Source of the DNA: Sipunculus nudus
Lineage: Eukaryota > Annelida > Sipuncula > Golfingiida > Sipunculidae
Length of the DNA stretch: 64,000 bases
Direction of reading: 5' to 3'
Assembly (NCBI GenBank): GCA_026874595.1
Contig: CM049306.1
Span: 89,756,642 to 89,820,641, forward strand
Shown here: piece by piece, positions 1 to 64,000 of the stretch
Layout: every line of letters starts with the position of its first letter
Numbering within the stretch: the first letter of the stretch is position 1
Program-made: the position numbers and the translations under genes
Notes under the pieces: generated by a model
What the model saw: the letters and a program-made list of their open reading frames with translations, nothing else
What the model was told of the DNA's origin: nothing
The model's database searches: none

Positions 1-1226
1 ATTTTTATATATTTGTATTGGCAATTTTATAATTCTCATTTAAATTACTACTGATAAGTATTGTAAACTGTTATTTAAATAATGATTATGCTTAAACCCT
101 GATCAATGGGGACTCTAGTGGTTTCGGCACTGTTGAAGCAACTGCTGCTATGCGAGTTTTAATCAATGCATACTGAAATGGTTACCCAAGTAGCTCAAAA
201 GAGTAGTGGAAACCTGGACTGATGTAAATCAGGATTTAATCAATGATTTTAAAACACATGATTTTAATCAAATTACATATAATACTACGAGCTCCATCAC
301 AGTTTGGCTCTAGTCAAAGCATATGGATGACAAACATATTAAACGTAACCAATACAGTTTGTATAATTGTGAGGATACGCTACCCTTTGTAACTGACGTA
401 ACGATATCTTAAGCATGTATTTGACATGAAAACAAAAACATGTAACTGTCGTTATCCATCAACATTTTACAATCTACATCATTCATTCCACGTGTTATTG
501 CACATTGTAATGCCTTTGCGTATTTTATCTAAAAAACAGCTTCCATCTGACTTGATTCTCTTTCTATCAAAATCAAAAATATAGCCATATAATGTATAAC
601 ATACAGTATTCATATTACATTATTTGATCATATTGCAACTATATTTCTCTAGTTGCCCCTCATCAGTCTGTGTGCTTAAATCTTATTACGTAATCAGTAT
701 TCTTTGTATATTTAAACTGGAAAAAAAGAAAGGCATTTACATACAATTAGCTGGTTATACTAAACAACACCGTCTGTTTAATAATAATAAGATATGAAGA
801 AACAAAGTAGTCAATATCGTTTCAGTCAATGTCAAAATGAACCGACTGCTTTTCAGCCAGTTTGTAAAATGCCTGATATTTTCAGTCATTTTATAAGTGT
901 TTGATCATCAGATAATTCGGAAATCGACTGAGATTTTCAGATACTTTATGAATTGAATTATTTTACACATTGACTGTAATATATAAACATCTATCTTGGT
1001 ATTGAGACATATAATATCTAGTTCTATACATTGTTAAATAAAATGAAACGTATTTGAATATACATCAACTACATGAGAGTATATAAATATTCCTGTTTGA
1101 TATACATTTTATAACCAGTGCATGGGTTCAGCTCGATACCAATACATTAAATCCGAGCCACATAATCATATATTGATCACTATGTGATTTTTTTTATCAA
1201 CAGAATACATGCATACTGTTACAATA
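1..1226. other. AT-rich spacer, no gene seen
   Basis: No open frame of useful length and no recognisable repeat family was found. The stretch lies downstream of the RING gene, which reads leftwards into it. No canonical AATAAA was noticed on the minus strand within about 100 bases of that gene's stop. Confidence 0.5.
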
Positions 1227-2093
1227 TTATATGTACAACGTAATTATGTCACCACGTCTTGTGTTTTTTCTGCATTTCGGACACTTAATTCCAGCAGAAG
1301 TGCTGCTACTTAAATTTTCTATAAGACAGTCACGGCCATATGCATGTCCACATTTTTTTAATACACAATTAACAACCTCTGTCAGACAGATATTGCACAT
1401 AAACAATTCTTGTTCGTTGACGGATCTCAGACGTGCGATTTCATTGTTGGCTTGTTCCAGTCGTACCCTGATGTCGAGATCATTTGAGACCATTGGTGCA
1501 TTATTCGAATCATGGGTGCTCAAATCATCAGTCAGGCGACCTGTGTCGTGTAGTGAGTTATTTGTTTCACTTCGGTTCCGCTGTCTTCCTGTTATTCGAA
1601 AGTCCAATTGTGGTGGCAGAAACATACGAATGAAATTATCAGCACGCCTCTGTCTGACCACCTGAACGCAAAGTCTGAGTAGTAACAGATTTTTAAATGT
1701 TCTGATTGAATTGTTCACGTACAGACTTCTGATTAGACGTCGTACGTCTTGATGTGTGTATAAACGATCGATGTCGGTATCACTGAACGCATGGCTTAAA
1801 AGGTCGTATCGTCTCATCTGTCTCAGTAGCGATTTTGTCAACCACAAGATATCTGATAATGCACTCAGAAATGCTACGAACTCAATTTCGTTGATTGTAT
1901 GAAATGGCAGGGGCGAATTTACACGCCAGGCGTCCACGTTGATGAACCTGAGAACAGCTTGCGTGGAGCAGTAATAACGTGTCATTTCGCTGCATGCATG
2001 AACACACTTTAGATAATATGAAATCAGCCTACCTGTGTAAGATTTGTTGAACAGCTGAATTCGATCTGGAATTCTGTCTTCAAATAATAGCAT
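1227..2093 (-). CDS. Intronless RING-finger protein, 288 aa (putative E3 ubiquitin ligase)
   Basis: The C-terminal 56 residues form a RING-type zinc site: C233-x2-C236, C248-x-H250, C256, then C271-x2-C274. A canonical C3HC4 RING would have Cys at position 253 (CGHxxC), but here it is Gly, so seven of eight zinc ligands are visible. RING proteins usually recruit E2 enzymes to ubiquitinate targets. With one ligand missing the finger may fold weakly or be decaying. A short heptad-like, charged stretch (about 205-228) precedes it and may be a coiled coil. The first 200 residues are basic and Leu/Arg rich and match nothing I recognise. The gene is a single exon, isolated, on a strand with no neighbours. 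A TATA box lies only 18 bases above the first ATG, so the internal Met37 (about 1985) is an alternative start. Intronless RING genes occur as retrocopies and in large DNA viruses of molluscs; neither origin can be shown here. Confidence 0.6.
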   Translation of the reverse strand: MLLFEDRIPDRIQLFNKSYTGRLISYYLKCVHACSEMTRYYCSTQAVLRFINVDAWRVNSPLPFHTINEIEFVAFLSALSDILWLTKSLLRQMRRYDLLSHAFSDTDIDRLYTHQDVRRLIRSLYVNNSIRTFKNLLLLRLCVQVVRQRRADNFIRMFLPPQLDFRITGRQRNRSETNNSLHDTGRLTDDLSTHDSNNAPMVSNDLDIRVRLEQANNEIARLRSVNEQELFMCNICLTEVVNCVLKKCGHAYGRDCLIENLSSSTSAGIKCPKCRKNTRRGDIITLYI

Positions 2094-2110
2094 CTATCGG
2101 TTGGCTCTCC

Positions 2111-2118
2111 CTTTTATA
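2111..2118 (-). promoter_or_regulatory. TATA box candidate for the RING gene
   Basis: On the minus strand the motif reads TATAAAAG and is followed by GGGAGAGCC. It lies 18 bases upstream of the ATG at 2093. Transcription normally starts 25-30 bases below a TATA box. The start would then fall at or just past that ATG, favouring a downstream Met or a very short leader. Confidence 0.4.
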
Positions 2119-2840
2119 GTAAATATAACACAATGGCAAAACTTCCTCAAAACCCCCCTCTTAACGTTATTGTTAAATATTTCTAAAAAAATATGACATA
2201 TAAATTACGCTTTCGTGATTTTCAATAGGCTTGGGATGTTATGAAACAGTTATTTCCGTGAGGAAATGGAGATTAATGTTCATCGGTCGATATAACTTCC
2301 TGGTCCATTTCAATATATTTCCTGATTAATTATAGATATATGGGTCTTCCTCAAGGGGGTGTTATTTCATAAAATACCCAGCCTATTGCATAATTGCAGA
2401 ACGTGACATTTTTATGACATTATGTGAGTAATAACTCACTGTAACTTTGGAAGGGGAATTCCCTGTAAGGCATTCTTGTTCCTCATTGGATAAATGTTGC
2501 TGTGGTCTATCCTAGAAGGTTCCTTTACATCATTGTATGGATCATAAAAGTAGCATTGATGTAACCATATTTTATAGAATTCAAAACGTATTGTATTCTT
2601 TCGCCGAGATACATGATACAAGAATACCAAGATTTATAAGTACATACTTTACTGTGGATTGAAGTATTAGAGATTTAAGATTTATATATGGATTATTAAA
2701 TATCATGTAAATGAATAATACAAATCAGATTGTTTTAAATGCAATAATTACATGAAGATTTTTGCTGTGCTGTAGACAACACAAATTAAAAAAAAACACA
2801 AGGTGCTAAAGTATACATTACAGATAAATGAATTTTTATA

Positions 2841-3030
2841 ACTGTTCAACAAAAACTGTGAAGATTGAATTAAGATACGAATGTTACTATAGTAAAACAA
2901 TTAATAGCATGTCATGAAGGATGAATTTAAATGTGTTCAACTGTTCAACAGAAACGGTGAAGATTGAATGAAGATTAGTATGTTACTATAGTAAGACAAT
3001 TAATAGCATTTCATGTAGAATGATTTCAAT
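2841..3030 (+). repeat. Tandem duplication, unit about 99 bp
   Basis: Two adjacent copies begin with ACTGTTCAACA at 2841 and 2940. They share a long block including GTTACTATAGTAA and CAATTAATAGCAT. The copies differ by scattered substitutions and small indels, so the duplication is not very recent. Confidence 0.8.
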
Positions 3031-3373
3031 ATTCTTACTAAAAAAGGTCAGTGAACAATATTTATTTCAGAATAAATCATCTCGTTTTGCTCTCCTGTTG
3101 GATTTAATTAGGATGTGTTCATCCCCACATGTGCATACGTTAAATTGTCAACGCACTATATCTTTTAAGTGATCAATCCGAACAAACTGACAATATGTGT
3201 AAAATGGTTCAATAACAGCTATAGATTAAAAATAATTATATCATTTACCGTTTCACGTGAACGTAACCACAAAGACAACACGTCCACAATTATATATCAT
3301 GATTTATGGTATATATAATTGGCTTCAATATTTGTTCGAGTGCTATATACGACCAACGGCTTGAGTCTATTGT

Positions 3374-3509
3374 GCTTCCTGAGTGCTATACAAACAAGGC
3401 CTGGAGGCGACGTAATTCCCCCATAAATCGTCCTTGTTTTGCTTCCTGAGTGCTATACAAACAAGACCTGGAGGCGACGTAATGTCCCCCCATAAATCGT
3501 CCTTGTTTC
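3374..3509 (+). repeat. Tandem duplication, unit 67 bp
   Basis: GCTTCCTGAGTGCTATACAA begins at 3374 and again at 3441. The units continue in near identity through CGTCCTTGTTT, differing by one substitution in the body and a small indel in a T/C run. The unit contains GGAGGCGACGTAAT and is much more GC-rich than its surroundings. Confidence 0.85.
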
Positions 3510-4198
3510 GCAGAGGAAGTTTATACACCTAAATATAACAAGCCCACTGTTAATAGCATCCGCACTTGTTTCATCAAATACTTAAATAAGCCATTGTTTT
3601 ATAAATGAACGTGACTCGTCCACATTATATAAATGTTTTTCAAATACATGTATACAGCATTTATTAAATATATAGATTATTGCTTCAGAATACTACACGA
3701 TGCATATGGAGTTGATATAACAAATATTATAAAATAGTATTATGTTTATGCTTATGATTATCATGTATAATGATATCAGTATTTATATTTACATTATGAT
3801 TATCTGGATATCTGCGATATCAATATATATACATATACAAAAATATATTAATAACATATATTGGTAAATACATCAGATATACTACACAATAAAATATAAT
3901 CTGATTAATATAAACATGTTATAACCTCATACCTTTATGTCTAATTAAATAATCATATTCCTTAACATTTGATGCATTATGTAGTATAATAGAGTATAAT
4001 TAAATAGAATGTGATAGTGATTCATACAATACATATAAATGAATCAACATATTACAGCGAACACAAAAACCTTGTATCACAAAATAACATAATATTTCAC
4101 ATGTTAGTTAAAACAATTGCATGTAGCTTTATATATGTTTCTTTAAATATATTCCTCATTAAGTATATCAAATACAATATACAACCATATTAAACAAC

Positions 4199-4202
<4 letters not shown>

Positions 4203-4251
<49 letters not shown>
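4203..4251. repeat. (TA)n microsatellite
   Basis: Uninterrupted TA dinucleotides for about 49 bases. Confidence 0.95.
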
Positions 4252-4253
<2 letters not shown>

Positions 4254-4567
4254 TTCAGCGATGATTTATTTCTTCTACACCGCTTTCGTAATAGCTGATA
4301 AGCAGTGCTGTGCCCATTTGATCATATATAAACCATCACATGATTTACTTATTGTACAGTAAATGCCGTGGCCACGTGTCATTGTAATGCCAATTGCTAC
4401 TTGACTGATAAGCGGGGTCATAAAACTGAACGACTTCACACCTCGTTATCTCGAACCGACACTTCAAGCGTGATGTATCCCACCTTGTTCTCTCTACGTG
4501 CTGGATTTTACTGGATTTTACTCAGCCTAAAAATACCCTATAATTGCATTTAATATATATTTCTTAC

Positions 4568-4724
4568 CGCCATCGCTTTCGTATAATTCTCCGAAACATT
4601 CTGACCCGGAATCACGTCCGTGAAGCAGGGAATCGTGTACTTTCCACCGTAAATGCCGGCCGTCGCTGTTTTCGCTGCTTCTGTCCAGACATGACTGATT
4701 TTGGAATAACCGTACAGGCCGGTT
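4568..4724 (-). other. Weak isolated exon candidate
   Basis: One minus-strand frame is open for about 50 codons of ordinary composition. It ends exactly at a GTAAGA splice-donor-like sequence (plus-strand 4562-4567). An in-frame TGA lies a few codons upstream, close to weak AG acceptors. No homologous family was recognised, no partner exon was found, and a second frame of the same strand is also open. It may be chance. Confidence 0.15.
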
Positions 4725-5070
4725 CTTAAAACTCACCATGGGACATCACATTAGGTGAACGAATATGCGTATTACTACGCATCTCCAGATCAATTCTCGA
4801 AAAGAAATATCCGCTAAAATGCATTTATAATTATCGATAAATACCTGAAATGTATACCCGTCATATGTATCGGGGATCAGATATACCGTTTTGTTTAGAC
4901 ATAGGTATTTAATACTGTGGACGAATTGGCACCATTTTTGCAAATATGAGGACGAACAGGTCGAGGACCTCATTCCTGGGGGCGAACCGGACCTATGGAG
5001 AAACAGGGGGGAGTACGAAAAGACGAGAACGAAATGGATTTGGGGACGAATCAGCCTGTTCCCATAATAA

Positions 5071-5575
5071 CTAGGATGTGGCTAAACAGGCGGCAGGAAA
5101 AATATACCTTGCCGTCATTCTAACCCACAGGCTAAACGGCCTGCAAATGAATTCATGCTCTATTTCAGAGTTTTAGTGTGATACTCAATAATTTCCATTA
5201 TTATTTTGACAATGAGCTGACAATAAAGTGCTGACTTACCAAATTAGATATTTTGCTGGTCCATATGTAAAAATTACCAGTTGGTATGGATATTTCTTGC
5301 ATTACCTTGCAAAACAAAAGGCCCAACAGCTTAATATGGGTGTGGTACAAGATTGTTTGATTACCTTTTATCCAAATAATGAGCTGACCCTTTATCTGAC
5401 ATATCCTGAGTTGTTTGTTTTCAAACACTAATTATTTGTTGATCATGAACACACTTACGTATAAACATTCGTTATACTTCACACTTGATTAATTTTTAAT
5501 CAAGAATCTGCATATCCTTTGATGGTACATCTCATGAGTTGTTTGTGCTGTCATACATTACCCATTCTCTGCTCA
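5071..5575 (+). repeat. Left part of foldback element, copy A (truncated)
   Basis: The block matches the left portion of the foldback elements at 21151 and 43080, starting at CTAGGATGTGGCTAAAC. The right inverted arm and the flanking SINE are missing. The truncation coincides with the left edge of duplication copy A. Confidence 0.7.
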
Positions 5576-5623
5576 TTTTGAACATATTTAATGAACATAT
5601 GTACCTTTTGAACATATTTAATG

Positions 5624-6417
5624 AAAGGTAATCCTTAAGTTTAAAAGGACCACTGACCTGGGATATGTCAAGAGAGCGGGATCCTTGGCGTTCATATTAT
5701 CTTAAGTTAAAATTCGCGAAATACTTAATGCCATGACCTTGGCCTTATTTGATGACCTTGAACCTACTAGAAAAATTGCAACATAGATTTTAGTCTGATA
5801 TTGTTATAAGCTTGCCATGATGTATATGGTCAGCTTTCTTCATGAAATCCCAACGGAATTACAGCTGACCCTGGATTAGATTTATGAAATATCAAAATCA
5901 ACGACCTTGACCTTGTTTGTTTACCTTTTATAAACAGAAAAGATATAGGAACATATAGTTTTAGATTGTTTTGGTTATAAACTTTAAAGTAATGTATGTT
6001 CCATCTAGACTGGCCCAGTCGATGCAATATTTAAGGCTTAATCCCTCCCACAAACACAGCCATCAAACCTGGTCTTGCTGCGTCAAAAGGCTTAGAACAG
6101 GTACTGCCAGCTCGCGACAAATTATATACGGTAACTATAATTACGGCTCTCTGGCCGACTATTTCATCGACCAGTAAACTCAAAAAGTTGTGGGACGGTC
6201 AGCGCCACACATCAACACCTCGCCGAACTAAATCTTTTCCAGTGACGTCTGCATTAATTGGTGGTCTTCCCCATAATTTTCACAAAACCATTATATGGTT
6301 CATTCAGTTATCGCTTATTGCAGGCTTCCATTTGACTACTCTCCCCATTAAATAGCATTACTATCATTAGGCCCGCGCATATGTTAAATGAGACTTTCAA
6401 CAATACATCACTCCACC
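5624..6417 (+). repeat. Triplicated non-coding block with CCTTGACC-type motifs
   Basis: The block is repeated at about 22560-23367 (B) and 44515-45300 (C). It holds several copies of the ACCTTGACCTTG type common in mollusc dispersed repeats. Short open frames on both strands are shared by the copies. They are shared because the DNA is duplicated, and nothing suggests they are translated. Confidence 0.6.
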
Positions 6418-6843
6418 GGTTTCTGTGGCTCAGGGGTAGAGCGCAGGACCCAAAGCCTGGAGATGGTGGGTTCGAATCTCAGCCGAGGCGCTGTGGTTTC
6501 TCACGGTCGGCCCCCACCCAGGGTGAGCGCTCTGCAGACTTAATGGGAAGGCTGTGCCCCACAGCCGTGTATCACTCACATACGAGTGCGTCTTTTGGGG
6601 GTTCCTCGGTGTTATGACCCAGCAATGGGGATGATTACATACCCAGGACCCCCAGGTGCGGTAGACACCGGGCCTGGTTGACACTAGGAAATACAAAATA
6701 AAAATGAAAGGAAGCGAGTGCTACCGCCCTGTCAAGAAGTCCCATACCGAAATGGAAATTCTGCGGATTTAAATACTTAGATTAAGAATTAGATAAGCCA
6801 GCATAAAAAATGGAAGCAGTTACCTCCACCAAAAAAAAATACA
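6418..6843 (+). mobile_element. tRNA-derived SINE, copy A
   Basis: The head has a pol III A box (TGGCTCAGGGGT, 6426-6437) and B box (GGTTCGAATCT, 6469-6479) spaced as in a tRNA gene. A roughly 350-bp unrelated body follows, ending in an A-rich tail near 6843. The tRNA-like part cannot form a convincing cloverleaf with a normal acceptor stem, so this is a SINE rather than a tRNA gene. A near-identical copy lies at 23368-23805. A 5'-truncated relative starts near 10540. Confidence 0.75.
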
Positions 6844-8368
6844 CCCCACAGCCTCAGTGATAGCAGACCATTGCTTTTTAAACAAATGTAACAAAACCCT
6901 GGCTCAGCCAGTGTAGCCGAGAGTGATCTCGATGTGTTCTAGTGTGCACGAGACGAACGCTGCCAAACTGTGCTTGTACCCGCTGGGTGAAACAAGCGCG
7001 ACGATTCGCGTGTTGGCATCTTGGCAGTGGCAAATTATAATGCTTCGCCTGCCATCTGGGCAGGGAAACCTGGACCTATCCTTATAAAATCGTTGCGATT
7101 ATGCGACAGTGTCCACAGTTAAGAGCGTAGGGTAAGGGCTGTTGTTAGTGCGTTGGGCCCACCCCCTGGTGGCCCAAATTAAGAAGTAAAAATGCGCTAA
7201 TATACCATGATTATACAGTCTGCACTTAATGTAAATAAAAATAGCCTTTACATACTGTTGAACACGATGTGATTTTTTTTACACTTTTCTACTTATAAAT
7301 TAAATATGTATAAAACTAAAGTTTGTTAACATTAAGAAATTCATGAGATAACGAAGTGAAATGGTTTTGGCTCCACAACTGTTTAGATATTTCGGTTTAT
7401 ATGTACACTGGTATATTCATGGCTTTTGGGTGCACATTGCACCTCTCAGTATATGGAATATGTATGTATTTTACCGAACCAATCATGAAGCGATCATAAA
7501 ATTACAGAAGCGTATTTATTTCAGATGTAAACATTCGGTCAGGTTTGGCTTTACAATCCATATATATTGTGAACGTTTTATAATTAAGAACATATCAATT
7601 CTTTCTTTATATTCTGCCAACTTAGTTTGCTGTTATCCAATATATATATGCCAGTATTTCCTTCCTGTCAAACTCCGTAAAATGGCCTATTCTGTATGGG
7701 AGAGGATGATATTAGTTTCGAAATATATATATATATTTTAAATATTAAATTCAGAGGAACTAGAGTTCCTTAAAATTTTAAGCCCGCGTGAGTCGTCAAT
7801 TAACCAGGTATTCTGATTTATTTATTAGAAATCGCCGTTGTGTATTCAGTCTTCGGAAGCTCAGTCATTTTGTGTTGAAAATTCACTATTCGGTAAATAT
7901 GAAGAATAAAATTCAAGATTTTATTGATAAAATTGTAATATCACAGTGGATTTAATATAAAGTATGACTTAAAACACTTTTGAATTTGTACGGACGAGTC
8001 ACATCTTATATAAAACAAGGGCATGTCCTATTTATATTTATACGAGTCCAGACGCAAGTTAGCAGTTTTATTAGCTTCAGGACAGAGGGCGATAAGTCAT
8101 GTCTAGTCAAGAAAACCCAAACGTTCCTGCATTCAATGGATGAAACAGATTTCTTTTTTTCCCTAGGCAGGGGAGAAAATCCTCCCAGGCCCTCTTCGCC
8201 CAAAGAGGAACGCATATTTATATTCATGTCTTCGTCCATTCACAATGGCGTCTAAACGTTTATGTATGAAAGAAACATATATGAAGTGAAGCTGTTTGCC
8301 TCTTTACATGATATAACATCCACGCTTTTATATAATTTATAGGCAAATATATAATATAACCTAAAACA

Positions 8369-8373
<5 letters not shown>

Positions 8374-8440
<67 letters not shown>
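8374..8440. repeat. (TA)n microsatellite
   Basis: TA tract of about 67 bases. The orthologous tract in copy B (25363-25409) is shorter, showing length change since duplication. Confidence 0.95.
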
Positions 8441-8442
<2 letters not shown>

Positions 8443-10043
8443 GTTTTGGTTGTCATTCCGAAATCTACACGAAAGCACCCCCCCGTGCCGCGACTACACT
8501 ACGTCCCTGACAATGCATTTATATTTAGCTCAAAAACCGAAACGTTCGTCCAACAGAGATATATCTTAGGATATGAAGGTCCATGTATGGACTTTTTGTA
8601 CATGATTTAACTACCAAGCCTATCGGACCGCTTTTGGCGTTCTCATGGCAAAGCTGAGATGGCATTCACATAAAGCGTAACGGCCTAATATGCAAATGTG
8701 AGGGAACTGTCAGCTCCAGCTCGAGAGTCTTGTGACGCCCTTATATGCAAATATCAGGGATTCACCATTCGGATTTTACAAGGCTTTTGCGATAAGACCT
8801 ATCACTGTATGTTTGTAAATGGAATCACGTTTTATTTTACGCATTTAAGTAGCAAATGTAAGGCAAAAAAATTAAATTAAAGGTATGGTTCTCAGGCACC
8901 GCCCGCATCAATTTTAAACCTCCGCATCAAAAAATTTTATTTTGAATTTTCAATAGAAACTTACCAATTTTTGAGCTGCAGCGGCTCGGACATTTCTTTC
9001 AAGAAGATAAAATCATACAATTCCCTTTGTTATGTAGTGCTTTTACTTGTTTAGCAAAATAAATCTGTTATTAACATGCTTTTCCCTTATCATTTGACAT
9101 TTTTATCGAAACATACTAAAAAATTAAAAAAAAAAAAAAAAAAAAAAACGCCCGCCCGCATTGATTTCTGAAAAAAAGTGCATGTGAACCATGCCTTTTT
9201 TTTATTTTGGCCTAAATATTAAAGTCCAGGCAAGGCTGTACACATATCTGTTCCATCGTTTGAATGAAAATTCCACGAAATGACAAATAACCATGAAAAA
9301 ACAAGATATATTAAAATTCATGACCAGGGACACGGTTCCCTACCCTCGTTTTTAACTTTTTTTTAACCAGCATGGGTCCAGATACGTTGTTTTACAAAAT
9401 TTCAATGTCGTGACAATTAGGAGGTTTCTTGAGGCAGTGTCTGCGGGTATGAGCTAATCAGAGGCGAGCTTTGTTAATTACAGCTTGAATTTATTAGAAA
9501 ATACGCTTGACACGTCTGACATTTCATCCGTAGTTCATAAATACTGAGTCATATTTAAGAAAGACATAATTTATTATTTTATATATCATTTGAAGTTTCC
9601 ATCGCAGTAAGGTATCCAACCTGAACGGTTCATATTTCTAGTATTTTTTCTGACACTGTACGCTACTGTAGTTTGGGTCGTACTACATATGTTTTGAGTC
9701 GCATTCACACCTTCCTGAAAGGAATATCTGAGGTCCTATTTCGTCGAAAAAATAAAATGGATTTCTCTTTGATATTTGTTGAGATTACGCTGTATACTGA
9801 CTAGTATATGCTCCGAAAGAATATTCAAATTGATCGTATAATTTTTTCGCTACATTTTTTTATAATTTTCCATGTTTTAATGCCTTATCATTACCTTTTA
9901 CTTTAAATTGTTTTTTGCGGGTTCCCTTTCAGGGTAAGCCTTCCTGTCAGGTATGCGGGAACTTCATTCATACAATGAGCCCCGCGGTATCTCAGGTGTG
10001 AACACACTGGATAGTTATTAGGGGCTATAAATAAGTTAGCAGC

Positions 10044-10044
<1 letters not shown>

Positions 10045-10099
<55 letters not shown>
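10045..10099. repeat. (TA)n microsatellite
   Basis: TA tract of about 55 bases, matching 32713-32769 in copy B. Confidence 0.95.
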
Positions 10100-10101
<2 letters not shown>

Positions 10102-10539
10102 CACTTTTTTTTCATCACAGTGGATGATTGCGTTTTGATCAGTTCCGAAAGCAGTTTTTCCCAAAGTCAGTTGCATCATTGGACCATGTCAACGGCCTCA
10201 GTACTTGGTTCCAACCTGGCCAGATAATCCTTTTTATGTCTTTAAAACCGAAAGGTTTAATGTTATCTTAGACAATCGTAACAATTATGTCATGGCACTC
10301 CCTATAAACCTTAAGGGGCACTCTACAGCTGGCAAGGTAGGACTAGACCCAGATTGGTGAGCTCCATGTCACGCGCGGGAGTCCTGCTGTTATCAGTTAA
10401 ATACACGAACGCAACCGTCTGGGTTGTGTATATCGCTCCAGTCATCTAATGCCATCAAACTTCTCCTAGAATTCTTCTTACGCTCCCCTGCTCATTAGTC
10501 TGGTCCATATAATTTAAGCGGCCCAGCAACCTGTTATCC

Positions 10540-10785
10540 CTCACAAACGGGTGCGCCTTTCGGAGGCTCCTCGTTGGTATGACCCAGAAATGGGGACGAT
10601 TACGCATCCAGGGCCCGCAGGTGCAGTAGTCACTAGGCCTGGCTAACGCCAGGATATAAAATGAGAGGAAGCGTGTGATAATGCCTTGTCATATAACCCG
10701 AAGCCGGAATTGAATTCTGCAGATTTATATGCATGTAGTTAAGTAACCATAAAAATGGAGTTTGTTACCTCCACAATAAAATAAA
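10540..10785 (+). mobile_element. 5'-truncated SINE, copy A
   Basis: The block resembles the body and tail of the SINE at 6418: GGCTCCTCG, TATGACCCAGAAATGGGG, AGGCCTGG..AACGCCAGGATA, and TTACCTCCAC before an A-rich end. The tRNA-like head is absent. The duplicated equivalent is at 33330-33585. Confidence 0.65.
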
Positions 10786-10794
10786 CTGTTTGTG

Positions 10795-11035
10795 GTTTCC
10801 CTGCATGGCGAGTTGTATCCTGGGTTAAAGGGCATAATCAGGAGCAATATAAAGCCTATTTTTTCATACTTGTCGATCAATTCAATTTTGCTTTATACAA
10901 AAGTTTTCCAGCAAAACCATCGTAACACACGGTCTCAGTACCTAACATTCAGCTGCTTTAACCCTTGTTATGGTTCTGCGTGTGAATAAACATTGTCCAC
11001 GTGTGTCTGTTTACCAAAACAAAGCCACGTGACCC
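10795..11035 (+). repeat. Dispersed repeat, forward copy
   Basis: The block, with AAGGGCATAATCAGGA, CAAAAGTTTTCC and CCACGTGTGTCTGTT, recurs at 33595-33840 in the same orientation. It also recurs, diverged, in reverse orientation at 18355-18560. No coding sense was found. Confidence 0.7.
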
Positions 11036-11334
11036 GAATTCGCGCATGATCTAGAGATCATATACAAGGAGTAGCCCAAACTCAAAGGTTATGAAAAACC
11101 GGTTGTAAGCCTGAAAAGAAAAACGGAAAACGTAGGTGGTGTTAATGGTGGCGCCAGTGATCGCGCCCGGTCTACCTTTTTTTAATTCTCTGAGTAAGCC
11201 AATGGTTTCAGTAAAATAATTTGGCCGGTACAATGCTATTTCAAATGGGAGGCTCTATTTTTATGTTAGAGTAACACAAGCGAGAGGTTTCCCTTTTCAA
11301 AATCTGAAAGTGAATGTTAAACTGGTGGGGTGCC

Positions 11335-11620
11335 CTTCAGAAATCTTCAGGTAGGTTAGATGACAGACTGTTGAATGTATTTGAGGTTTCTGCTGGTGTG
11401 TTGGATAACGGACTGGTGAGTGTCTTTAGGACAGCTTCAGTTGTGTTGAATGTAGACCTAATTTATGTATTTGATGAGGGAATTTTCAGGTGTGCGTTGG
11501 AGACCAAATGTGTGAATGCCGTGAATCATCGGGTGTGTTGGCTGTCACACTGGTTAATATCGTTGAATAATTTTTAGATGTGTCGGATACCAAAGCGTTC
11601 ATGAATTTGGGTAAGCTTTA
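11335..11620 (+). repeat. Degenerate minisatellite, period about 44-48 bp
   Basis: Successive segments carry the theme CAGGTGTGTTGGA(T/G)A...GACTGGTGAATGTNTTTGAGG with heavy divergence, about six units. The same structure is at 34080-34360 in copy B. Period and copy number are by eye. Confidence 0.4.
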
Positions 11621-14597
11621 GTAGGATAGAAGTTCAGTTGGAGAAATCTAAGTGATGCATCCAGGAGTTCTAGATAGGGTACCAAGTGCAACTTCTTGGG
11701 GGGGGGGGGCTCCTAAATTTTTAGACCTTCTGAAATATGCCCCCTAACCTAGTTTTGAGGTGAAATTTCACATTAGGACAACAGTAAAGTGACATATAAA
11801 CGATCCCCTGTGCTGTCAGTCTGTTGCAAGAATTTGGAGGGCGGGTTACTCTGCATTGATCAGCAGATGTATAGAGTAATTGGTAATGGAAAACAAGGTC
11901 AGAACGAGAAAAAAGACATGAATGGTCCATTGAACATGCACTAGTATATAGTGGAACAGCACACTGCGGTACAAAGGAAATATGCTTATAAACCAGAACA
12001 GTATACGTCATCATGTTGTGATAATGCACGCCATATGTTGTGTCTCTGCTTTAAGTTAATATACCTTGTCCTGTGCTTACGACTATGTACTTGTACATGT
12101 ACCAGCTCGTGATATTACTAAGTAAAATGTAATAATGCATGCTGAGACTCGGTGTTGATATGATAGTACTATCATGTTATAGAGGCTACATGTCAGAATG
12201 GTCTCAAGCAAGCCAAATGGGTAATTCAAAAAGGTGACAGCTTTTATCACAAAGTGAGTCTTGACCACAACAACAGTTTTGATGTTGTTACACTGTTTGA
12301 CGGCACGGATATCTTAGTCCGTTCCTTCACCCTCATTATCCTGTTTTCTCAATCATGTTTTAGCAAGTCAAAGAATGCCAACACTTTTTCACCCTTCGGT
12401 AAAAAGAGTAAAAATGCATAATTAATCATTTTAGATATAATAGCCTCCTTCTGTCACTTTTCTGTTAACAATTTTAAACTATTTTATGAGAATCTATTCT
12501 ATTCTATAGCGACATCTTACCACAAACCTGTGAAATGGACATGACGGGGAACAGTGATGACGTCATAATGGACGTTATGCACAAAAGAGGTGTCCATATT
12601 CATGAGACAATGACCAAGAGCTGTCAACCCCATGTTTACAGTGTGGCCTGTATTCTCCTCTTGCAAGGCTTCCCTGTTACGTCACACACTACTTCATAAT
12701 CGTATACCTGAAGATCAAACAATGGTCACCTGGTAACGACGCCATGAACCACAGATATATGTGAGACATGTCAACCAGGCCGTAAATTTATTTAAATTAA
12801 TATCATGTATATTTTACTTTGGTGACTTGGCGACAGCTTAGTCAAGAAAAGAACCCAAGGTGGTTATCTTTAAATTGACTTTAATAGGTGAAATAAAAAC
12901 GCTTCTTACAATGTCCCCTTCTATATACACCCTCCGCTAATCACAGACTCTTTAAGAATGCACGATTTGATTCCGTCTCCGTCCATTGAAAAATGTTATA
13001 AATTTAAATAATATATAACATGTTATGAACAATATGTTATGTATCAAATATACAGGGACTTCTCTAGAAACTATTAAAACAAAAGAAAATATGAAAATAT
13101 ATACACATTGCCCATACGTTGTATACTCAGCAAACTTATGTAGCGCAATATCTAAGAAAGAAGCAATTGTCTTTACTATGAAATTTTGGATAACAAATGC
13201 AGACTTTACCGAATATATGTATTTGTAAAAAAGACTGCATGTGTAAGCTTACGACACCCGCTTATTAGTTCGGTAAAACTACGCATATAGCATGGGGGGG
13301 GGGGGGTTGACGCAATTACCCCACCCCTATAGTCTTGACGCCCTTCCAATTATCTATTGTTATAAAATCATGCAGAGACAGAAACTGGAATTGAGCACAC
13401 GCAAGCAAAACTTTATAAACTTTTTAAAATTATTTTAAAAGACCCTCATCTATTTATAAAATGAGACAAACAAATGTAAACATGCAAAAGAATTAAACAA
13501 CATTGAAACATTAAAATATTAATGTAAGACAAACCACACCCCATTATAATCGATGCTATACTCCATTTTACTCACTCGCGTTTATCTTGAATACAACCAG
13601 TAGCTTCAATTGTTTGTGATGACTACATTTATTGAAAGTTAAATTATCTGTTGCATACTCTGACGCATCGTCACGTGAATACACTCATAAAGTATGACTG
13701 AAAAGGGAAGATATTCTGCTCGGGGATAATTTCATACATAACAGTGCAACATTGGGCGGTTATTAGGAGAAAATACGTAAGTTACTATGCAACCCCTGGA
13801 TAGGATGTTCCATAGAGAAAGAATAGGACCATTCATTATTTTGTATAATTTTACCTAATTTGATAATTAAAAAAGTAAACAACTTAAGAAATCATATTGA
13901 TACATCGGAAAACTTAATGTAAAATGAAAATGACACAATAATTCATTTTAAGTCTTTCATTCTTTATCACTATTTTCAATCATACGTACTGATAAAACGT
14001 CTGTATCAAGGAAGATCCTAATACAATTGAAACACGAACAAAGAAATGTGCCAAATAATAAAACTTTACAAATCTCACTCTCTGAACACATCACGAAAAT
14101 TGTAGTGTAAAACGAATGTACAAAATTGTTTTAACAGTAACATAACAAAGAGCAATTTGTTTGCAATTTGCCTAAACATGATATGTGTAACAATAATGAC
14201 ATGGTTATTAACTCAAGGAAATTTGGTTGTTTGATTACAATTTTACATGCTGATGGATTCAAGCCAGATAACATCAGCAGCAAATATATACATATACATG
14301 TATATATAGCTAAAGCTCTCATGGGATATTGCTAATAAACAGCAGCAAACATATTTATAGCTACATGTGCAGCTTTCTTTGGAAAATAGGGTCACACCCT
14401 GCAAATGTTGTAGTTTTATGGCTTTATAAATATTCACCATCAAGATATATATAGCTAAATATATTTCTTTGATGAACCACAAGCAGATATAGATGTCACT
14501 TTGAAGAAATGGCGTATATAGGATAATGTTACATTTTATAGTGATAACTACTGAATATACAGAAAGAGTGAATATAGTCCATCACAAAGACAGGTGA
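11621..14597. other. Non-coding stretch downstream of the receptor gene, copy A
   Basis: No supported gene. Contents include two G homopolymers (11700-11709 and about 13292-13306) and a perfect CRE palindrome TGACGTCA at 12558-12565, conserved at 35305-35312. Small AT-rich open frames either do not persist in copy B or have simple composition. Confidence 0.5.
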
Positions 14598-16769
14598 TTA
14601 TTTTAACGCTGCCCGTAAACGGGGCCAAAATGTATTTAGGTGATCAACCAGTCCGTCTCCTGGCCATTCTATGTACGTGTGTGATCGTAACATGGTCACC
14701 AGGGTGCGCGGCATTTCCGACAGTGGGACGTCTTCCAGGAGGACAAGAACTATTCTGTCGATTCCTCGTTCTATCAGGTCCAGTCGAGCCATGTGTACCT
14801 CAAACTTACACCAGCTACTTCGGACAAAACTTCGGGATAAGATAAACACAGTCCTGCGGCTGTTTGAGATGCTGTTCAGGATGTTGTCTTCTATAGGGAC
14901 GCCGGGAATGAAGTCTCTCTGGTGAAGGCACAAACGCAGAGGTTCTTCTCCATCTTCAATATTAGGGACCAGTTGGTCGTACACCCAGGGACTATCATGG
15001 TCACAGTGCGAGACAAAAACATCATATTTAAAGTCAATCAGCTCTTGTTCAAGCTCCCTGTACAAAATCCGCCTCATCTTAATCTGGAGACAGGCATACT
15101 TTATATCCCATCTGTGCCTGTAAGCCAGTGCTGACACAGTTAGTAGGACTGCAAATGTGATAAGTAATCCGAGGATTGCATACAACCACTGAAGCTTAAG
15201 ACAACGCCTTTCTAAAGTTGGCAAAATAAATGACTTGACTCTGGTGAATGCAACGTGCTCATCGTTCAGTTGACAAAATACTCGATTAAGCGATACTAAA
15301 TTTTTCTTATTTCTCTGAATCCATCGTAAGAAAGACAGTGTGTTGCAGGTGCATTCCATAGGGTTTCCTTCAAGGTTAAGTCTAAAACTTGTTCTCTTTC
15401 GGCCAAAAGCTGTGCTGATGGAGCTCATGGCACTGAATGAGAGTGCACGCAGTCTGTTATGGGACAAATCAAGATGTGTGAGATTATTGAGGTTAGTAAT
15501 ATCAAATGTGAACTCAGTTATCAGATTATAAGACAATATCAACCTGTTCAGCTTTTTGTTTGCGCGTGATCCAAATATGTTTGGCGATAAAATTGTAATA
15601 TCGTTCTGGGACAGTTCCAGAAGTGCCAGGTTGGTCAAATATGGCAGCGGCCCTCCATTATAGGACAACAGCTTACCCAAACGGTTGTTGTTCAAAATTA
15701 ACTTGGATATTGCAAGAGCCAGGGTGCCACCGAAAAACGAAGCAGATATGTTCCTACAATTATTATTTGACATATTAAATGTTAGCTCAGCCATAGGTTG
15801 ATCGGCATGAATCCTCCCCATCAGTTGCATGATGTTATTATTTGAAGCATCTACGTATTTCAAATGAAATGGTTGTTTTCCGGCTAATGTAATGTCTGAG
15901 TTCATTATAATAACGTTATACACGCTTCTTGCATACAGCCTTTTTAGGCTTGATGGCAAATGCAAAATTATGTTATGACCAATATTATTATTTGTCTCAC
16001 GGTAGCCAATATTCTGCGTTTGATAGCTTATGTTTATCACGTGAATGGATGTCAGTCTATACAGTCCAAGAAATAGATTGACATTCAAGTTATTCTCACT
16101 GACATCATAGACTTCCAAGTTGGGAACACTTTGACTGATACTTATCGCCATATTACTTATTCTGTTTCTGTTGATTTGTAGTATTTTCAAAGATTTAGAT
16201 TTAATAGAGTTCCAGAAATCCTCCGTTATTCTGACCTCGCAATACCTTGCCCAGTGTCCGACGATTTCGGTTAAAATCAACTCATTCAAATAACCCTTTG
16301 GAAGCACTTTCAGGGCAGAGTTAAGTTGAAAAAACCTGTCTCGTGTCAGGTTTACATTGTAGGACAGATCCAGGAGTTTAAGATTCTTTAACGGACGAAA
16401 TGTCCCTCGAGAGACATTCGTGAGGTTATTATTGTTCAGTATCAAAGTTTCTAGCCTGGCAAGGCCATTGAAAGACTGTTCGTACAAATGCAGTAAAGAA
16501 CATCTATCCAGCTTGAGTATATGTAGATTTGTGCAGTTAATGAATGAATTATTATTAATCTGTTTAAAGCTGTTACCTGAAAGATCGATGTTTACGACCC
16601 TTTTGTTGCACAGGTATGTTGGCAGCTTACTAAGTGACTTCGAGGAACAGTTGACAATCACGGAGCTGTTTAATAATTTTTCGCAAATGCAAGGTCCACA
16701 CGGGTAACAGGTTAATCCATGTGCTCCGGTGCTAATCAATACAACCAGAATCACAATAACTGCTCTCAT
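14598..16769 (-). CDS. Toll-like receptor, single exon, 723 aa (copy A, intact)
   Basis: The order is signal peptide (1-18, hydrophobic after MRA), Cys-rich LRR N-cap (about 21-54), about a dozen leucine-rich repeats (58-465; LxxLxLxxNxL pattern), LRR C-cap with CxC (469-523), one membrane span (528-550) and cytoplasmic TIR domain (about 580-720). TIR box 1 reads FKYDVFVSH (D583), box 2 has RDFIPG (R618, P622, G623) and box 3 is FW (714-715). This is the single-cysteine-cluster type of Toll-like receptor, which senses microbial or self ligands at membranes and signals through TIR adaptors such as MyD88. It is somewhat short for the family. The start MRAV is chosen because the frame above it differs between copies A and B by a 1-base indel, and a hydrophobic signal follows directly. 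No intron breaks the frame. The ligand cannot be inferred. Confidence 0.93.
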   Translation of the reverse strand: MRAVIVILVVLISTGAHGLTCYPCGPCICEKLLNSSVIVNCSSKSLSKLPTYLCNKRVVNIDLSGNSFKQINNNSFINCTNLHILKLDRCSLLHLYEQSFNGLARLETLILNNNNLTNVSRGTFRPLKNLKLLDLSYNVNLTRDRFFQLNSALKVLPKGYLNELILTEIVGHWARYCEVRITEDFWNSIKSKSLKILQINRNRISNMAISISQSVPNLEVYDVSENNLNVNLFLGLYRLTSIHVINISYQTQNIGYRETNNNIGHNIILHLPSSLKRLYARSVYNVIIMNSDITLAGKQPFHLKYVDASNNNIMQLMGRIHADQPMAELTFNMSNNNCRNISASFFGGTLALAISKLILNNNRLGKLLSYNGGPLPYLTNLALLELSQNDITILSPNIFGSRANKKLNRLILSYNLITEFTFDITNLNNLTHLDLSHNRLRALSFSAMSSISTAFGRKRTSFRLNLEGNPMECTCNTLSFLRWIQRNKKNLVSLNRVFCQLNDEHVAFTRVKSFILPTLERRCLKLQWLYAILGLLITFAVLLTVSALAYRHRWDIKYACLQIKMRRILYRELEQELIDFKYDVFVSHCDHDSPWVYDQLVPNIEDGEEPLRLCLHQRDFIPGVPIEDNILNSISNSRRTVFILSRSFVRSSWCKFEVHMARLDLIERGIDRIVLVLLEDVPLSEMPRTLVTMLRSHTYIEWPGDGLVDHLNTFWPRLRAALK

Positions 16770-19099
16770 TTTGACTGGTTTCTTCCTTCAAATGATGTAC
16801 CTTATGCTCATTGAAAATAGACTAAATCATCCCCTTCCCTACAAGGAAGCGCGCATTCAGATGTCCATGTCTTGACGTGATATCGCACAACGCCAACGCT
16901 TTTTGTGTATCTGTAGGCAGGAGTATGCGTCTAATCATAAGCTAACTATCCGCTGCATAAAATACATGGTTCGTTGACTTAGCAGTGATTGACCTGAAAA
17001 AACGAGACCTACTGATGCGTTATGTTCAAGCACTTTGCAAAGGAGGATTTTGCAACGCCATTCCACGCTCACTATGAATAGAGCCATATTTACTGTAAGA
17101 CCCCCATTTGATTGTTCAACTGAACAAACAACTATGCAGTATAACCAGTAATATAAATAAATATACCTTAGTTTAGGTCCTTGATTTACTTTGCCGAATT
17201 GGCTATAATTGATTTTAATTCGACCTTATTTTAGATTTAACATGCCAGTTAAAAATGTAAGATATCTGCCATGTTAAGATTTATAGTTTAGTATATTAGA
17301 TTCTTGTTATTTAATTTTCATGTTTACATTCTTCATTTATGTTGTTACAAACATATCTGATCTTAGTAAAGATAGGCCTTTATTATTGAAATGTGTTGCT
17401 AAGAAGAAGGAGTGATACATTATTCCCGTAATATGGACATTTCTAATTGTTATGTTTTCTATCCAGGAGCAGATCCAGGTTTTTTTAGAGGACCCAGCAG
17501 GACTAATGACAAAGCTTAAAATGGTCCGGTGGGGGGGGGGGGGCTAGTCCGTAAAACTAGGTCAATAACCCTTCAAAAGATGGCTGTAGTTCACGGTTGA
17601 TAAAAAGGGAAGGGAGGGGGGAGGGGGTTCGGACCCAAACCCCCTCTGCATCCGCTTCTGCTTTCATGTAAGTAAATGTAATACCAACACAATATGTGCT
17701 TGGATATACTGAAGTCTATTAAGATGTATTTAAAATGCCAAATAGGTATATGTGAATAATGCTAAGTAGGGCCTAACAATTTTTTCCCGATTTTTATATT
17801 ACATCAAAAAGGCACTGAAGATCCTCGCTGGCTCAAGCTTACAAAAAATATTAATGGGGCCCAGTCACCTATACAGCATGTTGAATTCACCAGAAAAATT
17901 GCTTCCTCCCTTTAAAATAAACCTGTAACAGTCAAAATGTTGTCTTTAACCCGTTCGCCCTCTCCTGTAAACGAGTGTAAGAAACAGTGGACCGGGCGCG
18001 ACCACCGGGGTCAACATAAACACAGCGTGTGGGGCCGTGTGCATCGAGGAGCCACAAGCTGTGTCAAACAGGGGATGCATAGACTTACTTAGCCCCAAAA
18101 ATGTGATACATGGCTGAAACATCGCGTTTTTTTTAAACAAGTTTTATTGTTCAAATACAAATACATTCATACATATATAAATACAAGAGACAAAAATACA
18201 AGGACAGAAAATATATAAACATATGACATACAAGAAGACAAGTACAAAACGCAGGTGTGGTGTTTATAAACATTCAGGTAATTTAAAGTTGTTTTCCATA
18301 AAAATTGTCTATTAAAAAAAAAAATTCTAATGCGTGTTGCGGCTCAAATTCGGACCTCCGGTCACGCGGCCTTGTTATGGTTAACAGACACACGTGGACT
18401 GTGTTTACAAACATGCAGAGCCATGACAAGCACGTGCAAGGTACTTAGACTATGTGCTGGTATGGTTTTGCTGGGAAACTTTTGTATAAAGCAAAACTGA
18501 ACTGATAGCGTGAAAGAATAGGCATAGGATTGTTCCTGATTATGTCCCTTTAAGAGTGACACGCTGTCTTTCGTTCTGAGGTTTAAGTTTAACTGGCCTT
18601 TACAAAATTTTAGCACGTGAACTCAGAGGAACCCACAATGCATTATTATTTTCACCTATCCATAGGTAGAGATTTTGTTTGGCATAATTATTATTTTGTC
18701 ACCTTAATTTTCCGATTTCATTAATACTCACTGAGGATATACCCTACTATGGTCCGAATAATTTGACCAAGTTTCAGTGACCTTGACCCATTTTTCAAGG
18801 TCACGGGGGTAAAATGTACGATTTTTAAAAGTGATTTTCTTCTTATCTATAAGGGTAACGGGCAAATGGATGAAATATACCAAAAATATTTGATTCCTAA
18901 CTTTATGGGGGTTCCGCATCAAATTCACTTAAGGGGAACCATATGAAATAGGTGACTTGGCGGTTTTCTATTAGGCTACGATTCCGGGAAAACCATATTG
19001 TCAAACTATATGGAAAGTTGAAACTTTTACGGACATGTGCCATTTACAACGTAGGAGTACAGTGGCGATATCTAAAATGATCATTGAAAAATATGCAAA
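16770..19099. other. Upstream and intergenic stretch of copy A with copy-specific insertions
   Basis: No gene. Compared with B (39547-40650), copy A has an extra 560 bp (about 17100-17660) containing a G homopolymer and the GGATCCAG/CCGCTTCTG-like signature of a dispersed repeat. It has a further extra 0.7 kb (17860-18550) that includes the inverted dispersed repeat. No clear TATA box was found above the receptor start. Confidence 0.5.
18355..18560 (-). repeat. Dispersed repeat, inverted copy
   Basis: The block is the reverse complement, diverged, of the repeat at 10795-11035. Shared landmarks are AACAGACACACGTGGAC, CTGGGAAACTTTTG and TCCTGATTATGTCCCTTTAA. It is present only in copy A; in B the matching site is closed by TATTAAGAGTGACAC. 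Confidence 0.65.
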
Positions 19100-19390
19100 T
19101 TACGAAAATGTGACGTCAGTTTTTTCAGATCCTCTGTGAACTCCTTTACAACTTTTGTAATATCCGTTGTTAAATTCCTTTTGTATGTACATTAAGGCCA
19201 GAGTTTTCAACCTCGTTTGACCAATGGTTGACCTGAGATAGATTTTTAAAAGTCTAACTAAACTAATGCTTCGTTCGCACTCGCAACTGTTAACTTGAAG
19301 TGTTGCGGATATTTTAAACACCATATGATGGAATTTTTCATTACAAAATTTCAACGATTCCACAATAGACTGGGCTGATGCATTGTACAC
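19100..19390 (-). pseudogene. hAT transposase C-terminal fragment, copy A
   Basis: The 96-codon frame carries the hAT dimerisation signature: SCECERSISLVRLLKIYLRST followed by RLKTLALMYI. In the family this C-terminal block mediates transposase dimerisation, and it also appears in domesticated relatives. Only this tail is visible; no catalytic core, BED finger or terminal inverted repeats were found. A second decayed copy lies at 41383-41634 in B. Confidence 0.7.
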
Positions 19391-20725
19391 ACTAGGGGCA
19401 CTGGCAGGAGCAGAATCTACCGGTGTGGGTTTGAGTATTTACTTAAATGAAAAAGTAACAATAGATGGGAGTAAGAGATATTTGAGGTGAAAGTGGCCAA
19501 AATTGATTTGAAATATTACAAAAAGGGACCAGGATTGGTTTGAATTCTTGACATAAAAAATTAATTTGGGGCAAACGTCCCTACATTTGGCGGGAACTTA
19601 AACAACCTCCCTTGGTCGCTTCGCCTGAGACAAACACAGCAGCGCCATCAATATGGTCTCTTTTAAATTTTATGTACCTAGTTTATTGTACCTGCGCCAT
19701 GAGGAGAGCTACAGTATGTGTACCATTTTTTTATATAATCATTCATCAAACTGGCTTCCTTGACAACTCTTTGAATATTCCACTCTTGCGTCAGAGACTT
19801 CTCAGAGAAACTTCTCAGAAACTTGCGTCGCACTTCCCTTCGGGTTTTACAATACGAATTCCGATATATACAGCAGTTGATGTTTCTCCCAATACGGACC
19901 CGGAAGTCTGACGCTATATACTATTGGGTAATTTCATATCACTTAAATATGCGATGTATAAGGCTATAAATGGATGACTCAACATCCCCCTGTTTCGTGT
20001 GTTAATAATCAACAGAACGAACTAGTTGCCTCCGCCAGACGGGTCTGTCTTCATCCCGTGTGTGGGTTTGTGTGTTTATTCGTATTATAACTCATGCATT
20101 CATGAACGGAATCGCATAGAATTTTAAGGGCATTTAAAAAATATATATTGTTCAAGGAATAATCGATTAAATTTAATTAGGATCCAGAATATGATCCGGA
20201 TTCATTAAAGTAAAAAAAGTATTCACAAAGGAACACTCACTTTTGCGCGAATGCACCTGGCATATGGGCCGAATAGGTGAATACAAACAAAAGGTGGAGG
20301 ATTGCATCCCTTAGAATGCAGAATTCTAGTTTGATTAATTTATCCACAAGGTTTCTAATCACAAATAAGGTGTTATAGTAGAAAAGCTGATCACATTAAT
20401 CTAAATACGCGTATACAGGAGTTTATGCCCGCGGGATAGGATGCCTTCGGTTGGATGAATACCACGATGTATTCCAGGCTTAGAACTTATCGTGATCACG
20501 TGTCATTTTATTACACACCTAACATTCACACTACGTCATGGCTGAGGAAGCCAGTGATATATCTGCCAACACGCTTAAACTGAAATGGCATTAATTTAGT
20601 ATTATACAATAGTTCACATAATACAGGATAAGGTATCAGTGTCATGCAAACTGAGTGCAAGCTGCATTCTTACTTGACAACCAACCAATTATAATATGTA
20701 ATTATGGACCAGCGTTTTGAACATT
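19391..20725. other. Non-coding right part of copy A
   Basis: Collinear with 41635-43022 in copy B. Short open frames (for example at 19612-19911) are not preserved between the copies. No repeat with recognisable ends. Confidence 0.5.
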
Positions 20726-21095
20726 ACCTTCATATCTGGGGGTTATCACGTGCTTTCAAGGGCGGATGCTGACACCTGTGTTTACACTGTAGTGCGGAAT
20801 CATTTGTCATCGTAAATAACTAATAGCGTGTTCTATGATAGACCTACATACATACGTGTAATATATGTATATGTGACGCGGTTCAAGAGGCACACACATG
20901 CGTGGACAATAGATACAACCCGGGACAGTGACGTGAATGTGACAGTGGCTTTTATTCTAAAAGTAGCATACAGAATATAAATGAGAGACGTGTTGTCCTT
21001 AAGTTCGAATGCAGAGTCATAGTGCAATTTACGGACTTATATATACATACAGTAAAACAGGTGACATGGAAAGAAATATACAGATATATCCAGAG
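20726..21095. other. A-B junction spacer, about 370 bp
   Basis: The sequence is present between copies A and B but not between B and C, which abut at 43023. It includes a 60-base piece at 20959-21020 (GCATACAGAATATAAATGAG, then ACGTGTTGTCC) that matches the early part of copy B at 22385-22440. It looks like a rearrangement scar. Confidence 0.6.
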
Positions 21096-21150
21096 TTACA
21101 TGAGTTAAACTTAAATTATTTTACATGGATTGTACAACTAGTTATAATAA

Positions 21151-21978
21151 CTAGGAAGTGGCTAAAAAGCCGGCAGGAAAAATATACCTTGCCGTCATTC
21201 TAGAACACGGGCTAAACTGCCGGCAAATGAATTCATGCTCTATTTCAGAGTTTTAGTGTGATACTCAATAATTTCCTTTATTATTTGACATAAATTGTTA
21301 TTTTGACAATGAGCTGACAATAAAGTGCTGACTTACCGAAAAAGATATTTTGCTGGTCCATATGTAAGAATTACCAGTTGGTGTGGATATTTTTTGCATC
21401 ATCTTGCAACACAATAGGCCCAACAGCTTGAATTGGGTGTCGTACAAGATTGTTTGATTACCTTTTATCTAAATAATGAGCTGACCATTTATCTGACATA
21501 TCCTGAGTTGTTTGCTTTCAAACACTAATTATTTGTTGATCATAAGCACACTTATGTATAAACAGTCGTTATGCTTCACGCATGACTAATTATAATCAAG
21601 AATCTGCATATCCTTTGATCTCATGAGTTGTTTGTGCTGTCATACATTACCCATTGTCTGCTCATAAGCATATATCAGCAGCTGATATGTCGGTCTGCTT
21701 CGGTTCGATTCCTATAAATTTATATAAAACTACCCTGTAAATATCACAAAATATGCACTTTTAACACCTACTCAATATACTTATTTTATATAGACCAGCA
21801 AAATATCTGAAATGGTAAATCAGCACTATATTGTCAACTCATTGTTAAAATAATAATGGAAAGTATCACAGTGAAACCCTGAAATAGAGCATGCGTTCAT
21901 TTACCGGCCGCAAGGTAAATTTTCCCTGCTGGCTGTTTAGCCTGTGGACTAAACTGCCGGCTATAGCTCATTCCTAAT
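21151..21978. mobile_element. Foldback (long terminal inverted repeat) element, copy B
   Basis: Inverted arms of roughly 220-240 bp face each other. The left arm (CTAGGAAGTGGCTAAA.., CCGGCAG.., TTTTGACAATGAGCTGACAA) is the reverse complement, about 80% by eye, of the right arm ending ..CTCATTCCTAAT. The 350-bp middle has no coding capacity. It sits inside a tRNA-derived SINE; an element-free version of the junction is seen at 29140-29170. A non-autonomous DNA transposon is the simplest reading. Confidence 0.7.
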
Positions 21979-22170
21979 TACTAATACGAGGCACTCTCGA
22001 AGGCTCGGATGTTGCCGCTCGGAAGTCGGTAAGAGTGGAGGAAACCGGAGGACCCGGAGAAAAACAAATAACTCGGATGGGCAACTACACTCTCATAGCC
22101 ACGCCGGGAATCGAACCCGGGTCGCCAGCGGAGAAGGCCGAGCGTTTTACCACTCTGCTGCCCAGGTCCC
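21979..22170 (-). mobile_element. tRNA-derived SINE (second family), head part, copy B
   Basis: On the minus strand the element starts GGGACCTGGGCAGCAGAGTG (A box region, about 22143-22161). It has a B box GGGTTCGATTCCCGG (22103-22117), followed by a pyrimidine-rich body and GGAGTGCCTCG-like end. The foldback element interrupts it at its 3' side. The copy in C is at 43929-44124 and a body fragment lies inside the LINE. Confidence 0.7.
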
Positions 22171-23367
22171 TATTGTACATGACATTATAAGACGTCTTAT
22201 AATATTATATTTAGTAATATCGTAGCCACATGGCCTAACTGGTCATTATTACTTTCACCGTGGCGCCACATCCGAACTGGTCATCAAAATGTAACCAAAC
22301 TCCTAGAAAATAGTAACCAATTCACATATAAAGTTATTATTATTTAGTATTAAACGAGGAATGAATAAATAACACGCTACCCTGAAAGTAGCATACAGAA
22401 TATAAATGAGGGACGTGTTGTCCTCAAGTTCGAATGCCAGAGTGGCGTCTCCTGATATGCGAACGCTTATATACCCGATTACAGGTGGCGCTGTAACAAA
22501 TTAAAATAATGGCCAATAAAGAGGTCACATTTCATATAAAACCGTTGGATCTTATGATCATATTAAATGAAAGGTAATCCTTAAGTTTAAAAGGACCACT
22601 GACCTGGGATATGTCAAGAGAGTGGGATCCTTGATGTTCATATTATCTTAAGTTAAAATTCGAGAAATACTTAATGCCATGACCTTGGCCTTGTTTGATG
22701 ACCTTGAACCTACTAGAAAAATTGCAACATAGATTTTAGTCTGATATTGTTATAAGCTTGTCATGATGTATATGGTCAGCTTTCTTCATGAAATCCCCAC
22801 AGGATTACAGCTGACCCTGGATTAGATTTATGAAATATCAAAATCAACGACCTTGACCTTGTTTGTTTACCTTTTATAAACAGAAAAGATATAGGAACAT
22901 ATATTTTTAGATTGTTTTGCTTATAAGCTTTAAAGTGATGTATGTTCCATCTAGACTGGCCCAGTCGATGCAATGGTTAAGACTTATTCCCTTCCGCAAA
23001 CACAGCCATCAAACCTGGTCTTGCTGTGTCAAAAGGTTTAGAACAGGTACTGCCAGCTCGCGACAAATTATATACGGTAACTATAATTACGGCTCTCTGG
23101 CCGACTATTTCATCGACCGGTAAACTCAAAAAGTTGTGGGACGGTAAGCACCACACATCAACACCTCGCCGAACTAAATCTTTTCCAGTGACGTCTGCAT
23201 TATTTGGTGGTCTTTCCCATAATTTTCACAAAAAAACAATATATGGTTCATTCAATCATCGCTTGTTGCAGGCTTCCATTTGGCTACTATCCGCATTACA
23301 TAGCATTACTATCATTAGGCCCGCGCATATGTTAAATGAGACTTTCAACAATACATCACTCCACCGG

Positions 23368-23805
23368 TTTCTGTGGCTCAGGGGTAGAGCGCAGGACCCA
23401 AAGCCGGGAGATGGTGGGTTCGAATCTCAGCCGAGGCGCTGTGGTTTCTCACGGTCGGCCCTCATCCAGGGTGAGCGCTCTGCAGGCTTAATGGGAAGGC
23501 TGTGCCTCACAGCCGTGTATCCCTCACATACGAGTGCGCCTTTGGGGGTTCCTCGGTGTTATGACCCAGCAATGGGGATGTTACACATCCAGGAACCCAG
23601 GTGCGGTAGACACCGGGCCTGGTTGACACCAGGATACACTGGTTAACACCAGGATACAATATAAAAATGAAAGGAAGCGAGTGCTACCGCCCTGTCAAGA
23701 AGTCCCAAACCGAAATGGAAATTCTGCAGATGTAAATACTTCGATTAAGAATTAAATAAGACAGCATAAAAAATGGAGCCAGTTACCTCCACCAAAAAAT
23801 AATAC
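23368..23805 (+). mobile_element. tRNA-derived SINE, copy B
   Basis: Duplicate of the SINE at 6418-6843, with A box at 23374-23385 and the same body and A-rich tail. It carries a short internal tandem repeat (GGTTGACACCAGGATACA-like, about 23620-23660) that A lacks. Confidence 0.75.
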
Positions 23806-25362
23806 ACCCCTCAGCCTCAGTGATAGCAGACCATTGCTGTTTAAACAAATGTAACAAAACCCTAGCTCAGCCAGTGTAGCCGAGTGTGATCTCGAGGTGT
23901 TCTAGTGTGCACGTGTCAAACTGTGCTTGTACCCGCTGGCTGAAACAAGCGCGACGATTCGCGTGTTGGCATCTTGGCAGTGGTAAATAATAATGCTTCG
24001 CATGCCATCTGGGCAGGGAGAACTGGACCTATCCTTATAAAATCGTTGCGATTATGCGACAGAGTCCACAGTTAAGGGCGTAGGGTAAGGACTGTTGTGA
24101 GTGCGTTCGGCCCTACCCCTGTTAGCCCCAATTAAGAAGTAAAAATGCGCAAATATACCATGATTATAGAGTCTGCACTAGATGTAAATAAAAATAGTCT
24201 TTACACACTGTTGAACACGATGTGAGACTTTTTTCACACTTTTCTTCCTATAAATTAAATATGTATAAAACTTAAGTTTGATAACATTCAGAACTCCATG
24301 AGATAACGAAGTGAAATGGTTTTGGCTCAACAACTGTTTAGATATTTCGGTTTATATGTATACTGGTATATGCATGGCTTTTGAGTGCACATTGCACCTC
24401 TCAGTATATGGAATATGTATGTATTTTACCGAACCAATCATGAAGCAATCATAAAATTACAGAGGCGTATTTTTTTCAGATGTAAACATTCGGTCAGGTT
24501 CGGCTTTACAATCCATATATATTGTGAAAGTGTTATAATTAAGAACATATTAATTCTTTCTTGATATTCTGCCAATTTAGTTTGCTGTTATCCAATATAT
24601 GTATGCGAGTATTTCCTTCCTGTCAAACTCCGTAAAATGGCCTATTCTCTATGGGAGAGTATACAATTAGTTTCGAAATATATATATATATATATTTTTT
24701 TTAATATTAAATTCAGAGGAACTAGAGTTCCTTAAAATTTTAATCCCCGCGTGAGTCGTCAATTAACCATGTATTCTGATTTATTTGTTAGAAATCGCTG
24801 TTGTGTATTCAGTCTTCGGAAGCTTCAAATCTGTTGTGATCGAGATGTATGACAAAGTCATTTTGTGTTGAATATTCACTATTCGGTAAATATGAAGAAT
24901 AAAATTCAAGATTTTATTTATAAAATTGTAATATCACAGTGGATTTAACATAAGTATGTCATAAAAACACCTTTGAAATTGTACGGATGAGTCACAACTT
25001 ATATTAAACAAGGGCATGTCCTATTATATTTATACGAGTCCAGACGCAAGTTAGCAGTTTTATTAGCTTCAGGAGAAAGGGCGATAAGTCATGTCTAGTC
25101 AAGAAAACCCAAACGTTCCTGCATTCAATGGATGAAACCGATTCTTTTTTTATCTTAGGCAGGGGAGAAAATCCTCCCACGCCCTCCCACCCAAAGAGGA
25201 ACGCATATTTATATTCATGTCTTCGTCCATTCACAATGGCGTCTAAACGTTTATGTATGAAAGAAACAGATATGGAGTGAAGCTGTTTTCCTCTTTACAT
25301 GATATAAACATCCACGCTTTTATATGATATATAGGCAAATATATAATATAACCTGAAACAAT

Positions 25363-25363
25363 C

Positions 25364-25409
<46 letters not shown>
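25363..25409. repeat. (TA)n microsatellite
   Basis: TA tract of about 47 bases, the counterpart of 8374-8440. Confidence 0.95.
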
Positions 25410-25413
<4 letters not shown>

Positions 25414-25915
25414 AAAAATAACGGGTTTGGTTATCATTCCGAAATCTACACGAAAGCACCACCCCGTGCCGAGACTACGCTACGTCCCTGACAATGCATT
25501 TATATTTAGCTCAAAAATCGAAACGTTCGTCCAACAGAGGTATATCATATATATATAGGATATTAAGATACATGTATGGACTATTTGTACATGATTTAAC
25601 TACCAAGCCTATGGGACCGCTTTTGCTTTCTCATGGCAAAGCTGAGATGGCTAGATGGCGCCATCCGAGTAGACACACGATAAGACCGGCTCCTAAAATT
25701 TTCATTTCTGTAGGTTCGAAAATTGTATATTGCCACGGTTTTCATATTGCATGGTTTCACCTAATATTGTTACTGAGGTATAGACTATCATATGTGCAGT
25801 TGTATTCCCAAAGAGTGAAATTATTCGGCTTTAAAGTCATGCAACTAATCAGCTAAAGAGAACGAAAAGGTGAAGGCCATTTTATGTTTACCGTTGGCAA
25901 GCCCGACAATATCGT

Positions 25916-26866
25916 GTGACTGTATGGCAACTTGTATACCTCCCAAAAACTTTGATACAGATAAAAAAGAGGGTAAGAAGTGATTTGTCTAGCGATACCT
26001 CAATAGAATACTTAGCTAATAAGCGTAGCCACAAAGAACTAATCAACATGAACTCATCAGACGAAGTCCCATTGTCAAATGTTAGAGCTGGACTGGATCA
26101 ATCAACATCTGTTACTATAACAGACGCACAAACATTCACACAATATCTGCAGGCGGCCCTTTCTTCACCAATAATACAATCATCATTAAAAATAATAGTA
26201 GACGCCGCAATAAACGAAAAACTCCTGGTATATGAACAAAGGAAAGAGGCATGAGAAAAACACATTGTTGGTTTGGAAAATAAAGTGACAGATATGCAGG
26301 AGGAATTAGACGGTCAGCAACAATACTCCAGGAGAAATTCCATCAGAATAACAAATACATGGATGGAGACAAAAGAAGAAAATACAGAGAGGATGGTCAT
26401 AGACATGGCAAAAAACCTAATGAACACTGAAATACAGCCTGAGGAAATTGAAAGGTGTCACAGAGTTGGAAAATCACTATCCCAGGGTAAATACAGGCCA
26501 ATACTGGTTAAGCTTTTGTCCAATAAGACAAAGCAAAAGTTGCTTAAAGCAAAGAGTCTTCTACGAATGGCCGGGGACATTACAAACGGTCTGTTTATCA
26601 ATGAAGACCTAACTCGAACCAGACTAGCCATGTTTTACGAGGCGCGGGTTATGAAAAGAGAAAATCTGGTCCCTGATTGTTGGACGAACGACGGGGTTGT
26701 ATTTGTCCGTGAAAGGTCGGGTAAAGCTCTGGGATTTACAAGTCCGAGGAAGTTCAATTCATGGTGTGAGGCAACCAGGAGTAATCCTCCAGGCTCTTTC
26801 ACTTACGTGGTGAATGCCAGTCCTCAACTGACGTCAACTCCGAGAGTCTCAAACGAACTCAGTTGA
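25916..26866 (+). pseudogene. LINE ORF1, RNA-binding protein with internal TGA
   Basis: One frame runs from about 25916 to 26866, broken by a single TGA at 26252-26254. The C-terminal half (26255-26866) holds a coiled-coil-like lead (GLENKVTDMQEEL), QQYSRRNSIRI, the HRVG block and INEDLTRTRLAMFYEAR. These features match the RRM-like and C-terminal nucleic-acid-binding part of Tx1/L1 ORF1 proteins, which coat the element's RNA. Near the 5' end a better start (ATG at 25925) is in another frame and joins after an A-rich stretch at 25958-25980, suggesting a small indel there. The TGA is one C-to-T change from CGA. Confidence 0.75.
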
Positions 26867-27602
26867 AAATTAAGCAGTTCTACATTTCATAAAATCACTT
26901 AAATTGTTTGAAATTTTTTCAAAATTATATTTTGCTTTATAATGAATATTCATAAATAATAACTCTACATGCTTTTCGTTTTCATCAACAACTTAATGTA
27001 AGTTTATGTGCCTGAAGTGATGTAGCATAAATTGCAGCCGAATTTCTCAGTTTATGCAAACATTATATGCCATCTGATAAAATTTATAATACTTAATTCT
27101 TGTATAGAAATATGAAAAGGAGCCAGTCTTACAGTCTTTTTCTTTTATCTGAACACACTACATGTATTCCAGAGATTTTCTCTCTAGAGGATATTCAAAA
27201 TTTTACATAATTATTCAATTTAGTTCTCCATTATATTCAATATCTTGTGCTTAAATCTGCCATTTTCAAGGTTAAAAAACCTTGCTTCCCCTTGGATTGC
27301 GCCATATTTATATTTTAAACTCAATTGCAATCTGTTAAATCAAATGAGATTATTTGATTTCTTTATTTTATTGTTTTGTATATTTACTTCATGTGCTAGT
27401 GTAAATATTTATATGAGCAATTTAAGAAATATGCAATACAAGAGTGTTTGGAATAATTATATGTGGAATCATAAGGGTACAATTGGTCTGATGGTGGTTA
27501 TAGTGAATCTGCAAAGGAGTTACATATTTAACGAAGGGATGTCACCTGGAATTGGTTATTTATGGGGCACTCTAATCAAACTGCACTTTTTTTTCATTAT
27601 TA

Positions 27603-30600
27603 ATGGCTGGTTTTTCTGTAATTACACTTAACGTGAGAGGACTTAGGAAAAATAAAAACAGAATTAGTATTTTGAACTGGTTATCAGAAAAATTTGGTAC
27701 CAAAAGCATAATATACCTACAAGAGGCACGTTGCACTCCTAATATAGAGGCATCATGGAGGAAGGATTGGCCAGGTTTTATGTACTTTTCACATGGAACA
27801 AATATGTCTAAGGGAGTTATAACATTAATTGGGAAGGATTAAGATATTTGTGTGAACATCAGTCAGGTTGACCCAAAAGGTCGATATATAATCCTGAGAG
27901 CAACTGCGCAAGAAAAAGATTTCTTATTCATAAATACTTAACAAATACTGAAACTGACCAGGTAACCTTTCTCCTACACATTCACGATGTAGTAAATAGT
28001 TTACACTTGGAAGAAAATACTCAAGTAATTTGGGGTGGAGATTTTAATATATGTCTATCAAAAATGGATGCAGATGAAGAGCACTACCAGCGGAAAGATA
28101 AATCTTTGAATTTAATAAAAAAATAATGTCTGATTTTGATTTATTAGATCTCTGGAGAATAAGAAATCCAAACTGCAGACGATATACATGGCGTTCGAAA
28201 ACCCCTTTTAAGCAACGTAGACTTGATATGTTATTGGTTGTAAACGAACTGAATACTCACGTTACTATAGTTGATATTGCTCCAGCTATCTTTACTGACC
28301 GCTCAGTTGTAATGTTAAAGGTAAATTATTTACCTGATGATACACGTGGCCCGTCATATTGGAAACTGAATACATCTTTATTAAACGATCCTGAATATGT
28401 GCTACTAATAAGAATCTATTGTCTCCTTGAGGAGGACTGTAAAGAATAAAATGGATGAAAAATTGTGGTGGGAATTTTTTAAATTTAAAATAAAAGAATT
28501 TCAATTAAATTTGCAAAACAAAAAAAGGAAAGAGAAAAAAGCAGGCAAAACTTCTTGAACAAGAAATAAAATTACCGAAGAGAACTTGACTATAAACAGG
28601 CAAACAACGGCAGGAATTGGAACGGTACTACAACAGAATCACAGAGGGTTTGATTGTAGGGTACAGAGTTCAGTGGGTCGAAGAAGGCGAACGCTCTACG
28701 AAATTTTTGTTTAATTTAGAGAAAGGAATAAACGTAAATCAACCATTAAAAAATTGGTTTACGACGGAAAGGAAATAACAAACCCTCGAGAAATAATGGA
28801 AGTTATAAAATCTTATTTCCAGGGAAAATATTTAAAGAAAAAGATGTAACAGAAACAGATTGCTGTAATTTTTTAACACAGCTATCTATACCTGTCCTGT
28901 CAGAGGAGGATATAAATATATATGATGGATTAATAGAAAAGTCCGATATTTTAAGGGCACTTAAAGAAATGAAAAAAACAATAAAACCCCCGGAAATGAT
29001 GGTCTGCCTAAAGAATTTTATATAACTTTCTTCGATGTCATAGGTGATGATTTTACCAACTGCTTGAATAAATGTTTTATAGATGGTGTCTTATAGATAA
29101 TTATAAACTTTTTTATAAACTTATTTATTTTACATGGATTGTACAAATAGTTATTATAACTAATCGAGGCACTCTCCATGGCTCCGGTGATGGCGTTCGG
29201 TAGTCTGCAGAGGTGGAGGAAACCGTGATAAAATTGATTGAGAAACCTGGAAAGGACAATACACTTTTAACATCATGGCGGCCAATAAGCTTCCTTAATG
29301 TAGATGTAAAAGTTATTAGCATCACATTAGTGAGCCATCTGCAGAAATTATTACCAAAATTAATATCAAACGAACAAACGGCATTCATCAAAGGCAGACG
29401 AATATCGGATACATGTTCACTGATAAGAGATATTCTGGATTACTGTGATATAGAAAATAAAAAATATATATTATTCGTAATAGACTTTGCTGCAGCTTTT
29501 GATACAATCGACTATGAATATATGTTTGCAACTTTGAAAAAATATGGGTTTGGGGTTGCATTTCTTATTGTGTTGTAAATAACGGGTATACCACTGGCTA
29601 CTTTGGGTTGAATAAGGGTACAAGACAAGGAGACCCGCTGGCTCCATATTTATTTATTTTGGTTATTGGAACTTTAGCGTTACTGGTGCGACAATCGAAA
29701 AAAGTAAACGGCATTTGTATAAATGGTGTTGAGATAAAGCAGTGCATGTTCGCTAACGACACCACATATTTTCTCAGATACTTATACTCAATGGAGCACT
29801 TAAAAACACATCTGGATGATTTTGCTACATATTCGTCGATAGTTGTTAATTATAAAAAAATGTGAGGCAGCGTGGTTAGGAAGAACATCCAGAAAAACAG
29901 AATTTCAAGGAGACATAAAATGGATTAATTTAGAGAAGGATGCAATAAAAATATTAGGTATATGGTACACATATGATGAGAAACTTTCACATATTCTTAA
30001 CTTTGATAATGTCTTTGAAAACATGAAGAAAATCCTGAATTTATGGCGGCAAAGGTCGTTGTCAATTTATGGTAGAAATACAGTTGTCAAGTCTATATAT
30101 GTGTCAAAGATTTTAAAGATTAAGAAGGTGAAAATGTTATGACTGACTTCATCTGGAATGGAAGAAAACCGAAAATAAGATATGATGTACTAATCAGCGA
30201 TCAAGAAGAAGGAGGAATAAATCTCCCAGATATAGAAACCATTAGAGAGAGCCAGAGAATAATGTTGATTATACGATTGAAAAACATGTTAGCTACTAAT
30301 AAATGTACAATATTCTTAGATTTTTTATTTGGAATATATTGGAGGTATAAAAAATATAGGGGTTAATTTTGACGTGAGCATTACGGGCAGGAAAATTTCA
30401 AAATTCTATATTCAGTGTTTAGAATTATGGTCTAGGTTTACCTCATGTGTACCAGATAATACAGAAAGTATATATCGACAGCCTGTATGGAACAATAAAA
30501 ATATAATAGTGGACGGGAGATCTACTTATGTGAGTTATTTAGATAAATTAGGAATTAAATGCATATATCATCTGTATAAGCACAATGGTTGTAAAAAAGA

Positions 30601-31303
30601 ATTAAGTGATATTGTACCTCACACTTGTATGGAGTATAAAATATATTTAATACATTGGCTAGCTATTCAAGAGGCTGTGCCTATAAATTGGAAACAACAG
30701 ATTATATCAAAAGAAATACCTTCCACAATATAGGAGAAGGGAGAACCAGTAAACAAAATAAAACTTCAGGGGGAAACAAACAATGAATGGAGCTGGAAAG
30801 AAGCAGCTAAGTTAGTATACACTGTTACCTTAGATATGTATATGCGACATTTCCAGTTTATAATTCTTCATAATGTTTTAGCGGTTAATGAAAAACTCTT
30901 CATATGGAAAATCTCGGATACTGAGAGATGTTCTTATTGCTTCATTCAAAAGGAAACTGTTATCCATCTATTTTGTAAGTGTCACAGGGCAGTCACATTT
31001 AATGGACAAATAAAGAATATGGTTATGAAAGTAGGTATTGATATGCCTCAATTACAGGACAGTTTAATATATGTTGGGTGTGAGAAAAATGAACTCAAAT
31101 GTCTCCTTGATAAGTTGATATTAATTTATAAATATGTTTTGTTTAAATATCGTAAGGATGTTGATGTTCCGTCTTTTGTTACATTTGTTTATCATGTGGA
31201 AAATATGGAATTATTAGAGCGCAAAGTGGGGGAGAAGAAAATGATGTTAGACCTACATGATGACAAATGGGGTAAATTAATGCCTCTGTTAAGAATCAGA
31301 TGA
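27603..31303 (+). pseudogene. LINE ORF2, endonuclease-reverse transcriptase, multiply frameshifted
   Basis: The endonuclease begins FSVITLNVRGL with catalytic Glu in LQEARC (about 27720), WGGDFN (28030-28047) and RRLDM..TDRSVV (28220-28310), where the family's final SDH-like His is Arg. The reverse transcriptase starts near 29213 (TSWRPISFLNVD), with AFIKGRR, VIDFAAAFDTI, then GTRQGDPLAPYLF. The catalytic box reads FANDTTYF, so the first Asp of the usual ADD is Asn. A C-terminal finger C-x2-C-x8-H-x3-C lies near 30930-30985. Frames change at least five times and a TAA sits at 27840-27842. The RNA template would be copied at the nick made by the endonuclease in a working element; this copy cannot do so. 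Confidence 0.85.
29120..29224 (-). mobile_element. SINE body fragment inside LINE ORF2 (foldback-free junction)
   Basis: TTACATGGATTGTACAA, TAGTTATTATAACTAAT, then CGAGGCACTCTC and GGTGGAGGAAACC match sequence on both sides of the foldback elements in B and C. Here they are joined without the 830-bp foldback insert. The fragment interrupts the reverse-transcriptase frame just before its first motif. Confidence 0.65.
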
Positions 31304-31505
31304 TATGTAATTGAATGTAATAATTATGTAATCCACTATTCTTTGTATAAAAAAATATGTCCACTGTCACATGCATAAACGTTATATACACTATCACATT
31401 CATGTTCAATTTTGAGGGTTTGTCGGTGATGAAAAAAAACCCGAAACAATTAAAAATTATTGAGGTGAAATTTTTCTGAGACAACCCTCTGATCTGAAGA
31501 AAAAA

Positions 31506-32716
31506 AAAGCTGAGATGACATTCGCATAAAGCGTAACGGCCTGATATGCAAATATGAGGGAACCGTCAGCCTTGTGACGCCCTTGTATGCAAATATCAGG
31601 GATTCACCATACGGATTTTACAAGGCTTTTGAGATAAGACCTATCACTGAGTTATTTTTAGAAATGGAATCACGTTTTATTTTACGCATTTAAGTAGTAA
31701 ATGTAAGGCAAAAGAATAAAAGGTATGGTTCTCAGGCACCGCCCGCATCAATTTTTAACCCCCGCATCAACATTTTTATTTTGATTTTCAATAAAAACTT
31801 ACCAATTTTTCCAGAAGATAAAATCATACAATTCCCTTTGTTATGTAGTGCTTTCACTTCTTTAGCAAAATAGATCTATTATTATCATGCTTTCCCCTTA
31901 TCATTTGACATTTTTATCGAAACATACATAAAGTCCAGGCAAGGCTGTATATATATCTATTCCATCGTTTGAATGAAATTCCCACAAAATGACAAATAAC
32001 CATGAAAAAACAAGATATATTAAAATTCATGATCACGGACCACTGTTTCCCTACCCTCGTTTTCAATTTTTTTTATCTAGCATGGATCCAGCTACGTTGT
32101 TTTACACAATGATCAATTTCAATATCGTGATAATTAGGAAGTTTCTTGAGGTAGTTTTTGCGGGTATGAGCTAATCAGAGGCGAGCTTTGTTAATTACAG
32201 CTTGAAATTATTAGAAAATATTCCTGGCATGTCTGACATTTCATCCTTAGTTCATAAATACTGTGTCATATTTGAGAAAGACATAATTTATTTTATATAT
32301 CATTTAAAGTTTCCATCGCGGTAAGGTATCCAACCTGAACGGTTCATATTTCTAGTATTTATTCTAACACTGTACGCTACTGTAGTTTGGGTCGTACTAC
32401 ATATGTTTTGAGTCGCATGCACACCTTCCTCAAAGGAATATCTGAGGTCCTATTCCGTCGAAAAAAATGGATTTCTCTTTGATATTTGTTGAGATTACGC
32501 TGTATACTGACTGAATATACTGATAGTATATGCTGCGTCCGACAGAATATTCAAATTGATCGTATAATTTTTTCGCTACATTTTTTAAAATAATGTTTCC
32601 ATGTTTTAATGGCTTTTCATTGCCTTACACTTCATTCATACAATGAGCTCCGCGGTATCTCAGGTGTGAACACACTTGATAGTTACTAGGGGCTATAAAT
32701 AAGTAAGTGGCGTATA

Positions 32717-32773
<57 letters not shown>

Positions 32774-33329
32774 CACTTTTTTCATCACAGTGGATGATTG
32801 CGTTTTGATCAGTTCCGAAAGCAGTTTTTCCCAAAGTCAGTTGCATCATTGAACCATGTCAACGGCCTCAGCACTTGGTTCCAACCTGGCCAGATAATCC
32901 GTTTTATGTCTTTAAATTCCCAAAGGTTTAATGTTATATTAGACAATCGTAACAATGATGTCATTGTACTCCCCATAAACATCAAGGGGCACTCTACAGC
33001 TAGCCAGGTAGGACTGGACCCAGATTGGTGAGCTCTATGTCACGTGTGGGAGTGCTTGCTCCCCCCCCCCCGCCCTGCAGGCTTATGTACCTTGTTTGGT
33101 GTTACATATATTATTGCATTACGTTTACCTTATAAGCTCTCTCTTATTTCCATCGTTCGATTGTGTGCAGTGTGCTTCTGCTGTTATCAGTTAAATACAC
33201 GAACACAACCGTCTGGGTTGTGTATATCGCTCTAGTCATCCAATGCCATCAAACTTCTCCCAGAATTCTTCTTACGTTCCCCTGCTTATTAGTCTGGTCA
33301 ATATAATTTAAGCGACCCAGCAACCTGTT
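31506..33329. other. Duplicated non-coding stretch in copy B right of the LINE
   Basis: Collinear with 8660-10540 in copy A apart from indels. It includes the (TA)n tract 32713-32769 and a C homopolymer at 33061-33070. The 77-codon open frame 32798-33031 is frameshifted in A and matches no family I know. Confidence 0.5.
32713..32769. repeat. (TA)n microsatellite
   Basis: TA tract of about 57 bases with one interruption near its left end; counterpart of 10045-10099. Confidence 0.95.
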
Positions 33330-33585
33330 TATCACTCACAAACGGTTGCGCCTTTCGGAGGCTCCTCGGTGGTATGACCCCGAAATGGGGACGATTACGC
33401 ATCCAGGGCCTGCAGGTGCAGTAGTCACTAGGCCTGGTTAACGCCAGGATATAAAATGAGAGGAAGCGTGTGATAATGCCTTTCATGTAGTCCGAAGCCG
33501 GAATTGAATTCTGCAGAGTTTATATATATGTAGTTAAGTAACCATCAAAATAGAGTTGGTTACCTCCACAATAAAATAAACTTTT
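33330..33585 (+). mobile_element. 5'-truncated SINE, copy B
   Basis: Counterpart of 10540-10785, with the same missing head and the same A-rich end, so the truncation predates the duplication. Confidence 0.6.
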
Positions 33586-33594
33586 TTGTGGTTT

Positions 33595-33840
33595 CCCTGC
33601 ATGCCGAGTTGTATCCTGGGTTAAAGGGCATAATCAGGAGCAATATAATGCCTATTCTTTCATGCTTGTCGATCAATTCAATTTTGCTTCATTCAAAAGT
33701 TTTCCCGGCAAAACCATCCTAACACACGGTCTCAGTACCTCACATTCAGCTGCTTTAACCCTTGTTATGGTTCTGGGTGTGAATATACATTGTCCACGTG
33801 TGTCTGTTTACTAAAACAAAGCCGCGTGACCGAGGGTCCC
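33595..33840 (+). repeat. Dispersed repeat, forward copy in B
   Basis: Counterpart of 10795-11035. The inverted relative at 18355-18560 has no counterpart in B. Confidence 0.65.
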
Positions 33841-34079
33841 AAATTTGCGCATGATCAAGAGATCAAATAAAAGGAGTGGCCCAAACTCGAAAGTTATGAA
33901 ACACCGGTTGTAAGCCAGTGATCGCGCCCGGTCTACTTTTTTAATTCTCTGAGTAAGCCAATGGTTTCAGTAAAATAATTGGGCAGGTACAATGCTTTTT
34001 ATGTAAAAGCCACACAGGCGAGAGGTTTCTATTTTCATCAGCTGAAACTGAATGTAAAACTAGTGGGTGCCCTTTAGCT

Positions 34080-34360
34080 AGAAATCTTCAGTATGATAGA
34101 TGTCGGACTGGTGAATGTATTTGAGGATTCTTCAGGTGTGTTGGATAACAGACTGGTGAGTGTCTTTGGGGAGCTTCATTTGTGTTGAATGTAGACCTAA
34201 TTTATGTCTCTGATGAGGGAATTTTCAGGTGTGCGTTGGAGACCAAATCTGTGAATGCTGTGAATCATCGGGTGTGTTGGCTGTCACACTGGTTAATATC
34301 GTTGAGTAATTTTTAGATGTGTCGGATACCAAAGCGTTCATGTTTTTGGGCAAGCTTTAG
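34080..34360 (+). repeat. Degenerate minisatellite, copy B
   Basis: Counterpart of 11335-11620, with the same GTGTGTTGGA theme and similar unit number. Confidence 0.4.
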
Positions 34361-37002
34361 TACGATAGAAGTTCAGTTGGAGAAATCTAAGTGATGTATC
34401 CAGGAGTTCTAGATAGGGTACCAAGTGCAACTTCTTAATGGGGGGGGGGGTCCTAATTTTTTAGACCTTCTGAAATATGCCCCTTAACCTAGCTTTGTGG
34501 CGAAATTCCACCTTAAGACAGCAGTAAAGTGACATATACGCGATCCCCTGTGCTGTCAGTCTATTGCTAGAGGTGGTAGGGCGGGTTACTCTGCATTGAT
34601 CTGCAGATGTATAGAGTAAATGGTAATGGAAAACAAGGTCAGAAAGAGAAGAAAGACATGAATGGTCCATTGAACATGTACTAGCATATGGTGGAACAGT
34701 ACACTACAGTACAAAGGAAATATGCTTATAAACCAGAACCGCATATGTTCATCATGTTGTGATAATGCAAAATAGGTTGTGTCTCTGCTTTAAGTTAATA
34801 TACCGTGTCCTGTGCATACGACTATGTACTTGTACATGTACCAGCCCATGATATCTCTAAGTAAAAGATCGGCCTGTAGTAATGCATGCTGAGACTCGGT
34901 GGTGATATGACAGAACCATCAAGTTATAGAGGCTACATGTCAGAATGGTCTCAAGCAAGCTAAATAGGTAATTCAAAAAGGTGATAGCTTTTATCACAAA
35001 GTGAGTCTTGACCACTACAACAGTTTTGATTTTGTTACACTGTTTGACGGCATAGATATCATAGTCCGTTCCTTCACCCTCATTATCCTGTTTTCTCAAT
35101 CATGTTTCAGCAAGTCAAAGAATGCCAACACTTTTTCACCCTTCGGTAAAAAGAGTAAAAATGCATAATTTATCATTTTAGATATAATAGCCTCCTTCTG
35201 TCACTTTTCTGTAAACAATTTTAAACTATTTTATGAGAATCTCTTCTATTCTATAGCGACATCTTACCACAAACCTGTGAAATGGACATGACAGGGAACA
35301 GTGATGACGTCATAATGGACGTAATGCACAACAGAGATGTCCATATTCACGAGACAATTAACAAGAGCTGTCAACCCCTGTTTACAGTGTGGCCTGTATT
35401 CTCCTCTTTCAAGGCTTCCCTCTCACGCCACACACTACTTCATAATCGTATCCCTGAAGATCAAACAATGGTCACCTGGTAACGACGCCATGAACCACAG
35501 ATATATATGAAACATGTCAACCAGGCCGTAAATTTATTAAAATTAATAGCAGGTATATTTTGCTTTGGTGACTTGGCGACAGCTTAGTCAAGAAAAGAAC
35601 CCAAGGTGGTTATCTTTAAATTGACTTTAATAGGTGAAATAAAAACGTTTCTTACAATGTCTCCTTCTATATACACCCTCCGCCAAACACAGACTCTTTA
35701 AGAATACACGATTTGATTCCGTCTCCGTCCATTGAAAGATGTTATATATTTAAATAATATATAACATGTTTTGAACAATATTTTATGTATTAAATAAACA
35801 GGGACTTCTCTAGAATCTATTAAAACAAAAGAAAATATGAAAATATTTACACATTGCCCATACGTTATATACTCAGCAAACGTATGTAGCGCAATATCTA
35901 AGAAAGAAGCAATTGTCTTGACTATGAAATTTTGGATTACAAATGCAGACTTTACTGAATGTATGTATTTGTAAAAAAGACTGCATGTGTAAGCTTACGA
36001 CACTCGCTTATTAGTTCGGTAAAACTACATATATAGCATGGGGGGGGGGGGTTGACGCAATTAGCCCACCCCTATAGTCTTGACGCCCTTCCAATTACCT
36101 ATTGTTATAATATCATACAGAGACAGAAACTGGAATTGAGCACACGCAAGCAAAACTTTATAAACTTTTAAAAATTATTTTAAAGACCCTTATCTATTTA
36201 TAAAATGAGACAAACAAACAACATTGAAACAATAAAATATTAATGTAAGACAAACCACACCCCATTATAATCGATGCTATATTCCATTTTACTCACTCGT
36301 GTTTATCTTGAATACAGCCAGTAGCTTCAATTGTTTGTGATGACTACATTTATTGAAAGTTAAATTATCTGTTGCATACTCTGACGCATCGTTACGTGAA
36401 TACACTCATAAAGTATGACTGAAAAGGGAAGATATTCTGCTCGGGGATAATTTGATACATAACAGTGCAACATTGGGCGGTTATTAGGAAAAGGTACGTA
36501 AGTTACTATGCAGCCCCTGGATAGGATGTTCCAAAGAGACAGAATAGGACCATTCATTATTTTGTATAATGTTACCTAATTTGATAATTAACAAAGTAAA
36601 CAACTGAAGAAAACTTATTGATACATCGGAAGACTTAATGTAAAATGAAAATGACACAATCATTCATTTTAAGTCTTTCATTCTTTATCACTATTTTCAA
36701 TCAGACGTACTGATAAAACGTCTGTATCAAGAAAGATCCTAATATAATTGAAACACGAACAAAGAAATGTGCCAAATAATAAAACTTTACAAATCTCACT
36801 CTCTGAACACATCACGAGAATTGTAGTGTAAAAGGAATGTACAAAAATTGTTTTAACAGTAACATAACAAAGAGCAATTTGTTTGCAATTTGCCTAAACA
36901 TAATATGTGTAACAATAATGGCATGGTTATTAACTCAAGGAAATTTGGTTATTTGAATACAATTTTACATGCTGATGGATTCAAGCAAGATAACATCAGC
37001 AG

Positions 37003-37059
<57 letters not shown>

Positions 37060-37374
37060 CTAAAGCTTTCATGGGAAATTGCTGATATATTCAAGCCAGA
37101 TAACAGCAGCAAATATATTGATGGCTACAGCTTTCCTTGGAAAATAGGGTCACACCCTGCAAATGTTGTAGTTTTATGCCTTTTTAAATATGCACCATCA
37201 AGATATATATATAGCTAAATATGTTTCTTCGATGAACCACAAGCAGATATAGCTGTCACTTTGAAGACGATCATGTCCTTATCAAATGGCGTATATAGGA
37301 TAATGTTACATTGTATAGTGATAACTACTGAATATACAGAAAGAGTGAATATAGTCCAACACAAAGACAGGTGA
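34361..37374. other. Non-coding stretch downstream of the receptor pseudogene, copy B
   Basis: Collinear with 11621-14597. It contains a G homopolymer (34441-34450), CRE palindrome TGACGTCA (35305-35312), a second G run (36040-36050) and a (TA)n tract (37006-37058) that is expanded relative to A (14285-14308). Confidence 0.5.
37006..37058. repeat. (TA)n microsatellite, expanded in copy B only
   Basis: A TA tract of about 53 bases stands where copy A has only a short imperfect TA/CA stretch near 14285-14308. Confidence 0.9.
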
Positions 37375-39546
37375 TTATTTTAACGATGCACGTAAACGGG
37401 GCCAAAATGTATTTAGGTGATTGACCATTCCGTGTCCTGGCCATTCTATGTACGTGTGCGATCGTAACATGGTCACCAGGGTGCGCGGCATTTCCGACAG
37501 TGGGACGTTTTTCAGAAGGACAAGAACTATTCTGTCGATTCCTCGTTCTATCAGGTCCAGTCGAGCCATGTGTACCTCAAACTTACACCAGCTGCTTCGG
37601 ACAAAACTTCGGGATAAGATGAACACAGTCCTGCGGCTGTTTGAGATGCTGTTCAGGATGTTGTCTTCTATTGGGACGCCGGGGATGAAGTCTCTCTGGT
37701 GAAGGCACAAACGCAGAGGTTCTTCTCCATCTTCCAAATGAGGGACCAGTTGGTCGTACACCCAGGGACTATCATGGTCACAGTGCAAGACAAAAACAAC
37801 ATATTTAAAGTCAATCAGCTCTTGTTCAAGCTCCCTGTACGAAATCCGCCTCATCTTAAACTGGAGACAGGCATACTTTATATCCCATCTGTGCCTGTAA
37901 GCCAGTGCTGACACAGTTAGTAGGACTGCAAATGTGATTAGTAATCCGAGGATTGCATACAACCACTGAAGCTTAAGACAACCCTTTTCTAAAGTTGGCA
38001 AAATAAATGACTTGACTCTGGTGAATGCAACGTGCTTATCGTTCAGCTGACAAAATACTCGATTAAGCGATACTAAATTTTTCTTATTTCTCTGAATCCA
38101 TCGTAAGAAAGACAGTGTGTTGCAGGTGCATTCCATAGGGTTTCCTTCAAGGTTAAGTCTAAAACTTGTTCTCTTTCGGCCAAAAGCTGTGCTGATGGAG
38201 CTCATGGCACTGAATGAGAGTGCACGCAGTCTGTTATGGGACAAATCAAGATGTGTGAGATTACTGAGGTTAGTAATATCCAATGTGAACTCAGTTATCA
38301 GATTATAAGACAATATCAACCTGTTTAGCTTTTTGTTTGCGTGTGATCCAAATATGTTTGGCGATAAAATTGTAATATCGTTCTGGGACAGTTCCAGATG
38401 TGTCAGGTTGGTCAAATATGGCAGCGGCCCTCCATTATAGGACAACAGCTAACTCAAACGGTTGTTGTTCAAAATTAACTTGGATATTGCAGGAGCCAGG
38501 GTGCCACCAAAAAACGAAGCAGATATGTTCCTATAATTATTATTTGACATATTAAATGTTAGCTCAGCCATAGGTTGATCGGCATGGATCCTCCCCATCA
38601 GTTGCATGATGTTATTATTTGAAGCATCTACGTATTTCAAATGAAATGGTTGTTTTCCGGCTAATGTAATGTCTGAGTTCATTATAATAACGTTATACAC
38701 GCTTCTTGCATACAGCCTTTTTAGGCTTGATGGCAAATGCAAAATTATGTTATGACCAATATTATTATTTGTCTCACGGTAGCCAATATTCTGCGTTTGA
38801 TAGCTTATGTTTATCACGTGAATGGATGTCAGTCTATGCAGTCCAAGAAATAGATTGACATTCAAGTTATTCTCACTGACATCATAGACTTCCAAGTGAG
38901 GAACACTTTGGCTGATACTTATCGCCATATATCTTATTCTGTTTCTGTTGATTTGTTGTATTTTCAAAGATTTAAATTTAATAGAGTTCCAGAAATCCTC
39001 CGTTATTCTGACCTCGCAATACCTTGCCCAGTGTCCGACGATTTCGGTTAAAATCAACTCATTCAAATTACCCTTTGGAAGCACTTTCAGGGCAGAGTTA
39101 AGTTGTACAAACCTGTCTCGTGTCAGGTTTACATTGTAGGACAGATCCAGGAGTTTAAGATTCTTTAACGGACGAAATGTCTCTCGAGAGACATTCGTGA
39201 GGTTATTATTGTTCAGTATCAAAGTTTCTAGCCTTGCAAGGCCATTGAAAGACTGTTCGTACAAATGCAGTATAGAACATCTATCCAGCTGGAGTATATA
39301 TAGATTTGTGCAGTTAATGAATGAATTATTATTAATCTGTTTAAAGCTGTTACCTGAAAGATCGATGTTTACGACATTTTTGTTGCACAGATTTGTTGGC
39401 AGCTTACTCAGTGACTTCGAGGAACAGTTGACAATCACGGAGCTGTTTAATAATCTGTCGCAAATGCAAGGTCCACACGGGTACCAGGTTGATCCTTCTG
39501 CTCCGGTGCTAATCAATACAACCAGAATTACAACAACTGCTCTCAT
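37375..39546 (-). pseudogene. Toll-like receptor paralogue, copy B, one nonsense codon
   Basis: The frame is exactly as long as copy A (2172 bp, no indel) with the same layout: signal peptide, LRRs, LRR C-cap, membrane span, TIR. It is stopped by TAG at codon 366 (38449-38451), where copy A has AAG. Truncation there would leave a secreted partial LRR ectodomain. TIR box 1, FKYDVFVSH in A, reads FKYVVFVLH here: the usual Asp and Ser are lost, though box 2 RDFIPG and box 3 FW remain. The LRR N-cap also loses a Cys (TCYP to TWYP). About 45 residues differ overall. The frame extends 15 codons upstream of MRAV, but the extension is not conserved in A. Recent pseudogene is most likely; a population polymorphism or assembly error at one base cannot be excluded. 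Confidence 0.88.
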
Positions 39547-40671
39547 TTTGACTGGTTTCTCCTTTAAATGATGCACCTCATGCTGATTCAAAATAGACTA
39601 AAGCATCCCGTTCCCTACAAGGAAGCGCGCATTCAGATGTTCATGTCTTGACGGGATATCGAGCATCAACGCTTTTTTTGTGTATCTGAATAAACATAAG
39701 TATGTGTCTAAATATAAGCTACCTTTCCGCTGCATAAAGTGCATGGTTGGTTGCCTTTTAAGTGATTGACCTGAACAAACGGGACCTACTGCTGAGTTAT
39801 GTTCAAGTACTTTGCAAAGGATGATTTTGCACCGTAATTCCACGCTCACTATAAACAAAGGCATATTTTCATATTTTCGGACCCCCAGGACCCCCTATAA
39901 GTATATGTAATACCAAAACCATATGTGCTATGACACACTGAAGAGTGTATTAAAATATATTTAAAATGCCAAACAGATATATGTGAATAATGGTAAGTAG
40001 GGCATAATAATTTTTTTTCAGATATTTATATTACATCAAAAAGGCACTGAAGATCCTCGCTGGCTGAAGCTAACAAAAATATTAAGAGTGACACACTGTC
40101 TTTCGTTCTCAGGTTTAAGTTAAACTGGCATTCACAAAATTTTGACACGTAAACTCAGAGGCACCCACAATTCATTATTATTTTCACCTATCCATAGGTG
40201 GAGATATTAGCTTTGGCATAATTATTATTTTGTCGCTTTTATCTTCCGATTTCATACTCACTCAGGATATACCCTACTATGGTCCAAATAATTTAACCAT
40301 GTTTAAGTGACCTTGACCTATTTTTCAAAGTCACAGGGGTAAAAAGTAAGATTTTCAATATCGATTTTCTTCTTATGTATGAGGGTAACGGGCAAATGGA
40401 AGAAAAATACCAAAAATATTTGATTACCAACTTTATGGGGGTTCCGCATCAAATTCACTTATGCGGAAACATAGGAAACAGGTGACTTGGCGCTTCCGGG
40501 AAAACCATATTGCCTAACATTCTGGAAAGTTGAAACTTTTACAGACATGGACCATTTATAACGTAGGAGTGCAGTGGCAACTTTGGAAGAGATATCTTTA
40601 ATAATTATTAAAAAAATATCCAAAATTACGAACATTTGACTTGAGCTTTTTCAGGTCCTCTGTGAAAACTC
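39547..40671. other. Upstream and intergenic stretch of copy B
   Basis: Collinear with 16770-19130 in A, without A's two insertions. No gene. Contains mollusc-type motifs such as GTGACCTTGACC followed by TTTTTCAAAGTCAC near 40308-40335. Confidence 0.5.
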
Positions 40672-41384
40672 AAATAGGAACCACCAAATTTTGTCTTACA
40701 GGACTACATAGTTCCTTTCATACTGTCACAGGAGGATACTGTGTGGGGTGTGGGTGTTGACGGGGGGGGGGGATAGGTGGAGATCCATAACAGTTCGAAG
40801 GAGTCTACTTTTTTACGAAGTGGTAAAATCCAGCTCCGGGTAGGTCCTTAGTGGGTCGCCCTTGATTAGGTGATCTTGTAATATACTAGTATCCCTTGGC
40901 CCCTGACTATGAGCCGACTTTGCGGACAACGCCACTCATGGTAAAAATTGTTAAAAGACATACTAAGAAAGCTAACCATTGGTCTGGATTATCATTTATG
41001 TCAATTGACAATAGTGTACAATATTTGCATCCTCCTAGAGGCTCCCCTTTCGGCCCTCGTTGATGGATATAAAGGCACTCTGATCCCAGTACCATGGCCC
41101 CTGAGGGCTAGAGGTTAGAAGGCTACCTACGCCCCCCCCCCAACCCCCACCCTATCCTAGGATCCATGGACAGAGCCACAGTTAACCAACGTGGCGAAGC
41201 CCCAAGAAGCATCGATTTGAAAATATTGATATTTTGGCACAAATTAACTGTGCTTTCTATGTATTACATTTTTTTAAATAATTAACTAAACAGTTGTTTT
41301 CTCTTCAATCTACATGAATCCTCTGGATCATTATGGATGTCAGGGAAAACCATCGTTCCTCGTTTTCTGAATGCACACTCCTTT
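40672..41384. repeat. Copy-B-specific 0.7-kb insertion
   Basis: Copy A passes directly from CCTCTGTGAA to CTCCTTTACAAC (about 19134-19150). Copy B has about 710 bp between the same two points. The insert contains G and C homopolymers (40761-40771, 41132-41141) and no clear terminal repeats. Its source was not recognised. Confidence 0.6.
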
Positions 41385-41634
41385 ACAACTTTATATCCAT
41401 TGTTACATCCCTTTGTATGTTCATAAAGGCCAGAGTTTTCAACCTCGTTTGACCCATAGTTGACCTGAGATAGATTTTTAAAAGTCTCATCAAACTAATG
41501 CTTCTCTCGCACTCGCAACTGGTGACTGGAAGTGTTGCGGATATTTTCAACAGCGTATGATGGAATTTTTTCATTACAAAAGTTTGACGACTCCACAATA
41601 GACTGAGCTGATGTGTTGTACACACTAGGGGCAC
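41383..41634 (-). pseudogene. hAT transposase C-terminal fragment, copy B
   Basis: It carries the same hAT dimerisation signature as 19100-19390: SCECERSISLMRLLKIYLRST then RLKTLAFMNIQRD. The two copies have drifted independently, in line with no selection. Confidence 0.7.
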
Positions 41635-43022
41635 CGGCTGGAGCAGAATCTACCGGTGGGGGTTTTAGTTTTTACTTAAATGAAAAAGAAAAAATAGATG
41701 GGAATATATGATATTTGAGGTGAAAGTGACCAAAATTGATTTGAAATTTTGACCAGGATTGGTTTGAATTCTTGACATAAAAAAAATAATTGTGGCAAAC
41801 TCCGGGGGGGGGGGGGCCGACCCCCTTTGCCCTTGGGATCGGGACTACATTTAGCGGGAACTTAAACAACCTCCCTTGGTCGCTTCGCCTGAGACGAACA
41901 CAGCATAGCCATCAATATGGTTTCTTCCAAACTTTTCGTACCTAGTTTATTAAACCTGCGCCATGGGAAGAGCCACATTATGTGTACCATGTATTTTTTG
42001 TATAAAACCATTTCATCAAACTGGCTTCCTTGACAACTCTTGGAATATTCAACTCTTGCGTCAGAGTCTTCTCAGATTCTCAAAGATTTGCCTCGCACTT
42101 CCCTTCGGGTTTTACAATATGAATTTCCGATATATACAACAGTTGATGGTTACTCCCAATACGGACCCGGAAGTTTGACGCTTTATACTATTGGGTAATT
42201 TTTCATATCACTCAAATATGTGATGTTTAATGCGATGAAATGGATTGACTCTGCATCGCCCCTGTTTCGTGTATTAATAATCTACAGAACTGACTAGTTG
42301 CCTCCGCCAGACGGGTCTGCCTTCACCCCCTTTCGTGGTTGTGTTTGTGTATGTGTTTATTCGTAATATAACTCACGGGATTTCATTAGTGAACGGAATC
42401 ACACGGAATTCTCAGGGCATTACGAAAGAAAAAAAATAGTCCAAGGAAGAATCGATTGAATTTTAGTGTTGATCCAGAAGATAATAGGGATTCATCATTA
42501 AAGTAAAACAAAATATTCACAAGGGCGCACTCACCTTTGCACGAATGCACCTGGCATATGGGCCGAATAGGTGAATGCAAACATAAGGTGGAGGATTGCC
42601 TTCCTTAGAATGCAGATTTCTAGTATGATTAATTAATCCGCAAGGTTTCTGATCACAAATAAGGTGTTATAGTAGAACAAAAACTGATGACATTAATCTA
42701 AATACGCGTGTACAGGAGTTTATGCCCGCAGAATAGGATGCCGTCGGTGGGATAATTACCACGATGTATTCAGGACTAGAACTTGTCGTGATCATGAGGT
42801 GTCATTTTATTACACACATAACATTCACACTACGTCATGGATGAGGAAGCCAGTGATATATCTGCCAACACACTCACATTGAAATGGCATAAATTATGAA
42901 TTACACAATGGTTCACATAATACAGGCAAAGGTATCAGTGTCATGCAAACTGGGTGTTAGCTGCAATCTTACCAGACAACTAACAAATTATAATCTGTAA
43001 TTATGGACCCGCCCTCTTGAAC
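41635..43022. other. Non-coding right part of copy B
   Basis: Collinear with 19391-20725. No supported gene; a G homopolymer lies at 41803-41815. Confidence 0.5.
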
Positions 43023-43079
43023 GATTACATGAGTTAAACTTAAATTATTTTACATGGATTGTACAACTAGTTATAATAA

Positions 43080-43928
43080 CTAGGAAGTGGCTGAACAGCC
43101 GGCAGGAAAAATATACCTTTCCGTCATTCTAGCCCACAGGCTAAACTGCCGGCAAATGAATTCATGCTATATTTCAGAGTTTTAGTGTGATACTCAATAA
43201 TTTCCATTATTATTTTGACAATGAGCTGACAATAGAGTGCTGACTTACCAAAATAGATATTTTGCTGGTCCATAAGTAAAAATTACCAGTTAGTGTAGAT
43301 ATTTCTTGCATTATCTTGCAACAAAATAGGCCCAACAGCTTAAATTGGGTGTCGTACAAGATTGTTTGATTACCTTTCATCCAAATAATGAGCTGACCAT
43401 TTATCTGACATATCCTGAGTTGTTTGTTTTTTAAACACTAATTATTTGTTGATCATAAGCACACTTTTGTATAAACAGTCGTTATGCTTCACGCTTGATT
43501 AATTTTAATCAAGAATCTGCATATCCCTTGATAGGACATCTCATGAGTTGTTTGTGCTGTCATACATTACCCATTGTCTGCTCGTAAGCATATATAAGCA
43601 GCTGATATGTCGGTCTGCTTCGGTTCAATTCTTATAAATTTATATAAAACTACCCTGTAAATATCACAAAATATGCACTTTTAACACCTACTCAATATAC
43701 TTATTTTATATAGACCAGCAAAATATCTGAAATGGTAAATCAGCACTATATTGTCAACTCATTGTCAAAATAATAATGGAATGTATCACAGTGAAACCCT
43801 GAAATAGAGCATGCATTCATTTATCTGCAGTTTTGCCTGTGGGCTAGACTGTCAGTCGGCAAGGTAAATTTTCCCTGCTGGCTGTTTAGCCTGTGGACTA
43901 AACTGCCGGCTTTAGCTCATTCCTAATT
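43080..43928. mobile_element. Foldback element, copy C
   Basis: It has the same structure as 21151-21978, with both inverted arms. A small rearranged patch near 43820-43855 (CTGCAGTTTTGCCTGTGGGC) departs from B. Confidence 0.7.
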
Positions 43929-44124
43929 ACTAATAGGAGGCACTCTCGATGGCTCGGATGTTGCCGCTCGGAAGTCGGTAAGGGTGGAGGAAACCAGAGG
44001 ACCCGGAGAAAACCAAATACCTTGGATGGAAAACTACAACTCACTCTCATAGCCACGCCGGGAATCGAACCCAGGTCGCCAGCGGAGAAGGCCGAACGTT
44101 TTACCACTCTGCTGTCCAGGTCCC
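43929..44124 (-). mobile_element. tRNA-derived SINE (second family), head part, copy C
   Basis: Minus-strand start GGGACCTGGACAGCAGAG and B box region at 44059-44073. It is the duplicate of 21979-22170 and has the same foldback insertion. Confidence 0.7.
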
Positions 44125-45452
44125 TATTGTACATTACATTATAAGACGTCTTATAATATTTTATTTAGTAATATCGTAGCCACATGGCCTAACTGGTCAT
44201 TATTACTTTCACCGTGGCGCTACATTCGAACTGGTCATCAAAATGTAACCAAACTCCTAGAAAATAGTAACCAATTCACATATAAAGTTATTATTATTTA
44301 ATATTAAACGAGGAAGGAATAAATAACACGCTCACTTGAAAGTAGAACACAGAATATAAATGAGAACATGTCCCCCAGTTCGAATGCCAGAGTGGCATCA
44401 CCTGATATGCGAACGCTTATATACCCGATTACAAGTAGCGCTGTAACAAATTAAAGAAATGACCAATAAAGAGGTCACAGTTCATATAAAACCGTTGGAC
44501 CTTATGAACTAATTAAATGAAAGGTAACCCTTAAGTTTAAAAGGACCAATGACCTGGGATATGTCAAGAGAGTGGGATCATTGGCGTTTATATTATCTTA
44601 AGTTAAAATTCGAGAAATACTTAATGCCATGACCTTGGCCTTGTTTGATGACCTTGAACCTACTAGAAAAATTGCAATATAGATTTTAGTCTGATATTGT
44701 TATAAGCTTGTCATGATGTATATGGTCAGCTTTCTTCATGAAATCCCAACGGAATTACAGCTGACTCTGGATTAGATTTTCTGAAATATCGAAATCAACG
44801 ACCTTGACCTTGTTTGTTTACCTTAGATATAGAAAAGATATAGGAACATATAGTTTTAGATTGTTTTGGTTATAAGCTTTAAAGTAGTGTATGTTCCATC
44901 TAGACTGGCCCAGTCGATGCAAAGGTTAAGACTTAATCCCTCCAACAAACACAGCCATCAAACCTGGTCTTGCTGTGTCAAAAGGCTTAGAACAGGTACT
45001 GCCAGCTCGCGACAAATTATATACGGTGACTATAATTATGGCTCTCTGGCCGACTATTTCATCGACCGGTAAACTCAACACGTTTTGGGACGGTCAGCGC
45101 CACACATTAACACCTCGCTGAACTAAATCTTTTCCAGTGACATCAGCATTAATTGGCGGTCTTTCCCATAATTTTCACAAAACCGACATATGGTTCATTC
45201 AGTCATCGCTTTTTGCAGGCTACCATTTGACTACTATTCCCATAAATAGCATTACTATTATAAGGCACGCGCATATGTTAAGTGAGACTTTCAATAATAC
45301 ATCCCTCAACCTCAGTGATAGCAGACCATTGCTGTTTAAACAAATGTAACAAAAGCCAGTGTAGCCGAGAGTGATCTCGAGGTGTTCTAGTGTGCTCGAG
45401 ACGAACGCTGCCAAACTGTGCTTGTACCCGCTGGCTGAAACAAGCGCTGTTG

Positions 45453-45630
45453 CAACCACTATTGTAATAACGTTCACTATTGTAATAATTATTACAACAG
45501 TGGTTGGTAAGGGCCAGTTTTTGCCAACCACTGTTGTAATAACGGTCACTATTGTTATAATTATTTCAATAGTGGTTGCAAATGCAACCACTATTGAAAT
45601 AGAAATAGATTTTTATTACAATAGTGGTTG
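45453..45630. mobile_element. 178-bp palindrome cluster with perfect 17-bp inverted ends
   Basis: The ends are CAACCACTATTGTAATA (45453-45469) and its exact reverse complement (45614-45630). Inside are three back-to-back hairpins using variants of the same arm (45453-45506, 45524-45578, 45585-45630). There is also a perfect 18-bp stem with a 4-base loop at 45562-45601. It could be a small MITE built of repeated termini. It begins 5 bases after copy C breaks off. Confidence 0.7.
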
Positions 45631-45790
45631 ATGTTGCTGGCGGAAATTTTTCACAGATTCGTCGAGATTCTTCCAAACAAATAATATTCCCGAAAAAAAA
45701 AACCAACAAAATTCATACACATTATCCCCCTAAAAGCATCAGACTGTATTTTATATGTTATTACACTAAAATCCTTACGTGTGCAAGATA
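45631..45790. other. Short spacer, nothing recognised
   Basis: AT-rich sequence between the palindrome cluster and the next tandem repeat. Confidence 0.4.
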
Positions 45791-46963
45791 TGAAAATTAA
45801 ATCAACAGTGCTTACAGGGAAAAAACATGCCATGGCCAAAGTTGGGCAAAATTTAAGGTACTGATTTTATATTTATGCTAATAACTTATAAAATTTGAAA
45901 AATTCAGAACAAACTTGGGAATACAATTGAATCTTGATTAAATAATGTTATATCCCTGGCAAAAAATGTCTAGCTTCGGCAATTTTCATGTTAAGTGAGT
46001 AAATATATTGGTTGATTTTTTACAAAGTGCATTATGTTTGGGCCTAGAACTTAAAACAATTACACAATACTGACACCATTTCTGGCATATTCATAGCGAA
46101 TGTATAGAAAAATATGTATATTATATATTATCAAAGTCAGATCACTGGTTTTGATATTAATATCTCAAAGGAATGCAGTACTAGTGACCAAAATTTTAGT
46201 ATGGTAGAGGATTTGGGGGACATCTAACTGTATGCAAAATTTAAGGAACTTAGAGCTGAAGCTGGGGAGCTGAGCTCAAGTAAACTGCAAAACACTAGCT
46301 CGATGTAAACAATATGTGACATGGTGCTTGAAAACTTGAATAAAATTTACAGTTTTTGATCAACTGGTTTCAAATTTTTTTGTTTTAACAGTTGAAATGA
46401 TAACAAAAACATGCTTTGAAAATTAAATCCACAGCAGTTACAGGAACAAAACGTGCCATGGTCAAACTTGGGCAAAATTTAAGGTACCAATTTTATATTT
46501 TTGCCAATATTTAAAAAAATTTAACAGATTTTGATCTAATTTTTGGTATACAATTAAATTTTGATTATTTAAAGTAGTATCACTGAAAAAAAAATCCTAC
46601 CCTTAACACTTTTGGTTTTAAGTGACAAAATATCTTTCCTCATTTTTTTACCAAGTCCATTATGTTTGGGCCCATAACTTTTTTAAATTGAATAATGCTG
46701 ACTTAATTTCTGGCATGTACATAGGAACCATATAGAGGAATATTTATGGTTAAAATGAAGAAAACCAGATGAGTGGTTTTGATATTAGGCAGTCCTGAAG
46801 TGTGAAAATAGATTCCTAATAAAAAATTGAGGTTTTTTCTTAATATCTAGAAGGAACGAAGTCATATTGACCCAATTTTTGGCATGGTAGGAGATTTTGG
46901 GCATCTAACTGTATGCCGAATTTCAGATTCGTAGGTCCAATGGTGTCGAAAAGTGCCAGTCTT
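45791..46963. repeat. Diverged tandem duplication, unit about 626 bp
   Basis: TGAAAATTAAATC(A/C)ACAG starts at 45791 and 46417. Both units then run through GCCATGG(C/T)CAAA.TTGGGC, AATTTAAGGTAC, ATTATGTTTGGGCC and CATCTAACTGTATGC. Divergence is high. The style resembles abundant mollusc intergenic repeats. No coding sense. Confidence 0.7.
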
Positions 46964-47010
46964 ACGGACGGACATCCGGACAGACGGACGGACGGACGGA
47001 CGACGGACAA
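46964..47010. repeat. (GGAC)n microsatellite
   Basis: Repeated GGAC with an ACATCC interruption, followed by CTATAGCTCAGATGACTTATAG. This tetranucleotide-then-CTATAGC layout is common at the ends of dispersed repeats in bivalve genomes. Confidence 0.85.
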
Positions 47011-47263
47011 TGGACCACGACTATAGCTCAGATGACTTATAGTCAGCTGAGCTAAATATATAAATGATATAAAATAATACAAATTTTATGTTTAACTTAT
47101 ATTTTAGATAGATTTACCAACATTTTATCAAATTAATCCACCCTATGGTTGTTTCAGGGTAGGTGTATGAAGGTTTTGACCATGAACCATCCAGTGGGTA
47201 CTGAGTTAGTGTGACAGACAAAATCCCATCCATACAAAAGCCCATCCCTGAACTTGCAGAATA

Positions 47264-47371
47264 GGACAAAAGCCCACCCTTGACTAAATATATACTTGTA
47301 AAAAATATAATTTAATTATATATTTTAGTCATATGTCCTGGTCTGCACTCTTTGTGGTGGGCTTTTTGTCC
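47264..47371. repeat. Inverted repeat, arms about 16 bp
   Basis: GGACAAAAGCCCACCC (47264-47279) faces GGTGGGCTTTTTGTCC (47356-47371). One arm-like variant (ACAAAAGCCCATCCC) lies just to the left. It could be a small MITE or a stem-forming remnant. Confidence 0.55.
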
Positions 47372-47936
47372 ATTCGGCTTTTATCCTACACCCAATTACA
47401 GTGCGGTCTGTTGTAACTTGTATGAGGTAATTAAGGCACTCTGGTGCGAATTACACTGGCTATAGACTCTTTCAGAGGGTAAAAAAGGGGCTGCTTACAG
47501 CTTAGATGATAATGAGGCACAGGTGTAAAAAAAATGTATTGTGTAAGTGGCTAAACCCTGGAAATATTTAATTTTTTTCTCCCCTATTTATTTTGCTTTT
47601 TTATATCCATGTTTTTCGCTCGGACTTTTAGTCATGCTGAGTTTTTTTAAAGGATAGGTCTATTGCCTGTTGGTGGCACTGTTTATTGAATGAGGATGAA
47701 GGTATTCATATGATAAGAAACAAACTTTTCAGATAAGTGTGAAAACTACTACTCTGACCTTGATTGAGTTGAGGTCAAATCTGCTAAAAATATTTAAGTA
47801 GGATGATCGAACCTCATAACTTTGAATTGTGGCATGTTCTTCCTCAAATTTGATAAACAAATTGTTTTGACAAGTTTCTTGATTAAAATAAAAAAAAAAT
47901 GGCATTGACTTTGATTTTCAAAACCTGATCAGGCAG

Positions 47937-47966
47937 AATATATATATATATATATGTGTGTGTGTT

Positions 47967-47998
<32 letters not shown>

Positions 47999-48002
47999 TG
48001 TA
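47937..48002. repeat. (TA)n/(TG)n microsatellite
   Basis: TA tracts flank a GTGTGTGTGT core over about 66 bases. Confidence 0.9.
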
Positions 48003-49130
48003 TAACATTATTATTGTGAAACCCACAACTTTTAAAATATATTACCTATTTTCCACTCATCTTTGTTATATGCATCATGTCAACTAATTCTTTGAGAATA
48101 TATAAAAACTAGTGACCCGGCCCTTTTTTGTCAAGGTCATGCAAATATGCAGATATACATACACTGACTGACTGAAGATGTTTTATCGAGCAGCTACAGG
48201 TGGCTGTAGTCAAGGCTCCAGCCCATTGTGCTGCTAAAGCATAATTGACATTTGATGGAGCCTGTAGACGTGATGCCATGCAAGCATTGCAGGGAGCTGG
48301 GAGCTAGACAACCAGCGTTTTACCCATACTGGTGACCTGAGGAGAGCCACAGCACCCAAAGCCTATAAGGCCAGGCAGAATACAAACTGACACCAACATC
48401 AGCAGCAGAAGCCCAGCCAATCCAGAGAGCAGAACTTGATCTTGAATGATTGGAGAGCGATTAACATTTTCATCATAAGCCTGCAGCCTGGAGTACTGTT
48501 ATGTTTTCCATTTTACTCAATAAAGGTGTATGCATTTGTTTTTAGTGATATGAGGTGTTTGTTTATGTGTATGTGTTGTGTTGTTTTGTTGCCTCTTGCA
48601 GGTGTATGTGATAAGTTTGTATTGTGTTATATACCGTAAACAATGATGAGAATACAACATATGCTTGTAGGGATAGTCTGTCCTCAAAATATAGTACTGC
48701 CTTCCAGTATCCTCCAGAGTACCCCCGTCATAGCATGTTGTTATCCCCTGCATATTTTATATATTATTTTTGTAAAAGGAATAAAAAGTGTATTTTGTGT
48801 GTGGGTGTATAAGCAAGTGTGTATAGCAGAGAAATCCAGACCATGCAATTTGTTTGATGTTGTATCTGAAAAATACTAGGGTGAATATCATGTGCAAGAA
48901 TAATATAATGCAGTGCTTTTTTTTTTTTAATTTTTATTTTTTCTTGGCTAGTTTTACGTATGGTAATGGTCTGGTATTACCATACATTTTATTAGTAGCA
49001 TCTATAGTAGTTATTGCAGTGCATTCTTCATGCAGAAATACAGTAATATTCTGAACCCTTTAGCTTTTGAAGATTTGCTTATTTCCCTTGAAGTTGGATA
49101 TATAATATTTGTCGAGGTGTGTATGTAATT
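48003..49130. other. Non-coding stretch, no supported gene
   Basis: The part 48160-48440 is less AT-rich and ends in CTCAATAAAGG, a polyadenylation-like signal at 48518-48527. It could be the 3' part of an unannotated transcript, but no open frame supports this. Confidence 0.4.
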
Positions 49131-49329
49131 GTATCCGCCAAAACAAAGTTTTGCGGATACTATGTTTTTGACCGGGTTCCACCGCCGCCGCTGCGGCGTT
49201 CGTTTCCGGAGAACTCCTCTGAGACTACAGGACAGATTTCTCCAAAACTTACACAAATTATCGGGTCACATGTGAACTGGTGCCTAACCAAGTGACCTTG
49301 ACCTCTGACCTTTCCTCTCTACCCAGTGT

Positions 49330-50740
49330 CCATTTGTGCGTCTGTTTCCACACATAAACCCATATATCTCAAGAACCGTTCGACCGATCAGGAAAAAAAA
49401 TTTACACAAATGTAACTCAGGGATAGCTTTATAACATACATAACAAAAGGTGGCGCCACCTGCAACCATGTTTGCACAGTGTCCATCTGTTCATCTGCCT
49501 GGGGTTAAAATCACTCATATCTCTGCAGTGGTTTGACTAATTCACCTAAAGTTCGGCATGCGTATACATCCTAGATAGCTTTCTTGATTTTATGACAGGT
49601 GGCGCCACCTACATTCACGTTAACGCTCCACAGATAAACCCATATATCTCGGGAACCGTTTGACCGATCATGAAAAAAAAATTTACACAAATGTAGCCCT
49701 GGGCTAGCTTTATAACATAAACAACAAAAGGTGGCGCCACCTGCAACCATGTTTGCACAGTGTCCATTTGTTCATCTGCCTGGGGTTAAAATCACTCATA
49801 TCTCTGCAGTGGTTTGACTAATTCACCTAAAATTCTACATAGTATACATCCTAGATAGCTTTCTTGATTTTGACAGGTGACGTCACCTACATTCACGTTA
49901 ACGCTGCAGACATCCAAGCTCATATCTCGGGAACCGTTTGACCAATCAGGAAAAAAAATATCCACAAATGTAGCCCTTGGATAGCTTTATAACATACACA
50001 AAAATGGTGGCGCCAGCTGCAGCCATTTTTGCACAGCATCCATCTGTTTGTCTGCCTTAGGTTACAATCACTCATATCTCTGCAGTGGTTTGACCAAATT
50101 ACCTGAAATTCAGCATGCTTATACATCCCGCATAGCTTTCTTGATTTTATGACAGGTGGTGCCACCTACATTCATGTTCACGCTGTAGACATCCATGCTT
50201 ATATTCCGGACTCATTCAACCAATCAGGAAAAATTTTTACACAATTGTAGGTCTTGGATAGCTTTATAACATACACAAAAATGGTGGCGCCACCTGCAGC
50301 CATTTTTGCACAGCGTCCATCTGTTTGTCTGCCTTGGGGTAAATCACTCTTATCTCTGCAGTGGTTTGACCTAATTACCTGTAATTGGGCATGCATATAC
50401 ATCCTGGATAGCTTTCTTTATTTTATGACAGGTGACGCCACCTACATTCATGTTCACGCTGCAGACATTAATACTTATATCTCCGGAACCGTTTGACCAA
50501 TCAGGAAAAAATATTTACACAGATGTAGCCCTTGGATAACTTTATAACATACACAAAAATGGTGGCGCCACCTGCAGCCATTTTTGCTCAGCATCCATCT
50601 GTTTGTCTGCCTTAGGTTAAAATCACTCATATCTCTGCAGTTGTTTGACCAAATTACCTGAAATTCAGCATGCTTATACATCCCGCATAGCTTTCTTGAT
50701 TTTATGACAGGTGGCTCCTCCTACAATCATGTTAATGTGG
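49330..50740 (+). repeat. Core tandem array, period about 278 bp, about five units
   Basis: GGTGGCGCC recurs at 49449, 49730, 50006, 50283 and 50561, spacings 281, 276, 277 and 278. Each unit also carries CTCATATCTCTGCAGTGGTTTGAC and, half a unit away, CATATCTCGGGAACCGTTTGACC. The unit may therefore itself have grown from two related halves. Partial units flank the array. Confidence 0.9.
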
Positions 50741-50841
50741 CAGAGATCCATTCTAATATTTAACACATGTAACTCTATATCCCCTTGCCATTCAATCCAT
50801 GCCTAACTTCAACCGTCCTTCTCTGATTTTGGCGGATACAC

Positions 50842-50860
50842 GTAGTCGCTTGTCGACTAC
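50842..50860 (+). other. 3' hairpin of the Helitron-like element
   Basis: GTAGTCG pairs with CGACTAC across a 5-base loop, seven bases before the terminal CTAG. In Helitrons this hairpin serves as the end-of-transposition signal. Confidence 0.65.
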
Positions 50861-50871
50861 CCGTATTCTAG

Positions 50872-52568
50872 TTATATACATTTTTATGCTCTGCAAGAAA
50901 TGCTCAGTTTTCATATTTCTTTGTGACGTTTTGAATTTATATTTGTAGCAGACATTTCTTTAACACCTATCACAGAACACTTTGAGAACAGTCTATCCAT
51001 TAATTCAGGTGCAGAAAAAGGAATTTGATGAACTCAAGCAACAGAGAAAATAAGTGACTGTCCAGGATCATTCCCAAAGGTATAGATGAAATTTTTTAAT
51101 GTATTTACTCCTTTTAGTTCTTCTGAGATTGCTCTTTACAAATAAACTAGTAAGAGCTTCCCATTAAGCTTCCAATCATACTTGTTGCTCACAATGAACA
51201 TGGTCGAATATTACCTGTTCTTGAGTTCAAGACTTCACCTAGTTTTCCATGGGCCGAGTTCACCTGCTGGATACACTAATATATAGTTTCTAGTAAATTG
51301 CACTGCAATACACCCTTCACAGAATTTACTTTTTTTGTTGTTAGAACCCCGCTTGAAAAGGGGTGTATTATAGTGATTGACTTGTCCATCTGTCCACCCT
51401 TTCATCTGTCTTTTCTGTCCATCCGGTATGCTTTCTTTCGAGTGCAGTATTTCAATTAGATCTTTCTAGAATTCATTGTTCAAAATGGTGCCTGTTATCG
51501 AATTACAGACCTGCTTAATACCTATTTTGGAGACTGGACTTCAGTGAGTGATTTTCATGCAAAATTTTGACAGAACATTGACACCCTTGAGGGTTTGTGT
51601 GCTTTAACATTTCAGACTGCTGTTGAATCCATTATGGCTGCCAATCAAATACTTTAAATCTTTTTACAATAACATTTTAGACATCCCTGTGATTGTTTTA
51701 TTATTTTTTTTTACCCTTTTAGATTATTTATGGTAAAAAATTTCAGACCAATCTGACTTTCAATATGGATCCCTGTCCCTTGGGCTGCCATTTTTAGGAG
51801 CTTAGGCTAATTGAGGACCTTCATGGTCTCAACCTCTAGTTTCATAATTGACTAATTTCTTTTGTGATTTTTTACCTGTAATTTGTTCAATGTAAGTTAT
51901 TTACAATAAGGTCAGAATTTGTCTAAGGACATTCTAATTGGATTAGTCTTAGTAGAAACAGCAGTCCTAATAGCAAAATAAAAGATCAGAATTTGTCTAG
52001 TGACAAACCCTCTGAGGTTGGCCTTGCAGGATCAATGATTCTGCTCCAACAGATCAGAGTAGGAATTGCTACATATATTTTATTTATGTTAATATTTTTT
52101 TGTGATTCTTCAGTTGATATAAGTAGTTTCCACCATTGTTTTCATTCCTATCACAGAACTCCTCAGCAGACATACTTTGATTGGGATGCAAAAAAGGCCT
52201 GTGCTGTACACTCAACAACAAAGACGTTCAAAGTGACAACCCTGGACAATTCCTGAAGGTATAGTTGGAATTATATTAATACAGATGTTCTCAGAACATA
52301 CCCTTGCAGAAAAAAACACATTTGAGGCAAACTCAATAAGCACAGAAAAATTAAAAATGAAATGTAAATAGAGCATGGTTTAAGCACTACTTAGGCTTGT
52401 GAAAAACACCTTTGAGTTATTGTTCATTGAGCATAAATGTTACCAAAATTGAATGGTACTTTGAAAATATATGAGCAGACCTAGGACCACTATAAAAGCA
52501 GTTAATCAGTTTATTTGGAGCACCAAAGCAGCAATTTCAGCACAATGCATTTCTGAAGCACAGAATCA
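50872..52568. repeat. Diverged host repeat left of the LTR element
   Basis: Blocks recur about 1.2 kb apart: TATCACAGAAC(A/T)C near 50970 and 52150, and TCC(C/T)GAAGGTATAG-like near 51075 and 52255. Others recur across the LTR element: ATTCTAATTGGATT at 51933 and 63901, and TTCTTGAGTTCA near 51220 and 63710. The LTR element thus landed in a diverged tandem array. An 87-codon open frame at 51993-52256 matches nothing known. Confidence 0.55.
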
Positions 52569-52572
52569 GTAC

Positions 52573-52800
52573 TGTCAACGTTTTTAAACGCTTACTATGT
52601 GGGCAATATCCTTACCCACATGGAAGGGTCCGATGGCAGAGAAGACCTGAGTATTCCGCGGATAAATCTTGGCTTGAATCAGCTGGGTATCTTGGCTTCC
52701 ATTAAGTCGGGTCTTCTGCGCATGTCCAGGGGCCAGTTCCGGGGTGTCCAAATTCCAGAGGTCGACATCTGGCGCCGGTGTTTTCCCTACATCTACTACA
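52573..52800 (-). repeat. 3' LTR, 228 bp
   Basis: On the minus strand it begins TGTAGTAGATGTAG and ends CGTTGACA, keeping the TG...CA ends. It matches the 5' LTR except at 8 positions. Its first 60 bases recur at 53360-53419 through the tandem duplication. Confidence 0.92.
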
Positions 52801-53978
52801 TTCCTCCCCGTCTTGAAACACAAGCTCATATAGGTGGAACAAATGGAGATATTCAGGGATTAAAATATAACAATTCAATATCCCCTGACAAGTTTAAGAA
52901 AGCATTTTTTTAAATCCTGGTGTTACAGACTATATTCGACAACATGACATACTGCAAAATAAGATACGTCAACTCGCCATACCTAAGGAACATGCTTAGT
53001 CCTAAAAATTACTATTGTGCTCCCTACTTAGCAAACATTTTCAATTAATAGTGTGAATTTAAGCAAAAGGTCGCCTTGGTCCTCCAGCTGGGTCGACTGG
53101 ACCAAGACAATTAGTAGCATACAGCTCGCATGCAAAGTATCGCTGTCTTGATCCTCCAGCTGAGCCGACTGAACCAAGACAGTTAGTATTTGCATGCGAG
53201 TTGTGACTCTTCGGCTAGACCAACGAGTCAAGATAACTGCCTTAACAGAATCAAGCAACCCCCTTACTAAAATGAGCCATAGAGCCGAGCCGCATTGCTG
53301 TTAAGTTGTTGGAGTAGGAAGGTGAGTGGAACCTGTTTGATTTTACTCAACTCCGTGACGGGGTGTCCAAATTCCAGAGGTCGACATCTGGCGCCGGTGT
53401 TTTCCCTACATCTACTACATTCCTCCCCGTCTTGAAACACAAGCTCATATAGGTGGAACAAATGGAGATATTCAGGGATTAAGATATAACAATTCAATAT
53501 CCCCTGACAAGTTTAAGAAAGCATTTTTTTAAATCCTGGTGTTACAGACTATATTCGACAACATGACATACTGCAAAATAAGATACGTCAACTCGCCATA
53601 CCTAAGGAACATGCTTAGTCCTAAAAATTACTATTGTGCTCCCTACTTAGCAAACATTTTCAATAAATAGTGTGAATTTAAGCAAAAGGTCGCCTTGGTC
53701 CTCCAGCTGGGCTGACTGGACCAAGACAATTAGTAGCATACAGCTCGCATGCAAAGTATCGCTGTCTTGATCCTCCAGCTGAGCCGACTGAACCAAGACA
53801 GTTAGTATTTGCATGCGAGTTGTGACTCTTCGGCTAGACCAACGAGTCAAGATAACTGCCTTAACAGAATCAAGCAACCCCCTTACTAAAATGAGCCATA
53901 GAGCCGAGCCGCATTGCTGTTAAGTTGTTGGAGTAGGAAGGTGAGTGGAACCTGTTTGATTTTACTCAACTCCGTGAC
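52741..53978. repeat. 619-bp tandem duplication at the 3' end of the LTR element
   Basis: Two units, 52741-53359 and 53360-53978, start with GGGGTGTCC and differ at only a handful of positions. The unit spans the first 60 bases of the LTR, the purine tract, the 3' untranslated region and about 30 codons of the TatD C terminus. Each unit contains a direct repeat (CCTCCAGCTG(G/A)G..CGACTG.ACCAAGAC) and a CTTGGTCC/GGACCAAG hairpin. The near identity makes it the youngest event in the element. Confidence 0.92.
52801..52812 (-). promoter_or_regulatory. Polypurine tract of the LTR element
   Basis: The minus strand reads GACGGGGAGGAA immediately before the 3' LTR start TGTAG. Such tracts prime plus-strand DNA synthesis. 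A second copy with partial LTR lies at 53420-53431. Confidence 0.7.
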
Positions 53979-54971
53979 GATGGGGAGGATGTCCCATGGC
54001 GATCTTGACAGGTAAGGGCAATCCGATTCCACCAGTAGCTTTTCCAGTGGGATGGCCTGTATTGCTGCTCATAGGGGCTCCACCCTAAACACAAGGTTGG
54101 TGATTCCAAGGTGGCAATTTGGGAGTGTGTCTAGCCAGGCAGCGGCTTCCCCTTCACCTCCAGTGAAACAGTGCCTATGTATCTTTTGCTCCTGGAGATT
54201 TCTATTTTGTAAAAGCTGTAACACTTGCCTAGCTGCGGAGCCGTCGCCCTTATCTCGACAATGTAGAATCAGCACCTTACTTGGGAAACGTCCAGTGATT
54301 CTGAATATCCTGTCAAGAAAATTGCGCTGAACACGACAGCTGCCAGCAGAGGAACTATATGAGTCCAGTCCAACTTCCCCGATGGCGATACACTGCGGGA
54401 GACTCAACATTTGGGTCAGCCTGCAAATATAGTCATCAATGCGATGGCCGTCCTGTAAAAGCCTGGGATGGACCCCAAAAGCGCACCGCACTCTGTTATC
54501 ACGTCTGATATGAAGATGGTCTGGCCAGTGCTCTGGGTACACAAAGTTTGCGACTATTCCTGAGATATTGACCCCAGCACTGGTATGAGACTCAAGGGAG
54601 GCCAGGCTGTCAGATCCTGTTCTACTAAGTAGCATGTCCAGGTGTGCATGCGTGTCGATGAGGGCAGGATGTGAAAAAGGTGCAAACTCTGGAAGGCTGT
54701 CAATAATAGCCCTAGGTAAACGGCTACAAAGGAGCGCCAGGGTATCCCAGTGTAGCAGGCCCGCAACACAAGAGGGTGGGTCGGCTGATATGGATTCACT
54801 GGGGCTCACCCATTTATGGGTGGCAGACAAGGCAGCCAGACGGACCTGTTCTTCAGGTGAGAATTCTTTTTTTGTGTGTAGGCCCTCCCGAACTACAAAA
54901 TGTTGAAGGTCCTGCAAGGAGGCTTTACAGTATAACTGCTGGATGCTTGTTATGAGCTCCCTGCATCCCAT
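53886..54971 (-). CDS. TatD-family metal-dependent nuclease ORF in the env position (one internal TGA)
   Basis: In the 300-residue open part (54069-54971) the TatD motifs come in order: IDTHAHLD (H108, H110), FGVHP (H168), IGEVGLD (E199), LHCRD (H237), HCFTGG (H267). The frame meets TGA at 54069-54071. It then continues in the same frame with the family's last metal-site motif (VESDCPYL) and ends NAARLYGSF at a TAG (53886-53888). TatD proteins are TIM-barrel Mg2+ nucleases of DNA or RNA; the human relative TATDN2 is the closest type by layout. The first 100 residues are not TatD and link to the overlapping C2H2 ORF. It sits after pol, on the same strand, inside the LTRs, so it belongs to the element. 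All metal ligands are kept despite the TGA, which is one C-to-T step from CGA. Confidence 0.85.
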
Positions 54972-55267
54972 ATCCCATTGACCACTGGCCTGGGGCTTGA
55001 CTCATGTTCATGCTTCTTTAGGAATGACACATGGCCCTCCTGCACATGGCAGGCCCAGCATGCTGTTTCAACCTGGAACCACCAGGGAAGATGCTTTCTA
55101 ACAACGTGACGTCTCAGGTGAGAGTCCTGGGTGTGGCAGATGGGACACAGTATGACCTGTCTGCGTTTTCTTTTCTTCTTTACTGGAGTTGGGACATCTG
55201 GGAGAATTTCTTCCGCCATCTCCTCCTCATAATCAGGGCAGAACTGTGACTCATCCGACAGCTCCAT
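54950..55267 (-). CDS. Two-finger C2H2-like protein, 105 aa, overlapping the TatD ORF
   Basis: An acidic N terminus is followed by a basic cluster (KKKRKRR, 30-36) that could be a nuclear localisation signal. Then come two zinc-finger-like units: C41-x2-C44 with H54 and H59, and C70-x2-C73 with H86/H88. The last 22 bases overlap the TatD ORF in a different frame. Either the two are one protein split by a single-base indel, a frameshift joins them, or they are separate cistrons. A strong 3' splice site lies 73 bases upstream of its ATG. In the element it occupies the place of env. Its likely role is to bring the nuclease to nucleic acid; this is inference. Confidence 0.65.
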   Translation of the reverse strand: MELSDESQFCPDYEEEMAEEILPDVPTPVKKKRKRRQVILCPICHTQDSHLRRHVVRKHLPWWFQVETACWACHVQEGHVSFLKKHEHESSPRPVVNGIWDAGSS

Positions 55268-55340
55268 TTGAACTAGAGTTTGTACTGGTTTTATTTTTGT
55301 TTTGTTTTGTTTATTACAAACACTTGCGTGCCTCGCAACC

Positions 55341-55365
55341 CTGTAAGAAATAAAGAAACTGACGT
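55341..55365 (-). promoter_or_regulatory. Candidate 3' splice acceptor for the cargo ORFs
   Basis: The minus strand reads AGTTTCTTTATTTCTTACAG then G, a near-ideal pyrimidine tract plus CAG. It stands between the end of pol and the C2H2 start. Possible donors on the same strand are GTGGGTAAGG in the 5' LTR (63161-63170) and AAGTAAGTC in gag (about 61195). Splicing there would make a subgenomic RNA, as env-carrying retroelements do. Confidence 0.5.
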
Positions 55366-55429
55366 TATTCCTTTTATTTCATTTCTTGCCCTTATCCTAC
55401 TTAATTAGATGAGTAATGCCTTATCCCAA

Positions 55430-55755
55430 CTAATTACTTGGCGACTCCACCCTGTAGTCCTCGAACCGCTCTGGGCGCTTTATTAGCCTTCCCCTTCTGG
55501 TTTTGTTATGGGGCAGGCCCTCTTTCTGGTTGGGATTTGCTCCTTGAGGCTTGTTTGAAGCTTCATTTTCTCCTTGGGGCTCTGCTACTGGTACTAGATC
55601 TACCGGGTCTGAGCCCAACGTTTGATCACAACCTTGACTATCCACAGGGAAGAGTTTATTCCCATCCAGGACAGAGAAGCCCATCCCAGCTTTACCGTTT
55701 GCTGGACTCCCCTGATCCCGGTCAAGAACATCCTCCTCACGGAAATACTGGTTCC
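55430..55755 (-). pseudogene. pol C-terminal tail, shifted by one base
   Basis: The frame reads ..EEDVLDRDQG.. and ends with a basic RRGRLIKRPERFEDY motif before a stop. This is typical of the very end of Ty3/gypsy integrases. It follows the integrase frame after a 1-base shift near 55750. The integrase frame itself runs on to 55600 with unrelated residues. Confidence 0.6.
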
Positions 55756-57966
55756 TGGCTCTCCTAAGCCATAAGGGAATGGATCCATCCGTGCAAGTTT
55801 AAGGTTATCGTGATGGATATACTTATCCCTTTTCCTTGACCTCACAAGATAGATCGGGTGCCTCTCCTGGACCACAAGGTACGGCCCTTTCCAAATGGGA
55901 CGCAGCTTCGGACTTATTCCCTTCCTTGCCGACTTATCCAGCTGGTATACTAGATCTCCTGGGTGATGGATGGTTTCATTTAGTTTTCGACTATACTGAT
56001 GACTCTGGGAGGCTTGTTGAGCTTTCAGCTTTGTCCTCACATGATGGTGAATATCTGCCATCCGGGCGACTGGATCTGAGACCCAACAATTGACAGTCAA
56101 AGACCGTACTTTTTCCTTGAATGTGCCCAGCAGCAAGTCTATGGGTTGGAACACCTCTCTGCCGAGCATCATCATGTTAGCCGAGTGTCCGGTGGCACGG
56201 TTGATCATGGACCTGAGAGCTCTACTAAGGATAGGGAGATCTTTATCCCAGCCCTTCACATTATCTCCGATATAGCACCTGATCATTTGCAACAGCGTCC
56301 TATTTTGGCGTTCTACCTGGCCATTAGAGGCCTGGTGGTAAGGCGTAGTCCGAGTCTTTGCTATGTTCATCAATTTACAGAATTCCTTAAACAGGCTTGA
56401 TTCAAAATGTGTTCCCTGATCTGTATGTATTGAAATTGGACATCCAAAGATGGAGACAAAGTTGACAAATAACTTCAGTGCGACTGTTTCTGCACTTTGT
56501 TCTGGGAGAGGGACACATTCAACCCATTTCGAAAATTGATCTGTAATCATCAATATGTACTTATTGTTTGCTTCACTAGGCATGAAGGGTCCCAGTATGT
56601 CCAGGTGAACCCTTTCCATGGGGTATCCTGCATGGAACGACCTTAACTGCTCTTTCATTTTCCTAGATTTATTTTTGTTCTTATTACAGGTAGCACAAGA
56701 CTTGACAAATAGGTCAGCATCTCTTGTCAATAGGTGCCAGTAAAAGTTCTGTTTCAGCCGATCCACTGTTTTATCTCGGCCCAGGTGGCCTGCTGTCTTT
56801 GTACAGTGCGCCAGTTCTAGGATTTCATTTTTCAATGATGCTGGCACGACGAGCAATGAGCGGGGCAAATGAGGGTCTTCCCAATTATAGTAGAGGACCT
56901 CGTCCTTTACCGATAGTTGTTTCTGAGAAGTCCAAAGTGTTCTGGTTGCGGGACTTGTCAGTTGCCATTCAGACTGTATAGGTTCTCCCTTGTTAAGCCA
57001 TTGAAAGATTGGCCTAAGGTCTGGATCTTGTTTTTGGCACTTTGCAATCTTGGCTGACGAGTATGAGTCTGTCCACTTGATCTGCGGGTCACTCTGCCCA
57101 CAACCGCTCTGCCCAGAGTCTGATTCTGAATCTTCTGCTGAACTAGACTCTCTGTCATTGGCAGAAGTCTCTGTAGCACACACTTTGAAATTTCTTTGGT
57201 CGGAGCCAATACCAGTACTTCCAGGAACTTGGCCCCCCAGCGATTCCGACTGAGCCAAGGCCCCTAAGTCCGGCATAGGCTGACCGGATGCCCCGGTGTC
57301 TAGAGCATCTCCACCACCTTCCAGCTTAGCCGACTGAGTGGCAGGGCATGTCCCAGCCACCTGAGGCAACCTCGTAGCAATGGGCACTACATCATCCACA
57401 TCCATCTCAAATCTTTCCCACTGCTGACTGGCTCGAGTACAATACTTGCAACCCCCACAGGGCAGATCAGTTAGATTCACACCCGCCTCATAGCAGTTAC
57501 AACTAGGTAAATGGTCCGGGATGCGCGATAGGGCGTCTGCATTGCAATGTCTAACGCCAGGGCGATGCAGAATCTTAAAGTCATATTGTCCCATCTCCTC
57601 CAACCATCTAGCCAGTTGCCCCTCTGCAAACCGAAACCGTGCTAACCACGCCAGGCTGTTATGATCCGTGCGAATCAGAAAAGGTCTTTCCAGTAGGTAG
57701 TGGCGGAAATGCCTGCAAAATCGCACCACGGCCAACAGCTCTTTCCGTGTTGTACAGTATTTCCTTTGGCACGGCAGGAGAACGAAACTGGCATATGATA
57801 TCACTCTTTCCACGCCATCCTGTAACTGAGCTAGTTCTGCGCCAATTGCACTTTCAGATGCATCACAGTCTAGGATAAATTGGCCAGTTGGATGCGGAAA
57901 GGCCAATCGAGGAGCAGATATAAGAGTATCCTTCAAGCGCTGAAAGATTTCATCATGCTCGTGAGT
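55600..57966 (-). pseudogene. pol, RNase H and integrase part
   Basis: The RNase H domain (about 1-145 of this frame) has DCDASE, RKELLAV, RTDHNSL and NADALSR, giving the D-E-D-D metal ligands. The integrase has an H-H-C-C zinc region (HCTKTAGHLG ... CATC), then LDILGPF, IHTDQGTHFES and NGQVERQNRTL carrying D, D and E. Last is the GPY module (PIWKGPYLV). There is no chromodomain. RNase H would remove template RNA and integrase would insert the DNA copy. The frame starts right after TAG at 57967-57969 and is offset from the RT frame by a 1-base shift near 58045. Confidence 0.88.
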
Positions 57967-58013
57967 CTATGTAAATACCTCTTTCGGCTTGACCAAGCTG
58001 TAGAGACTAGCTG

Positions 58014-59792
58014 TTAACTTGGCGTAGTTTTGCCGTGCGCCCTGTGGTAGTTAAGGTACCCTAGGAAAATTTCCAATTCCTTCTTGTTGGCTGGTCGAGG
58101 CCAGTTGGCAATTGCGTCCTTCTCTTCTTCTGTCATGGCAACACCTTCAGAGTTGACAGACCGTCCAAGGAATTCCACTTCTTCCTTTAACAGGGAACAC
58201 TTTCTTAGTTTCAGCTTGAGGTTGAAGCTGCGGAACCTACAGAACACCTCTTTCAAATTGGCTATGTGGTTTTGAAAGGAATTACCTAGGACAATAACAT
58301 CGTCCAGGTAAACCAACACCTTGTCCCATGTGAGTCCCTGCAAAACAGTATTCATGGCTCTCATGAATGTTGCCGGGGCGTTACAGAGCCCAAAGCCCAT
58401 CCGGGCATGCTCGAACAGACCATATCGGGTGATGAACGCTGTTTTCTTCTTTGAACTCTCTTCAAGCTCGATTTGATAATAGCCAGAGGCTAGATCAAGA
58501 CAACTAAAAAACTGAGTGCCTGCTAACATGTCAAGACAGTCTTCTATGAGTGGAAGCGGGTACTGGTCTTTAACAGTCTTTTCATTTAGCTGTCGGTAGT
58601 CAATACACCAACGGACTGTCCAATCTTTCTTTCTTACAAGTACTGGTGCAGACGCCCATTGGGAGGCTGATGGCTGAATGACTCCTGCAGCGTTCTCAAA
58701 CCCAAGAGGTGTCCGGCGCATTCGCTGCTTGACAGGCGTTGCTGAGCCAGTATCTATCTTATGTTTAATTCCCTGTAGGCGACAAAGATCAAGGTCATGA
58801 CTAGCAAAGATGTCCGAGAACTCTAATAGCAGGTCACATATAAATTTCAGATTATCATCTGAGTGTGTCTCTTTACATTCCTGAAAGATCGTAAGCAAGT
58901 GACTGGGCAACATTACCTCGATCTCTGACAGAGAGAGTGATCCTATTTGACATGAGGTACTCAGATTCTCATCACCTTTAGAATCAGTGGTTTCTTCAGC
59001 AGACATGGTCCTTATGTCAAAACTTCCCGTGGGAACTAATTGTGTGGTGATGCTCCCAATCACCTGATCAACTTCTATGGCATTACCTATACAGATTTGC
59101 GGCTTCAGTTTCACGGGATGATTCGTGTCATTCAGTACATCTACCAACCCTTTATTTTTTATTACCGCACTTGTTGGTAGCAAACCTTTAAGATTCTTTT
59201 GCAGCTCTACAACATACTCATGATCTTCGCCTGGAGCAACTATCTTGACTGGAATGGAGGTAAGTGTTGCTGGTGGGATACAGACCTTGGAGCAGGTAGC
59301 GACTTCGTAGACGCGACAAGACCTACCAGAACTTGTGTTCCTTAAGGGTGCCCATACCACCTCATTTGGCATGTTGATGCTATGAGTGTTAAGGTCTATC
59401 TTACATTGCTGGCCCACCAAGAAGTCTAGTCCCAGTAATACAGGGTCGCTGATGTCAGCGGCATAAACATCCCACAGGTATTTTGATTTCCCTAGGCCTA
59501 TTTCCACATTGTTAACCCTGTATGCTGGTATGGTTGAATCCTTTTTCCCTATGCCCCTCAATGTGACTACCTTGGAAGCTGAGTCAACTAGGTCCTTCAA
59601 AAAATCTATTTTCACAATCGTAACCTGTGCAGCACTGTCTACTATGGCAGATTTATGTACACGATTTATGGTGACCGGAACAGTAAGGCTAAGGCCTGTG
59701 CATTCATTATTATCAAGTTCACTGTCACAGGAAAAGCTTGTAGCATTGGTGACAGCACCTGGTGGTATTACAGTGATTTCTTTTTCTGTCAT
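58014..59792 (-). pseudogene. pol, protease and reverse transcriptase part
   Basis: The aspartic protease has IVDSAAQVTIV at about 50-60, with Ala where most families have Gly (D-[ST]-G-A). The reverse transcriptase runs from about residue 365: VIQPSASQWASAPVLV, RWCIDYRQLN, SCLDLASGYYQI, FGLCNAPATF and catalytic VYLDDV. The frame ends at TAA (58014-58016) in the connection domain after a single-base shift, so pol cannot be read through to RNase H in this copy. The first ATG (59792) follows a short overlapping open frame from gag, and the true gag-pol transition is unclear. Confidence 0.88.
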
Positions 59793-59925
59793 CCTCCAGG
59801 TTTTCCTTGTTCGCTAATTGATACTATTCCTGAGGAGTCCGGGTATGGGCATTTCGTCAATATCTTGTCTAATGGTGTGTGGCCTAATGGTTCAGCCGTG
59901 TCATGGCCACTTGGCACGACCCCTA

Positions 59926-60602
59926 CTAGTTTAAATCTGAATCTTTTGTGCTCTCCCCCTGCTGTTTCCCTTGTTGGGGATGTACAGATCGCTTTTTCTC
60001 AGGGCAATCTCTAGCGAAATGGCCCCTTTGTTGACAGTGGAAACAGACAATCTCGGTAGCCTCTGTTCGTGGAGGTGGTGTAGGGACACGATGAAGATTT
60101 CTCGCCTGTCTGTCTCTGAAGATCAATTCAACTTTATCCTCCAGAATGGTCATTTTTTGCAAAAGGTCCGAAATGTTTTTCTGTTGCTGCTGATATCTCT
60201 TCTCAGCCATGCCTTCCCTGTCCACATCTGAAAGTTTTGGAGGTGCAGGTGGTGTTGCCATTACTCCCATCTCTTTGACCCTTGGATTGCCCTGTCTGAT
60301 TTGTGGGTTAAAGATTTTTGGTCTGTAGTGTTTAAACTGTACTGCTCTGACATCCAGTCCGAGAAGTCTGACTGCTCCTGAGCGAAATGCACCTGTCTGG
60401 CAACATGAGAGGACTTCCCAAATATCACTCGGCCTTTGTTTATGTAGCTACTAACATATCTCAGCGCTTTGTTGATGCTGCGAGGGTTCTTATCCATTGC
60501 GGATGCTGCGGCATGTTTGTCTGCACAGCCTCTTAAGAAATGCTCTACTGCGATCTGTTCTAGTGTGCTTTCTCTAGCACCTGGCAACCCATCCATGAAC
60601 AA
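59926..60602 (-). pseudogene. gag C-terminal part with CCHC zinc knuckle
   Basis: Two frames joined near 60310, at an A run, carry the end of the capsid-like region and then a proline-rich linker. A nucleocapsid knuckle CFHCQQRGHFARDC (C-x2-C-x4-H-x4-C) packages RNA in the family. A basic tail follows and stops at 59926. The frame upstream joins the preceding gag part after a shift in a six-G run near 60650. Confidence 0.8.
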
Positions 60603-62302
60603 GAAGAGGACCCTCTGACTAAATTCTTCAAGTGTTTCCCCCCTTTCTGCTTGACAAATTGCAGGGCCCTCCTGACAGTGATGGGATCCTCTTCAACACC
60701 AAATCTTTTTCCCAGTTTCTTTTTTAGCAGTTTATAGTCATGTTCAATTCTTAGCTTCCTCACAAAATCCAGTGCCTTACCTGAAAGGCTGTCCACCAGT
60801 CTGTCGGCCTTTTTATGTGTTGACCATTTGTATCTTGCGGCATATCTTTCAAACTGAAAGATAAATGCCTTCCAAGTTCCATCACCACAGAACTGTGCCA
60901 ATTTAGGCGGAAGCGGGCTTGCTCGACTTGCTCTACTGGAGTGTCCTCTTGCACTAAGGGGTCTAGAATTCGATGCGCGGTCGCTTGAATCGGATGTACT
61001 ACTGCTTGAGCTAGAAGCTCTATGGCGCCCCCTATGTCTACCTCTATGTCCACTCGAGTCAGATTCCGATGAGCTGCTAGATCGCCTGCGGCTCCTGTAG
61101 GAAAAACTTCCGGCACTGCTTCTATCAGAGCTACTACTAGAATCTCTACGTGTTTTGGGTCAGCGATGGTAGGGCTTCGGGCTGTAGTTCTTTGACTTAC
61201 TTGACGGACTTGTATTTACGTTGTGGACATGCTTCTTAGAGTCTATTTCTCGATGCCTGACTTGATCTGGCCCTGCATGATCACGTGGGGTATGGTCTTG
61301 TCGCCGATATCCGTGTGTCCTATCAGTTGAATCAGTCCTCTCAACCATCTTGTCATGTGATCTGTATTGTCTGTTATGACTAACAGCAACCCCAGTGAGA
61401 GGCTCTGGGTAATGTCTTGAGACAGGATTGTAGTAGCCAGGGGACTGATTTCTTGCATGACCAATGGCGGGTGCCCTGTGGCCCTGAACATACCGGTCTC
61501 TATTATCAAATTCATCCAGGCAGAGTGAATAATACGGATGTGTGGGAGGTCCCCTAACCGAATGACTCTCTGATCTAAATTGTTGGTCCTGGTACCTGGA
61601 TTGGTGTGTCTTAGATATTTCGTGCTTTGGACTCGGGGCAAGTTTATTTCCCTTTGGGTTTGGCCTATCTGCTTCATGGTGTGGCTCGACTGGGGGGCAT
61701 CTCTGGACAAAGGCAACTCCAAATGTTTGTAGTGGGCCTGGGTTGTAAGAGTTAAACATATTAGGCCTCCTATACTCAGCATTATTGCCTTGACCTTCCT
61801 CATCTGAATAATCATAAGGCAAGGTGGCTGCTGGGCTTGATGTATTATGGTCAGGTTTGTGATAAATCCCCCTCTTAAAGGCTGAGCTATTTGCAGTAAT
61901 CACCTGTTGTATTGTAGGATCAGAATGTAGAGTGGGGGTTCCCCTTTCCTGTATAACATGTTTGGAGGTGTGGGTATTGTTTTCAGCTTTTTCCACGGTT
62001 TCCATATTGTGAGTGGCTTGGTGCCTTATTTCATTTGATTGTTCGTTACCCGGTGATGTGTCAGTTTGAACCAAGTGGACAGGCAATACTACTTTGCCAT
62101 TTACTAGGAGATCTTGCCAGTCACTGACCTTTGTTCCAGTAGCCTGGGCTAGCTGAGGGATGTCAAAATCTGGGTGTTCCTCACGAAGTATCAGAAACTG
62201 CTGTGCATTGTCCATATTTATGAGCAGAGGAAATGCTGAGGATAACACCTGCACTGTTACACTGCGCAAATTAAGAGGCATTGTGTTCATTCTTGCTGCC
62301 AA
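60560..62302 (-). pseudogene. gag N-terminal arm, SR-rich linker and capsid-like region (internal TGA)
   Basis: One frame extends from ATG 62302 to 60560, broken only by TGA at 61160-61162. Residues 1-380 are hydrophilic, rich in His, Pro, Asn and Gln, of no known fold. After the TGA comes a 70-residue Ser/Arg/Asp-rich stretch with SYRSRRRSSSSSESDSS-like composition. A retrotransposon-gag capsid segment follows (FCGDGTWKAFIFQFERYA ... KADRLVDSLSGKALDFV). Gag assembles the particle. The long arm plus SR linker is unusual for Ty3/gypsy, whose gag usually begins close to the capsid. The TGA is one step from CGA. Confidence 0.75.
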
Positions 62303-63122
62303 TAGAAGTTAATTGATTGTCTTTTGCCGAGGTCGGGGGGGGGGGTTGAAGTGTTAATATTTGCAGGAAAAATCAATGAAGCAATGTGCAAGAAAAGTAT
62401 TAATGCTTATAATAGTGCTGAGATAAAAGCAAGCACAGCAGTACAACAGACAAGCAATATGAAATAAAATATTTTACTAAGAGGGATATGAATATAATAA
62501 GAATCAGGGTAGTGGCAGGCTCTGTTCAGAAAATATTGGACTAATGACAGGAGCTACTTGCAGGTAATCATACAAGTGGGTCCACACAATGAGAAAAAAT
62601 AGGCCTGAAAATTGTGCTGGTTGAATAATACTGACAAACAGTAGGTTGTCAGCAGAATTATTGTGAAAGAATACTGTCAGCCTTGACTAACAAATAAAAG
62701 TGTCATCAATCCAATAGGACTCAACACGGGTTATGACTGTTTGACAACAGCACTGAGCTACAACAGTTGTCAACGGCGCTGAGCGATAATGTGTTGACAG
62801 CACAGCTGAGCGATAAACGGGAAATCACAACGTCAGGTGGACGTCAAGCGGGGTTGGGCGATAATAACAGAACGCGCCACTACAGTATCAGTTATTCCTA
62901 AGCAGGGAATAAATGACAGTAAAGTAGATGAATGTGGTTCATCTGGACTGAAGTAAACCTAACAAGTGACGAAGTGGTTAGGATAGGCTATAAATATCGG
63001 AAGAGAAAATCAAGGTGATAAACTGAGGAATGAAATCACCGGGGGCAAATGGCTTCCCCAGTGAAAAGTCTCTGCCGATAACTAGCAAAGACACGCTAGC
63101 AACCGATTTATTTCGTCGCCAA
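62303..63122 (-). other. 5' leader of the LTR element
   Basis: Between the 5' LTR and gag, with no open frame. Directly after the LTR the minus strand reads TTGGCGACGAAATAAATCGG, the place of the primer binding site. TGGCGAC-type starts are common there, but I could not assign the tRNA. Plus-strand GAGCTACAACAG and GAGCGATAA motifs recur three to four times around 62750-62860, suggesting short structured repeats. A G homopolymer lies at 62334-62345. Confidence 0.55.
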
Positions 63123-63350
63123 TGTAAACATTTTTAAACGCTTACTATGTGGGCAATATCCTTACCCACCTGGAAGGGTCCGATGGCAGAGAAGACCTGA
63201 GTATTCCGCGGATTAATCTTGGCTTGAATCAGCTGGGTATCTTGGCTTCCATTACGTCGGGTCTTCTGCGCATGTCCAGGGGCCAGTTCCGGGGTGTCCA
63301 AAATCCAGAGGTCGACATCTGGCGCCGGTGTTTTCTCTACATCTACTACC
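63123..63350 (-). repeat. 5' LTR, 228 bp
   Basis: Same length as the 3' LTR, with eight differences. It ends ..TTTACA and starts GG where the 3' copy has TG, a change that would disturb integrase recognition if copied. It is flanked outside by GTAC (63351-63354). Confidence 0.9.
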
Positions 63351-63354
63351 GTAC

Positions 63355-64000
63355 ACTTGTTGCACTAAAGAAGCACATGCAGTTTCAGCATTTTAAAAGT
63401 ATTTCTGTACAGCATTTCACTGAAAACACAAAATAAGCACAATTTAAGCACACTTCATGTTCCAAAATTTCTGTAAGTGTATGTTCAAATAGATGGTGGG
63501 ATTTTCCAAGATGTAAAATCATGGGATGAATTTACCGTTTCAGCAAGTATGTGTGAACAGCCTTTCATAATAAATATATTTACAGTACTCCTGTTAATTC
63601 TTCAGACATTTTTTTACATAAATATATTTGTTATTAAAGAGAAACAGCTGCCATTTGTCATTATACATGTTGTACACAATGATCATGCTAGTATATGTGT
63701 ATAACAAATTCTTGAGTTCACGACTTTTTTCCAGGTTTGCATAAATTAGATCACCAAATTGAAACTCTTATAGTTTCTTTCAAATGGCACTGAAAAAACC
63801 CTTCACTTAATTAAAGATATATTGATTTATTAATTCTTTTTTTTTATTTTGTATCTTTTTTGGTAAATCACTTTAAGTAAGATCAGAATTAATTTAGGAT
63901 ATTCTAATTGGATTTTGTCCCAGAGGTCAAATTACAATCCTACCAGCATAAACAAAGATCATGGGTTTGTCTGACATCAACTCCTATTGGAGTGAGTTCC
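63355..64000. repeat. Diverged host repeat right of the LTR element
   Basis: Continuation of the repeat at 50872-52568, separated from it by the LTR element. Shared blocks are TTCTTGAGTTCA, TATAGTTTCT, AC(C)CTTCAC and ATTCTAATTGGATT. No gene. Confidence 0.5.

Follow-up and report, generated by a model that had tools for sequence, protein, structure and literature searches.

The window, i.e. the whole 64,000-nucleotide stretch of Sipunculus nudus DNA that was analysed, carries on its minus strand a decayed copy of an LTR retrotransposon (52569-63354; Table 1). Its two LTRs differ at 8 of 228 positions (blastn aligns the pair with 220 identities over 227 positions), and the flanks, read by eye, give the target duplication GTAC when the 5' LTR is taken to have changed at its first base. 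Along the minus strand, Pfam matches follow each other in the order zf-CCHC, aspartyl protease (below the curated cut-offs), RVT_1, RNase H, Integrase_H2C2 and rve, and then TatD_DNase. The element shows the protease-reverse transcriptase-RNase H-integrase order of Ty3/gypsy elements as well as their short target duplication flanking the LTRs. An earlier note had placed gag, pol and, on the same strand, fingers and TatD between LTRs and a target duplication, which the LTR, GTAC and Pfam evidence bears out. The tandem duplication at the 3' end of the element, which the earlier note does not list, takes in roughly 60 bp of the LTR together with a second polypurine tract.

Table 1. Features of the LTR retrotransposon in the window.
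Feature	Position	Strand	Basis
Target-site duplication GTAC, element's 3' side	52569..52572		by eye
3' LTR, 228 bp	52573..52800	-	LTR comparison, flanks
620-bp tandem duplication	52740..53979 (units 52740-53360 and 53359-53979)		99.4% identity
Polypurine tract GGGGAGGAA, adjoining the 3' LTR	52801..52809	-	sequence
Last part of TatD domain, past the in-frame TGA; ESDCPY and NAARLY motifs	53886..54068	-	PF01026 match with TGA inside
Open TatD frame, 310 aa; HxH, GVHP, GEVGLD, LHCRD, HRHCF	54069..55001	-	frames, Pfam, alignment
ORF3 N-terminal part: acidic PDYEE motif, basic stretch, two atypical Cys/His fingers	54950..55267	-	frames, alignment
Candidate 3' splice acceptor upstream of ORF3, pyrimidine tract then CAG	55341..55360	-	shuffle test
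RNase H and integrase (H2C2, rve) open frame, 788 aa	55600..57966	-	Pfam
Protease (weak match) and reverse transcriptase open frame, 599 aa	58014..59813	-	Pfam
Gag end with zinc knuckle (CCHC)	59926..60447	-	Pfam
Gag region, several broken frames; weak PNMA-like match below cut-off	60261..62308	-	frames, Pfam
Putative primer-binding site, starting TGGCGACGAAATAAATC	63104..63121	-	sequence
5' LTR, 228 bp	63123..63350	-	LTR comparison, flanks
Target-site duplication GTAC, element's 5' side	63351..63354		by eye

The TatD domain of the window matches PF01026 with 88.3 bits (cut-off 27; E-value 6.8e-25) over profile positions 1-179 up to the stop, and over the complete profile (1-253) when one internal TGA is allowed. 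It contains the metal-binding motifs that had been listed for it, i.e. HxH, GVHP, GEVGLD, LHC and HCF, with ESD past the TGA. The length of the 310-aa frame is reached in none of 2000 base shuffles of 53881-55270, the longest shuffled frame being 250. The finger frame of the window copy is separate from the TatD frame, and the earlier note read the two overlapping frames as two genes. In long open relatives, finger and TatD form a single protein of about 500 aa, so that the overlap is a frame break specific to this copy. The in-frame TGA likewise fits decay, since 0.62 stops are expected in the window TatD codons at the LTR divergence and many related matches are stop-free. Five out of five chosen ORF3s contain the complete TatD profile 1-253 (E 3.6e-29 to 6.7e-44). 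The fingers, described before as C2H2, are not ordinary ones: by eye, a 12-row alignment gives the spacing C-x2-C-x9-11-H-x4-H, which departs from the classical C-x2-C-x12-H-x3-5-H with a Pfam match, and no zinc-finger Pfam model exceeds its cut-off in the window or the five chosen ORF3s. In ORF3, an acidic/basic N-terminus is followed by the two atypical Cys/His fingers, then a middle part and finally the full TatD nuclease domain. A single-sequence AlphaFold model of the window protein (pLDDT 40) was too poor for use.

Upstream of ORF3 in the window lies an acceptor-like signal with a score reached in none of 1000 shuffles. Of 15 copies, only 7, representing about five families, have such a signal above the level of their shuffles. 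Candidates for 5' splice donors occur in the long leaders, with no site common to all families, and are not counted as evidence. The acceptor-like signals suggest that ORF3 is probably expressed, like env, from a separate spliced subgenomic mRNA. Expression via spliced messages is typical for ORF3s of LTR retrotransposons according to the authors of PMC5408684.

A TatD search of the 1.43-Gb genome returned 131 matches at 104 loci; a count by eye gives 32 loci with an open stop-to-stop frame of 480 aa or more and no stop inside the match. Pol, finger and TatD follow in the same order and on the same strand at 18 of the 19 usable fetched loci. Of 57 integrase loci that were scored, 45 have a same-strand TatD downstream and none has one in the wrong orientation. 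Nine insertions have, by eye, each a different 4-bp target duplication, and four have identical LTRs. The copy at C1:89487847 was left out of the independent count as a duplicate of the window insertion, because its flanks match those of the window copy on both sides (99.9% over 1000 bases on one, 99.4% over 651 on the other). When the only known copy was the decayed one of the window, a host TATDN gene or unrelated repeat merely inside or beside the element, by nested insertion or misassembly, could have accounted for the arrangement. That reading is already contradicted by the conserved order and strand, by LTRs and differing target duplications lying outside TatD in the nine insertions and by TatD distances that follow those of the reverse transcriptase (see below), and we consider it scarcely tenable. 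The two findings named in advance as fatal to the earlier proposal, TatD being absent from other copies or residing in a host gene hit by the insertion, did not emerge from this survey; TatD belongs to the element. The window thus almost certainly holds a decayed member of a Ty3/gypsy LTR retrotransposon group in which a finger-TatD ORF3 takes the place of env as third gene, a layout that is conserved across at least eight divergent families and present in recent insertions.

The TatD domain is under purifying selection (omega 0.098, 14 rows), with an omega three times that of the reverse transcriptase (0.030, 10 rows). Distance matrices of reverse transcriptase and TatD correlate with r 0.90 across 10 copies (a value reached in 0 of 9999 permutations) and with r 0.59 across 8 families (27 of 9999). 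The corresponding integrase comparison involves too few copies to carry weight, with r 0.99 for 4 copies (1621 of 9999) and r -0.98 for 3 families. The metal ligands H220, H222, E312, H352 and H382 (L017 numbering) are invariant and D432 is nearly so in the 12 chosen rows; among the eight copies outside this alignment, three have lost one ligand each (L011 in HxH, L015 near ESD, L021 by Glu to Gln). The ligands are hence conserved in most copies. TatD-less relatives make up 12 of the 57 scored integrase loci, and of four such loci inspected two retain just the start of ORF3 and two have a finger-only ORF3; TatD can thus be dispensable. One might suppose that ORF3 is mainly a DNA- or RNA-binding finger protein with TatD as a passenger or catalytically lost, as finger-only ORF3s in a related element (L042 and C5:57820902) would allow, together with 59 further loci where an ORF of about 278 aa has fingers only, but the omega of the TatD domain, the invariant or nearly invariant ligands and the many open TatD frames make this very improbable. 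That the nuclease is still open and under selection in many recent copies suggests that it is of use to the element.

Where the TatD domain came from is approached by profile scores and trees. Scored with a profile built from ten element TatDs, the host TATDN gene L045 reaches 97.7 bits and six bacterial-type TatDs reach 38.8 to 67.1 bits over the same stretch. L045, which contains introns, has the top score among the seven cellular TatDs tested and shares the IHRHCF motif with the element TatDs; it is probably TATDN2, a name given by elimination to a gene fetched in part. In trees with cellular rows other than TATDN1/3, support for the element clade is 99/98 with four cellular rows and 75/79 with seven, and 25% of the bootstrap trees unite the elements with the host gene in a single group. 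The idea of a captured host nuclease put forward in the earlier note is therefore favoured by profile scores and tree, but the tree is not firm. Capture from a bacterial TatD would agree with the position of 3gg7 next to the elements in the seven-row tree, with the PWD motif it shares with them and with the bacterial nature of the best solved relatives (ORF3 profile: YcfH 104.7 bits, TATDN3 67.9, TATDN1 50.4). Yet the 3gg7 row is very long (2.88), its place is unsure according to the tool and its 38.8 bits are the lowest of the seven cellular rows, far from the score of the host gene; moreover, the five other bacterial rows group apart from the elements (95/95) and IHRHCF occurs in host gene and elements alike. 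We regard a bacterial source as unlikely. An animal TATDN2-type gene is, somewhat more likely than not, the source, a reading that seemed more assured before the profile and seven-row tree check, and the capture probably happened once.

TatD proteins are described as 3'-5' exonucleases on single-stranded DNA and RNA, several with AP endonuclease activity, and TATDN2 as acting on RNA, resolving R-loops and being expressed in germ cells (PMC12709183). Our best overall explanation, with a probability of roughly two in three, is that ORF3 is a selected TATDN2-type nuclease of a Ty3/gypsy group, acting on RNA or RNA-DNA hybrids. Judged from its family, ORF3 would be a metal-dependent 3' nuclease of RNA or DNA, held to nucleic acid by its fingers. 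Its targets may be RNA or RNA-DNA hybrids of the element life cycle in germ cells, where hybrids could be R-loops that form over the element or intermediates of cDNA replication; action on hybrids is conceivable, at rather less than even odds. The fullest version, in which a germline R-loop/RNA nuclease of the TATDN2 type has been co-opted and, guided by the fingers and made from a spliced ORF3 mRNA, acts at the element to clear hybrids or silencing RNAs, appears fairly improbable; if true, the element would be equipped with a genome-protection enzyme of its own.

ORF3 could alternatively serve a cDNA or integration step by trimming 3' ends or removing RNA primers or abasic sites before integration. 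Its being encoded by the element and co-inherited with the reverse transcriptase would suit such a role, as would the exonuclease and AP endonuclease activities of TatD proteins (PMC12709183), but relatives without TatD occur. Most Ty3/gypsy elements, moreover, do without such an ORF3, and we deem the replication role somewhat doubtful. A counter-defence role would have ORF3 degrade small RNAs or RNA targets of germline silencing (piRNA pathway), with escape from silencing rather than a replication step as its benefit. Counter-defence genes are often accessory and sometimes lost, as is the TatD of ORF3, but piRNAs are 2'-O-methylated at the 3' end, which protects them from many 3' exonucleases, and we consider this role unlikely. 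Action of a TATDN2-type ORF3 on RNA or RNA-DNA hybrids remains our preferred reading.

The TatD elements share the order LTR-gag-pol-ORF3-LTR and a 4-bp target duplication with errantiviruses. The ORF3 of the latter is env, whereas that of the TatD elements is a nuclease and not a transmembrane envelope: no clear transmembrane stretch was found in the 12 ORF3 rows scanned, several of them without N-terminus (peak 19-residue hydropathy 0.81-1.44 in 11 rows and a borderline 1.62 in L025). Extra domains on gag-pol are also featured by plant Tat and other Ty3/gypsy groups (archaeal-type RNase H, chromodomain, dUTPase), which are different domains in a different place. Animal TATDN2 has the TatD domain in common with ORF3, which differs from a host TATDN2-type gene by its fingers and its location in an intron-free LTR element. 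The closest precedent is given by the bdelloid rotifer elements Juno and Vesta, likewise gag-pol LTR elements, whose ORF3, in the position of env, is a captured 3'-5' exonuclease (PMC5408684). The bdelloid nuclease is, as described there, DnaQ/RNase D-like (DEDD; a DEDDy exonuclease), in contrast to the TatD metal hydrolase with fingers of Sipunculus, and the word TatD is absent from the main text of that paper. No DnaQ-like exonuclease was found in the TatD-bearing ORF3s that were compared with Pfam, where TatD is the only match over cut-off.

Only a few enzymes are known to have been captured by LTR elements as a third gene. A metal-dependent TatD nuclease now joins them, under selection and, within one genome, in many divergent families. 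ORF3 is a defined protein with a testable activity, and it may tie retroelements to an enzyme class recently linked with R-loops and germ-cell survival. Gene models annotated as 'TATDN2' in invertebrate genomes may be transposon genes.

One copy, L009, has the structure LTR-ORF3-LTR. An origin by reverse transcription of spliced mRNA was rejected, as its junction lies in the integrase end, away from the acceptor-like site, and L009 is taken for an internal deletion. Beyond this genome, IMG/VR scans with the window TatD frame and both pol frames found no relative, a plasmid search matched nothing and neither did a scan of viral contigs with a 230-aa ORF of L051; an IMG/VR scan with the ORF3 alignment yielded two TatD-encoding contigs at 25% identity.

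LTR retrotransposons whose third gene, in the env position, encodes a TatD nuclease (PF01026) are real, widespread in the 1.43-Gb genome of Sipunculus nudus and under selection, and to our knowledge they are new to the literature. Our best overall explanation is a gag-pol-ORF3 group of elements that captured a TatD domain, probably expresses it from a spliced mRNA and may use the nuclease on RNA or RNA-DNA hybrids; we give it a probability of about 0.66, lowered from 0.7 by the larger of two trees discussed below. In the window, GC content is 0.45-0.49 at 54001-62000 vs. 0.30-0.43 elsewhere. The element and eight further insertions are listed in the table, in which L-numbers denote loci of the same genome; flanks, primer-binding-like site and polypurine-side tract were read by eye.

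Features of the window element and of the insertions with an LTR pair and target duplication
Feature	Position	Strand	Remark
Window element	63354 down to 52569	-	target duplication GTAC on either side; LTRs differ at 8/228 positions (96.5% identity)
5' LTR	63123-63350	-	228 bp
Primer-binding-like site TGGCGACG	after 5' LTR		
gag	first in element	-	several broken frames, with zinc knuckle
Protease + RT	58014-59813	-	after gag
RNase H + integrase	55600-57966	-	after RT
Finger segment	54950-55267	-	after integrase
TatD	54069-55001, continuing to 53886 beyond a TGA	-	last in element
Tract GGGGAGGAA	just ahead of 3' LTR		
3' LTR	52573-52800	-	228 bp
Tandem duplication	52740-53979		620 bp, 99.4% identical; outer 3' LTR end, polypurine tract, part of 3' untranslated stretch
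Insertion L009			TGCT; LTR identity 99.1%
Insertion L010			CGTA; within 97.9-99.6%
Insertion L012			AATA; within 97.9-99.6%
Insertion L015			ATAT; within 97.9-99.6%
Insertion L016			CTTG; 100%
Insertion L017			ATAA; 100%
Insertion L020			GTAT; 100%
Insertion L028			CTTT; 100%

Searched with the window element's TatD frame of 310 aa (128 of 199 candidates scored), the genome yields at least 131 matches, grouped into at least 104 loci. By a count made by eye, at least 32 of these are stop-free within a stop-to-stop frame of 480 aa or more, a count of long open frames that does not equal 32 intact genes. Pol domains followed on the same strand by the finger part and TatD are present in 18 of 19 usable ten-kilobase stretches, the sole exception being the internally deleted copy L009; a twentieth stretch, L018, came from a wrong place and is not counted. 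Of the 57 loci scored, among 10,253 candidates, with the RNase H-integrase frame of the window, 45 are followed on their own strand by a TatD match no more than 6 kb away; in none of the 57 does such a match lie in the 6 kb upstream or on the opposite strand. Conversely, 45 of the 104 TatD loci have an integrase among the matches listed; the other 59 are not thereby devoid of pol, and five of the six that fall among the 19 stretches do have it. The recurrence of this order, together with nine different 4-bp target duplications and correlated RT and TatD distances, bears out the claim of the earlier note that TatD is part of a Ty3/gypsy element. That note had described a two-finger ORF overlapping a TatD ORF. 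Both parts exist, yet they form a single frame of 500-516 aa in seven copies (L009, L015, L016, L017, L020, L022, L028) and a longer one in L025 (578 aa) and L027 (708 aa), indicating that the two overlapping window ORFs are a single gene that has broken. Some of the long frames counted above are not intact either: in L011 a truncated pol is joined to ORF3 in one frame, damage towards the end affects L015 and L021, and at C5:4850051 (contig C5) the Pfam TatD match runs across a TGA. L009 (G000:C7:62422400-62432300) reads LTR-ORF3-LTR, without pol and with ORF3 open at 500 aa.

The identical LTRs of L016/L017, L020 and L028, compared over 206-236 aligned bases, indicate that at least three families moved recently while carrying ORF3. 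A second copy on contig C1 (G000:C1:89485347-89498000; L002, L043, L044), about 322 kb from the window element and 99.4-99.9% identical in the pieces compared, shares both flanks with it and is thus a duplicate of the window insertion by young segmental duplication. The 620-bp tandem duplication is also present in L002.

Constraint on the coding regions was estimated with an MG codon model with kappa fixed at 1. Omega was 0.098 for TatD (14 uninterrupted stretches, i.e., 17 minus the near-copies L013, L015 and L016) and 0.030 for RT (10 stretches, 12 minus L015 and L016). The between-family pairs with the fewest nonsynonymous changes have pN of 0.21-0.35 and a saturated pS of 0.87-0.92. RT and TatD distances correlate across 10 copies (r 0.90; 0/9999 permutations as high) and across eight copies representing one per family (r 0.59; 27/9999). 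In an ORF3 alignment of 12 rows hand-chosen out of 20 copies, six residues (D218, H220, H222, E312, H352, H382) show no variation and D432 almost none; among the eight copies outside it, L011 lacks one histidine of HxH, the ESD stretch is gone from L015, and in L021 the Glu of GExGL is replaced by Gln.

The finger part of ORF3 is rich in Cys and His (C-x2-C-x9-11-H-x4-H, then C-x2-C and more His). HLPWW comes next, and after it a stretch that closes with PPN(C/S) and a conserved His. The C2H2 fingers of the earlier note are atypical: none of the Pfam zinc-finger models scores above its cut-off. This module occurs both with and without TatD. Twelve of the 57 listed integrase loci lack TatD, and four of these were examined. 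A finger-only ORF3 of 275 aa with the middle part kept is present at L042:362-1186 and G000:C5:57820902-57821726; only the start of ORF3 is left in L040 and L041. The integrases ahead of the two finger-only ORF3s are related to that of the window. The L042 protein retrieved the finger parts of TatD ORF3s and, in addition, 59 loci with finger-only frames, mostly of 278 aa; each of the 59 is more than 20 kb from any listed TatD locus or integrase. One of these regions, L051 (G000:C15:36110100-36113300), has no pol match within 3.2 kb and contains two more ORFs (334 and 230 aa) without a Pfam match above cut-off. These 59 loci possibly represent another mobile element or endogenous virus with the same finger module.

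Sequence comparison favours, without settling, a TATDN2-type gene as the source of the element TatD. The host gene L045 (C1:109164500-109166450) gives three separate profile matches over 1.9 kb and so appears to have introns. Its E-values are 1.5e-11 to 4.1e-11 with the solved TATDN1 and TATDN3 chains vs. 7e-24 to 7e-23 with the five best bacterial chains; being far from the former, it appears by elimination to be TATDN2-like. L045 shares an IHRHCF motif with the element TatDs, and a motif resembling it, RHCF or MHCF, is present in human TATDN2. In favour of the capture of a host nuclease, as the earlier note proposed, a profile of ten element TatD pieces, compared over one and the same stretch of about 150 residues, gives L045 97.7 bits and six bacterial-type rows 67.1, 58.4, 53.9, 52.5, 51.4 and 38.8 bits. 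When four cellular rows are used, a branch supported at 99/98 separates the ten pieces from the rest of the tree; the window and L024 are not among the ten, as their open stretches end too early. Against such a capture, the 99/98 support drops to 75/79 with seven cellular rows because the very long row of 3gg7, a bacterial-type chain, is placed beside the elements, and over the whole domain the ORF3 profile finds bacterial YcfH as best solved relative (104.7 bits), above TATDN3 (67.9) and TATDN1 (50.4). In the seven-row tree the host gene sits between the elements and the other five bacterial rows, which keep to themselves (95/95); 25% of bootstrap trees unite elements and host gene. Neither tree contains TATDN1 or TATDN3 rows. 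The seven-row tree made us lower the TATDN2 origin from likely to somewhat favoured. A PWD motif near the C-terminus, which also speaks against a TATDN2-type source, is common to 3gg7 and the element TatDs and absent from the other four solved chains aligned; the analysed piece of L045 stops short of it. Open TatD genes of 251-368 aa are also found on small contigs (C61, C62, C64, C65, C66, C69, C72, C74, C75, C89); most have top profile scores in the genome search, and several on different contigs have identical scores. L048, the example read, falls with the bacterial TatDs in both trees, and these contigs are bacterial-looking DNA, from a symbiont or a contaminant in the assembly.

Moderate evidence suggests that ORF3 is expressed from a spliced mRNA. 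ORF3 begins soon after the pol stop and in a different frame (about 70 nt in L017), and many copies have ahead of it a pyrimidine tract with YAG at its end. Scored with an approximate acceptor matrix, this site is matched by at most 27/1000 dinucleotide shuffles in seven of 15 copies (window, L009, L012, L013, L019, L020, L022, with L009, L012 and L013 being near-copies) and by 259-986/1000 in the other eight (L015, L016, L017, L021, L023, L024, L025, L028); L010, L011, L014, L026 and L027 lie outside this set. Spliced messages for ORF3s of LTR retrotransposons are described in PMC5408684. The elements treated there are the closest precedent: their ORF3 is a DEDDy exonuclease acquired at least twice, whereas here the ORF3 nuclease is TatD.

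Retroelement replication makes RNA-DNA hybrids, and a retroelement must act in the germ line. In medaka, tatdn2 is reported to be expressed in germ cells and its loss to lead to R-loop accumulation (PMC12709183); the same paper describes TatD proteins as 3'-5' exonucleases on ssDNA and RNA, several of them with AP endonuclease activity. Taken together, these points suggest that the ORF3 nuclease would most likely act on RNA or RNA-DNA hybrids. Two readings come close behind: that it would trim cDNA, or that it would interfere with silencing RNAs. That the group turned a TATDN2-type germline nuclease into a finger-guided tool, made from a spliced ORF3 mRNA and clearing hybrids or silencing RNAs, seems unlikely, and slightly more so after the seven-row tree.

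No description of a TatD domain in a retrotransposon was found in open-access titles and abstract beginnings, subscription papers and repeat libraries being outside this scope. PMC6338049 gives the chromodomain and a DnaQ-like exonuclease as known accessory domains and does not contain the word TatD, PMC5408686 names a human TATDN2 retrocopy, and PMC10778899 mentions it in one table row, for an oyster gene. In the genome paper on the giant squid (PMC6962438), a TATDN2 gene model is placed among non-Hox genes in the Hox cluster, with transposon-like models; this hints at such elements in cephalopods but is a lead and not evidence.

Left of the window element, 5064-17091 and 21096-45311 have long blocks in common, roughly 83-94% identical and offset by some 17-23 kb, so that this region has been duplicated repeatedly. 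At 49311-50760 a unit of about 278 bp is arrayed in about five copies.
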